From Begonia masoniana (lineage: Eukaryota; Streptophyta; Magnoliopsida; Cucurbitales; Begoniaceae), in NCBI GenBank assembly GCA_022432975.1, contig CM039502.1:15469143-15533142 (forward strand): a stretch of DNA of 64,000 nt, given 5' to 3'. The position numbers and the translations under genes are program-made. Each line of letters starts with the position of its first letter. Positions within the stretch are counted from its first letter, which is position 1. This document shows positions 1-64,000 of this stretch, piece by piece. The notes beneath the pieces were generated by a model. It was not told the DNA's origin. It did not search any database and was given only the letters and a program-made list of their open reading frames with translations.

Positions 1-124
1 TAACAATCTTTGTACCAAGGATGTACGTCTTCAAACATCCTACCCTCCCGGTAGAGGTCAAGTTCGCATAAAACAAGCGAACAATTTGATCGCAGCTATC
101 GCCCCTCAATCTGTACACTCCGTG

Positions 125-2678
125 TGTAACACCCGGAATTTTAAGAGAAAATAAAATAATAGGTAATTGTTTAATAAATAATTGTTTTAAGTAATTTAAA
201 AGAAAAGTGAATAAATTTGGTTAACCTGATTGGTTAATTAATTTAGATTCGGGTATTTCCAATGAAATTAAGCCGTGAGTTATATTTAAGAACGAGATTT
301 AACGGAATTTACGGAAGGGCAAAACGGTATATTAACGTTTTAATAGGAATTAATATTAGGATTATTAATATTAGGATTATTATTATTATTATTATTATTA
401 TTAATAACGTAAAAACAACACAAACAACCGAGGTTGTTTGTGTTCGAGCCCGACAACCCGCGAACGGAGACAGGGCAGGGCGAGGGAAAAGCACGGCGAC
501 GCGGCGCCGTTCACCGGCGAGCTCCGGCCTTCTCCGGCCAGACGACGGCGACAAAGGGTTTCCGGCCTGCCTCCGCGAACGAACTGAAGGTAAGGGCTCG
601 GTTTTCCCTCTTTTTCCGGTTCGGTTTGGGGCTGTGCGTGACGAGCTCGATTGAGCTCCGATCGCCGGCCAATTTTGGACGTTCTCGGCATGGGTTTTCC
701 GACCCTTGGACCAACAATGGTCGCCGAGTCATGTTGTGCCCGAATTGGCCGAAAAACAGTGAAGCCCTCATTAGGGCAATTCGGGTTTGTGGTTGGAAAC
801 TTCGGTTTTTGGTTAGATTATTCTAATTAAGGGTATAGGTGGTTGATTGAAGAGGAAAAAAGTAGAATTTGATGAAAAATCGAAAAGAGAAATTTTGGGG
901 AAAAATGGGCAGTTCGGGTTTCTGCTAAATTGACCTAGTTCCGGTCGTTTGTTTTTAAATTCCTTTTGGCATATTAAAATAGGTTATTAGAGGAGTACGT
1001 GGCCGCTGGAATCGTTCGATTCCGATAACCGACGCGAAAGTTACGCGCTTTCGAAGTTTTAGGTCGGTTTTTACCCAACCCGAATTAGTGGCCCGTTAAG
1101 TTAGGTTTTAATTGGATTAGACTAGAAATAGTAATTTGAGAGTAATTGGAGAATGTAGGCTTGATTTTAATGAAGTCTGAATGTTTGACATAGGTCGAGC
1201 CATATGTGACCGGATGTGCCAAAACCAGCAAGCTACGGACGACAGGTAAGTCTTCGTGACTTACTCTGACCAATCGGTCTACACCATACTTCGATGTCGC
1301 GTCGAGGATCCTTGAAGAGTTGTTTGCTTTAAATCGCTTTTGGTTGGGTAGTTAGGTTTAAATTGTTTATATGTTACTCTATTTCGGTTTTGATGGTATG
1401 CTCTGTCTATATGTGTATAGGTTGATTGTTGAGTTTTGATGGTATGCTTTGTCTACATGTTTACTGTTATATGAACTGTTCATGCATCACGTATTTCAAA
1501 TGTCATGAAAACGAATTTCTGCACGTGTTTTAAGATAATGAATGAATGTCTGTAATGAATAAACGTAATCTGTCTGTATCTGGTTACGCGAGATGGGGCT
1601 CAGGCATGGCTGTAGGATTTGTGAGCATGTACCCCCCCTCTCTAGGTGGAAAGTGGTAGTTCGACCGCGGAATGTATCCTTTCCATTTAGTGGGTTGATA
1701 TCTCGGTAACAATCTGTCTGCGACGTAATGAAAATGAATCTGTAATCTGAATCTGTATCTGTTTCTGTATCTGAATCTGAGCATGTTTTCTGAATAGCAT
1801 CTGCACGCATGCATCTGCATTTACGTAGCTTACTGAGATTTAATTATCTCATAGGTGTCTGTATGGTGTAGGTGACGTTTTAGGTGAGATCGAACCAGGT
1901 GAGGAAGGCGTTCCTCCTCCTGATGTAAGATGCAGCTGATGGATGATGGCCGTGGGAGTGCGCTGGGCAGTCGAGGCGCGTTTTGACCCGTGGGGAATGA
2001 TGTAAAGGTATTTTGGGATGTATGTGAGTGTTTTGGAGGAGTTGGTATTTTGGGATGTATGTGAGTGTTTTGGAGGAGTTGGTATTTTGGGATGTATGTA
2101 AGTATTTTGGAGGAGTTAATAGTATTATAAAATGTATAGTGATCATATTAGGATGCTTGGATCTGGTTAGGTGATAGATTTATGTTAATGGTATTATAAA
2201 ATGTATAGTTGATCATATTAGGGTGTTTGGTTCTGTTTAGTTGATAGATTTGTTTTATAAAACGTTTGTTAAGGTTTTTATTTGGCTTTATGAACTGCTT
2301 GGTATTTTGTAAACAGGAGGATATGTTAAACTTTTAAACGGAACCATGCAGTTTGTTTTCGTGAAAATGTGTTTTGTTTAATTATATCTCGAGTCGTTCT
2401 GAGTGAGATTTCGGAGATGTAGGAGTATCGGTGGTTTAAAGTTAAGTCGTATTGAGAAGTGTATGTTTGTGATGTAGTTATAATTCGTGGTATAGATAGA
2501 ATTGCGTTAGTGAAATGGTGAGGTGTATTTTGTAGGTGTTTGTGCGCGTGTTAGTTTAAATAATAGTTTTGAAATTTTTTAAACGTTTTATTAAATCGTT
2601 TTCCACTTAAACGCTAAGTATAAAAAGAAAAAGAAGAATTTCGTACGGGAAATAGGGTACAGTGTCTGGGTCGTTACA
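125..2678 (+). mobile_element. Solo LTR of a large Gypsy-type retrotransposon
   Basis: The element starts TGTAACACCCGG and ends GGGTCGTTACA. It is flanked by the 5-bp duplication CCGTG at 120-124 and 2679-2683. No primer-binding site, coding domain or second LTR lies inside its 2554 bp, so it is a solo LTR left by LTR-LTR recombination. The TGTAAC...GTTACA ends and the length match three other insertions in this window. Such long LTRs are typical of Del/Tekay-like chromoviruses, but the lineage cannot be shown without pol. A candidate internal intron runs from GTAAGT at 1246 to an acceptor at 1871. An (ATT)n run lies near 370-405, and short tandem repeats lie at 2007-2255. Confidence 0.9.
2007..2255. 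repeat. 37-bp x3 tandem repeat plus a 70-bp duplication inside the solo LTR
   Basis: Three head-to-tail copies of a 37-bp unit (starting GGTATTTTGGGATG) occupy 2007-2117; the third has a few changes. They run directly into two roughly 69-bp copies of a unit containing TATTATAAAATGTATAG (about 2117-2185 and 2186-2255). Both lie in the 3' third of the LTR, downstream of the candidate splice acceptor. Confidence 0.85.
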
Positions 2679-3189
2679 CCGTGTAAGGCGATTCTGTCAA
2701 ACATCTCTTTGATCTGCAACTACTCCCACCCTCTAAAATTGACTGTATTCAAATGAATAACCGAGCGGTTTGACATATCTGATTTCGAAATTCAATCGAA
2801 ACATACCCAATTGACAGTCGTCGCGCTTGAGTCGGAGCACCATATGATGATGGTGTCCGGTTTGTTGGACCCCTTGAGATGGTCTTCCTTGTAAAAACGA
2901 TGGAAAATTTGACGGAGCACGTTCGGTGGAGCCACCTTGTGACAGAGCTTCTTGTGACGGGACAGCCTTTTGTTTAATCACCAATTTTGGAGTCATTTGA
3001 GAAAATTTTGGGAATTTAGGATGAATTTGGAATTTGGACGATGTAGGGCTTGTATTTGTGGGATTTTTTGGATGATATTTGAAGAAAAGGATTAGGGGGC
3101 GTGAAATGGTCGGATTTTGGGTTGGAATCGCAGGGGCCCTGGGAGAAAATTGATTTTTTTGGTAGCGAGAGGTGAGAATGGGAGGTCGG

Positions 3190-3736
3190 TTCCTTATATA
3201 GAATCGGGGATCGGCCCCTCGATTCGGGGTAGTGACCCCCGGTCTCAGCACTAACTTTGACAATGGAGGGTCACCGTCCCGGATCGGCCCCTCATTCTCA
3301 AAATGAGGTATGAAAACGGGGGGTCAACGCCCCGGATTGACCCTCATTCTCAAAATGAGGTATGAGAACGGGGGGTTGCTGCCGGGTTCTGAGAATCTTG
3401 AAAAGGGAGAGGGAAAGAACGGGGGGCCGATCCAGGACGGTGTCCCTTCAGTCTCGAATCACGTGCAATATATGTTGAACGAGGATCTCCACCACCCACA
3501 ACGACCCTCCTACCCAATATGTCTAGTGTCACGTAAGCACTGGACAGGTTGGGGGGCCGTTCAATTTAGATCGGCTCCCCCATCTCAGCGCAAATTGAGA
3601 ACATGGGGTGATCGGCCCCCGTCAAGGTTTAATTTGTTACATTTTGGATAGTTTAAAATTTTAGTTGTTAAAATTTTTATATTTAAGAGTTATTTAAAAT
3701 TAAAGCCATACTTAGATGTTCAAATTGGTTTTAACA
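3190..3736. mobile_element. Truncated foldback/MITE copy
   Basis: The right end (about 3600-3735) is closely similar to the right terminal inverted repeat of the element at 62485-63163: both pass through ATCGGCCCCCG, TTTGTTACATTTTGGATAG and CAAATTGGTTTTAAC or a variant. The interior has the same alternating GGGG/CCCC blocks built on GATCGGCCCC. No matching left inverted repeat is visible, so this copy is 5'-truncated. The left limit is approximate. Confidence 0.6.
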
Positions 3737-6407
3737 GTTTTTTTAATAAGATATTTTGTGTAGGACGCCAAAGGTTATAAGTGGTTGAGGTGGAGAAACT
3801 CCACTCACTGTGAAACATTTAAATGAAAAATAAATTTTTTCAGCTAGGACGATGTATGTACGGTGTATTTGACAATAAAAAAATTAATCTTATCTTATAC
3901 GTTATTATTTAACGGTTTAATCAACAAAAAATTATATCAGTTCGATGAAGGTTAGATAACTCAAAACATAGTTAAAATTCATAATCTCCAAATTAGATTA
4001 AGCTTCGTTTTATATCATTTCTTCGTAATAAAAGTATCATAGATGAAGCTTCTAATATCAGTGAGCTCAAAGCATTTGGTTAAAAGAGGAGAAGAGAACG
4101 AACTCACATTGACTCAAGTGTGTGATTTGTCAGTTTCACAGTGTCTTATGAAAAGGACTACAATGAGAAGATAACGTTCTTGAAGAATTTTTTTTTTTTT
4201 TTTTTGGATTTGATCATTGGTATATAATTTTTCTCTAACCAAACTTCAACCGAACATTTGGATCTCAAATATATATAGAGAGAGATTTCCACAAATTAGT
4301 CCAACAATTACTGATTCAGATTGAATTGGGTTAGTTTTCACATAGCAATGAATAGAAGCTGTGGTTGTACAACGTAGAGTCACTTTAGTCTTCTTACTTT
4401 TAAGAGGCATTTCCTGCATTTTAAGAAGAATGTTATAAATTCAAGTAAATGTTGTTCTGTTATTTGTAACAAGAAAAAATATGATTATCTTAAAAATTAG
4501 TACCTTTATTAACAGATCCCATGTCTACAAAAGCAAACATCATTTCATCATCTGTAGAGATTGTGAGGTAGCATCATCTTCATTTGATTTTTTTTCCCTG
4601 AAATAAACAATTAGAACTCGTAAACAAAAAGAAAAAGAAAAAAATGTATCAACTATAGGGTATGCAGATATCGTATGTTGAGATTTCCACAGAAAAAATA
4701 CAAGATTTACTAACAAATTCAGGTGTACAAGAACAAAAGACCATGCCTTGAAGTAACTAAAGCGAGAGAGGAGAGGTTCGCAAAAGAGCATGGAACAAAA
4801 AAAAAAAAGGTCGATTTTATTCCCTCACTCTTCACACCTGAAAATTCATCAAATTCCATCAATTAGTTCAACATATTTACAAGAACTAATAAGCAAAGAT
4901 TTAGACACAGACAGTGGAATCGGAGTGATGCCAACCATTTCTCAGAAAACCATGTAGATATAATCTCAATGTTGAAGATTGCAGGAGGAAAAAATAAGAA
5001 AAACCCTACACAACACAATTACATACAATGAGATTACCATATTGAACCAAATGACATATAAAAAAAAAAAAGAAAGACAAATGCAATAAATTCATTTTGA
5101 AATTCATTTTTCAGTCAGAACATACTTGCTGAATAAAAAAAAAAAAGAGATTATAATGCTCTACATATAACTATTGACAACACATGCAAGAAGTAACATC
5201 AAAAGAAGGACATAGAGAGCAACAAAAAGCAAACAAATAACTAAAAAAACAAAAGGAAAAGTCACTCAACATGGCTTCTAACGCTGCATGGAAAACGAAC
5301 GAGGAAAAAAAAAGTTAAGGCTCAGTATCTAACTGTCATACAACACACAAACACCATATCAACAATAACCATTAGCACATGGACGGAATGATCCAAAAGC
5401 CACTTAAGAACCAGCTTGAAATGATGGCACGAAGAAAGTTCGAAAACAAAGTACCAAACCAGCAAAAAAGAGATAAAGAGCAGTGAATGGAAACAAGGAG
5501 CAATAAAACATAGGAAAAAAAGTATCTTTCTATCATACCGAAGCATTGAACAGTGAAATATGAGATAGGATAGCAAGGACAGGACTGGTTGATGCTGTGA
5601 TGGAAAGATATACTCTTTCTTCGCAAGCAACCTATAAGAACAAGAAATAGCGGAATTAATCGTTCAATTGTTACAAATATACACATAAATTTGAGCAAGG
5701 GTTGAGAGATTTTAAAACATAATTCCATTGAGATCACGAAGTGACAAGTAAAAATTTATGTAAAATAGAAGTACAAACAGGAATTGAAGTGAAACAGAAA
5801 AAATAGATAATTTTGATCGAAAACAAAATAAGGTACCACAACAAAAAATTAAACGAAAAAACAAGGAATTTAATGCAATAAGTCACCCGTGAACGAAGGA
5901 TAACATCCCAAAAAACTGCAGCAATTACTAATTATCATTGAATTTAAGCATAAAAATGACAAGTATAAATGATCCACAACACCAAAAGAAAAATAACGAA
6001 TGACTCAGTAAACATATGCTTCACCCTCTAAAAGGCAGGAAAAAAAGAAGTGCACATGATTAACTAATGCACAAGGAAGAGAAATGAAAAGAAAAATCGA
6101 ACCTCAAGAAGGGGATAAATTCAGACAATCTGAAGTGAGTAAAGAACAACACCAAAGCACCGAACATCTTAAACGCTTGCGACAACAACGAGAAATTAGA
6201 TTAGTCTTACAACGTAAAAAAAGAGGGAAAAAACGAATGAGAACAAAAAAATAAAGAACAAAGAGGAAAGTTCGAACGTCATTAAGAAAGAAGTCATCAA
6301 AATCATATAAGATCACAAAAAAATCAAGCAACATATGCATAAATCTCGAATAAGCAATTAAATACTGCACAACACAGCTTGTATGGGAAAAACAGAGAGT
6401 AAATGTG

Positions 6408-6640
6408 AACCTCAAGGAGATAACACTGCACTAAGGTACTTTGTCACCGCAGAATATAACTTCCAATGAAGAAAAAAACAAAAGAGAATTTGAACCTTAG
6501 GGATATAACAAGCAGCCAAAAAAAACCTCAAGGAGATAACATAGCACTAACGTACTTTGTCACCGCAGAATATAGCTCCAAATGAAAAAGAAAACAAAAG
6601 AGAATTCGAACCTTAGGGATATACCAGGGAGCAAAAAAAA
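6408..6640. repeat. Tandem duplication, 116-bp unit
   Basis: The block starting AACCTCAAGGAGATAAC and passing through GTACTTTGTCACCGCAG and GAACCTTAGGGATATA occurs twice in a row (about 6408-6523 and 6524-6640) with a few substitutions. Confidence 0.85.
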
Positions 6641-7755
6641 AAACCAACTGCAAATTGAAGTCTCATTTGAAAGAACTTAAAATTCAATACAAAAAAAAAC
6701 AAGCTCAACAGACCCAACAGTGCACAGCACAAAACAGGACTAAAAAAAGACTGAAAAATCAATCAACAGACGCTTAAATCTCCAACAAGTAGACTAAATA
6801 CAGCACAAGACAACTTCTAATGCAGAAAAGCATAACAGAATTCCATACTCATTCCAACAGATGGCTAATTTCCAACAAGCATATTAAATAACGCACATCA
6901 CAGTTTTCAATGCAGAAAAAGAAAAAGAAATTAGAACCTGAAGAAGAGGATGACTGGAGAGAAGCTGAAGTGGGCAGAGAGCAACACCAAACGACTGAAC
7001 TGCAGAACACAAATCACAATTATGAAAAACAATTGCAAAAGCAGAAGATTATTAATTAATGGTATTTTTTCAAACCAGGTGAGCTTCTTGGGGAATTAGC
7101 AGCTCCTAATAATCATCTACTTGAACCTGAGTAAAAAATCCAAGTTAATGAAAACAACTGGAAATTTAAAAATAAAATACCCACACTGATAGATACTTGT
7201 GATATAAGTGGACCGAAGCAGAACAAAAAATAGTTGTACTACCTCGATTTTATGGCCACCATAACAACAACGACAAACAAAATAAATCATACAATGTAAA
7301 AATGGGGAAAAAAATGACACAAAAGCAATAACCACACACCCACCAGAACAAACAAAACACAATACACCTTCTAATCAAAAAACAAATCAGACTTTGTAGG
7401 AAAAAAGAAAACATAAACAGTGCAGAGCAGAGATAAGAAACAATAAATTTTTCCTCTCTCAAATTAAAACCCATCAAATTCTGAGAGATCCTTAAACTCT
7501 TAAAACTTCCATGTCCATATAAAAGCAGTTTGAGAAGCTAAAGAAAAAGCCAACGATCGAATGAAAAGGCTCGATTAATTAACTAACCTCAAACGAGAGT
7601 CATAATGCTATCAAAAAGATAGTCAATAAGCTCACAACAAGCAATGCCAATCGTCTACCAGCATTACAAGAATCACTTTTTCCCTCATAAAATTGAATAC
7701 CTTGAAACACTGCAATCCTATACCAAAAATATTACTTATGCATTTTTATAGCCCT

Positions 7756-8137
7756 TGGATGAGTATATCTTTTTTTTAATCTAGAATACTACAACAAGGG
7801 CATTCAATATTCAACAGAAGAATTTGGAGGATAGAGAGATTTTATCAAATCTCATTCGAAAATGAAGATGTCCCATTTTATAGCCTAAGCAGTGCATTAA
7901 AAAACTAAAAAAAAAAAAAAAAGCAGAGTTAAACTAAAACTATGTCTGGATGAGTATATCTTTTTTTCTAATCTAGAATACTACAACAGGGGCATTCAAT
8001 TTTCAACAGAAGAATTTGGAGGCTAGAGAGATTTTATCAAATTTCATTAGAAAATGAAGATGTTCCATTTTACAGCCGAAGTAGGGCATTCCAAAACTAA
8101 ACAAAAAATAAAAGCAGAGTTAAACTAAAAATATGTC
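7756..8137. repeat. Tandem duplication, about 190-bp unit
   Basis: Two adjacent copies share GGATGAGTATATCTTTTTTT, AGAATACTACAAC, CAACAGAAGAATTTGGAGG and AAAGCAGAGTTAAACTAAAA in the same order (about 7756-7946 and 7947-8137). They differ by scattered substitutions and A-run length. Confidence 0.85.
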
Positions 8138-8711
8138 ATAAAACTTGTAATAGCTGATGTACTCTAATTTAAATTTAAAATAACAGACAAACTTTCTTCA
8201 AATAACTCAGAATTTCACAATAAATCACTTAAATGACGCATATAAGAGCATGATGGACACAAAGAAAAAGACATTGACCTGAATTTCATTCAAAGTTCTT
8301 TAATCGATGATCTGCCAGATTTCATTCAGCAATAAAGGATAAACAGTGCACAATACAGCTCCTAACGCAGAAAATCAATCAACAGATGCCTAGGAGACCA
8401 AACAAAGGAAACATTCAGACAACCAAAAAATTGGCCTCACAAAACTAAATAGTGGAAAGCAGAGATTAAATATTGAATATTGGACAATTGATGGAAGGAG
8501 AGAAAAACCAAAGGGTTTCTGCGAAAGAAAATTTTATGATTTTATGGAAGGAGAGAGAAAAATTGTACAGGTGGCAGGGAAAAGAAAAATTTACCTTTTT
8601 CTCCCACTACTCTTTCTTCCGACGGTTTGCTCCCCAATTTAAATGGTGGATTTCACAGAAAGACCATAGACTTCAACTGAAATCACAAACATTACCCATA
8701 AAACTAACTAA

Positions 8712-8894
8712 TTAGCTGGGATAGGTAAAGAAGATACAAGGGTAGGGTGCGTCGAAGAAGAAATGTCTGACGGTCTCTGGAGGACCTTCGGTGGCTACAA
8801 GACGAAAGTCGTCCGACGACAGCGCAACTCGCCTCGCAAGACGAAACAGTGAAGACGACAAGAGTGAAGAATGAAGTTCTGCATCTTCCATCAA
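8712..8894 (-). CDS. Short unrecognised minus-strand ORF, possible first exon
   Basis: This is a 60-codon frame (MMEDAELHSSLLSSSLF...), locally richer in GC than the flanking DNA, and it sits at the head of the T-rich minus-strand region. It matches no family I recognise. The base composition makes it the likeliest exon of any transcript running leftward through 4-8.7 kb. It could equally be an unused open frame. Confidence 0.2.
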   Translation of the reverse strand: MMEDAELHSSLLSSSLFRLARRVALSSDDFRLVATEGPPETVRHFFFDAPYPCIFFTYPS

Positions 8895-8945
8895 GTGTCA
8901 GACTGCTGTATTAATAGAGTGAAAAGTAAAGGGAAATTAGGAAAT

Positions 8946-9198
8946 TAGGGGCTTACAAATCAACGAACCGGGTTTTTCTTTAAATTGGCAGTTTCTTTCT
9001 AAATTTTTAAATCTAAAATTTTATCGGTTCGGTTTACATCGTTTTCAATCTATCAAACCGAAAACCGAACTGATTTTATCAGTTCTAAAAAACTGGAACC
9101 GAAATTTTGGTTCTCAAAAAATTAAACCGATTCAAACCGGACCATATTGGTTGGTTTCAGTTCGGTTTACCGGTTCCGGTTTGGTTTGAACACCCCTA
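8946..9198. mobile_element. hAT-like MITE, degenerate
   Basis: The right end reads GGTTTGAACACCCCTA, the inverse of the TAGGGGTGTTCAAACC terminus common in plant hAT-type MITEs. The left end reads TAGGGGCTTAC. The interior is built of CGGTTCGGTTT and AAACCGAAAACCGAA blocks in opposite orientations. No clear 8-bp target duplication is visible. Confidence 0.5.
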
Positions 9199-9267
9199 TT
9201 TGTTAGTTTGACATGTACTGTGATCTGGTTCAAAGATGACATTTTAGGGTTTTACATGCTGGGGATT

Positions 9268-9668
9268 CGGGTGGAATCGATTAAGTTCGATTTGGTTCCA
9301 ACCCAATTTGAAACAGAACCAATTTGCATTTGGAAGCGAACCGAATCTGGACTGGTATTTTGGTTTTGCTCGGTTCGGTTTTGATTCTTGGTTTTTGGTT
9401 TAAAGTCAGTTTTGTCGGGTTTTAACTTGGTTTTGGTTGATTTTGACCAATTTAGTTATATAATTTGTAATTTTCAATATAAAAATTTAAAAAATTATAT
9501 AAGTATTATAAATTTATTGCAGTCAGTTTTGATTAGTTTTTGAAAGAAAAAACCGAACATTTTTGTTCGGTTCGGTTCCAAAATCAATTTTTCCATAGTT
9601 GAAATCGAACTAAATCGAGATTTTTGCTTGGGTTCAGTTTAGTTTAACTGAACTAATTTCCACCCTTA
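9268..9668. mobile_element. hAT-like MITE with target duplication
   Basis: The 401-bp insert has ends GGGTGGAATCGATTAAG and, on the other strand, GGGTGGAAATTAGTTCAG. It is bordered by CTGGGGATT at 9259-9267 and 9669-9677, consistent with an 8-bp hAT-type duplication plus one matching base. The interior is rich in TTCGGTT/AACCGAA. It has no coding capacity. Confidence 0.7.
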
Positions 9669-9677
9669 CTGGGGATT

Positions 9678-10880
9678 AAAAACGTAAAACACTAGTTGGC
9701 TATGTTATACTTTGCATAATATAACGAACCTTAACAAAGACCTTACTTTTAACATCTGCTAGATTTTCTGTTAAACTCCATTAAATAGAGAGAGAGAGAT
9801 TTAACGAAGTTTAACGGAAAATCTAACGAACCTTAACGGTATAATGTCTGTTGCTAACACTTTAAACTACGATGTCTCAATTGATGAAATTAAAAATATA
9901 AGATATCAATTAAAAATACTTTCACTTTCGTTAATCATGTTTTCTATGTACACTTTCACTTTAACTCTTTACATTTGTTGCCTTGTTGTCTTTCCTCATT
10001 TCTATTACAATGTACAGGTGAATCTCCTTTTATTTGTACGTAGTATTTGTACAGCATTGTTCATAAGTTAATGATGTACATAAGTTATTACATTGTTTCT
10101 CAAGTAACATACATAATTTACATCTTCTTCAATTGCTTGCATGCTATTTACTGTCAGTAACACGTTGATATAATTTATGTTTTTTTTCTATTTCGTTACC
10201 TTGTTGTAATTTGTAGTGGAAACGTTATTTGATGGTGCTTCTTACTTTACACCATGATTTGTGAAAAAAGTGATTTACTTCTATCTTGTTCATTTTTCTT
10301 CCATGTACAAGTATATTTCTATTTCCAATAATTTTTACGATTTGTTTGTTTTGTGTGTAAGTTGTTATAGACGCTTTAAATTCCAATTATGAATTTGATG
10401 GTGACGATTTTAAAATAAATCCGCGTTCACATGCTATATCTCTATATGTACATATCCTTAATATATTTTCTTCATTTATATTAATTCTTAGATTTTTTTC
10501 TTCTAATCATTATTCATAATTAATACTATTATAAATTTGTAATTGAACTTGTCTAATATCATTCTCTTCAACTTGTCATATTACCACAACTCTCCTCATG
10601 TTTGCAATTGTACAATGCTCTCACGCCACCATTGGTGTCATCCATATTCTCATCAATCTCATATTGCTCTTGTTATAAAGCGAAAAAATTATACCATGAG
10701 TCAGCTACCTTCAGTTGCTCGTCGAGACAGATAGTGTTGGCTACTCACAAGACTCATACTATGTTACATGCTCTGTACACTACAATATCTAAAGAGAGTA
10801 CACATTTTTGCACTTCTGTATTGCTCTTACTTCCTTTGGTGTAAAAGAAGATAAGCAAGCAATTGTCGTGCAGGCATAAT
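9678..10880. other. AT-rich intergenic DNA
   Basis: No gene is recognised. A phrase near 9860 (TAAACTACGATGTCTCAATTGA) recurs in changed form near 54205, so part of this belongs to a low-copy dispersed repeat. The remaining open frames are short and unlike known proteins. Confidence 0.5.
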
Positions 10881-11067
10881 TGTTAGAGTATGACTAGTGA
10901 CTAGTTTAGTTTACCTGTATAGTTTAGTTTTACCTCTTTTCGGTGTTCATCATTATTTTACTGTACATATATATTGCACACTTTTACTCTTGAAAAATTG
11001 AATGAGAAGATTGCCGCCTTCATCTTCTTCTTCCTCTCCATCTTCGTGAATCCTGCAAACTCTAACT
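10881..11067 (+). repeat. 5' LTR of the 10.9-18.3 kb Copia
   Basis: It is paired with 18120-18306 at equal length, with about 97 percent identity by eye. It ends directly before the TGGTATCAGAGC primer site. Confidence 0.93.
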
Positions 11068-11084
11068 TGGTATCAGAGCTGCAG

Positions 11085-11699
11085 ATGACATCTCCAAGTT
11101 CGACAATACCCTCCCCTTCTTCTACCTCCCATTCATCTACCTCTCTGCCGCCTTTTCCCACCGCAAATCAAGTTTTAAACATCAAACTCAACAATACCAA
11201 TTACCTGTTCTGGAAAGCACAATTGCTCAATATCGTCATTGCCAATGGACTCGAAACCATTCTGGACGGAACTCTCCCTCAACCCCCACAGTTTCTGAAC
11301 AATCTTTCATCGCAGATTAACCCCGAGTTTACCACATGGCAGCGCTTCAATCGCCTTCTGATGAGCTGGGTTTTCTCCTCCTTATCGAAAGAACTTCTTC
11401 CGATCATTATCTCCTACTCCACTACTGCTGACATGTGGACAGCCCTGGCTCGCCGTTTTGCCTCCTCGTCGCTTGCTCGGATCACAAAGTTACGAGGCCA
11501 GCTTCACTCTCTTACCAAATATGGCCTCTCTGTTTTCCAGTACACTCAAAAGCTTACCTCCATCTACAACACTCTCGCAGCCATCGGCCACCCCGTACCC
11601 CTCAACGATCAAGTGATTTATCTTCTCGGTGGTCTTGGCAGTAATTACAATTCCTTTGTCACCTCTATTACAAATCGCACAGACGAGCCCTCCATGTAA
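11085..11699 (+). pseudogene. Copia gag, truncated by a stop
   Basis: The start at 11085 (MTSPSSTIP...) is the first ATG after the primer site. The frame gives a Ser/Pro-rich head and then a UBN2-type Copia gag domain (LNIKLNNTNYLFWKAQLLN ... LYGLS-like FVTSITNR). A TAA at 11697 ends it before the zinc knuckle. The knuckle (CQICHKSGHSALACFH, C-X2-C-X4-H-X4-C) lies in another frame from about 11960, so at least one frameshift separates the two halves. Confidence 0.85.
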
Positions 11700-11905
11700 G
11701 ATATCTACAGTCTGTTATAGAGCTATGAGTTTCGTCTTGAGAAACAGAATCTTGCGACCTCTCTCCAGATACCGAACTCAGTTCAGGCTCTCGTCGCGCT
11801 CATCAGCCATTCCGACCGGCGTCGTTCCCTCGGCCATTTGGCGTTCCAGTTCTGCGCCCTAGCACTCCTCTGCATCAGTATCCAGCCGATTTTGGGTCTT
11901 CGCCG

Positions 11906-13909
11906 ATGCCTCAACCCGTTTGGCGACCCACCCGGCCCAACTCTAAACCCAACCGGCCCAAATGCCAAATCTGCCATAAGTCGGGCCACTCCGCTTTAGC
12001 CTGCTTCCACCGGTTCAACCATTCCTACCCGACTGGCCCAACTAATCAAACCCGCCCACCAGCCCAACCCCCTTTAGCTTACCAAGCAAGCCCACATCTT
12101 TACCTACAACCCAACCCAACCCACTATCTCTATTTTTACCCACCCGACCCATCCCCTTATAACTCGACCCAGCTAACCCACCCACCCACCCCCCCCCCCC
12201 CCTCTTCCTCCCTCGCTCCGTTTCCCGAATTTCCTCTGTTTCCCGAACACTCCGCTCTTCCGCGAGCCCTCTCCACTGGTCTACTCCCCACTCCGCCGAC
12301 TTCTGCTCCATGGCTCCTCGACTCCGGGGCCACCCACCATTTCTCTTCAACGTCGACTACTCTTCACAATCCTCCGACTCTCACTGGCCCGAATTTTGCT
12401 GTCACCGCCGATGGTAAGTCTACTCCGATCTCTCACCTTGGTTCTGCTTTAATTGCAACTCCTTTCTGTGCTCTTCACTTAAATTCCAGCTGTTATACTC
12501 CTGGTTTTTCCCATAATCTTCTCAGTGTTCGAAAATTATGCACTGATAACTATGTTGTTGTTGAATTTGATTCTCATAGTTTCTATGTTAAGGATCGTAT
12601 TTCTCGCCAAATCCTTCTCCAGGGTTCACTTGTTGATGGCCTCTATCAGCTTCCCGTGCTCTCTGTCGCTCGATCTCTCTCTGCCTCCCTGTCGAGCTCA
12701 CAGTTTGTTTCCTTTCCCTTTGCTTCCCTGTCGCGGTCAAGGCAGTCTTCCACCCAACTGTGGCATTCCAGATTGGGTCACCCGTCTGTCTCTATTTTGC
12801 AAAGTGTAATGAATATTTGTAATATTCCTTTTGTACACAATGAATTGCCAAACTTTTGTACTCCTTGTCAAATGAGTAAATCTCACAGATTGCCATTTTC
12901 TATTTCTGAATCTCATTCTAATTTTCCCTTTGAACTTGTGCATACCGATGTGTGGGGTCCATCTCCTTTTCCCTCTTTTACTGGCGATCGTTACTTTCTT
13001 TTATTTGTGGACGATTGCACTCGTTTTACTTGGATGTTCCTTTTAAAATTAAAAAGTGATGTCCTTCTTACCTTTGTGCACTTTCATCGTTACATTCAAA
13101 CCCAATTTGGGTCCTCTATTAAAGTCGTTCAATCCGACAGGGGCGGAGAGTTCCAATCCCTCTCTCCCCTTTTTAAATCTCTTGGCATCCGTCACCGTAT
13201 CTCCTATCCGTATACTCCTAATCAGAATGGACGTGTAGAGCGCAAAAACTGCCATATTGTCGAAACTGGTCTCACTCTCCTCTTCCATTCTTCTGTCCCT
13301 CAAAAATTCTGGCCCTATGCTTTTTCTACTGCTACGAGTCTCATAAACGTTCTTCCTACACCTGTTCTTCAAAATAAATCACCATTTGAATGCTTGAACA
13401 ATTCTCTTCGCGATTACGCGTCTCTACGTGTTTTTGGTTGCTTGTGTTTCCATTTTCTCCGTCCTTACAATCAAAATAAACTCCAGCCTCGCTCTCTTCC
13501 ATGTGTGTTCTTAGGTCTTAACCCTAATCACAAAGGGTATCTTTGCCTTGAAACTCGATCCCACAAACTCTACATCTCTCGTCACGTTACTTTTGACGAA
13601 TTCATTTTTCCATTCTCTTTTCTAAATTTATCTCCTCCCCTTCCTTCCCCATCTTCATTTCCCATAACCCTGAGTCAGCCATCACTCCTCCCAGTCCCTC
13701 CTCCTATTTCTTCTTCAATTCCTGTTTCACGTTCTCCATCTAATTCTCTCAATCCATCCGCTCTACCTATACCTTCATCACCTTCCCTGTCCGTTCCCCA
13801 ACCTCTCGCCTCTCCTACCCTCACTCCCATGTCTACCCCAACCCCTCCTCTTCCAACAAATACTCATCCAATGCGCACCTGAGCCAAAATGGTATCTTTA
13901 AGCCCAAAG
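11906..13909 (+). pseudogene. Copia zinc knuckle, protease and integrase part of pol
   Basis: The frame opens near 11906 and carries, in order, the CCHC knuckle, a Pro-rich linker, the protease site LLDSGATHHF (about residue 140), the pre-integrase region (LWHSRLGHPS ... CTPCQMSKSHR), and an integrase core with HTDVWGP, VDDCTRF and SDRGGEF plus PNQNGRVERKN. These active-site residues look intact. An in-frame TGA at 13880-13882 (a CGA-to-TGA type change) and the LTR insertion at 13910 end the frame. The same coding sequence resumes at 16551. Confidence 0.92.
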
Positions 13910-16550
13910 TGTAACACTCGAGAATTTCCTATTACGTGCGTAGCCTACGACTAGATGTGTTAGGAGAGTTTAATTATGTAAGTTTTATGTTATGCATTGA
14001 AGAGAAGAGAAAACCAAAAGGGGGTTGACAATTCAACATAAAGAAAAGAGTTGAAAAGTCAACAACCAATAGGAATTTTTTTATAAAGCAATAATTGAAT
14101 AAAAAAGGGGGAGAAATTTATGTGAATCACGTTGGAGGTTCTTAAGGGAAAGAGATGGGTTGGTTTTACAAATTTATAAAGAAGGGTGGTGGAAAGGTAA
14201 AAGTAAATAATTGTTTTATCAATTAAAAGAAAAGTGAAGGAAAGAAATGTAAAAGGTCTTCTTCTTCCTCTTGCCATTTACGATTGCTTGCCACCATTGA
14301 TGCCCTCCAAAGCTTCATCTCATCAAGAGTTGTCAAGGTGATTTGAGGTAAAAATAAGTGGGTTTTAGGTTAATGCTGGTTAGAGTTAGTTTTTAAAGGC
14401 TTTTAGTGGGTTTTGGGTGAATTTGCATAGGGTTTGAAAACCCTAAATGGTGACCTCCGAAAATTTAGTTTAAATGTTGGTTTTCTTTCTAGATTTGAGG
14501 ATTTAATTGTTGGATGGATTAGTTTAGGTGATTAGGGTGGTTAGATTAAAGTTTGGAAGTAAGTTTGGAAAAATCGGTTTTTTCACCATAGATGGCCGAT
14601 TCTGTTTTCTGGCTTTTTGGTTCAGCCAAGTTGGTTATTTGGTTAATTTGAGTGTTTCAATGGATAGTAGACGTGTAGAGATTTTCGAGATGGGGTGGCG
14701 CGTCGAAATCCGTTGAAAAACGAGTGAGTTACGACCGTTTGAAGTTAGACGGTCAATTTTGAGGTGAAAACCGAGTTTTATGTTTTGGGAATGAATTGTG
14801 TTGTAGTTTTAGTTAGTTTAGGTTAAGAATTTCCTTAGAGTTCGTTAGTAATGCTAAGTTGGGTTTTCGTTATTTTAGGTGATCGAGCGTGTACTTTGAT
14901 CGGACGAAGTGAACGAGAAAGTATCGAGCAGCCAGGTAAGTAGTGGATGAGTGTTTGTTGCCTTCGGGCCTACACCATAGAACGGTAGGGATTGTTTGTT
15001 TGTTTGTTTGTTATGTTTTGCTTTGTGTCATGCATCGTGTGTCATGCATCATCGTTTTCTAACTACGAAACCACGTGTTTTGCATGTTTGAGTGGTGAGG
15101 ATGACGTAATGAAAGATAAGAATTGATTGCAACTTGGTCTCGAGTAGAATAGTCTTGTCGGGCAAATGGCTCGTTGAGCACCCCGCGAGGGATTGTATTC
15201 GAGATGCTCTGCTAATGTACGTAATGTGTCGTGAGTATGAATGCCTCGACCTGCTCGTGCTGATAAACACAGACCTGCTCGTGCCGGAAGGCACACTGGG
15301 GCATTCTACGATTGACAAAGGGGGGATTCGGTTGGCCGTCCCGGACTGTGTTAGGACGTGTGCCTCCAGTCTTGCCCGTGGATCAAGGCGTGGCCGTCCT
15401 GGACTGTGTGGGGGCGTGTGCCTACTTGATTCACATGGAAGTGAAAGATAAATGTAACTGAAACGAAAAGAAAACAATAGAGTGTGTAGAAACTGCATGT
15501 TAGGGTTGAGTCGAGCATGTAGTATGTATTGTGCATTATTTCCCTACTTGCTAAGCGTTAGGCTTACCTTTTTGTGTTATATGGTGTAGGTGACGAGTAT
15601 ATTACAGGTGAGGTAGACAAGACCGCCGAGGATTAGGCAGCAGTCGGGGAGTACGGAGTACGCCGGTGCAGGCTATTATCGGGGCATTTTGACCACTGTC
15701 GTCCTCGGGTAGTGTGGGAGGTGAACATTTTGTTGTGGATGGGTTATTTTGTAAGTGTTTTGTAAGATTTTGTTTTGAATAGAAGTTAGGATAAAAGTTA
15801 GGAAAAACGTGAACGATTTAGTGTAAATGTTTTCGTAAATGTTGTAAGGTTTGGTTGTAAATTGTTTCGTAAGTATTTTTGGAAAGTTTTCGAGTCAATA
15901 GTGTTGTTGGATTGTTGGGTAAGGTCATAAATGGTTGGGGTTTGAAATAGCATGATTTCTGGTTTTAAATCGCAGGTTTTGGTTTATCGGATTTTAGGCG
16001 TTACGCCGTCTGTTTTGATTTTAAACTAAATAACGTTGGGTTTAGTTTGCTATTTTTGTATTTCTCCGTTTTTAGTCGGTTTTCCAAAAATTTTATGGGA
16101 CTTGAAGATTTAGGTGTTGGGAGTGTACGGTAAAAATTTCGGAATTTTTGGAAGTGCTTAGCTTGGAGAAAATCGAAGAAAAAGGGGTGAAGGTCGGCTG
16201 GGAGTGCAGGGGCGATCGCCAGGGGCGATCGCCAGCCTCTCTGGTACTGTAGCACCAGAGAGGGTGGCGATTGATCGCCACATTGTGGCGATCAATCGCC
16301 ACTGTTTTATAAAAAAAAAAACATTAAATTTTAATTTTTTTCAAATTTTCTTATTTGGAACTGGTTTTAACCCGACATTTTCTGACGCATTTTAACTGTA
16401 TTTTGGGCACACTTTCTAACAAAACTTGAGGGTTTGAAAAACCCGAAAACGAGTCAAAAAATTTATGAAAATTACTTTAAACGTCATTTTAAAAATGGGT
16501 TGGGTTTGAAATGTGACGCACCGAGCTCAGGGCGGGTTCGGGTCGTTACA
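13910..16550 (+). mobile_element. Solo LTR nested in the Copia polyprotein
   Basis: It runs from TGTAACACTCGAG to GGTCGTTACA, 2641 bp, flanked by CAAAG at 13905-13909 and 16551-16555. It has no second LTR, primer site or coding domain. It is clearly the same family as the solo LTR at 21782-24068: shared blocks include TAGTAGACGTGTAGAG, CCAGGTAAGTAGTGG, GTTGCCTTCGGGCCTACACC, TTTCCCTACTTGCTAAGC and TATGGTGTAGGTGACGA. Its insertion post-dates the Copia. Confidence 0.95.
16264..16302. repeat. Perfect 18-bp inverted repeat in the LTR
   Basis: GTGGCGATTGATCGCCAC at 16264-16281 is followed by ATT and then by its exact reverse complement at 16285-16302. Just upstream lie two GGGGCGATCGCCA copies (16209-16233) and a second hairpin with arms CTCTCTGGT and ACCAGAGAG (about 16236-16262). 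Related GCGATCG hairpins occur at the matching place in the minus-strand Gypsy at 26370-26465 and 27165-27265. Confidence 0.95.
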
Positions 16551-18106
16551 CAAAGCCTTCTCCGTAGAAACTATCATTGAGCCCAAAACCTTTAACCAAG
16601 CCTCCAAACACTCTCACTGGTTGGCTGCTATGCATGAGGAAATGATGGCCCTATCTTTTAACTCTACTTGGACATTGGTTTCTCCCCCTTCCGACGTCAA
16701 GATTATTGGCTGTAAGTGGGTTTTTAAAACTAAACTCAATTCTAATGGCACGATCAACAGGTACAAAGCTTGTTTAGTGGCAAAGGGATATGATCAGACG
16801 GAAGACATTAACTATGAGGAAACCTTCAGCCCAGTTGTGAAACCTGCATCCATCTATACCACTCTTGCCTTAGCCATCTCCTATGGCTGGATCATCAAAC
16901 AGCTAGATGTAAGTAATGTCTTTTTACATGGTGATTTAACTGAGACAGTGTTTATGCAGCAACCTCCAGGTTTTGTGAGTTCCTCTCATCCATCTGCTGT
17001 ATGTCACTTACGCAAGGCCCTTTATGGCTTAAAACAATGTCCTCAGGCCTGATACACAAAGCTATACACAGCTCTTCTCGATTGGGGTTTCATTGCTTCC
17101 AAGTCAGATACCTCTCTCTTCATCCGTCGCCAGTCCTCCTCCGTTATTATTATGCTGGTTTATGTTGACGACATCATTTTCACGGGTAACTCGGCTCCTT
17201 TACTCGATCAGCTTCTTTTATACTTAAATTCTAGATTTAAGGTGCGTGACCTTGGATCATTATCATTTTTTCTCGGGATTTTTGTCACTCACACTCCTAC
17301 AGGCATGAGCTTTTCACTGTCCAGATATATTCATGAAATATTGTACAGAGCTAATATGGTCTCCTACAAACCAGTTCCTACCCAGATGATTTCAGACCCT
17401 ATTCTTTCAAAGAATTCTGGTATCCCTCTCCGTGACGGCTCTCTTTATCGCAGCATAGTTGGCAGCCTGCAATACTACTGTCTTACCCGGCCTGACATTG
17501 CTTTTGCTGTCAACAAGGTCTCTCAATTCATGCACTCCCCTTCTGACGTACATTGGCAGGCAGTCAAAAAATATCTTGCGGTATCTCCAAGGTACTTCCT
17601 CTTTGGGTATATCCTTCTCTGCATCTCCTACCTCCAATTTGGTTTGTTATACAAATGCTGATTGGGCCTCTTGTCCCGATGACCGTAAGAGTACAAGTGG
17701 TTTCTGTATCTTTTTGGGCTCCAACCTTATCTCGTGGTCTTCCACCAAACAGAAAACTGTCTCAAGGTCAAGTACTAAATTCGAATATCGCAGTGTATCC
17801 AATGGTGCTGCCAAACTCTTGTGGCTCCAATCTTTGCTCCACGAATTGGGTTTTCTCCCTACCGAGGTACCTCTCATTTTATGTGATAACCTCAGTGCGA
17901 CGTATCTAGCTTCCAACCCAGTTCTCCACTCTAAATCCAAGCATGTTGAGATTGATTTTCACTTTGTACGTGAAAAAGTTCTCCATAAGACCTTGTCGTT
18001 GAAATTCACTCCTTCAGATCATCAATTGGTCGATGCCTTCACCAAGCCGCTTCCACCTTCCACTTTCTTGGTTTTTCTTTCCAAGATCTTCGGCCTCCGG
18101 ATTTGA
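16551..18106 (+). pseudogene. Copia reverse transcriptase and RNase H, broken
   Basis: After the nested LTR the Copia pol continues. RT motifs include WVFKTKLNSNG, QLDVSNVFLHGDL, ALYGLKQ and the catalytic YVDD (LVYVDDIIFTG near 17157). RNase H motifs (NADWASCPDDRKSTSGFC, SSTKFEYRS, CDNLSATYLASNP, ADAFTK-like VDAFTKPLP) follow to a stop at 18104. A TGA at 17050 replaces the expected Trp codon, and a frameshift near 17575 moves the reading frame between RT and RNase H. Confidence 0.92.
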
Positions 18107-18119
18107 TCTTGAGGGGGGG

Positions 18120-18306
18120 TGTTAGAGTATGACTAGTGACTAGTTTAATTTACATGTATAGTTTAGTTTTACCTCTTTCCGATGTTCATCATTATTTTAC
18201 TGTACATATATATTGTACACTTTTACTCTTGAAAAATTGAATGAGAAGATTGCCGCCTTCATCTTCTTCTTCCTCTCCATCTTCGTGAATCCTGCAAACT
18301 GTAACT
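18120..18306 (+). repeat. 3' LTR of the 10.9-18.3 kb Copia
   Basis: It matches 10881-11067 in length and nearly all bases, and it is preceded by the polypurine tract GAGGGGGGG. The flanking target copy ATAAT follows at 18307-18311. Confidence 0.93.
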
Positions 18307-18311
18307 ATAAT

Positions 18312-19123
18312 GACACACTTCCAATACTAGAGGAAGGAAGTGGGTGGAAAAGTAAAAGAAAACAAGGGAGACACGTGGGGATGCTCGGGCTCGTTCTTGG
18401 GGAAATAGATTTAGCGTTCCTTGCTAAGTAGTGGATGAATGAGATGGATGGACTAACTTGAGATTACAAGCTAGTTAAGGAACCACTCACACTCACTTGA
18501 ATGTGACTCACCAAGTTCAAGTAGAGGCTAGTTTGAATATGACTCATCAAACTACACTAACACTCCCTTGGATATGACTCACCAAGCTCAAGTGAAAACA
18601 CTTATGTTTTGAAGACACAAGAAACATGAAATCCTTCACAACAATAAACGATTTTGATTCAAAATATTTGACCATTATAGAGGAGGGAATGACGCTTAGC
18701 CAACATTTGATCAACAAAATTAAATACAACTTTAAAAAATGAGTTAAGGTGATGGTCTTCAAAGGCACCCTTCCACTTGGTCAAAGCAACATTTCATCTC
18801 CTCAAGGAACCTTCTCACGCATTCTTCAATGTATTCAAGGGCCTTTCGGCTTTTCCATGATCACCAACTCATATTAGTCTCATTCACACACCCTAAACAT
18901 AAATGACACATGCATGCACTCACTTGGCTACATAAATGGAACGCTCGAGTGAGGGCTACATTATCATAACCCTTAAGTATGTGAACAACGACACATGCAA
19001 ATTAAAATAACATAAGACATAATGTAAATGAAAATGGGCCTTAATAGATGGATCAAGAACAAAGATCAAAAGATTATTGCAACCATGGACTCAAAGAGCC
19101 CAAGGCATGGATTGGCGCGCACC
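18312..19123. other. Intergenic DNA with short dispersed repeats
   Basis: No gene is recognised. Around 18500-18595 the phrase TGACTCACCAAG(T/C)TCAAGT recurs with CACTCNCTTGAATGTGACTC-like variants, a short degenerate tandem repeat. The rest shows nothing I can name. Confidence 0.5.
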
Positions 19124-19362
19124 AACAGTGTGATGACCTGAATGTGTACGTATGAGTACGACTACGGGGCAAATCTCGGATTGAGGGGCAAACCTCGGAA
19201 CCTAAACCGAGTGTACGCAAATCCCAGACTCGAGTATAGACAAATCCTGGGTCGTAAAAAGAGGTCGTCACAATCTCACATCGCTTGAGGAAGTATATGG
19301 AAATGAAACATATGTAAGGAAACTCTCCCAAGATAGTGAGACGCGTTTTGGAGCACAATTGA

Positions 19363-19447
19363 CAACGGATCCCATAAGAACTCCGAAGTTAAAAGTGCTT
19401 CGGCGAGAGCAGTACCATGTTAGGTGACCGACTGGGAAGTCCTCGCC
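19363..19447 (+). ncRNA. 5S rRNA-like segment in the Cassandra 5' LTR
   Basis: The stretch contains CGGATCCCATAAGAACTCCG, AAGTTAAAAGTGCTTCGGCG and GTACCATGTTAGGTGACC, then TGGGAAGTCCTCG. These match, in order, the central and 3' part of plant 5S rRNA, including the A-box and C-box of the Pol III internal promoter with a few changes. It is a retrotransposon LTR part, not a functional 5S rDNA unit. Confidence 0.9.
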
Positions 19448-19835
19448 AAATAAAGCCGTGAGGAGAGGATATTGGGCTACGGCCCAATCCTCAGAGTGGA
19501 CAGTATTTTACTGGGAAGGGGTCATTATAAATGGTATCAGAGCCTGTACCCAACCAGAAATATAGCCAACGAGGATGTTGGGCCCCCGAGGGGGGTGATT
19601 ATGATGACCCGAATATGTACGTATGAGTACGACTGCGGAGAAAATCTCGGGTTGCGGGGCAAACCTTGGGACCTAAACCGAGTGTAAGCAAATCCCAGAC
19701 TCGAGTATAAGCAAATCTCAGGTCGTAAAAAGGGGGTCGACACAATCTCACATTGCTTAGGAAAGTATATGGAAATGAAACATATGTAAGAAAACTCTCC
19801 CAAAATAGTGAAACGCATTTTGGAGCACAATTGGT

Positions 19836-19918
19836 AGCGGATCCCATAAGAACTCTGAAGTTAAAAGTGCTTCGGCGAGAGCAATACCATATTGGGTGAC
19901 CGATTGGGAAGTTCTCGT
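19836..19918 (+). ncRNA. 5S rRNA-like segment in the Cassandra 3' LTR
   Basis: This is the second copy of the 5S-derived stretch (GCGGATCCCATAAGAACTCT ... TACCATATTGGGTGACC ... TGGGAAGTTCTCG). It carries more C-to-T type changes than the copy in the 5' LTR, as expected for a methylated, ageing element. Confidence 0.9.
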
Positions 19919-20379
19919 TAAACAAAGCTGTGAGGAGAGGATATTGAGCTACGGCTCAATCCCCAGAGCGGACAATATCTTACTGAGAAAATGGGTCGTT
20001 ATAAACAGAGCATGAGCGCGACCATTAGATAGGCACAGGCCTATCCTCCAAGAAAGTCCAACGTCCTCTGTAATTGATCTGATTGACATAACAAATTATA
20101 TCCATTTTTTAACTAGCCATCCTGTTCTGGAAACCTTGAGAAGTCAGCTACAATCTTCATGAAGAACACTTTTTTATTTAAGATTGAGATGACTTTGAAA
20201 ATGGCCAAATAGTTTTCAGGAGTCAGATTCCGGGCAGATTTCAACAATCCGTTTAACTTGTGTTTTGTTCTCCATTTATGTTTCACCATGTTAAACTCCC
20301 TATTAAATTTGTTTGCCACATTATTGAAATTGAGGCATTGAATATTCATTTCTCCTTGATCACTTACAAAACAAGTACT

Positions 20380-21781
20380 AGCAAAATCGTTAGAAATTTT
20401 CGATGCTCTAATGTTAATGGACGGAACCCATATCACATCACATAAGGCAATATATACCTCTAGTATTCAAAGACAAATATATCACTTCATCAATGGAGTA
20501 TTCTCGTCTGTTGAACAACCATCATGTTTGCAACTATATTTCTATGATACCAACGTGCAAATTAAGCATCGGTTGCAAAATAACTTATAGATTGCGCGAA
20601 GTGATCACTTGAAAATTAGTGGAAATTATGTCTTAAAAATTTAATACATTCTTTTCCAACCTTCAGAATATAAGAGATGTAAATAATCATGTTATATCAA
20701 TCAAATCTGATACTGGCTTTGACCAACACACTTACAACATTCTGCATGCTTCTCAGGTGAATGTATTATGATATCAATAGTACTTGCTCTATTAATCTTA
20801 ACATAACTAATAATACAAATTTTTCTACATATATACATATTTTATTCGTGTATGCATCTTCTAATGTTTGATAGGTAGTGTTGTTTGGCTTGATACATAC
20901 ACAAATTATCTAACTTCTGTTCATAAAAATAATAGTTCATGTACATTCTAATATAGTTCATAAAATTGAAAATTATTATGGCCGTTACGATCCATTACAA
21001 TATCCACTGTTATTTTCTTATGGCCAAACAAGATATCATCGAATAATTGCACATCGCAATGCACATGAACTCGATAATAATAAATCTAAATGCAATCATC
21101 GTTGTTTTCTTCTCTTGATCAATTACTTGGAGCTGAAGAACTAGATTTGATTAGTCAAGTAACTTTATTTTTTCAATATTTTATTTTACTTATAGTTTGT
21201 TATAGTTAATATTTATCATAATATATTACTACAATCTCGTCACCTTGTATATAATTTTATTTATATGTTTATTCATCAACTTTCACTCAAGGAAAAAACC
21301 GTGGCACTGTCTCATGTTGAAAAGACTACTGCTACAAACTACAAATAAGAATCAATGATCAATCTTGTTTATTGGAATCTGTCTTCTTTTACAACAATAT
21401 ACAGTTGACATGTATGTTAAGATAAAATCTGCACGTCTTGATTTCTTTCAAATCAAACAAAAGGAAATTCGAGCAGAATTGTATAGTGTATATGCGAACG
21501 AAAAATCAGCACTAAATGTTAGCCGGAAAATAATTCTTCATGCTACCTTTATTAGCAAATCAAGAGATATGCATAAACATTATCTTGATGCAATGACACT
21601 GTAACAAAATTTTGTCAAGTCAAATATCATCTTAACCATGACTAGTAATCTAAATTGGTGAAAATTAAAAAATGAATTACAATCTTTACAAAATTAAAAA
21701 TGCCAAAGAAAATTTGTTTAAAGAAGAAATATTTGGTTCAGATGCAGCCTATGTCTATGTTGTTGAATTTCAGATAAAATG
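20380..21781 (+). pseudogene. Helitron Rep-helicase fossil, N-terminal part
   Basis: Conceptual translation with frame changes gives phrases typical of the Helitron N-terminal domain: LQLYFYDTN (about 20535), LHASQV (about 20743), YYGRYDPLQYPLLFSYG (about 20973), and LLQQYTVDMYVKIKSARLDF (about 21385) followed by ISKSRDMHKHYLDAMTL ending at 21603. Stops and frameshifts are frequent, so the gene is dead. The order and spacing fit an autonomous Helitron protein read on the plus strand. The 5' end of the Helitron was not identified. Confidence 0.82.
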
Positions 21782-24068
21782 TGTAACACCCGCGAATTTT
21801 CTGTACGTGCGTAGCCTTAGATTAGACGTGTTAGGAGAGTTCAATTATTCAAATTTAGTAATGTGCATTGAAGAGTAATAGAGAAAAGAGAAGTGGAGGT
21901 GTTGACCATTCAAACTAAAACAAGTTGAAAAGTCAAAAGTATTTAGTTTGAAAAGTCAATGTATAATTTAACCAATAAGAAAGGACTTGGAAAGATTGCA
22001 TGAGGATGAGGTGGATGGCAGCCACGTGGGAGGTTATTAAAGGATGCATGAGGGTGAGGTGGATGGCAGCCACGTGGGAGGTTATTAAAGGGACAAGTGG
22101 TGGGTGCATGAGGGAGAGGTGGATGGCAGCCACGTGGGAGGTTATTAAAGGGACAAGTGGTGGGTGGATTTTATAATTTGGAAGAAATTTGTGGAGGTAA
22201 AGAAAAAGGGGAAAAACTGTATGTTAAAATTAGGTTTTTTTCAACTTTCTTCCTCATTTTTGGTTCTCTCCTCCACGAAATTTCCAGCCCCTCTCCTCCT
22301 CCATTTCATCCATTTTGACAAGGGTTTTTAAGGTAAAAAATTATGGGTTTTGGTTTGGTTTCACTTAGGTGTTGATTTGTGAGTGTTTTAGTGAGTTTTA
22401 AGTGGGTTTTGTGAGAATTTGGAAAACCCTAAAGGGGGATTCCGAAAATTTCACTCCCTTGGTTATTTTTCTTCCTCTTGTGATGATTAAAGCTTTGAAA
22501 ATGTTAGTTTAGGTTGTTTGAGTGATTAGATTAAGGATTGGATGGAAGTTACACAAAAACCAATTTTTAGCAAATGTGTACCCGGTTCTGTTTTTGTGTT
22601 TTTGGTTCGGCCAAGTTGGTTGTTTGGTTAATTTGAGTATGTCAATGGATAGTAGACGTGTAGAGGTTGGAAATTGTGTGAAAATCGGGTTTGAGTGTTT
22701 TAGGTTGAAAAGTGATATTGATTTGCTTTAGTTGGTTTCTTTAGAATTCCTTAGGTTGTTAGTAAGTGATTTTGTTCTTATTTGTTAGGTAATTGCACGA
22801 GTGAATTATCGGACGAAGTGAATAATTGAATTGCGAGCTACCAGGTAAGTAGTGGAGTGCTTGTTTGTTGCCTTCGGGCCTACACCATAGAATGGTAGGG
22901 ATTGTTTGTTTGTTTGCTGTATTTTAATTTGTGTCATGCATCGTGTGTCATGCATCATCATTTTCTAACTACGAAACCACGTGTTTTGCATGCTTGAGTG
23001 GTAAGAATGAATTGAAAGATAAGAAAATTGATATGCAACCTGGTCTCGAGTATAATAGCCTCGTCGGGCACGTGGCTCGCTGAGCACCCCGCGGGGGATT
23101 TACTTGAGATGCTATGCTAATGTACATAATGTGTCGTGAGTATGAATGCCTCGATATGTTCGTGCTTGAAGACACAATGAGGATTCTATGATCGATTGAG
23201 GGAGATTTGGTTGGCCGTCCAGGATTGTGTTAGGGCGTGTGCCTCCGGTCTTGCTCCGTGGGTCAAGGTGTGGCCGTCCAGGATTGTGTTGGGGCGTGTG
23301 CCTACTTGATTCACATGAAAGTGGAAGATAAATGTAACCAGAACGAGAAGAAAACAACAGAGTGTGTAGAAACTGCATGTTAGGGTTGAGTCGCGCATTT
23401 AGTGTGGATTATGCATTATTTCCCTACTTGCTAAGCATTAGGCTTATTTTGGTGTTCTATGGTGTAGGTGACGACTATTATACAGGTGAGGTAGACGAGA
23501 CCGTCGAGGATTAGGCCGCAGTCGGAGGAGTACGAGGCCACCGGTGCAGGCTATTGTTGGGGCGTCTTAACCACTGTTTTCCTCGGGTTTGTGGGAGGTT
23601 GCTATTTTGTATGTAGATATTTGGTATGTAGATATTTGGTGGGTGGTCTAAGTTATTTTGATGAGTTAACTTGTTTAAATTGTGGTAGGTTTTGGTACAT
23701 TTTGGTACATTGCATTTGTAAATGTTTTCGTAACTGTTTTGACGGGTTGCGAGTTAATTGTGTTGATGGATAATGGTTGTAAGTGCTTGTGGTTTGAACT
23801 AGTTTGATTCCTGGTTTCCTGGTTTTAATTGCAGGTTTTGGTTTATCGAATTTTAGGCGTTATGCCGTCCGTTTTTATTTTAAATTCTTTTTAAAATTTT
23901 CCTATTTCCAAATTATTTTCACCCGATATTTTACGACGTATTGTAAACGTACTTTGGGCACGTCCGAAAACTGAGTCGAAAAATTATCGAAATTTTTTTA
24001 TGTCGTTTTAAACGCGGGTTGGGTTTGCAATGTGACGAACCGAGCCGGGGCGGGTTCGGGGAATTACA
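21782..24068 (+). mobile_element. Solo LTR nested in the Helitron
   Basis: It runs from TGTAACACCCGCG to GGAATTACA, 2287 bp, flanked by AAATG at 21777-21781 and 24069-24073. It is the same family as 13910-16550, with long stretches of near identity. It has the same candidate leader intron, GTAAGT at 22845 to an acceptor at 23467. Near its 5' end it carries a tandem repeat. Helitron coding phrases occur on both sides, which confirms the insertion point. Confidence 0.95.
21998..22160. repeat. 47/60-bp tandem repeat in the solo LTR
   Basis: Three copies of GCATGAGG(A/G)(T/A)GAGGTGG followed by ATGGCAGCCACGTGGGAGG and TTATTAAAGG start at about 21998, 22045 and 22105. The later copies add ACAAGTGGTGGGT, which lengthens the unit from 47 to 60 bp. 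Each copy contains one CACGTG core. Confidence 0.85.
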
Positions 24069-24456
24069 AAATGTCTTCCTTATATACACCTTTTGCTTAT
24101 CTTAAAATAAAGTCACGAGCATTTGGCTGTAGAATCTTTTGATACAATTGTTTCTACTAAATTGCCAGATAAAATTTTTTTCCCTTCATTATATGATTTT
24201 GTGGTCGCCACATGATCCATGGTCTTGGTGAATCTTCTCAATGTTGTGATGGGAAAAACCAGAAAGTGTAAAAGTTACTATCCAAAAAAAAAAATTTAGA
24301 TGAGACAACTCATGATCAAAATTCATATCCAAAATATCGTTGGAGGAATGACGGTCAAATTGCAATGGTGAGAGGTGCAACTGTAGACATTTGATTGTCA
24401 TATAAATGTGGAAATGCGCTCAACTATTAAAGAAGACAAGTATTTGTATAAGTATA
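24069..24456 (+). pseudogene. Helitron fossil, second segment
   Basis: Between two LTR insertions the plus strand still yields Helitron phrases: a CHMIHG-like Cys/His stretch near 24205, ETTHDQNSYPKYRWRNDGQ near 24302, VRGATVD near 24370, and HINVEMRS...KYLYKYM up to 24456. These follow the 20380-21781 segment in the normal family order. Confidence 0.78.
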
Positions 24457-24787
24457 TGTAACAGTTTAGGGATCAAAATTCAATTTCAAATTTGAAATTT
24501 CCCAAATCAAACTAAGTCAAATCTAATCTAGGATTTCTTCTCTGAAAATCAAATAAAAATCAAGGTAAAATCAAAAATCAACGTTTACCCCTACGAAAAT
24601 CTGATAATGTTACAACTCAGGAAATCCGAGCTGAACTTGGATTTTGAGGCAACCAACAGTCAGCTTCTCTTCTGGAAATTCAAGGAGAAGCAGATGACAG
24701 CTCTGAAAATCCGAGCTGAGCAGTTTACAGCTCAAAAAATCCAAGTTCAACTCGAATTTCTCAGAGGAGTAGGGTGGGAGCCTCTGC

Positions 24788-24795
24788 TATAAATA
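24788..24795 (+). promoter_or_regulatory. TATA box of the second-family LTR
   Basis: TATAAATA followed by GAGAGG sits about 330 bp into the LTR. CT-rich sequence follows, as at plant LTR U3/R boundaries. It fixes the LTR as plus-strand oriented. Confidence 0.6.
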
Positions 24796-25717
24796 GAGAG
24801 GCTCGATGAATGATGAAATCACATCAGCTCTCTATCCCTCTCAAGTTTAGAGACTTTTACCTTTATCTCCAACCACCACTCGCCCTCCATACACCGCGAA
24901 ACTCCTCCAACTAGAGATATTCGGGCATCTCTCCAGCAAACCCTCTCCGACGCGACGAGCATTCTCCAACACGAAGAAATCTCTTCTGTGTGCAACAGCT
25001 GCGACCAAGAAGAGAAACACGTTGTCTCTGTTTCAACCGAGGAAGGCACGCAAAGGAAATCATGAAGAAGAAGGAAGGAGAAAGAAAGGTCCATTTTTCT
25101 TTAAAACTGAACCGGTTCACTTAGGGGTGGTCCAACCGAACCGGTCCAGAGATTCAGAACCGGCCCAACCAAGCTAGATCCAGTCCAACTGAACTAACCC
25201 GACCCAAATTTTGACCAAATTGACCCAAATCTATCCAAGAATAAACCGGTAAGGAATTTCTGCCTAAATCCTTGTGAAATAGATTTATTAAAGTGGGAAA
25301 TTAATTTCGAATATTTTGTTTAGGCAGGAAAATTCCAAAAGTCGTCCTAATTGAACCAATTCGATCTTATCCGACCTAAGAGCACACGTAAGGAATTTCT
25401 GCCTAAATTATTCTAAAATAGGATTTAATTAAGTGAGACTTTAATACCAATATTTTATTGGTATTAGAAATTATTTTGAATACATAAAAAATCTAGATAA
25501 CTCTACCCTTTCAGAATCCAAGTAAGTGAAAATATCACGTTTTCAACGTTTTGGTTATGGCCCTACATCACAAAATCTATGTTATTTTCTCATGATTATT
25601 TTGTTACATGTTTCTGATATTTGAGCACGCATGTTCAGGCATCGACATAGAATTGCATAAAAATAAAATTTGTAGGACACTTTGTATGTGTATGAAAATG
25701 ATGGAATTGACGGTAAA

Positions 25718-25892
25718 TATGTGATAGCAAAGCCTGAATGACAATGAGATAGCTAAACTTGAATGAAAATGAGATGGCTACGCCTTAACGAAAATGAGAT
25801 GGTTATGCCTGAACAACAATGAGATGGTTATACCTAAAGGAAAGTAAAATGACAAAACCTGAATGACAATGAGATGACTAAGCCTGAACGAA
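25718..25892. repeat. 25-bp x7 minisatellite in the second-family LTR
   Basis: There are seven contiguous degenerate units of exactly 25 bp of the form AATGAGATGGNTANGCCTGA plus ACGAA or variants. They lie between a GTAAGT donor-like site (25522) and a TGATGTAG acceptor-like site (26017). Confidence 0.85.
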
Positions 25893-26289
25893 AGTTGAGT
25901 TTCAACTAGTATGTAACTGTTAAGATAGGATTCGGTAAAAGTTAATATTAATTTTGCACTTGCACATGTTTTCGCTTATTTAGTTATTCTTATCGCTTGT
26001 ATAATTTTGTGATGTAGGTGAATTTTTATCTGATGAAGAATTGACTGTGATCGAGAATGTAACGCCCTTGAACCCACCTCGGCTCGGTGCGCTACTTTGC
26101 TAAGCTATCCCACGTTTAAAAACGTAATTTAAAATAATTTTCATAAATTTTTGGCTCGATTTCGGGTTTTTCGAACTCTCAAAATTTTTTGAAAAACGTG
26201 CCAAAAATACGTATAAAATACGTCGAAAAATGTCGGGTTAAAATATTTTGAAAAACTGGAAATTTTTTGAAAAAAAAAATCGGTCTAGT

Positions 26290-26530
26290 CTGGCTCGGGT
26301 CAGTGCGCACACCGCGCGCGCAGCCTCGCACCGCGCGCGCCACCCTGCGTGCGCGTGTGTCGACCGATCGCCGCTCAGCGGCGATCGATTGGCACCCTCT
26401 CGGGTGTGCGATCACAATCGGCAGAGAACCCGCCAATTGATCGCCACTCAGCTGCGATCGATAGGCGCTGCTGGGCGCAGCGCACGCCTGGCGCGCGCCC
26501 AGCCCACGCTCTGTGCGCGCCCATTCAACC
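26290..26530. other. CpG-rich island in the truncated 3' LTR
   Basis: This part is strikingly GC-rich against an AT-rich background, with CGCGCGCGC runs and repeated GCGATCGATTGG or CGATCGCC motifs. The palindrome CGATCGCCGC-TCA-GCGGCGATCG lies near 26370-26395. The paired copy in the other LTR is at about 27120-27310. Confidence 0.85.
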
Positions 26531-26862
26531 TCCCTCTCGTTTCTTCCATTTTTTTTTCCAGAGCCAAACTCCTCCAAATTTCCTGAAATTTTAACCATAC
26601 AATCCCAACACCCAAAACTTCATGTCCCGTAAAAATTTTGAGAAAACGACTTAAAACGAATAACAAAACTAACCCGACATTATAGACATTTTTAACAAAA
26701 ACCAACAATATAACGGCTAAAAGTTTCTAAATCCGAAAACCTGAAAACCATCGAATCTTAGATATAAACTAACTAAAGGAAAGAAATACTTACAGTCGGT
26801 GAAGCACGTTGTATGACGGCCGGCACTGTCGGGTAATTCTTTGAACGTCTCGACCACTTTTT

Positions 26863-26874
26863 GCTCTGATACCA
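26863..26874 (-). promoter_or_regulatory. tRNA primer-binding site of the Gypsy element
   Basis: GCTCTGATACCA on the plus strand reads TGGTATCAGAGC on the minus strand. It sits 3 bases after the LTR end GGGGCATTACA and matches the usual initiator-Met tRNA primer site. Confidence 0.9.
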
Positions 26875-27894
26875 ACTTGTAATGCCCCTGAACCCACCCC
26901 GGCTCGGTGCGCTACTTTGCTAAGCTATCCCACGTTTAAAAACGTAATTTAAAATAATTTTTGTAAATTTTTTACTCGATTTCGGGTTTTTCGAACCCTC
27001 GAAAAATTTTAAAAAAACGTGCCAAAAATACGTCTAAAATACGTCGGAAAATATTGGGTTAAAATATTTTGGAAAACCAGAAATTTTTTGAAATAAAAAC
27101 CGGTTTGGTCCCGTTCGGGTCGGTGCGCGCACCGCGCGCGCCACCCCGCGTGCGCGTGTGCCGACCGATCGTCGCTCAGCGGCGATTGATTGGCACCCTC
27201 TCGGGTGCGTGATCACAATCGGCAGAGAACCCGCCGATCGATCGCCACTCAGCTGCGATCGATCGGCGCTGCTGGGCGCAGCGCGCGCCTAGCCCGCGCC
27301 CCGTGCGCGCCTATTCAACCTCCCTCTCTTTTCTTCTATTTTTTTTCCCAAGCCAAATTCCTCCAAATTTCTTGAAATTTTAACCATACAATTCCAACAC
27401 CCAAAACTTCATGTCCCATAAAAATTTTGGGAAAACGACTTAAAACGGATAACAAAACAAACCCGACATTATAGACATTTTTAACAAAAATCGACAATAT
27501 AATGGGTAAAAGTTTCTAAATCCGAAAACCTGAAAAACATGCATTTAAAACACAATTTAAACCCAATTCACACCAGAATCAAACGCTAGTGTTTATATCA
27601 AAACAAATCTCACAAAATCAACCACAAAATCTCAATCCCAACTACAAACCACACCCCGAGAATCAGATCGAAGCGCCCCGACAATGGCCTGCACCGGCGA
27701 GCCCCGTTGATCTTTGACTGCTCCTAGTCTTGATCCTCGCTATCAAGCTCACCTGTCAACACTCCGTCACCTACACCACAGAACACAAAACATAAGCCTA
27801 ATGCTTAGCAAGTAGGGATTTATGAATGCACAAACACACAATGCTCGAACACTCTAACACATGCAGTTTCTAACACTCAATTTTGCTGATAAGT

Positions 27895-30512
27895 TTTGCC
27901 TGAATCGTTAGACGCCTTAATTGCCTGCATCGAAAGATGCCTTAGTTGCCTGCACCCATAGGATGCCTTAATTGCATGCATCAAAAGATGCCTTAGTTGC
28001 CTGCACCATAGCATAGGATGCCTTAAAGTTTGCCTGCACCCATAGGATGCCTTAAAGTTTGCCTGCACCCATAGGATGCCTTAAAGTTTGCCTGCACCCA
28101 TAGGATGCCTTAAAGTTTGCCTGCACCCAAAGGATGCCTTAAAGTTTGCCTGCACCCATAGGATGCCTTAAAGTTTGCCTGCACCCATAGGATGCCTTAA
28201 AGTTTGCCTGCACCCATAGGATGCCTTAAAGTTTGCCTGCACCCATAGGATGCCTTAAAGTTTGCCTGCACCCATAGGATGCCTTAAAGTTTGCCTGCAC
28301 CCATAGGATGCCTTAAAGTTTGCCTGCACCCATAGGATGCCTTAAAGTTTGCCTGCACCCATAGGATGCCTTAAAGTTTGCCTGCACCCATAGGATGCCT
28401 TAAAGTTTGCCTGCACCCATAGGATGCCTTAAAGTTTGCCTGCACCCATAGGATGCCTTAAAGTTTGCCTGCACCCATAGGATGCCTTAAAGTTTGCCTG
28501 CACCCATAGGATGCCTTAAAGTTTGCCTGCACCCATAGGATGCCTTAAAGTTTGCCTGCACCCATAGGATGCCTTAAAGTTTGCCTGCACCCAAAGGATG
28601 CCTTAAAGTTTGCCTGCACCCAAAGGATGCCTTAAAGTTTGCCTGCACCCATAGGATGCCTTAAAGTTTGCCTGCACCCAAAGGATGCCTTAAAGTTTGC
28701 CTGCACCCATAGGATGCCTTAAAGTTTGCCTGCACCCATAGGATGCCTTAGTTGCCTGCATCAAAAGATGCCTTAGTTGCCTGCATCAAAAGATGCCTTA
28801 GTTGCCTGCATCAAAAGATGCCTTAGTTGCCTGCATCAAAAGATGCCTTAGTTGCCTGCATCAAAAGATGCCTTAGTTGCCTGCATCAAAAGATGCCTTA
28901 GTTGCCTGCATCAAAAGATGCCTTAGTTGCCTGCATCAAAAGATGCCTTAGTTGCCTGCATCAAAAGATGCCTTAGTTGCCTGCATCAAAAGATGCCTTA
29001 GTTGCCTGCATCAAAAGATGCCTTAGTTGCCTGCATCAAAAGATGCCTTAGTTGCCTGCATCAAAAGATGCCTTAGTTGCCTGCATCAAAAGATGCCTTA
29101 GTTGCCTGCATCAAAAGATGCCTTAGTTGCCTGCATCAAAAGATGCCTTAGTTGCCTGCATCAAAAGATGCCTTAGTTGCCTGCATCAAAAGATGCCTTA
29201 GTTGCCTGCATCAAAAGATGCCTTAGTTGCCTGCATCAAAAGATGCCTTAGTTGCCTGCATCAAAAGATGCCTTAGTTGCCTGCATCAAAAGATGCCTTA
29301 GTTGCCTGCATCAAAAGATGCCTTAGTTGCCTGCATCAAAAGATGCCTTAGTTGCCTGCATCAAAAGATGCCTTAGTTGCCTGCATCAAAAGATGCCTTA
29401 GTTGCCTGCATCAAAAGATGCCTTAGTTGCCTGCATCAAAAGATGCCTTAGTTGCCTGCATCAAAAGATGCCTTAGTTGCCTGCATCAAAAGATGCCTTA
29501 GTTGCCTGCATCAAAAGATGCCTTAGTTGCCTGCACCCATAGGATGCCTTAAAGTTTGCCTGCACCCATAGGATGCCTTAAAGTTTGCCTGCACCCATAG
29601 GATGCCTTAAAGTTTGCCTGCACCCAAAGGATGCCTTAAAGTTTGCCTGCACCCATAGGATGCCTTAAAGTTTGCCTGCACCCATAGGATGCCTTAAAGT
29701 TTGCCTGCACCCAAAGGATGCCTTAAAGTTTGCCTGCACCCAAAGGATGCCTTAAAGTTTGCCTGCACCCATAGGATGCCTTAAAGTTTGCCTGCACCCA
29801 AAGGATGCCTTAAAGTTTGCCTGCACCCATAGGATGCCTTAGTTGCCTGCATCAAAAGATGCCTTAGTTGCCTGCATCAAAAGATGCCTTAGTTGCCTGC
29901 ATCAAAAGATGCCTTAGTTGCCTGCATCAAAAGATGCCTTAGTTGCCTGCATCAAAAGATGCCTTAGTTGCCTGCATCAAAAGATGCCTTAGTTGCCTGC
30001 ATCAAAAGATGCCTTAGTTGCCTGCATCAAAAGATGCCTTAGTTGCCTGCATCAAAAGATGCCTTAGTTGCCTGCATCAAAAGATGCCTTAGTTGCCTGC
30101 ATCAAAAGATGCCTTAGTTGCCTGCATCAAAAGATGCCTTAGTTGCCTGCATCAAAAGATGCCTTAGTTGCCTGCATCAAAAGATGCCTTAGTTGCCTGC
30201 ATCAAAAGATGCCTTAGTTGCCTGCATCAAAAGATGCCTTAGTTGCCTGCATCAAAAGATGCCTTAGTTGCCTGCATCAAAAGATGCCTTAGTTGCCTGC
30301 ATCAAAAGATGCCTTAGTTGCCTGCATCAAAAGATGCCTTAGTTGCCTGCATCAAAAGATGCCTTAGTTGCCTGCATCAAAAGATGCCTTAGTTGCCTGC
30401 ATCAAAAGATGCCTTAGTTGCCTGCATCAAAAGATGCCTTAGTTGCCTGCATCAAAAGATGCCTTAGTTGCCTGCATCAAAAGATGCCTTAGTTGCCTGC
30501 ATCAAAAGATGC
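27895..30512. repeat. Bipartite 25/29-bp minisatellite array
   Basis: Two related monomers alternate in blocks. Monomer A (25 bp) contains TTAGTTGCCTGCATC plus AAAAGATGCC; monomer B (29 bp) contains TTAAAGTTTGCCTGCACCC plus ATAGGATGCC or AAAGGATGCC. After a mixed start the order is about 25 B (to 28750), about 31 A (28751-29532), about 11 B (29533-29840) and about 27 A (to 30512). Each A unit holds the hairpin GCATC-AAAA-GATGC. The pattern of ATA/AAA variants just before each A block is nearly the same, so a B+A segment was duplicated as a whole. Confidence 0.97.
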
Positions 30513-31932
30513 GAAAGGTAGCAACCACTACTTACCTAATGCTCGGCTTTCACTTGCTCACTTCTATCAGTCAATTCACTCGTTCGGTAACCTATCAATT
30601 ATAGAAAAATAACTTAGCAATTCACTCATAAAAGTCTAAAGGATTCTAAAACCGAAACTAGCCAACAACTCAACCTAAAACCACAAAACCTGATTTTATT
30701 ACAATTTAACAACGTCCAACTTCGAATGGCCATAACTCCCTTGTTTTTCAACGGATTTCGATGTGCCACCCCAATCTGTAAACCTCTACATGTCTACTAT
30801 CCATTGAAATACTTAAATTAACCAACCAAACACATTGGCCAACCCGAATCTCCAAAAATAGAATCGGCCTCCAAGTGTTCACAACCCGGTTTTTGTGTAA
30901 CTCTTATCCAATCCTTAATCCAACCAACCAAACAACCTAAACTAACATAATTAAGGATTAAATGATCGAAAGAGGAAGAAAACCATCCAAGGAAAAGTCA
31001 TTTTAGGAATCCTCCACCTAGGGTTTTCAAACCCTCACCAAAATCCAACCAAAACTCACTAAAAACTCCAACAAACTTCACCTAAAGATATAAAAACCAA
31101 AACTCATGTATTCTTACCTTGAAATGCCTTGAAAAATTGAAGCAAAGGAGAGGAGGAGAGTCGGCTATGGAGGAGAAGAAGAAAGGGCGTGGGAGATGAA
31201 GAAGAAAACAAAAACTTTACCATTTAACCTAACCATTTTCTTCTCTTTTAAATTCTCCCACCAAAATTTTAAAAATTGAAATTCAACCCCTACTTTTCTC
31301 TCTTGAATGTCAACGTGAATCACAAAAGAAAAGCACATTTCAATTACTTTTCATTTCCATTTCCAAGCATTTCTATTGGTTCCTTTATGTTTTGACTTTT
31401 CAAACCTACTCCTTTTTGACTTGTCAACTTCTTTTCTTTTCTTTGCATTATTTCTAAACCCTTTATTACTAAACATTAAACCCTCTAACCTTGTAATCCT
31501 AGGCCTATACGCATTATAGGAAATTCTTGGGTGTTCTAGAGAACCTTCCAGAGGCAAGCGAGCATACAAACGAAGACAATGTTTAAGGAATGAATTTAAA
31601 TTTATTATTTTTAGTTTTTCAATGATATTTCATATTTTTATTTTAGATGAAAACTTGAATAAATTATGTTGATTTTATTGTTAATAAAGTTTTATGAATT
31701 TTTTTAATTATGCAATTATTTCAATTTGATCAAGCTATTTAATATTTGAACATTGTTTTAAATGTTACCGCACATTTGATGATTTCATTCAAGGCTTTCA
31801 AATATTTTAAAATTAGGCTAATGATGCTTGAATTTAAATCTAATTTGATAAATCAATTTAAAAAAAAATTTAAAATTTTCAAATTAGGATTTCAAATTGA
31901 AAAAAATAAATTTCAAACTCTGGGGCGTTACA

Positions 31933-32650
31933 GTATATTTACAAAGGACATGGTCAAGTCACTTTCAAATGTTGAGCCTCAAAATATGTCACATCTGATT
32001 GATGAGATACAACAATATCAATGTGTGTTGGATATCACCTTCAGAAGCTATCTAGTGAATTTATGTATTTTCCATGAATGAAATACTTCCATTAGTACAA
32101 ACACTTCAATTTCATTTGCTACATCAACAAATGATTACATTTGAAGAATCCAGTTTCTTGTGTTTCATCGTATGTAATGATTTTTTTAAGACAATACTTA
32201 CAAAATATTTCCATGTCAATGCATCTGATTCTTACACTCGAACTCTTATATACAAAGATATTCTTCAATATTATGTTTGGAATAAACGTGACAAATTTTG
32301 ACAAATACTAAAAAAATATTTTTCTATTAAAAGAGTTGTTTCATTAAGATTGACTGAAGGTGAACGATATTATCTAAGGTTGCTTTTGAATCGTGTAAAA
32401 GGTGCAACTTCATTTGATGATTCAAAAACTCTAAATTAAAAATTGGCTTGCTCGATTGTTGCGAGACCTTCTTCAAGCTAATGATTATATTACACAATGC
32501 TTATAACAAGCAAGTGCATTTCAATTGTCTTACTAATTACAAAGACTCTTTGTCACCACTCTTGTTTATTGTCAACCTAACAATCCCAAATTATTATGGA
32601 CCATTTTTCAGCAAAAACTTTCAGATGATTATAGCATGACACATCTTTGA
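31933..32650 (+). pseudogene. Helitron fossil, third segment
   Basis: Starting right after the GTATA duplication, the plus strand yields IYKGHGQV, IDEIQQYQC, LPLVQTLQFHLLHQQMITFEE (near 32085), QYYVWNKRDKF (near 32269), LTEGERYYLRLLLNRVKG (32350-32403), ATSFDD, and, in a shifted frame, YCQPNNPKLLWTIF and KLSDDY near 32570-32640. These are standard conserved phrases between the Rep and helicase parts of plant Helitrons. Several stops and frameshifts interrupt them. Confidence 0.85.
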
Positions 32651-33839
32651 TACGCCCTGGATCCCGAGGATCAAGTTGCACATCGAGGTAAGTTCACCAA
32701 TTATTATATTTCTAACAAAGTTTGTTGATTGTATAGGTGACTTCCTAATAAAACTTGGCAATGATCAAAGTCTTGGAACAAATGTGAAGTTAGAAGCTCA
32801 TTGAGGACTTTCATCGAATAGTTGGCGTGCAACAAGGAGCAAAGGCAGCTTGGCTCATAAAGAGGAGTTGGCCCACTCATAGCCTAAGAGCAAGCCCACA
32901 AATAGAAGCCTTAATTAAAGAAGCAACTAAAACCAATAGGAAGAAAGAAGCCCAATTCAATATAAGGAGAAGTCCATTTAAAGAAGCCCATTCCAATCCA
33001 ATTAGAAGCCCACAAGAGAAGTGCTTCAGCTGAAGGATGCCATTTGAAGACGCATACCACGCCGCATCACCAATGGCCATTTCTTTGGCCGACGCTCCAA
33101 CGGCTCTTTCGAGCCTTTCTCGCTTTCTCCTTTTTCGTTCTTCTTTCCTTCTGAACATTCAATTTTCAAAGGCTATAAGAGCCTGCTCCAAACAATTGTA
33201 ACATCAGTTTTTTTGAAATATTTGGAAAACCAGAAGATTGTTTCTTCTTGAAGGAGTTCTCCTTCGATGGTGCATAGCACCGTGAGTTCGGTGATGATTC
33301 ACTGAGGAGTCGCACCTCCATTGTTTCTCCAAGTTTAGGTTGCTTGGTTGAGCTCTCATCCCCGATCTTCCCTCCAATCTCAGAAGAAGATGGAAAGCAG
33401 AGGAAGTTGGGTAAAAACCCTTCGCCCCTACGCTGTCAATCGTCGCCGGCTACGAATTTCTTCATCTGAGCGCCGAGTGCCTTGGGTCAGCTGCGGGCCT
33501 TATCCCACCTCCACCTTCGGCATCTTTTGTGGAAGAAGCACCGAAAGAATAGGGCAGTTTTCGTACTTCGAAGAATCGCCTCTTCGGCCGCGAGGAGCAT
33601 TTTCGCTGGCGATCGATCGCTCACGGATCAGTTGGGATTCCCTTTCCTTCAACGAAGTTCCTCAGAGGTATTTACAGGTTATTTCTCACAAACCTAACTC
33701 GTAAATCCTCTCACCCACATCCACGTTCATTTTCTGCTTCTCTTCGTTTTCTTCTCTGTTTTTCGTCACTTCTCTGTGCATTTTATTTTTGTGTTTAGCT
33801 TCCGCAAATGTGAGTTTGAGTGTCACAGTTGGCACTCCG
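32651..33839. other. Unclassified insert between Helitron segments
   Basis: Helitron similarity stops near 32650 and returns after about 33840. The sequence between contains a Lys/Gln-rich block (32827-33030), a CT-rich stretch, a GC-richer part around 33350-33660 with short frames on both strands, and two splice-like sites (GAGGTAAGT near 32690, TGTATAGGTGAC near 32740). No matching ends, target duplication or domain were found. It may be another retroelement LTR or a Helitron-captured fragment. Confidence 0.4.
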
Positions 33840-35120
33840 ATTCCCATCAATCTTCCTCTTATAACTATTCAAAAAAATATTCTTTAACACATTAATTATG
33901 TGCTAAAGAGCATGAGCATGTCAATTAATAACAACAACATTGTTCCATATGATGTTGAAGTGAATTTTCTATTGATTTAACTCAAGAAATAAATTAGGAG
34001 TTAAATATTATTGTTGATAATGAAAACGTTTTTTCTATTTCCAAGTTAAACAAAGATCATCAATATGCTTATAATATGATAACAGAAAGTGTTAACTATC
34101 TCTCCTGGTGTTTTTTTTTTCATATATGAACTTGGTGGAAGTTGAAAGATATCTTTGTGCCGTGCACTTCTAGCATATGTTCATAGCAAAAGTTTTATTA
34201 CTCTAGCAACCGCATCATCTAGCATTGCAGTCTCTATATTACCAAGAGACCACACTACACATTTTAGCTTCAAAAATTCAACTTCAAATTGATAAAAACA
34301 CTTCTTGTTCAGTAAGCAAACATGCTCGAGGCTTATTATTTAGGATGAAATACTGATGTGTGGAAAAGAATCTATCAAAGCTTTTGATCGTATGCTACAA
34401 GACCTACACCAAAATAAATTGTCATTCGGTGGAAAAGTAGTTGTTTTAGGAGCGATTTTCATCAGATTCTTCAAGTGGTAACCAAAGGCACTAGAAATGC
34501 AATTATAGATGCAACTCTTGTAAGTGATCCCTTTGGACAAAAATTAAACTTGTAACAAACATGCAAGCCTAATGTGATTTATTGTTCTCTAAATTCTTAT
34601 TACGAGTTGAAAGTGATAATGAAGAAGCAAATGCTCATAATTACATAGTATTGTCATCACATGTTACAATTTCATACCTTGATGAGGTTGAATCCCTTAC
34701 TCATTTGTTGATTTCGTATTTCCAGATATTTCAATATATCATAGTAGAATACAATTTATGATAAAATAAGGTAGTCTTTGCGCCAACAAATGAATATGTA
34801 GATGTGTAAAGTAATAACTTAATTGAGCAATTTCAAGACTTTTTCAGCGAAATCACACATTTTTCATTTTTGCCTCATGAATTGGTGTTGAAAAAAAATG
34901 CTCTATCATGATGATTTGAAACATTAATCTAACAGACGGTCTCTGTAATGGAACTCGATTAATATGCCGAGATTTTGCTTGTAACGTTGTCGATGCTAAA
35001 ATTTGCTCGGGTGATTATATTGGAAGAAGGGTCCTTTTACCAAGAATACATTTTGTTTTGTTAAAGAGTGAAAAAAAGTCAATCCTCTTCAAACATGTAT
35101 AGTTTCATGTACGTTTATTG
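33840..35120 (+). pseudogene. Helitron fossil, helicase part
   Basis: The plus strand gives LNKDHQYAYNMITESV (about 34047), a degraded Walker A region (FIYELGGS near 34122), ITLATASSSIA (about 34197), ESIKAFDRMLQDLHQNKLSF then GGKVVVLGA (about 34369-34453), APTNEYVD (about 34782), and NINQTDGLCNGTRLI-like then GDYIGRRVLLPRI (about 34922-35048). These match the order of helicase motifs in plant Helitron proteins. The Walker loop and many codons are lost. The 3' Helitron terminus was not found. Confidence 0.82.
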
Positions 35121-35734
35121 ATACACTTCATGTTATGGACCAAACGGAAGTAACAAAATAGGCACAAAAATTCGATCTTGGATAAAACAAAATCTGATCC
35201 GACAATTACTCAACTTGAAAAAATTGTAACTTTCAATTGGTTAAACCAAATAGACTGAAATTTTAACAAAAACTTACTAGGTATGCGTATGAAACACCCG
35301 TAAAATTTTGTAATAAAATTTGAAGCAGATAAAAGTTATAGTATAAATAATCGTACTTGTATAAACTGTTACCCGATCTTCAATAGACTTCCAAAAATCG
35401 TAACTTGATATACGAATATCCAAATAACGCGAAAATATAAGAGGATCTTACTTGATGCGTGGATGACAGTCCATGAAAATTTCAGATGTTGAATCGTTGA
35501 GATGAATAAAATAAAAATTGGACACCGATGTTGGTTCAAGAAGGTCCTAAATTGGGGGCACATTTCGGGTCTTGTCTTCTCTTTTGAAGAAGTGCTCCAA
35601 CAAGGAAATTTTGAGAGTTCGTACATCCTTATGGGGATGCTCTACCTTCAATTAAGAGGGTAGAAAAGTATACACTAATAAGAACCTCCACTGCACTCAC
35701 AACAGGAAGATAATTTTGACAACCTAATCGGATC
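35121..35734. other. Intergenic AT-rich DNA
   Basis: Between the last Helitron phrase and the Copia target site I see no coding domain, only short open frames and no clear repeat. Confidence 0.45.
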
Positions 35735-36072
35735 GAGAGTGTTAGGATTAGATGCCCTAATCTATCTGTAACGAACGATTAGGAATATGAAAAAGAAATA
35801 ACACACAGATTTATAGTAGTTCACTCTCGTTGCGAGAGCTACGTCCACTGGCCGCTGACAGATTTCACTAAGATCAAAACACGAGTTACAACAATTTTGC
35901 CTCACACTCTCAGACACTCTGATAATCTATAATACACTCGATAACCTAAACACGTCTTCATATAATAGACGATTTAGGGTTACAGAATAACAGGGTACTT
36001 AATTAACAAAATACCCTCAAACCTAAATTAAGCTCCACAACTCAACAATCTCCCACTTGGAGACTAATCTCA

Positions 36073-39033
36073 TCATTTCTCCATCTGCAACGGCTTCACT
36101 TCAATGTCTAATCCAAGAAGTCCGACTGAAGTTGCGCACAACTTCAGCTTCTCACTCGTCACAGCTTTCGTCAACATATCAGCTGGATTCCAACTCCTTG
36201 GGATCTTCTCAAGAGCTAATACTCCATCTTCTAAAGCAGATATGATGAAGTGATAACGCACCTGTATATGCTTTGTCTTGCCATGATAAACCGGATTCTT
36301 TGCCAAATGGATGGCACTTTGGCTGTCACAATGCAATACACTCCCACCGTAGTTTTGGCCTAACTCATGTAAGAAAGGCTGTAACCACATCATCTCCTTT
36401 GCAGCTTCTGTCACTGCAATATACTCGGCTTCACAGCTAGAAAGAGCGACAACATCTTGAAGTCTCGAAACCCAACTGATTGCGGTACCACCCAAAGTGT
36501 AGACATACCCAGTCCTGCTCTTACTACTGTCAATATCACCACCATTATCAACATCAACATATCCATCTAGACCCAAGTCTGATTTTCGAAAACATAAAGC
36601 AAACTTTGAACTTCCCTTCAAGTATCGCAATATCCATTTTACGGCTTCCCAATGTTTTCTTCCTGGATTACTCATAAACCTGTTGACAACTCCCACTGCA
36701 TGTGCAATATCTGGTCGTGTGCAAACCATCGCATACATAAGATTACCAACAGCAGAGGCATATGGAATAGTAGCCATGTAGTCCTTCTCTTCATCGGTCG
36801 AGGGTGACTGATCTTTGGATAGTTTGAAATGACTAGTCAACGGTGTAGTGACTGGCTTAGCATCGTGCATCTTGAACCTACTAAGAACCATCTTTACATA
36901 TTCTTCTTGTGAGAGTTTGAGAACATCCTTATCCCTGAATATCCTCATCCCAAGGATTTGTTTCGCAGCACCCAAATTCTTCATTGCAAACTCTGTAGAT
37001 AACTTCCTCTTTAGCTTGTCAATCTCATGTCAGTTTGCTCCAGCAATCAACATATCATCAACGTAAAAGAGCAGAATAATATAGGAAGTATCAAACCTTT
37101 TGATATAGCAGCAGTGATCAGCTTCACATCTCACAAAGCTGTTATTCTTCATGAAGCTATCGAACCTCCTGTACCATTGACTTAGAGCCTGTTTCAAGCC
37201 ATACAAGCTCTTCTGAAGCTTACACACAAGCTCCTCTTTATCTTTTACCTCGAAACCTTGCGGTTGCCGCATGTAGATCTGTTCATCTAAATCACCGTGA
37301 AGAAAAATAGTTTTCACGTCCATCTGCTAAAGATGAAGGTCTTCTTTCACAACTAAACCCAAGACAGTTCTGATCGTCATCAACTTCACCACCGGTGAGA
37401 AAATCTCGGTGTAGTCAATACCTTCCTTTTGCTGGAAACCTTTGACAACCAGCCTAGCCTTGTACCGCTTGCTCCAATCATGTTCTTCTTTAATTCGGTA
37501 AACCCACTTGTTGTGTAGTGCTTTCTTACCCTTCGGCAACTCAGTCAATTGCTAAGTTTGATTTGATTTCAATGAGTCCATCTCATCTTTCATGGCGGTC
37601 TCCCACTTAATCAAATCATCAGACTGTGCTATTTCCTCATAATATTCTGGTTCACCTGCGTCGGTCAGCAGGATGTAATTAAGAGACGAAGACCATCTAT
37701 GGACTGGTTTGCTGATGCTGGATGATCTTCTCAGTTCTGCAATCGGCGTTTGCGGATTTACCTCTGGAGCCACATTCTCGTCAACTTCTTCTTCAACAAC
37801 ACCTCGATTTTCTTCAGCAATCAGACTATTTTCAGCTAAAAAATCTCTGAAGTTGACCACAATAGACTCTTTCAATACAGAACTCCCACTGTCAGAAGTC
37901 TTACCAACAGCATCCTTGTAAAGAACTTGTTCGTTGAAGATGACGTTCCTGCTGCGAATAATCTTCCGATTTTGATTATCCCAGAAACGATAACCAAACT
38001 CGGCATCACCATAACCAATAAGAAAACACTTATTAGATTTCGAATCAAGTTTACTTCTATCAGAATCATCAATATGAACATATGATAAGCAACAAAAAAC
38101 TTTCAGAAAAGAAAAGTTTACCTTTTTATCGCTCCAAACTTCTTCTGGAACTTTGAAATCTAGAGGTACAGATGGTCCTCTATTGATCAGGTAGGTTGAT
38201 GTGCTGACTGCATTTGCCCAAAAGATTTTAGGCAGCCCGGCGTGCAATCTCATGCTCCTTACACGTTCATTCAGCGTTCTGTTCATCCTTTCAGCTACTC
38301 CATTTTCTTGAGGCGTTCGAGGAATAGTCTTCTGCATCTTGATTCCATTCATAGCACAATACTCACTGAACTCTGCACTGATATACTCGCCTCCGTTGTC
38401 GGACCTTAAGCACTTCACTTTCAGATTCGTTTCATTCTCAACCAAAGCCTTCCACTTCTTGAAAACACTGAATACATCAGACTTGTTCTTCATGAAGTAG
38501 ACCCAAACCTTTCTTGTTGAGTCATCTATGAACGTCACGTAGTAGTATGATCCACCAAGAGAAGAAATGGGTGCAGGTCCCCACACATCAGTGTGCACTA
38601 ATTTCAGTTTTTTCTGCTTCAGTTCCTTCCCAACCTTTAGAAAACTGACACGTTTCTGTTTCCCAAAAATACAACTTTCACATAACTGATGCTCAACTGA
38701 CTTCAGCTCCGGAATCTGACCATTCTTGACAAGAATTTTCATTCCTTTCTCGTACATATCAGATAGAGCCTTCATTAGACTCGCAGTGGTCTTCTCCTTC
38801 GCCATGTTGTGAGCAACGCTTTTGGCTAGAGTCAATCTGACGGCTCCCAAAACCCGTCTGTCAAGAAGATTCCATTCACTGTCTTCCATCTTCTCTGGCT
38901 TCGCACTCAAAGGAAGATGAAGTCCTTTTTCGTACAAATAGTCCTCAATTTGCATTCTCCAGAACGCAAAATCTGTCTCATCGAATTTTCTAATACCGTG
39001 GCTTGTGCTATTATCGCCTGCCATTGTTATCAA
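36073..39033 (-). pseudogene. Copia polyprotein with three in-frame stops and an internal deletion
   Basis: Read from 39033 leftwards: start MAGDNSTSHG, gag (FDETDFAFWRMQIEDYL), then an abrupt join (SDMYEKGMKILVKNG) to the pre-integrase region (VEHQLCESCIFGKQKRV), integrase (HTDVWGP, IDDSTRKVW, SDNGGEY, TPQENGVAERMNRTL), RT ([38 protein letters not shown]) and RNase H (TRPDIAHAVG, SSCEAEYIA, CDSQSAIHLAKNP, PADMLTK). Stops at 37552-37554, 37327-37329 and 37030-37032 all keep the same frame. The zinc knuckle and protease are missing, so the element cannot act alone. Confidence 0.93.
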
Positions 39034-39039
39034 AAAACT

Positions 39040-39860
39040 CCCCTTTTAATAATCAGAATAAATTCCACAAAATATTCTGAACCAATAAACTATTGCACCC
39101 AAAAGTCAGATATTTTCCTATCACTTGATCAGCCAAGATTAACTTCAAAATTTTCAACCCAAAATTCCAAAATTAAACACCACTTTCTTGCTGTTACGCT
39201 GTTTCTCCAAGCCAAATTTCAATCCAAATAGAAAAATCTAAAACAGTAAATAGTTTCTCTGCTTCACGAAATTTTGAACTGAGAATTCCAAACAGGTTAT
39301 CTCTGACTGTGTTTTCGGCCTTCAACAGAGTCTTCTCCGTTCGGCGATGGCTATGATTTGGGCGGCGACGGAGATTCTGCTCGAGTCTGCGTCGGCAGTG
39401 GGTTCTGTCCGGCAAGGCAGCGACGGCGCTCAGCTGTTCACGCGGCGACCTTCTCCTCTGACATGAGGCAGTTAAAGCTCGGCGAGGCGGCATGTTCTGT
39501 CGGTCGGCGGCGGCTCTTCTTTCGTCGAACGGTGGCGACGATCGCGGCTATCCCTCTCCTTGGCTTGGGCACTCTCTCACTTTTCTGTTCTTCGTGGTCG
39601 TCGAGCTTGTCTTGTGCTATCAGTTCTTCTCTGTCGAGGAAGAACACAGAACGAAAAGAAAACAATTTCTTTTCTCCTTTTTTTTTTATTTCCTCTTTTC
39701 TGTTCTTCACGGCAAAAATAACAAACAGAAAACAAAACAAAACCTTTTTCTTTTTCTTCCAAAAATTGCAATTTCACTTATCGAAATTACAAACCTGAAA
39801 TCGATCGATACCCTTCGAAGAATCAAACCCTGATTTTCGAAAAAACCACTTCAACCTGAA
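39040..39860 (-). other. Untranslated leader of the Tnt1-type Copia
   Basis: About 820 bp separate the primer site from the gag start. It is GC-richer around 39340-39560 with short frames on both strands, none recognisable. It is long for a Copia leader but within the range of Tnt1/Tork-like elements. Confidence 0.6.
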
Positions 39861-40187
39861 GCTCTGATACCAGTTGTAAGGATTAGACGCCATAATCCAC
39901 CTGTAACGAACGATTAGGAATACGAAAAAGAAATAACACATAGATTTATAGTGGTTCACTCTCGTTGCGAGAGCTACGTCCACTGGCCGCTGACAGATTT
40001 CACTAAGATCAAAACACGAGTTACAACAGTTTTGCCTTACACTCTCAGACACTCTGATAATCTATAATACACTCGATAACCTAAACACGTCTTTATATAA
40101 TTGACGATTTAGGTTTACAGAATAACATGGTACTTAATTACCAAAATACCCTCAAACCTAAATTAGGCTCCATAACTCAACATAGAG

Positions 40188-42640
40188 GTGGCCGCCGAAA
40201 CCTTGAAAAGGATTCAACCTTTTGGAAGAAGAAAACTTATAATTTTTCATATCAAAATCAACCATCTAAAATAAGGGTCTTTCATAGTTTAAATAAACAA
40301 AACTAGGTTAAAGAAACTAAGAGCATAAAACTAGGAAAGATAGGGTTAGCCGCGGAAACCCAAGCTGCAAATCTCCTTTGGCTCGCGCGGGGTGGTTAGC
40401 TGAAGGCTTCTTCATGTGTTCTTCCAAGTTTACCCTCCCACTTGCATGCTGCCATGCAACACTTGGTTGAACGTAAAATAATAAGTTTCTAAAGTAAAAT
40501 TTAAACAAAAATAAAAGCTAAAAATTGGTTACATAATTTGATTAAAGAAAAACAAATTCTTTCTTCAATTCATGGATGTAACCTCGGCTTGCTCCCACAT
40601 TATTGCATTGAATGGTTTCTCCTTGTCTTGAGTGTATGGTGTGAGCTTCTCTTTGTCTTTGATCATGCCTCCTACAAGATAAGCATATAGATTGATTAGT
40701 TTCTTGGCTCGTGAACCCGTGATTGCACCTTTAGGCTCATCATTTTTGTTTTTCCATTATTATAAATAAAGCTCAAGGTCAAGTTTTAGAATTTGTTGGT
40801 ATATATTTACTCGAACCAGTTTCTCTCATTTACTAAAAACATAGTTTAGAAGGAAATTTTTTGACATCTAAACAAGATTCCTTACTAACAAATGGTCATT
40901 TAGACGGTCTTGAGGTATCTTTCAACATTTTCTATCTCAATATATTAAACATAATATCTCCTATTATAAATGTTTCATAATCCTTCTTCATGTTAATTAC
41001 TTTTCTGTTCTAAAGGTCTAATAAGATCAAGATTTCTTAGTAAGAAATGGTCACTCGTAGGTTTTTAAGTATCTTTCAACATTTTCCGACTCAATATATT
41101 ATACATAATATCTACGATTGTAAACATTTTTCATAATTCTACTTCAGATTATTTTTGGGAAGGGTATTTGGAGCAACTATGTTTGTTTGGCCACCTTCAT
41201 CAAGCACGCTATCTTTTGTTATTCTACATCATCATTTTGTGTATTTTCTTATTGATTTTTATTGATTTATGTCATGCATATGTTTTTAAATTTTTTTATA
41301 TCTAAACTATTCGATGTAAAAGAGTTCACTAATTGTATATATAAAAGAGTCCACTCACTCTCTCTCCCTCCAAAATAAAAGAGTCTACTAATTGTCAATT
41401 TTTTCATGAAAGACATCATCATCTAATTACATGTAAAGGAAAGATAATTTGTATTTTTTTTATTATTTATTTAATCGTGAATTTTGACCCCGTTCATTAT
41501 AAATCAATCGGATGTACAAAATCATCTTCTTTTCAAAATTATTTTTAACCGTTCATTGCAAATCAATCGAATGTCTCAGATTCTTTTCCTTCTATTTTAA
41601 AGTGTAACACCATTAATTCACATCATTAATAATGATTATGAATTTTACTCTCATTCACGATTGAATTCTTATTAAGTCACACTAATGATTTTTACACCTG
41701 CTCACATTTTGTATACTTGATACGATTTGGGGCCAAATCTTGTATTGCACTAACTTCGTGTAAATGTTGTCGCAACACATATTAGAGAAACACTAAAATG
41801 GTTAGAAAACATTGACTATTTGCATGAAAAGATTCTAAGTCCTCACTCTTCTTTTTTTTCCTTATCTTGCCCCTCATTTCAATGTTTGATTTGACATCTA
41901 AAACCATGACAAGTGGTGATATTAGAGGGAAAAAATCACGGGTATAGAATAAACAACACTCATAACAAACGAGTTGTTTTGTATCACAAAGCAATTAAAA
42001 GAAATAAGGCGATCCATATTTGGGTGAATAATTAGGACAATTGATCTGTAAGGTAAATATAATCTTTAATATTCATGAAGTCATTGGTGAACACCCGTTA
42101 ACTTTGCAAAGACATATATAAATGCACATCCGTATAGCATAACGACTTGCATGTATCGTATGATCACGCGCACATGAATCACACATTTGTGAACTAGAAG
42201 TATTTAAAAGAGTAAAATAACTCTGAATTTTCGAGTTCGTTCAACTTAAATCAGGAACTTGTTTGTTTAAACAAAATAAATTTCGGACTTTGAAATTTAT
42301 TAAACTTAAACATTGAACAAAATAAACCTTATTTTGCATCATGAACAAAGTAAAATTTGAAATGATTTTTTTTTTTTTGTTTGGGTAGGTTTGATTAGTT
42401 TTTTTTTTGTAATTTTTAAAATTAAAAATAAAAATATATATAAATATTACAATATAAGTTTAGTTTGCTTCTGATCGGAGCAAAACTGAGTATAATTTAA
42501 TTTTAATAGCATTGTCTAACTTGTTCATATTGCAAAGTTCGATGTTTCATTTGTTCAAAAAATACGGGCTTAAGTGCAACATACCTTTAAAGTTCAATAT
42601 TTAATTTGTATTTTATCTTTTGTGAGGTTATTTGCAAGGT
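40188..42640. other. Intergenic AT-rich DNA
   Basis: No gene is recognised. A degenerate tandem duplication of about 165 bp lies at 40857-41160 (shared TGGTCA, GTATCTTTCAACATTTTC, CTCAATATATTA and CATAATATCT in order). CTTTATT-type AT runs and short repeats such as CCGTTCATT(A/G)(T/C)AAATC lie near 41480-41570. The region before 42640 is A/T monotony with poly-T tracts. Confidence 0.5.
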
Positions 42641-43029
42641 GAGATGGAATTATGGGCCGTCAAAGGAGTGGGTCAGCATGAAGTGAACCCACAAAGGGTA
42701 ATCACCTAAACAATTAGGCTTAAATTTTTAGCTCTATCCGTTTAACTTAGACGAGTCTGCTCGTATAGCTCACTACTCACTAGTCCCAGACGGCTCGATT
42801 AATTTAACTTAAATAAACTAACATATTTAGCTACAATCAAAATGAAATGAATTACTGGACTGGAACGAGCCAACCAACAAGCGGGATTGGTAGTGTGCCT
42901 TGGGTTCGTGGCACGTAGGGATGGAGTCTCACGCCACCATCTTGGACTTGGACTTGGACAGCGCAGAATATGCGTCGAGGACAAAATAAAGCTGGAGAAT
43001 AATAAATTTCTATCCTTTTTTTAATTTTT

Positions 43030-43315
43030 GTATTACACATCTCCTCTCTCCCTCGTCGATCTGTGCAGCAAACTGTTCGTTGGATTCTCACCACAGTTTG
43101 ATTTTCTAATACCCAGAAGGATTTCCCAAAAATCTCTCCCTCATTGATTGCAAGTTCCCTTTTTTCGAAGCAATATCTTCGGCGATCCGCCATTTGTTGG
43201 CATTTATCGCTTGGCAATGACCCTTCGTCTGATTTTCCGTCGACCCGGGATGGCGTTATGAATTTTCTCGTGCCCCCGCTTCCCCTTGGAACGAGCCTTC
43301 TGACTCTTGAACGGG
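43030..43315 (+). other. Probable 5' UTR exon of the mitochondrial carrier gene
   Basis: CT-rich sequence of higher GC content starts near 43030, about 1.5 kb before the carrier start codon, and runs to a possible donor (GAACGG/GTATTTC at 43315). T-rich DNA follows up to candidate acceptors at 44451 (CTGCCTTCAG) or 44559 (CACTCCAG). A leader intron is therefore likely, but its exact ends and the transcription start are guesses from composition. Confidence 0.4.
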
Positions 43316-44598
43316 TATTTCTCGTCTTTCTTTCTCCTTTCCGCCTTTGGTTGGATCACGTGCATTTTTTTTTTGGGTTGCATTTTCTCTTTTTTCTTTG
43401 TTGATGATTTTGATTGTTGATTTTTTTGTTACTCTTGTGTGCGATGGATGTTTTATTGTTCGAATTGTGTATTTTGATCGGACGTGTTGGAGTTGTTTGT
43501 TGGTCTGTGGTCGAGGGTGTTTCCTTTTTCGATTTATTAGTGTATTATGTTTGAATTGATGGCTCGTAAATTCTTGGTTTGCATGAGACTTAGGTGCTAT
43601 TGTGGTGGTAACGTGAGAGTTTATGTCGAGGAAAGGATTGAATGGGCTTGCTGCTTGTGGTTTTGAAGTAGCATATAAAATTATATCGAATCAGATTAGT
43701 AGCTATCATCTGAGTTGAATTAAAGTGGCGTGTCTAATTGAATTATATTGCATTGTATTGTGTGGGCTGGCTGCTCGCAATAAGCTCGACTGTCTTAAAC
43801 TTTCGCTAAATTTACTGAAACAAATAACTTATAGAAGATAATTGTGTTCAATTGTTTTTTATGTCCTGTGTTTTGATTTTGGCTAGTTTAAGGACAACTT
43901 TTATCAAGTGTTTGTTATATGTGATTCTACTTCTTCTCTTGAATATGCTTTATTATTTAAAGCCTGGTATGCTTCTCTAATCTGAATCTATTATGAAATG
44001 CATTTGTTTTGACATGAGATATGTAGGTAGATTTCGATTCTATAGATCTAGCTTTACTGTTTTAAGTGTTTTATTCAATGGGATTACTTGGGTAATTTGT
44101 TCATAATTATATTCTCTTTAAAAAATATACTTAATTTAATAATTTTCTGGTTGTGCTATTTCCATTGATAGTCTTATCTTCATTCGTAGAATGAGTAAGT
44201 TAAGCTTATGCACAGCCAAAAGCGTTTCTAACTTCTGATGCATCATAAGCTTAGCTTTGAAAGTCGTCGAACATGTTTAAAACTGAGATATTTTCTTTAT
44301 GTATGAAGTGGCAGTGCATGTCTTGACCATATCCTTAACTGGCTTGATTGCTTAAAAAGTGGTATTATATTTAAACTAAGATTCTATATGAAGATATTTT
44401 TACGTATACTTGACTATATTTCACATTCAACTGGTTTGTGTCTGCCTTCAGTAATCTAGTTGTAGATTGGGCAACATTTATCTAAACCACTTCATCTAGT
44501 TATCCAAATACTCAATCTTAGTGATGAAATAGGTATGAGCCTCAACGTCTGTCACTCCAGTTGAGTGTTGAAAGGTGTTGCAGACGAGATTTTCTCAA

Positions 44599-47500
44599 AT
44601 GGAGGCACAAGAAAATAAAGAGAGGGAGCAGCCATCACATGGCTGCAATCCTGTTCAGAAAGCAGGGCCAGTGTCCATGGATCATGTCCTTCTTGCGTTG
44701 CAAGAGACCAAAGAAGAGAGAGAGTCGAGAATCCGAAGCCTCTTTAAATGTTTTGACACGACAAACACTGGATATTTGGATTACGCACAGATTGAAGCCG
44801 GTTTGTCCACCCTTCAGATTCAGTCAGAGTACAAGTATGCAAAGGATTTGCTTAATGTATGTGATGCAAATAAAGATGGGCGCGTTGATTATCAGGAGTT
44901 CAAGCGATACATGGACGATAAGGAGCTCGAGCTTTACCGTATTTTTCAGGCCATTGACGTTGAGCATAATGGATGTATTTTGCCTGAAGAGCTCGACGAA
45001 GCACTTATCAGGGCAGGTAAACACACGCTGCATTAAAGGTAGAAATATTTACGTGATTTTCTGTCAGTCCATTAATTTTTTATGATTACAATTATCGTTT
45101 GGAAGTTGCACTAGACATTCTGATTAAGAATCTATTGGGTGGTTTTTGTTTGGAAGGGTGGTTCTGCTTATATGTAGTTGTTGCATAGTCCTTGTCATCT
45201 TCTCACATAATTATATTGCATCATTATGCTTGATGGTTTAACATATGGCCATGGGAGCATAATTATTGTCTCTGGTGACGGTTTTATCAATATTTATTAG
45301 AGCTAAACCAGAATACTTATCTCTGCTTTCATAATGACCTATCAACATCTGTGTTGGATGCCCAGCTTGCTTCTTGCAGATTTTTCAATATATTTTTTTT
45401 ATCAACTTGTTATATACAATGCAGAAATTTGAGGGTGTTTGTTCAAAGTATTTATGTTGAAAGAAAACATGTTGTATTTTACTTGAAATTGTTTAAAATT
45501 GCATTGGCTGGTATTTGATTTAGCCTGATTGTTTATTTAGAAAAATTGCTATGAGTTTATGATGTTTTTCAATAAAATTTATATTATTTTCAGTCTATAA
45601 TTAGGAGTCGTTTTCATTCTATAAGCCACGCTAGTCTCCTTTTTGTAGGTATCGAGATCGAGGATGAAGAGCTTGTTCGTTTTGTGGAGCGTGTAGATAA
45701 AGATAATAACGGGATTATTACATTCGAAGAGTGGAGGGATTTTCTTCTATTGTACCCTCATGAGGCTACAATTGAGAATATATATCACTATTTCGAGAGG
45801 GTTTGTCTTGTTGACATTGGAGAGCAGACTATCATTCCAGAGGGGATCAGCAAACATGTTGCAAGTAGATATCTGATTGCCGGAGGAGTTGCAGGGGCGA
45901 CATCTCGTACAGCCACTGCACCTCTCGATAGATTAAAGGTTGTTTTACAAGTACAGACGACTCAGGCTCGTGTGATGCCAGCAATTCGAGAATTATGGAG
46001 ACAAGGTGGTCTGTTGGGGTTTTTTCGTGGAAATGGTTTAAATGTGATTAAAGTAGCCCCTGAAAGCGCGATAAGGTTTTATACATACGAAATGCTGAAG
46101 TCTGTGATTGTTAATGTAAAAGGGGGAGAAGACAAGGCCGAAATCGGTACACTGGGCCGACTTTTTGCTGGTGGGTTAGCTGGTGCTGTGGCTCAGACCA
46201 CCATTTACCCGATGGATCTCGTCAAAACACGAATACAAACGTTTAGTTGTCAATCTGGGCGAGTTCCTAGTATTGGTACTCTCTCGAAAGATATTTTGGT
46301 CCAAGAAGGGCCTCGTGCGTTCTACAGGGGAGTTGTTCCTTCTCTTCTGGGTATCATCCCTTATGCTGGCATTGACCTTGCTGTGTACGAGACTCTGAAA
46401 GATATGTCGAAGAAATATATTCTCGACGATAGTGGTAAGATATTCACGTTCAAATATCTCGAATTTTTTTCTCTCGTTTATGGCATTCTATTTGATGTGT
46501 GTTTCTATTGGGTAGTGATCAAAATTTAGATCTCATTCAGATCCAGGACCGCTTGTGCAACTGGGATGTGGAACGGTCTCTGGGGCTTTCGGAGCAACTT
46601 GTGTTTACCCATTACAGGTCGTAAGGACTAGGTAAGAAGTGTTGGGATATGTTACCGCCTTTCATGGCAGTCTAATTTTGATAATTTTACAGTAATGTTA
46701 GATTACCTTCTAATTTTACACTTTAATTTTTTCCTCATAACATAACATAACATAACGTGTCGCATATTGATTAGTATAATGATATAAACCCTGTAATCTC
46801 AAAATCTCCGAACAATCACAAAACAACCAAGAAATAACAATCACTCAATAACTAGATTCGTAACAGTGAAGATAACATAACATAACATAACATAACATAA
46901 CATAACATAACATAACATAACATAACATAACATAACATAACATAACATAACATAACATAACATAACATAACATAACATAACATAACATAACATAACATAA
47001 CATAACATAACATAACATAACATAACATAACATAACATAACATAACATAACATAACATAACATAACATAACATAACATAACATAACATAACATAACATAA
47101 CATAACATAACATAACATAACATAACATAACATAACATAACATAACATAACATAACATAACATAACATAACATAACATAACATAACATAACATAACATAA
47201 CATAACATAACATAACATAACATAACATAACATAACATAACATAACATAACATAACATAACATAACATAACATAACATAACATAACATAACATAACATAA
47301 CATAACATAACATAACATAACATAACATAACATAACATAACATAACATAACATAACATAACATAACATAACAACAATCACTCAATACTAGATTCGTAACA
47401 GTGAAGAGAATTCGAGAGTCCTTCTCTCTCCCACTTTCCAGATTCTTCTCCTCCTCTCCCCTCCATCCCCTCCTCACGTATAACCTCTCCTAACCGAATT

Positions 47501-50500
47501 TCATCTTGCAATTCCCCATCCCCCTTGTATCACTCCTATTTTGATTATTATCCCTACTCCCCTTATAAAGAAAAGAAACTTATATAATTAAAACATAAAA
47601 CGTAGTTATAAAACTAGCTATTCCGTCTTGTGGCCTCGTTTTCTCATTGAAGTGGTGGGTTCCTATCAATACCCGTCACTCAAACTTTCACTTTATCCTC
47701 AAAGTTGAATACAGAAAATTGAACTGTGACAACATCAAAGAACTCCCACGTAACCTCCTCCTTAGGTTGCCCTTGAAAATGAATAAGGATCTCGCCTTTA
47801 GCGTGAATGCCATCAGTACTGGGTTGTACGTTCAACACCATTTCCGGTGTGTAACTGGACGCTCCATGTCTTCCGATCAAGTGGTGGGTAATGTTGTAGA
47901 CAGTGGCTTGTTACCTATTGCTCATCGCAACAGAGACACATGAAACACATTATGGATGTTGGAAGTCTCCGGTGGTTGTAATTTATATGTCACTTGTCCC
48001 ACCTTTGCTATTACTTGATAAGGCCCATAAAAACGAAGGCTAAGTTTCTCATTTCGTTTCTTTGCTAATGAGCATTGTCGATATGGTTCTAATTTCACAA
48101 ACATCCAGTCACCCTCATTAAAATGCACGTCACGGTGTTTGCCATCAGCTACCTCCTTCATACGAGATTGGGCTCGAGACAGATGAGCTTGTAACTCTAT
48201 GATAATAGCGTCCCTTTCTTGTAGGAGGTCCTTTAGTGACTGAACCACTGAGTTCCCCGTGCCCACTCGAATCAAATGTGATGGCTCTCTACCATACACT
48301 GCTTTGAACGAAGACTATGAATAGTTGTATGAAAAGAAGAATTATACCAAAACTTGGCCCATGCAAGCCATCGTAGCCACAATGTAGGTTTGTCCGATGC
48401 AAAACAGCATAAACAAGTCTCCAAGGAACGATTTACCACTTTCGTTTGTCCGTCTGTCTGAGGGTGATAGGCAGAACTACGCTGTAACATTGTGCTTTGC
48501 AGTTTGAAGAGTTCCTTCTAGATATGCTCAAGAAAACCTTGTCACGGTCACTGATAATCGATCGCGGGAACCCATGTAAACGAACAACTTCTCGTATGAA
48601 CACCATTGCCACCGATTGAGCCGTAAAATGATGCTTAATAGCTATAAAGTGGGCATATTTACTCGGTCAATCCACTACCACGAGAATGGTGTTGTATCCC
48701 TGAGAACGAGGTAGGCCTTCAATGAAATCTATAAAAACATCTTCCCAAATTAATGTTGGAATTAGTAGGGGTTGAAGAAGCTGGGATAAAGCTTGGTATT
48801 TGTTGTGTTGGCATATATCACAAGCTGCCACAAATTGCTTCACACGGTTGCGCATCCCCTTCCAAAAGAACTCTGCGGCTATTCTTTGGAAGGTTTTAAC
48901 TTTCTCAGAGTGTCCCCTTACTGTTGAACCATGGAATTCCTAGAGCAATAATGGGATCAAGGCTGAGTTTGGAGCTAACACCAGCCTCCCCTTATAATAC
49001 AATCGCTCATTTTGTAAAGAATATCCCATTTGGGTCTCACTCTGCTGCTGAAGCTGGGATATAATCAGTGCCAAATCCTCGTCATTCAATAACTCATCCC
49101 GAATTTCCTACCAAGGCAATAGAGCCATAAATGTAGAGTGGCAAGGGTTCGGCTTGTGGAATAGTGCATCTACCACCTTGTTCTTTAACCCTGCTCGATA
49201 CTAAATCTCAAAGTCATATCTCATGATCTTCGTTAACCACTTTTGGTGCTCCAGACTCACTAAGCGCTGCTCGAGCAAGTACTTGAGACTTCGCTGATCT
49301 ATGCAGACAATAAAATGACGAACAAGTAAATAATGCCGCCATTTGATGCTCGATAACACTATTGCGCGTAATTTCCTCTCATATACCGATTCCAATTGAG
49401 CACGCGGTGACCATGTTTGGCTGAAATAAGCAATTACTCGACCACCTTGTATAAGGATTGCCCCAATACCATTGCCAGATGCATCTGTCTCCAATATGAA
49501 AGGCTTGTTAAAATTTGGTAAAGCCAAGACTTGCATCGTTGTTATAGCCGCTTTAAGATGTCGGAAGGTCGTTTTTGCTTCTTCTGACCAAAGAAAGCCA
49601 TCATTCTTAAGGAGGCCCATTAGTGGAGTTGCCACTTTACCATAATCGGACACGAATCGTCGATAATAGCTCGTTAAACTCAAAAAACCTCTCAGCTCTT
49701 TCAAAATGCGGGGTGTAGGCCACGATAACATCGCCTTAATCTTAGACTTATCGACGGCAACCCCCTCGGCCGAAATGATATGTTCCAGATACTCCAACTG
49801 TGCTTGAGCAATGAAGCACTTGTAAGGATTAGCAAACAGTTTATGCTCCCTCAACACCATGAGCACTGTATGCAGGTGTTGTAGATGTCTCCCGACGTCG
49901 GTGTTGTAGATGAGGATGTCATTAAAGAAAACTAAGACGAAGCGGCACAAGAAAGGCTTAAAGAGCTAATTCATCAAGGCTTAGAACGTTGATGGAGCAT
50001 TGGATAACTCAAACGGCATTACCAAAAACTCATAGTGGCCGTCATGTGTGCGAAATGCCGTCTTCGGAATATCCTCCGGTCGTACACGTATCTGGTGATA
50101 GCCCAACTTCAAATCTAGTTTAGAAAAACTAGCAGTTCCAGCCAGTTCATCTAAAAGTTCGTCGACCCGTGGAATAGGAAATTTATTCGGGACAGTGACC
50201 TTGTTCAGGGCTCTGTAATCCACACAGAAGCGCCAACTCCCATCATTTTTCTTAACTAAGATAACTGGACTTGAAAAAGGACTACTGCTCGGTTGAATAA
50301 TGTCAGCCGCTAACATTTCCCCCACTAGTTTTTCGATCTCATCCTTTTAAATTTGGGGGTATCGGTACGGTTTCACACACATTGGCGGTGTGCCCTGGGC
50401 GAGCACAATTTGATAATCTAGGGCCCTCGGGGGTGGCACCCCTTATGGCATAGTGAACAGCTCTTGAAAGGAGCCTATAAGTTCTTTGACCGCTGGAGGT

Positions 50501-52973
50501 GATTGAGGACAAGACGCTGCTGTGAGCCCCAGTAATTCTAATAGCAGGCTCGTATCTCTTGACTCAAAACGTTTAACCAAAGAGCGAAATGATACCAACG
50601 ATTTTTCCAAACTCGGATGTCCTTGCAATTGCACCTATTTGCCATTTACAGAGAATGTCATGGTAAGTGCCCCCTAGTTTACTCTCATTTCTGCCTGAGC
50701 CTTAACCACTTAAACCCCAAAATTACATCTGCACTACCCAATTCCAGAGGAAGGAAATTTTCGACGACCACAAATTATGGAAAAAACAAAGAGAGCTCTC
50801 GGCAAATATCAGCACTTTGAACGATAATGCTCGTGCCTGTCATCACTTCAAACTAGCCAAACGGTTCCAAAAGGATTCACAATTGTTTCCTGACCGAGAT
50901 GGAAATGAAGTTGTGGGTTGCCCTGCTGATGAGCACCACCACTTCCTGTCCACAAAGGCTGCCCTTAACCTTCATAGAATCGGGTGAAGAGAAGCCAACC
51001 ACCGAATTCAGGGACAATTGAGCTAACTCGGCAGCCTCGGGTGGTGTTTTGTCGCTTTGCAAGTTCTCCCCTCCGTCGTCCTGCGCCTCTGGTAATTCCT
51101 CGAGTTCTTAGCAAACCAAAATAAAAAGGTCCTTCGACTTATGACGATGCCCTGGGTGGAACTTCTCATCGCACCGGTAACACAGGTCTTTCTCTCTCGT
51201 TTCCTCTGCAGCTCGGAATCTGTCAACTGCCCGAAACAACGAGGCGAGCGAAACTGCAGGTTAACATGGGCTGATTTGGCCATCGGCAATGATACATATG
51301 TCGGTGGGGAGGATGAAACGCGGGCTGGACTCGCTAAAGGGCCCCGGGTCGTCGCCGCCTAGGAGGGCGATTGGGTTGTCAATGCTGATTTGGGATGACC
51401 CATTCCTCTCATGCCCTAACCCAACCCAAGGTTCTGCAACAGTTCGAATTTATCTTCCACCCTTTGCACTGTTTGCATCATGACCGAAGGACCAGGAGCT
51501 CGGCGTATTTCAGATCGCAAGCCCATAACAAATTGCGCCTCAAGTAGGTGCTCTGGTACGTCCGAAAAATGGGAGGCTGCTCGCTCAAAGAGTTGCCTGT
51601 ATTCTCACACCGACCCAGTTTACCTCAACTGTAGGAATTGCTCCAATAGCATCCCCTCCAATGACGATCGAAAGCGCTCCAGCAGCAATGCCCAGAAATC
51701 AACCTAGCTGCGGAATGTTCGTCTCTGATTCTCCCATTGAAACCAAGTTAGTGTTTCGTCTTCCAAGTGGGCAGCAATCCAGTGGAGCTTCTCTTGCTCC
51801 GACAACGGTTGTAGCGCAAAGAACCTCTCCACCCGAAAAATCCAATCATCTAGGTCACCTCCGATGAAGACATGCATTTCCAAACGACGATTCAGGTGCA
51901 CGCACTTCCTTCCACCCCTCTTCTCCACTTCTTGCCCGGGACGCTTCTCCTTGGCAATTGGATTGTCCCACGGTTTCAGCGTCAATCCTTTGCTTTCCTT
52001 TATCCCACTGCCTCAGTGGTGCGAAATGCACCACATCAGCCAGGGAATCCAACTTTGCCATCAACTTAGTCATGTTCCTCTCCAACTCCGGCAGCCTGGC
52101 GATGCTTTCCTTCACCCATTCTATCTCCTGTCGTAAGTCACCTTGAGCCCAAGCTATTGAATCCTCGCCCAATCCCTGTTTTCCTACACTCTGACCTTGC
52201 TTCTTCTCTACCATCCTCCAGGAAGTGCTCTGATATCAATGATATAAATCCCTGTAATCTAAAAATCCCCAGAACAATCACAAAACAACCAAGAAATATC
52301 AATCAGTCAATAACCAGGTTCGTAACGCTAAAGGAAATTCGAGAGTCCTTCTCTCTCTTACTCTCCAGATTCTCCTCCTCCGTCTCCCCTTCATCCCCTC
52401 CTCACGTATAACCTCTGTTAACCGAATTTCACCGTGTAATTTCCCATTTACCCCCTTGTATCACTCCTATTTTGATTATTACCCCTACTCCTATTGCAAA
52501 GAAAAGAAACTTATATAATTAAAATATAAAATGTAGTTATAAAACGTAGTTATTCATCTTGTGGTCTTGTTTGCTCTTTGAATAGGTGAATTGAAGCGGT
52601 GGGTTCCTATCATATAATTGATATTTTTTTCTTAATTTTTATAATTTTTCTTTCACTGTTACACCAGTTAATGAGTATCAGAATTTTTGGTAAAAATTAA
52701 AGTGTAAAATTATAAGATAAACCTAATATAACTTGAAACAAGCAATTTAGATAGAGACTAATTCTGCTGTATTCTCGTAGAATGCAAGCTCAACGTATGG
52801 CGCATGGTGGGTCCTACGAAGGGATGGGTGACGTATTTAGGAAGACGTTTAAACGAGAAGGGATATGGGGATTTTACAAAGGGCTATTTCCGAATCTCCT
52901 CAAAGTCGTCCCCTCTGCGAGCATTACTTACGTGGTTTACGAGACCATGAAGAAGAGGCTGGAACTCGATTAA
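44599..52973 (+). CDS. Calcium-dependent mitochondrial ATP-Mg/Pi carrier (SCaMC/APC type)
   Basis: The protein exchanges ATP-Mg or ADP for phosphate across the mitochondrial inner membrane, gated by Ca2+ on its N-terminal domain. Exons: 44599-45016, 45649-46434, 46541-46631, 52781-52973; all junctions are GT-AG and in phase, giving 495 codons, normal for the family. EF-hand loops are [36 protein letters not shown] and [12 protein letters not shown]; the first and third look weaker Ca2+ ligands. Three carrier repeats follow, with signatures PLDRLK (about residue 231), PMDLVK and PLQVVR. I chose ATG 44599 because it is the first in-frame ATG in the exon. Intron 3 is 6.15 kb because it holds a Gypsy element (46780-52612); without it the intron would be about 0.3 kb. 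The coding sequence looks intact. Confidence 0.95.
46736..46755. repeat. Host intron CATAA x4
   Basis: Four perfect CATAA units lie 24 bp outside the left end of the Gypsy element, in carrier intron 3. They are the same unit and orientation as the 99-copy array inside the adjacent LTR. Confidence 0.95.
46780..47668 (-). repeat. 3' LTR of the intronic Gypsy, enlarged by the microsatellite
   Basis: It is 889 bp instead of about 373 bp. The excess is the CATAA array plus one 35-bp duplicated LTR segment. The right part (47407-47668) pairs with 52353-52612. Confidence 0.9.
46876..47370. repeat. (CATAA)99 microsatellite in the Gypsy LTR
   Basis: Ninety-nine uninterrupted perfect CATAA units are present. 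A 36-bp LTR segment (AACAATCACTCAATA ... GTAACAGTGAAG) stands on both sides (46836-46871 and 47372-47406), so the array sits inside a duplicated piece of LTR. The other LTR (52240-52612) has no array at this place. The long TTATG-encoded frames on the minus strand are artefacts of the repeat. Confidence 0.98.
47669..52226 (-). pseudogene. Chromovirus gag-pol, heavily mutated
   Basis: Minus-strand segments in order: gag head (52214-51855) and gag core ([17 protein letters not shown] near 51870); protease near 50930, where the expected DSGA site reads [11 protein letters not shown], losing the catalytic Asp; RT (50325-49981: [20 protein letters not shown]; 49950-49201: FFNDILIY, where the DD pair has become ND, then the RNase H part [16 protein letters not shown]); integrase zinc finger (CDICQHNK near 48810) and core ([17 protein letters not shown] near 48468); and the chromodomain ([18 protein letters not shown] near 47760). 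Many frameshifts and stops; not functional. Confidence 0.93.
52240..52612 (-). repeat. 5' LTR of the intronic Gypsy
   Basis: This is the normal-length copy, TGATATAAATCCCTG to GGGTTCCTATCA on the plus strand. It is followed by the TATAA target copy and preceded by the primer site. Confidence 0.92.
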
Positions 52974-54616
52974 ACAAACAAAGTTATGCAAGCTTCTTTT
53001 ACATTGAACGGCTCGTTTCAACTGACACGGCTGACAGCTTTTCGTCGGCAAAAGGTATCGTGCTGTTGGAGCTTCGATTTACAGCCATCCCTAGAATAAG
53101 GTTTGTTTTGCAAATTTAGAAGACAGACGACAATGATGGTTTAAGTTATGAATAATAGAAACAATTTCTAGCATTAGAAATTGGGTGGCCCTCCTCTCTG
53201 TATTTATTATTGACCTGAGCTTCTGATGGTGCAGCCGCCATTGTTGGAAGACAAGCTTGGAGTCAGATTTTGTAATTTCCTTCTTTTGGACTTCAAGCCT
53301 TCATTTGCTTACAATAAATACCATTTTCATGCTAATTTTATTATTATTTTTCATTTATTTTTGAATTTTCCATGCAGTGGTTTCGTCAAGAAATAATACC
53401 TCTTTTAGTAAATTTATATTAGCTCCAACAAATGCACAATCTACCAAACGTTAAGATGTACAAAACTACTTGGCGAGTCTATCGACGCTCCTATTATAAT
53501 ATTGTCGATTTTTAGACGGAATTTGGACAGCTTTATTGTTGGAGTTAATAAAAAATGTTTTATTCTAAGTAGAAAAAATAACTTATTTATAAACTATGTA
53601 TTTTTCACTCTCTCAAATATCGTAGAATTATACACTTCCACTTATATAGATTGGGTCATCTTTACCTTAACACGGCGGGATGTCACACTACTCTTTTTAA
53701 AATTTTGTAAATTAAGTATAAAATTTCAAATGTATACTATTTTTCCTCCTCTTTTTTAAAATTTATTAAAAAAATATAATGAAAATAGAAACTGTTGTTT
53801 ATTATATTAAATCATTTGATTTATAAGTACCACAAGTGTTGTACTACTCATTATTAAATTAAGAATAACATCTCCACCCCATTATAATCATGGTGGGATC
53901 ATGATTGTTTGAAAGTCAAAGCATTACATGAATATTAAGATTATAAGATTATAGTATTTCAAATTGAAGTGACATCCACGTGTCTACTCCATACATTGTA
54001 CGCATGTCAATTTTTTTTATTTTAAGTAAAAAAAGTCGTCTATGTCTATCTATGTTGGTTTTTTCCAATTTCCTTTCTTTGGTCATTATTATAAAAATGA
54101 TTATTTGAGTGGCCTCATCACTCACTATCTGGGAAGACAAAGAATTAACGGCGTTAATAAATAGTCTAACAGCAGTTAACAATAAAAAAAATCTGATGAC
54201 TAATATTTTAAACTATGACGTGTCAATTGAAAAAATAATGAAGTATAGAGTTATTTTTTACAGATACCTTGAACTTTTGATTTGGTCAATTGACACCTCA
54301 TAGTTTGAAACGTTAGCGGCTGACACCTTAGGTTAATTATTTGACCTAGAATAATCTTATCCAACGTCCCTCTCTCTCTACCAAATGTTTCAACCAAAAC
54401 ACAAATTTCTTTTCAACAAAAATTCTTACAAAAATAATCTTTACGGAAATGGAAAGACAAAGAGAGACGCGAGGAGATAGAAAGGTATTTGAGCCTTGAG
54501 AGAGGAGAGGGAGACTAGGTCTGAGCTGAATCTGCCATTGAAAGAGAGGAAGAAAGGGGGGAGACCGAGTGCACCTTTGTTAAAGTGGAATTCTTTTTAA
54601 GAAACTTAGGATTTGA
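52974..54616. other. 3' flank of the carrier gene and intergenic DNA
   Basis: The first few hundred bases are presumably the carrier 3' UTR; possible AATAAA-like signals (ATGAATAATAG near 53150, ACAATAAATACC near 53310) are visible. Beyond this the DNA is AT-rich with no gene. At 54145-54345 a decayed repeat contains TAAACTATGACGTGTCAATTG and, inverted, TTGACACCTCATAGTTTGA, related to a stretch near 9860. Confidence 0.5.
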
Positions 54617-54780
54617 CAAGGGGAAAATTAGTTTTCGCCTTAAGGTCATGGAGCGTTCGAGCAGCAACATTGTACGCACAGGTTGTGTCCTCAGCCAAAT
54701 CAAAATCCCAAGCCACACCTGTCTTTTTTTAGGGGTCTCTGATCTCAGTAGCGAGTCCGTTGAGTTTCTGAGAGGTCAAA
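54617..54780 (-). pseudogene. AP2/ERF DNA-binding domain fragment
   Basis: The minus strand reads ATEIRDP, a stop, KKT, then (after a small frame disturbance) FDLAEDTTCAYNVAARTL and DLKAKTNFPL. This is recognisably the second half of a plant ERF domain: [22 protein letters not shown], then AYDxAAR and KAKTNFPL are the usual family phrases. The conserved Trp codon is a stop and the N-terminal RGVRxRPWG part is not readable. About 50 codons survive. A dead ERF copy or a transposon-captured scrap are both possible. Confidence 0.6.
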
Positions 54781-54841
54781 GATCTTGGAGCGGCTGAAAT
54801 CCAGAGGAGAAGAAGGAAGAAGCCGATGGAAATGGCAGAAA

Positions 54842-54846
54842 GGAGA

Positions 54847-54884
<38 letters not shown>
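54842..54884. repeat. (GA)n tract
   Basis: A nearly pure GA dinucleotide run ends directly at the Copia insertion site. Other GA/CT-rich runs occur nearby (54372-54382, 57469-57481). Confidence 0.9.
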
Positions 54885-54887
54885 ATG

Positions 54888-57048
54888 TCTATAGGATGAA
54901 AATGATTTTCGTATTATGTATATTCATCTGATAGACGTTTACATGTATATCGATAAGAAACAATGATGATGGAAAGTAACTAAGAAGTACAACCCGAACT
55001 AGAAGGAGAAACCATGAACAGTAAATACATTAACATCCCCTCTCAAGATCGAGACGGTAGGCCGAAGATCTTGGACGTAAAAAGATCAAACTTCGAAGGT
55101 GCAAGAGGTTTTGTTAAGGCATCAGCTAATTGGTTTTTTGATGGTGTAAACGTCACTAGTAGTAATTTTTTTTAGTATCTTTTCTCGAACAAAATGAAAG
55201 TCAATTTCGACATGTTTGGCTTTAGAGTGAAGTACCGGATTAGAAGCGAGATACGTGGCACTCACATTGTCACAGTGAATTAGAGGTACCTCGGTGGACA
55301 GAATACCTAGCTCTCCTAATAATGATTGAATCCATATTACTTCTGTTGCACCATCTGCTACACTACGATACTCTGATTCTGTGCTTGAGCGTGAAACCAC
55401 CTTTTGTTTAACCAAGGACCAGGAGATGAGATTAGTTCGTAGAAATATACAAAAGTCACTTGTACTTTTTCGATTATCTGGACAAGAAGCCCAGTCTGCA
55501 TCCGTATAACAAGTTAAATTGCAACTTTTAGAGGGCGAAAAGGCGATACCTAAAGAGGAAGTACCTTTAAGGTATCGCAAGATTCGCTTAACTGCTTGCC
55601 AATGAACATCTGAAAGCACATGCATAAACTGAGAAACTTTGTTGACAGCAAAAATAATATTTGGTCTGGTAAGACAGCAGTATTGCAGACCACCAACAAT
55701 ACTGTGATAAAGATAGCCATTAAGTAGAGGTGTACCAGATTTCTGTGATAGGATCGGTCCGGCAACCATAGGTGTGGGAACTGGCTTGTAAGATTTCATC
55801 TGTGCTCGGTGAAGTAACTCAGATATGTATCTGGATTGCGAGAAGATCATACTTGTAAGAGTACGAGTGACTGGAATCCCAAGAAAGAAAGATAGTGGTC
55901 AAAGGTCCCAAACTTTAAATTTTAAGTGTATATAAGTTAAAAGCTGATCCATGTGAGCCTTAGAGTGGCCTGTTAAGATGATTTCATCAACATAAATTAG
56001 CATAATCAAAATGAATGATCTCGTGCGGCAAACAAATAGGGAAGAATCGGATTTGGATGCCGAAAAACCCCAGCTTATGAGTGCATTGTGTAGCTTGGTA
56101 TACCAGACGCAAGGAGACTGCTTGAGGTCATAGAGAGATTTGTGTAGGAGATAAACAGCCGAGGAGTGAAAGGAACTAATAAATTCGGGAGGTTGTTGCA
56201 TAAAAATTGTCTCAGTTAAATCACCATGCAAGAAGACATTGCTGATGTCAAATTGCTTAATAGCCCATCCAAAAGAGATTACTAAAGAGAGAGTCATGCA
56301 GACTGAAGATGGTTTGACAACAAGACTAAAGGTCTCTTCATAGTCTATGTCTTCGGTTTGGTCATACCTTTTTGCTACTAGACGGGCCGTATATCTGCTG
56401 ATGGTACCATCTTATTTAAATTTTGTCTGAAAGACCCATTTACAACCTATAGTTTTTGCTCCTGGAGGAAGAGAAACCAGTGTCCAAGTATTAGTCTCAT
56501 TGAGTGGTAAAATTTCATCTTGCATTGCCTAAAGTCAATGTGGAAATTTTGAGACTTGTAGATATGTTTTTGGTTCTATGGAAGTCCCAAAAGAAAAAGC
56601 ATTTGGTTTAAAAATACCATTATTTGCTCTAGTTCTCATAGAATGTAAATTTCTTGGTATTGAGATTGGAACAGAGAATTGAGGTGTAGAGATGGGAGGT
56701 GATGAAGGCATGGAGGAGGGTTGGTTTGGTGTTATTGTCGGAGAGAGAGATGTTGAGGAAACTAACGGAGAGGATTTATTTTGATGTGTTGGAAGGAATG
56801 TGAAAGAAAGATAGGGAAAGAGTATAGAGAACGAGGATGATTCTAAGTTGGATTTGCTGATAGAAGCGAAAGAAAAATTGGACTTCACAAAGATAACATG
56901 AGTATAGAATGAAAATGATTTATGTATTCTGTATATTCATCTGATAGACATTTACATGTATATCGATAAGAAACAATGATGATGAAAAGTAACTAAGAAG
57001 TACAACCCGAACTAGAAGAAGAAACCATGAACAGTAGATACATTAACA
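54888..57048 (-). mobile_element. Internally deleted Copia element
   Basis: Two related roughly 148-bp LTRs (54888-55035 and about 56900-57048) start TGTTAATGTA on the minus strand. The 3' LTR follows the purine tract GAGAGGGGA. Flanks are GAATG (54883-54887) and GAATC (57049-57053), a 4/5 match. There is no primer site next to the 5' LTR, and gag, protease and integrase are missing: the LTR joins directly to post-integrase sequence. The coding part is close in sequence to the Copia at 10.9-18.3 kb, so both belong to one lineage. The left boundary is uncertain by a few bases. Confidence 0.85.
55122..56888 (-). pseudogene. Copia RT-RNase H remnant
   Basis: From 56888 leftwards: Ser/Pro-rich linker, MRTRANNGIFKPNAFSFGT, a stop near 56535, RT pieces (QFDISNVFLHGDLTETIFMQ, SLYDLKQSP, LIYVDEIILTG, where the YVDD motif has become YVDE) and RNase H (LTRPNIIFAVNKVSQFMH, DADWASCPDNRKSTSDFC, SRSSTESEYRS, CDNVSATYLASNP). 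Most pieces share one frame, broken by stops near 56535, 56415 and 55899. Confidence 0.92.
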
Positions 57049-58197
57049 GAATCTACCCCACGATTCAAATTCAATCGTGTTCCCTTTAAAATCTATCTGA
57101 ATATGTTCTCTTTCCTCCCCTTCCCATAACAAGAGATGCTTTTAGATTCATTTGTTGAATTTCGTAGTTGAGGTTTACCTTTGGAAATTGGTTCATTTTC
57201 TGTTGATAACTAGCTTTGAATTAGAATTTTTTTTTTTTGGAAATTGGTTCATTTTCTGTTGATAACTAGCTTTGAATTAGAATTTTTTTTTTTTTTTTTT
57301 TTGGTAGTTAGTAGAATTATTGTTGTTGGTGTATTTGTTAGTAATTCAACAAATTGAGAGGAATGTGTATATAAATCAAATTAGGAAGGCGGAAACCAAC
57401 ATTTAATTCATTCTTTCCCGACTTTTTGTTAAGCTATTGCTACCACTTTCACAGAGTTACCATGACTAGAGAGAGAGAGAGTGGGAAGGCGAACGGAAGT
57501 TAGTTTAATTTAACTGAATTTAATGATAAATTGTTAGTTACTAACAGCTCAAATTATGAGGATTGGTTGAAAATAACAGCATACTTTCAACTTTTATTTT
57601 GAGATTTTACTTCAGTTAAAAAAAAAAAACTTGTCTATTTTAATATTTAACTTTATTTTAATTTCACGTGTATTGCGTTTTGGGTTTTTGCCACGGTCGG
57701 CCAATGATACCATGCAACCTGGTGGACAGCTTTAACTTCACGCGTCTCGAAGAAAGCGTAGGGTTCACGTGAGCCGTCTCAGCCGCCTATCTGTCGTGTC
57801 TTAACAGACGAGTTAAGGCAATGTGTGGAGAAGATTGCAGCGAATGTCTACCACTCATACAAAACAGACATCATACAATGTTAGCATAAATGACGTGGCA
57901 GCAGAGTTAAAACTGATGATGATAAGCTTCTATTGAAAGTCAACGCCATTTTCCTCTCTTATTTATCAAAATCCTTCTCTATATATTATTTGTAGGATAA
58001 TGATAATGTCTTTCATTTATTGTTCGAGGCACAAAGTAATACTTAGAAAAAACGAAGAAGAAATAGGCTTTCTAGAGCAAAGAAGAATTCATAACTTGTT
58101 CGGGTTTAATAAGAGAAATGAATGAAGACTACTGCAAAGAAGATGCACGTGGATATATGAGTAGACATATAATGAAGATTCATTCATCAAATAAATC
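57049..58197. other. Intergenic DNA
   Basis: No gene is recognised. It holds a tandem duplication at 57183-57302, a GA run at 57469-57481, and a higher-GC patch (57690-57850) with CACGTGAGCCGT-like text but no clear reading frame. Confidence 0.5.
57183..57302. repeat. Tandem duplication, about 56-bp unit ending in poly-T
   Basis: GGAAATTGGTTCATTTTCTG followed by TTGATAACTAGCTTTGAATT and AGAA plus a T-run occurs twice in a row. The copies differ mainly in poly-T length (10 versus about 20). Confidence 0.92.
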
Positions 58198-59186
58198 ATT
58201 TTAAATTAAAATTTTGAACGATCTAAATTCAGAAGTATGAAAAATATTTGACTTAAACTATATCGGCTCCCTGTTCTCGAGATTGGGGGGGGGGGGGGGG
58301 GGGGGGGGAATCTCTAACATCGGGGGGCCGTTCTCTAAGAACAGTCCCCCGATCTCACTTGGCACGTTCGAGTGAGATGGTGGGTGGTGAACCCCATACC
58401 GGGGATGGTTTCCTTGTTCTCAACAAAAAACAAAGAAAATAATATTGAATTTTCTTAAAATTTTTATCATATTTTCAGCATATCATTAGAAGATAATTTG
58501 GAAGATTTCGTGATTTTTCAATACTTATAAAATTTATTATAATTTTTGACGTCTATATTTATAGAATATTGTTTAAAAAATTATAATAAATCGTACAAGT
58601 GTTGAAAAATCTCGAAATTTTCTATATTATCTTCACATGATATCGTTTGGTTATCTAAAAAATTTATAGTTTAGAACATTGTTTTAAAAAATTTATAGTG
58701 GCTATTTCAAAAAATATACCAAATAATGTTTGATTTTTTTGAAATTTACAACATGTTTAACATATCGTGGAAGATAATCAGGAAATTTTCTTGATTTTTC
58801 AACACTTGTACGATTAATTATAATTTTGTAAACAATAATCTATAAAATAGACGTAAAAAATTATAATACATAGTAGAAATGTTGAAAACTCACGAAACCT
58901 TTTAGATTATCTTCTAATGATATATTGAACATGTGATAAAAATTTTAAGAAAATCTGATATCGTTTGTCATGTTTTTTGTCGTGAACGGAGTTCACCACT
59001 TCTAGTGGACCCACCACCCCCGATCTCACTCGAACATGCCAAGTGAGATCGGGTGAACGTTATTAGAGAACGACTCCCTATGTTGGAGATCGGCCTCCCG
59101 ATCTCTAAGAATGGGGGACAGATATAATTTAAATTAAATATTTTTCATACTTCGAGATTTATATCGTTTGAAATTTTACTTTAAGG
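58198..59186. mobile_element. 1-kb foldback (inverted repeat) element
   Basis: The two halves are imperfect reverse complements along almost the whole length. Shared landmarks on opposite strands include GAAGTATGAAAAATATTT, CCGATCTCACTTGGCA(C/T)GTTC, TTTTCTTAAAATTTTTATCA, TATCATTAGAAGATAAT and CGTACAAGTGTTGAAAAATC. The turn is near 58690. No coding capacity. It shares the GATCGGCC/GGGGG style of the elements at 3190-3736 and 62485-63163. A G24 run (58285-58308) lies in the left arm. Confidence 0.85.
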
Positions 59187-59374
59187 TAGTTTTTGTTTAA
59201 TAATTTATGCTTCAGGGTTTAAATTGAATATTATCATTTATTTATTGTTATTAATTTATAATAAAAGTAATATTATAATAAAAAATTAAAAATCTACTCA
59301 GCAAAATAATAATAAAAATTAAAACGCACCCACGGCCACAATGATGGAGAGCAGGGGATGTTGGCTAAATTAAT

Positions 59375-59420
59375 AGTGGGTGTTGAGTGTTGAACATAGT
59401 GGGTGTTGAGTGTTGAACAT
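59375..59420. repeat. 23-bp x2 repeat upstream of the K+ transporter
   Basis: AGTGGGTGTTGAGTGTTGAA plus CAT occurs twice without change, about 230 bp before the transporter start codon, in the likely promoter region. Confidence 0.95.
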
Positions 59421-59647
59421 AGAATGAAAGTTCATTTCTTTCTCGTTAGCAGGACTCTTTCCTGCTTCAAAGCTTCTCTTTTGCATGGAAAGAAGGATTG
59501 ATTCCTGTCACGCGCGTCTAACCCGCGTGGCTCCTGGCGAAATATTCGATCTTCTCACCACGTAGCTCGTTCCTCTTCGCCCCAGAGAAACCCCCAAGCG
59601 GTGGGAGAAAGAGGAGAGAGAGTTTCTGCTCGTTTTTCTACCATTCT

Positions 59648-62600
59648 ATGGAGCCAGAATCTGGGTTTGCTGCTTTTCGACAACCCTCCAAGGTTCTTTT
59701 TTTTTTTATAGACCCTTTTTTGATATTCAAGATACTGTCCATGTCTGTCAAGTCTGTGGGCGGAATCGATTTATGGGTTTTGTCTTTTGTTGGCCTTTTT
59801 GATCATTCGCTTTCTTCCGTCTTCGTGAGATGGTCCTTCTGAAGTTTCTGTGGCGGTTTTTTCTATCTGTGGTGTGACGTTTTTAATCCAAATCAACAAG
59901 CCATCTAGCTCTTTAAAGCGATGAAGTTCATCGTCTGAACTTTTCCAGTTCCTCCTACCTTCTCCGTCCAAGTATCTCTGTTTGTTCATTTCTCTTTTTC
60001 ATATGAAATGAGTCGTAATGATTTGACAAATGGATTTTGATTTTAAATTTGAATTCGCTGATCTTTTTATACTTGTAAAAAATCTAATTTACTGTTTTCT
60101 TACTCCTACGAATCTCCGCCAGAGTTTGATTTGTCCCCTTGATTACACTTTTTGTCTTCCCTTCGGGTTCTTAACTGCGTCGATTATTCTCTTTTATAAT
60201 TTTTTGTTTGTGTATAAAGTTGGTGGCGATTTAAGTTTCTATTATCTTAATATTCTATTGCTAGTTGGTTCTTGTCTGATTTTGATAAGGAATTTTTTAG
60301 TTGGAGCCTAGGGTCATGAGCTCATATTTTTGTTCCACTTCTGCCTAGTGGGATCTGACTAGACAATGAAATATTTATTGTTAATTTTCTTCGGACCGTG
60401 CAGTGTTGACTTCATTGCATATAAATATCAACTACCATAACCATAATCTTTTTGAAATGATAAAAGATTTTAGGCATCGAATCGCTGAGAAGAACAAGTC
60501 GGCTTAGAACTTGTGGATGGAAATTTAGAAAATTATTAATGGAAAACACACCTTCAAGTGATTTTCTTCAGAAGATATTTGATCCATCATTTACTCGTGT
60601 CCATTTTGGAAAGGTTTCTATAAATTCAAGAATCATTGTCTACATCCTTTTGCTATGTTTTTTGGTGTCATATTTATTATATTTTCTGTCTGTTTAGTCT
60701 AAATGAAACAAAATAAATTCACTAAATTAATGCAATATGGCTATTGGGGGCAGCTTCAGAAGAGCACCTCTTCTAACTAAGATTCTAAATATTGCAGTTT
60801 TCATGGACACATGTCTCTAGAAATCTCATCCTAGCATACCAAAGCTTTGGAGTAGTTTATGGAGATCTGAGCACATCACCGCTCTACGTTTATAAGAGCA
60901 CATTTGTTGGGAAGTTGGAGAAACATCGAAACGAAGAAACCATATTTGGTGCATTTTCCTTGATTTTCTGGACTCTTACATTGATACCCTTATTGAAGTA
61001 TGTCTTCATCTTACTGAGTGCTGACGATAATGGTGAAGGTAAGTATTTGCTTAGGGTAAATTGCAACTTATACCATAATGGTTGGAGTCATTTACATATT
61101 AGAGTTTAAATTGTTTTTTTTTATTTAATGAAGTATTTTAACATGATTTCTAACCCATCTGGCGATTTCTTATCTGATTTCGAACTCTTGAGCGACGAGA
61201 TTGTGATCGACATAGTTAGAAATCACCAAAAATGAGATTGACAGAGTTCAAAATCAGGTTAAAAATTCTTATAGGGGGTAAGAAATCAGATTAATACATC
61301 TTATTAAGTGGAAAACATGATATACATGTAATGGATTTAAAAGATAAATTGACGACAATGTCTAAATTGTTAACACCGGAAATGTGGAAGTTCTTTTGTA
61401 AAAAAGAGATAGTTTAACTATAATATGTGAATGACTCCAAATATAAGGATAAGTTGCACTCAACTTTTTTCTTTTATATAACAAAAGCTACTGATATGAT
61501 TGTTTGATGTGAAAATATGGTCATTATTCAAATGATCATGCCGTGAATTTGCTTGTTTCTAAATGATGTTAGGAGGAACATTTGCTCTCTATTCGTTGCT
61601 CTGCCGACATGCCAAGTTTAATCTGCTTCCCAACCAACAAGCAGCTGATGAGGAACTCTCAGCCTACAAATATGGCCCATCATCTCATATTGTTTCCTCT
61701 TCTCCACTGAAAAGGTTTTTGGAGAAGCATAAAACACTAAGAACTGCCCTGCTACTTGTTGTATTATTTGGTGCATGTATGGTCGTAGGGGATGGTGTGC
61801 TGACTCCTGCAATTTCAGGTCATTTGTTTGCTTTTTTCAGCAATATTATCCTCTAAATTGGATTATTGGATCATTACCAAGAAATTTAGAGACATCTTCT
61901 CAATTATTTTGTAATCCAAAGATCGAAAATAGACTCTTCTTTAAGTGTTTTCATTTCAAAATGTCTTTGCAATGCAGTTCTATCATCAGTATCAGGATTA
62001 CAATTTACTGAAGCTAAATTACACGATGGTAAGTCAATTACGATTATCTGGTTGATGAGATCAAATCTTGGTATTTTGGTTTTGATTTTGTTTATATGTT
62101 TTATCCGTGTAGGTGAAATCGTTTTGATTGCCTGTGTCATTTTAGTGGGGCTGTTTGCTCTGCAGCATTATGGCACCCACAAAGTTGCATTTGGATTTGC
62201 TCCAATTGTAATAATTTGGTTGCTTTCAATTTTCTCCGTTGGGCTGTACAACACAATACGGTGGAACCCAAAAATCGTCCGAGCGTTCTCTCCATATTAT
62301 GTTGTCAAGTTCTTCAAAAGGACGGGTAAAGATGGTTTTATTTCTCTTGGAGGGATTCTTCTGTCCATAACTGGTATGTGCAGTTCTATTTAGTTGATAG
62401 CACAGTTTGGAGTTTTTCATGTATCTTGATCGAATTATCGAGTTTAATTGTTGCTTAGTTCGATAGGAGGTATGAAAAATGGAAGGGTTAAAACCAATTT
62501 GAACCTCAAAGTATGAGGTTAATTTGAAACACCTCTAAACTAAAAACTCTAACAACTAAAACTTTATACTACCCGAAATGCAACAAATCAAACCCTGGCG

Positions 62601-63897
62601 GGGGCCGATCACCTCCATTTTGAATTTACGCTGAGAACGGCCCCCAGTTCCATGCCTCTCCCATTTTAGGGGGTTCTAAGGAAAGGGAGGTCCCCGTCCC
62701 GAAACGGCCTCCTCGTTTCCTACCTCCCTATTTTAGAGGGTGGTCAGGAACAGAAGGTCTCCATCTCGGATCAGGGCCCCATTCGCAAGCGTAATGTTTT
62801 AAAAACAGGGGGTCGTTTCCGGGCAGAGACCCCCCGATCTGTGCCCTAATTTTTGGGGGGTGAGAACGGGATTCCAACCCCGAAACGACCTCCCGTTTTT
62901 AAACATTATGCTTGAGAACGGGGCACTGATCCAGGGCGGTGACCCCTCGTTCTCAGCCCTAATTTTGAGAGTGGTGGGTCGTTGTCTCAGAACGAGAGGT
63001 CGATCTCCGACAATATATAAATTCAGAACAAGGGGTAATCGGCCCCCGCTAGGTTTGATTTGTTACATTTTGGATAGTTTAAAGTTTTAGTTGTTAGAAT
63101 TTTTAGTTTAGAGAGTGTTTCAAATTAACTCCATGTTTTGAGGTTCAAATTGGTAATTACCCCAAATGGAAACCTTTCCTTTCCTCATTTTCCCATGCTT
63201 TATGGATTAAGGTTAAAATAAGAATGAAGAATTCCTTTTGTCTCCAGGCACAGAAGCAATGTTTGCAGATCTTGGTCATTTTACTGCATCGTCGATAAGG
63301 GTGAGGCTCCTTTGATTCATTTAGCGTCTATCTCAAAAAAGTAGATTTCTAATTTCTTCGATTCTACGATTATTAGAAGCATTTTCCTAAAATTTACAAC
63401 CAACAATGTGAATTTGTTTCTGTTCAGATTGCGTTTGGATCGGTGATATATCCCTGCTTAGTGGTACAATACATGGGTCAAGCTGCTTTTCTGTCTAAAA
63501 ACCTTGAATCCATTCCCAACAGTTTTTACGACTCAATTCCCGGTTAGTTTATTCTGAATCCAAGCTATACACTTCCAAAGATTATATATTTATATTCATA
63601 TCATTCGATTTCAATTTCGACTTTTGTTTCATTCCCCTGCAGACCCTGTATTTTGGCCCGTCTTTGTCATCGCCACACTTGCAGCCATCGTGGGGAGTCA
63701 GGCCGTCATAACTGCGACTTTCTCCATCATCAAACAATGCCATGCTCTCGGCTGCTTTCCTCGAGTCAAAGTCATCCACACCTCGAAACTTATCTACGGT
63801 CAGATCTACATCCCGGAAATTAATTGGATACTTATGATCCTCACTCTTGCCATCACTATTGGATATCAAGACACAACTATGATCGGAAATGCTTACG
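59648..63897 (+). CDS. KT/HAK/KUP potassium transporter, 5' part
   Basis: This encodes a multi-pass membrane K+ (H+-coupled) transporter. Exons: 59648-59692, 60798-61038, 61573-61818, 61978-62028, 62113-62373, 63248-63300, 63428-63542, 63643-63897; all GT-AG and in phase, 422 codons so far. The gene continues past the window (family length is about 770-800 residues). The start [15 protein letters not shown] is the first ATG after a CT-rich leader. Family hallmarks: [99 protein letters not shown]. Several hydrophobic segments are clear. No stop or frameshift was found. The subgroup cannot be fixed from the N-terminal half, so no symbol is given. Confidence 0.95.
62485..63163. mobile_element. 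Foldback MITE in intron 5 of the K+ transporter
   Basis: It is 679 bp long, starting GGGTTAAAACCAATTTGAAC and ending in the inverse GTTCAAATTGGTAATTACCC. The terminal inverted repeats are about 120 bp long. The flanking duplication is AAATGGAA at 62477-62484 and 63164-63171 (8 bp). The interior alternates GGGG and CCCC blocks (GGGGGCCGATC, GAGAACGG, GTTCTC). No protein is encoded. Long inverted repeats suggest a Mutator-like nonautonomous element, while the 8-bp duplication would suit hAT; not settled. Confidence 0.88.
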
Positions 63898-64000
63898 GTG
63901 AGTCATTACTTTTAAAATACTTTTATATCTTGTCTATCCAAAGTTTCAGCCATCATTTATTACCTCAAATTGATCTGAAGCTATAATTTTGAGTTTTGTT

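Follow-up and report, generated by a model that had tools for sequence, protein, structure and literature searches.

The long terminal repeats (LTRs) of what is, by its sequence, a Ty3/gypsy chromovirus in Begonia masoniana appear to carry a spliceosomal intron (intron 2) in the 5′ leader that they encode, preceded by a further intron (intron 1), and the spliced leader seems to be occasionally reverse-transcribed. We assign this reading a probability of about 0.86. Four such LTRs lie in the window, i.e., the whole 64,000-nucleotide stretch analysed (Table 1).

The element has the TG...CA-type LTRs, 5-bp target-site duplications, primer site and gag, protease, RT and RNase H of Ty3/gypsy LTR retrotransposons, and gag, RVP_2, zf-CCHC, RVT_1 and RNase H domains were found in the sister copy L069. 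A chromodomain at the integrase C-terminus—the mark of chromoviruses—is weakly indicated by a Chromo match (PF00385) in L012, which sits at the expected place after the integrase SH3 domain with an E value of 2e-4 and a score of 21.6 bits that falls short of the curated cut-off (25.1). The element may belong to the Tekay clade of chromoviruses. L069 lacks the LTR end and the primer site; splicing was ruled out as the cause, since the edges are not splice sites.

Table 1 Features of the LTRs and leader in the window.
Feature	Position	Strand	Remarks
Divergent solo LTR	125..2678	+	Target-site duplication CCGTG; intron 1 ~590-1193 (by eye), intron 2 1246-1871
Solo LTR	13910..16550	+	Target-site duplication CAAAG; intron 1 14348-14878, intron 2 14936-15589
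Solo LTR	21782..24068	+	Target-site duplication AAATG; intron 1 22333-22788, intron 2 22845-23467
LTR hosting minisatellite	26878..31538	-	4,661 bp; ends in GGGGCATTACA, then primer site
Exon 1, CT-rich	31118..31200	-	Tentative 5′ end (transcription start)
Intron 1, 526 bp	31117-30592	-	CAAG/GTAAGAATAC ... TTGATAG/GTTACC; equivalent segment in relatives
Exon 2, 56 bp	30536..30591	-	Between intron 1 and intron 2
Intron 2, 2,765 bp	27771..30535	-	TAG/GTAAGT ... GTGTAG/GTGACG; holds minisatellite
25/26-bp minisatellite, 2,617 bp	27896..30512	-	Inside intron 2; 95 units match the unit pattern
Exon 3, LTR part	26878..27770	-	Begins after intron 2
Primer-binding site TGGTATCAGAGC	26874-26863	-	Beyond LTR end GGGGCATTACA
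Start of candidate intron 3 (GTAAGTATTT)	26752..26793	-	3′ part deleted in window copy
Tail of second LTR	26058..26751	-	Joined to leader through internal deletion; 87% match to 26878-27540

Intron-like segments of the LTR-encoded leader

The minus-strand LTR begins where relatives begin with TGTAACACCC, a start that is degenerate in the window copy. Despite these degenerate first bases, the boundary at 31538 given in the initial annotation is exact, as shown by a target-site duplication of 5 bp without mismatch (GAGAA; 26053-26057 and 31539-31543). The same annotation had placed CAG/GTAAGT at 1246, 14936, and 22845 on the plus strand and TAG/GTAAGT at 30535 on the minus strand, with GGTGTAG/GTGACG closing the other end of all four spans, and we found each of these sites in place, delimiting segments of 626, 654, 623, and 2,765 bp.

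These splice-like sites very probably mark a real intron, judging from their conservation across copies and from the exact joins described below. The genome contains 1,583 occurrences of the pattern GCCGAGCRNTCAGGTAAGTA with up to one mismatch, as opposed to none of a reversed-pattern control. All 54 distinct unspliced copies in which the sequence could be read have an intact GTAAGT (a 55th row contained no letters, and we left aside L002, whose own array had replaced its intron-2 5′ site), whereas only three of 57 columns in the adjoining exon 2 were invariant; many of these loci had been fetched by queries including or abutting the 5′ site, which biases the count toward copies retaining it, while others, chosen largely by exon 3, carry less of this bias. 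This is the opposite of sites destroyed in most family members, the outcome that had been proposed to count against an intron. The 3′ site of intron 2 is damaged in L035, L026, and L074. Intron 2 is hardly richer in U than the exons (0.27-0.34 vs 0.30 in exon 3): the window copy has 40% U in intron 1, 20% in exon 2, 27% in intron 2, and 30% in exon 3, and L051 has 34% in intron 2, 30% in exon 3, and 51% in intron 3.

Upstream of intron 2, all four window LTRs contain a second intron-like segment, intron 1, that was absent from the initial annotation; the order of sites in the divergent LTR is the same as in the others. Its consensus sites, too, are conserved across copies, with exceptions such as L074 (damaged 5′ site) and L067 (damaged 3′ site), and the intron-1 end is present in 34 of the 37 aligned rows that bear letters there and absent in three.

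Downstream, a candidate further 5′ splice site, ACAG/GTGAGC, lies 18 nt into exon 3 (27752), and 42 of 53 distinct contexts share it. We rejected it as a demonstrated intron start, given that L070 (see below) retains the sequence unspliced. A complete candidate intron 3 of 60-65 bp precedes the gag ATG in six relatives. In L051, exon 3 by itself contains 11 ATGs, so that removal of introns 1-3 leaves the gag leader unclean; ridding gag of upstream ATGs could thus be at best a partial purpose of the introns.

Tandem arrays inside the probable intron 2

The location of the minisatellite inside intron 2 was borne out. The claim that the excess length of this copy is exactly the minisatellite was not: the array makes up 2,617 of the 2,765 bp, so that everything else amounts to 148 bp, as compared with a total of 490-748 bp in 34 of 37 other copies and 978-1,565 bp in the remaining three—a sample skewed to short introns, the loci compared being short. 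Part of the intron, including a segment close to the 5′ site that is retained in relatives, has therefore been replaced by the array as well. Different subfamilies bear intron-2 arrays built of different units, and intron 2 may be a tolerant site at which short repeats expand independently in each of them.

Alternatively, the units could be kept for an RNA hairpin structure, for instance one that holds the splice sites together or slows splicing. One stem pair of the 25-bp unit family shows suggestive covariation, its frequencies being those that an RNA stem would allow: T-A 622, T-G 548, C-G 183, and only four C-A over 1,361 units, and T-A 19, T-G 18, C-G 13, and C-A 4 over 57 distinct cores. 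However, tandem copies and overlapping loci render these counts non-independent, single 25-bp units fold only slightly better than shuffles (z about -1), and the TG-rich units of L084, L086, L087, and L032 are unstructured. Given the unstructured units elsewhere and the unexceptional folding, we regard structural selection as a rival only, and an unlikely one.

Genomic copies lacking one or both probable introns

Both introns are absent from two genomic LTRs (L070 and L071) and intron 1 alone from five more (L084 and L086-L089), always at the exact exon-exon junction, i.e., with the precise removal and joined exons expected of GT-AG introns. A query joining exon 2 to exon 3 at CAG/GTGACG retrieved two genomic matches (L070, L071; reversed control, zero), in support of the initial intron reading of the GTAAGT...GTGTAG segment. 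L070 is a clean 1.33-kb solo LTR flanked by a 5-bp target-site duplication, GATCT. Its exons 1 and 2 are identical to those of the intron-bearing L083 at 89/90 and 51/56 positions and its exon 3 to that of L073 at 113/120, and alignments of relatives to it split into pieces at the predicted intron edges. In L071, both introns are joined out at the exact sites, yet as a spliced copy it is imperfect: arrays resembling those of intron 2 begin 18 nt into exon 3. The five copies devoid of intron 1 alone retain the intron-2 5′ site (the 5′ part of intron 2 being covered), and one of them, L084, is identical to the intron-bearing L085 over all 207 comparable bases (121 before and 86 after intron 1), arguing for a recent change. 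Rfam yielded no match in L070, L071, L084, or L085. Such exact segment loss in genomic copies is, on our reading, fossil evidence comparable to RNA junction reads.

Copies without intron 2 number only two genome-wide. Of 40 scored matches to a joined-exon query taken from the window's own subfamily, none spans the intron-2 junction; L070 and L071 belong to related subfamilies. For intron 1, we claim at least two independent losses (L070; L084/L071), and four to six are likely. The exon tree was built on ~117 bases, and since L084 and L086-L089 were retrieved with an L071 query, their clustering does not show a common loss.

Could the sites instead have been inherited by descent without function, the intron-less copies being ordinary DNA deletions between AGGT repeats? 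AG/GT stands at both ends of each intron, so that a 4-bp microhomology deletion would yield the identical product, and the copies are homologous, so that shared sites are not independent. Against this, the intron-edge pair is but one of the 1,204 suitably spaced pairs of 4-base repeats that L085 offers, of which 612 are longer; seven copies use exactly the intron edges, two at both introns (an excess over other LTR deletions that is argued here, not counted genome-wide); and GTAAGT is invariant where exon columns vary. We therefore consider the deletion account quite improbable. Weaker still, to the point of being hardly credible, is the idea that the intron-less LTRs are ancestral and the introns were gained later, as the mutual divergence of several copies devoid of intron 1 (77-84% identity over exons) might suggest: the very divergent LTR 125-2678 already has both introns, 34 of 37 rows have the intron-1 end and three do not, losing a homologous 535-bp intron is easier than gaining one at an exact exon join, and the L084/L085 change is recent.

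Proposed RNA cycle and relation to known elements

With the introns taken as spliceosomal, a transcript from U3 would run through exon 1, intron 1, exon 2, intron 2, exon 3, the primer site, and candidate intron 3 into gag, and we infer that splicing takes place in the cell. The usual template of reverse transcription would be the full-length unspliced RNA, so that new LTRs normally retain both introns. The initial annotation had already required an unspliced template, and the 1,583 unspliced intron-2 5′ sites against two spliced junctions argue that it was right; our supplement is that reverse transcription apparently sometimes copies a leader spliced in part or in full, which would produce a new copy lacking intron 1 or both introns in its LTRs because the leader regenerates both of them. 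Spliced copies might be rare through loss of intronic elements or poor packaging. Promoter-proximal leader introns often boost expression in plants, and those described here may likewise raise it. That splicing can remove its location would also explain how a minisatellite can reach kilobases inside an LTR.

Going further, we tentatively consider a splicing-controlled life cycle run from the LTR, which is possible but less likely than its absence. Unspliced RNA would replicate, carrying intronic control elements and arrays onward, and progressively spliced RNAs would serve translation. Either exon 2 or the first 18 nt of exon 3 might be joined to a site just before gag, removing the primer site. 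Leakage of spliced RNA into reverse transcription, together with template switching between the spliced and unspliced forms, to which L071 points, would then create LTRs that lose introns, and LTR intron content would evolve by such retro-processing.

By the exact presence or absence of introns, the genome as a whole keeps a natural record of whether reverse transcription can use spliced retrotransposon RNA. In HIV-2/SIV, a leader intron lies in the R-U5 region of the LTR and is thus, as in Begonia, within the LTR-encoded leader, although host and element class differ. Plant retrotransposons reportedly bear hypervariable 3′ UTR arrays, tandem repeats within the element that differ from copy to copy (Macas et al. 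2009), whereas the Begonia array lies inside an LTR intron. Titles and abstract starts of the open-licence literature contained no description of LTR introns with intron-less genomic LTRs, which is weak evidence of absence. CRM4TR transcripts, from tandem repeats derived from maize centromeric retrotransposons, are likewise chromovirus-derived LTR-UTR RNA, but the accessible part of that report mentions neither intron-less genomic LTRs nor an array inside an LTR intron (PMC3648361). Ogre and EVADE are, similarly, plant LTR elements with functional, partially spliced introns (PMC12786077, PMC6317226). BARE1 of barley is a further plant LTR retrotransposon with spliced RNA and separate RNA pools; its 104-nt intron, however, is located at the gag end, outside the LTR (PMC3735527). 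There, the BARE authors argued for exclusion of spliced RNA from replication, whereas in the Begonia element spliced RNA seems to enter replication at a measurable rate (PMC3735527).

Probable leader introns and the element that carries them

Re-reading of the window confirmed the four splice-site pairs of the initial annotation, in position as well as sequence; these delimit intron 2, between exons 2 and 3 of the LTR leader. A second GT...AG segment (intron 1) lies upstream of it in all four window copies, with the order of sites unchanged, as judged by eye, in the divergent LTR.

Features of the window
Feature	Position	Strand	Remarks
LTR of interest	31538 to 26878	minus	primer site at 26874-26863
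Intron 1, copy of interest	31117-30592	minus	526 bp
Internally deleted copy, entire	26058-31538		flanked by perfect 5-bp target-site duplication
Solo LTR	125-2678	+	perfect 5-bp target-site duplication; divergent
Solo LTR	13910-16550	+	perfect 5-bp target-site duplication
Solo LTR	21782-24068	+	perfect 5-bp target-site duplication
Copia element	10881-18306		interrupted by solo LTR 13910-16550; LTRs 187 bp, 96.8% identical; gag and RVT_2 domains
Repeat pair	19131-20005		19131-19531 and 19602-20005, 88% identical, 5S rRNA match in each; primer site at 19532
Perfect (ATAAC) array	46872-47372		100 copies, 501 bp, 100% matches
Self-complementary tract	58201-59184		~1 kb, 73% match to own reverse complement

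Across 68 exon-1/exon-2 pairs (several being one copy counted twice), the exons lie ~400–555 bp apart, save in intron-less copies and the outlier locus L034 (912 bp). Most of the intervening segments begin with GTRA and finish in TAG; among the exceptions are a damaged 5′ site (L074), an altered last exon base (L007, L008) and a 3′ AG changed to AA (L067). A candidate further intron of 60–65 bp separates the primer site from the gag ATG in six copies, starting with GTAAGT in five and ATAAGT in one. Other neighbouring LTR elements, in L075 (near 718) and L083 (near 2834), both on the minus strand, also carry a GTAAGT-type site past the primer site, then CAG or TAG right before the ATG; leader introns 3′ of the primer site may be widespread in elements of this kind.

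The internal region of a sister copy (L069) encodes gag, a zinc knuckle and a protease as well as RT and RNase H, and integrase pieces and an SH3 domain occur in L011 and L012, the latter with a chromodomain match (score under the curated cut-off) immediately ahead of an LTR. The element is a Ty3/gypsy chromovirus, possibly, as a guess from its general features, of the Tekay clade. Elsewhere in the window, the repeat pair resembles a Cassandra-type TRIM element, and the self-complementary tract would be either a large imperfect palindrome or a fold-back element.

Genomic copies lacking the introns

If the segments are introns, an element that replicates via RNA may sometimes have its spliced RNA copied into DNA, and we searched for copies with exact loss at the splice sites. 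A query joining the exons as they stand in the window's subfamily gave 40 scored matches, none of which crossed the exon 2–exon 3 junction. A degenerate pattern for this join matched twice in the genome (reversed control, none), and a second join pattern returned the identical two loci, L070 and L071, both in subfamilies related to, and distinct from, the window's. L070 (C7) is a solo LTR of 1.33 kb, flanked by the target-site duplication GATCT. Both introns are absent from it edge to edge, and alignments of intron-bearing relatives to it fragment at the predicted intron edges; it matches L083 at 89/90 bases of exon 1 and 51/56 of exon 2, and L073 at 113/120 of exon 3. By eye, the left flank and initial intron-less LTR part occur twice in tandem within L070 1–1393 (about 1–450 and 948–1393). 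L071 (C12) also has both introns joined out exactly. In L071 (1521–1560) and L090, arrays resembling those of intron 2 begin 18 nt into exon 3, with TTGGTTG-, CGTGTACTGCC- and GGCACTTTGGTGC-type arrays in succession; L071 is possibly a template-switch product of spliced and unspliced RNA.

Five further copies (L084, L086–L089) have lost intron 1 exactly and, as viewed at the 5′ end of intron 2, retain that intron's 5′ site. L084 and the intron-bearing L085 are identical at all comparable bases, 121/121 before and 86/86 after intron 1. Deletion through microhomology would have had to choose one among 1,204 repeat pairs at suitable spacing, 612 of them longer. The intron-less copies would instead represent fossil evidence that spliced leader RNA is reverse-transcribed. 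Among 58 distinct exon-2 copies, two are spliced, one (L002) has lost its site to an array and one is an empty row, and the remaining 54 all carry GTAAGT (54/54); exon 2 has 3 invariant columns of 57. That the originally proposed intron is real is highly probable.

That unspliced RNA is the usual reverse-transcription template, as first suggested, was borne out by 1,583 genomic matches to the unspliced intron-2 5′ site versus two to the spliced junction (20-base patterns, at most one mismatch, the junction pattern restricted to subfamilies with exon 3 beginning GTGACGA). An exon-2-start pattern gave 390 matches; among the 37 with letters listed, 34 read TTTAG (intron 1 present) and three AAG (absent; L084, L087 and L089). 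Intron 1 seems to be lost more frequently than intron 2.

Arrays and conserved sequence within the introns

The initial annotation equated the excess length of intron 2 with the minisatellite, which proved wrong: the non-array part is just 148 bp of 2,765 bp, versus totals of 490–748 bp in 34 of 37 other copies and 978–1,565 bp in the remaining three, a sample biased to short introns since the loci measured are short. Relatives retain a conserved block near the intron-2 5′ site that the window copy lacks. Intron-2 arrays are recurrent, with units differing by subfamily (25/26-bp hairpin-like, 35-bp, about 88–99-bp and TG-rich); a few copies hold little or no array, and a scan of L073 and L089 found none within the ≤1,600 bases covered. 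Tolerance for array growth is limited, as in L002 the array consumed the 5′ splice site. The 25-bp units (27896–30512 and array-bearing loci) contain a small palindrome, and variants within its stem change together: in 1,361 units from overlapping loci, the pair is T-A in 622, T-G in 548, C-G in 183 and C-A in 4.

Intron 2 opens with a conserved block around GCCTTCGGGCCTACACC. Mean column identity is 0.86 in intron 1 versus 0.62 in U3 among 36 copies, a sample tilted toward the query's close relatives, and AAACCCTA is present in 30 of them. Such conservation would be in keeping with a regulatory role for parts of the introns, which would also account for the rarity of intron-less copies.

Beyond the intron first annotated, the analysis adds a second LTR intron, putative fossil evidence that spliced leader RNA is reverse-transcribed, and the repeated growth of arrays within intron 2. 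Comparable known cases are CRM4TR, with spliced transcripts (PMC3648361), BARE1 (PMC3735527), and Ogre and EVADE (PMC12786077, PMC6317226).
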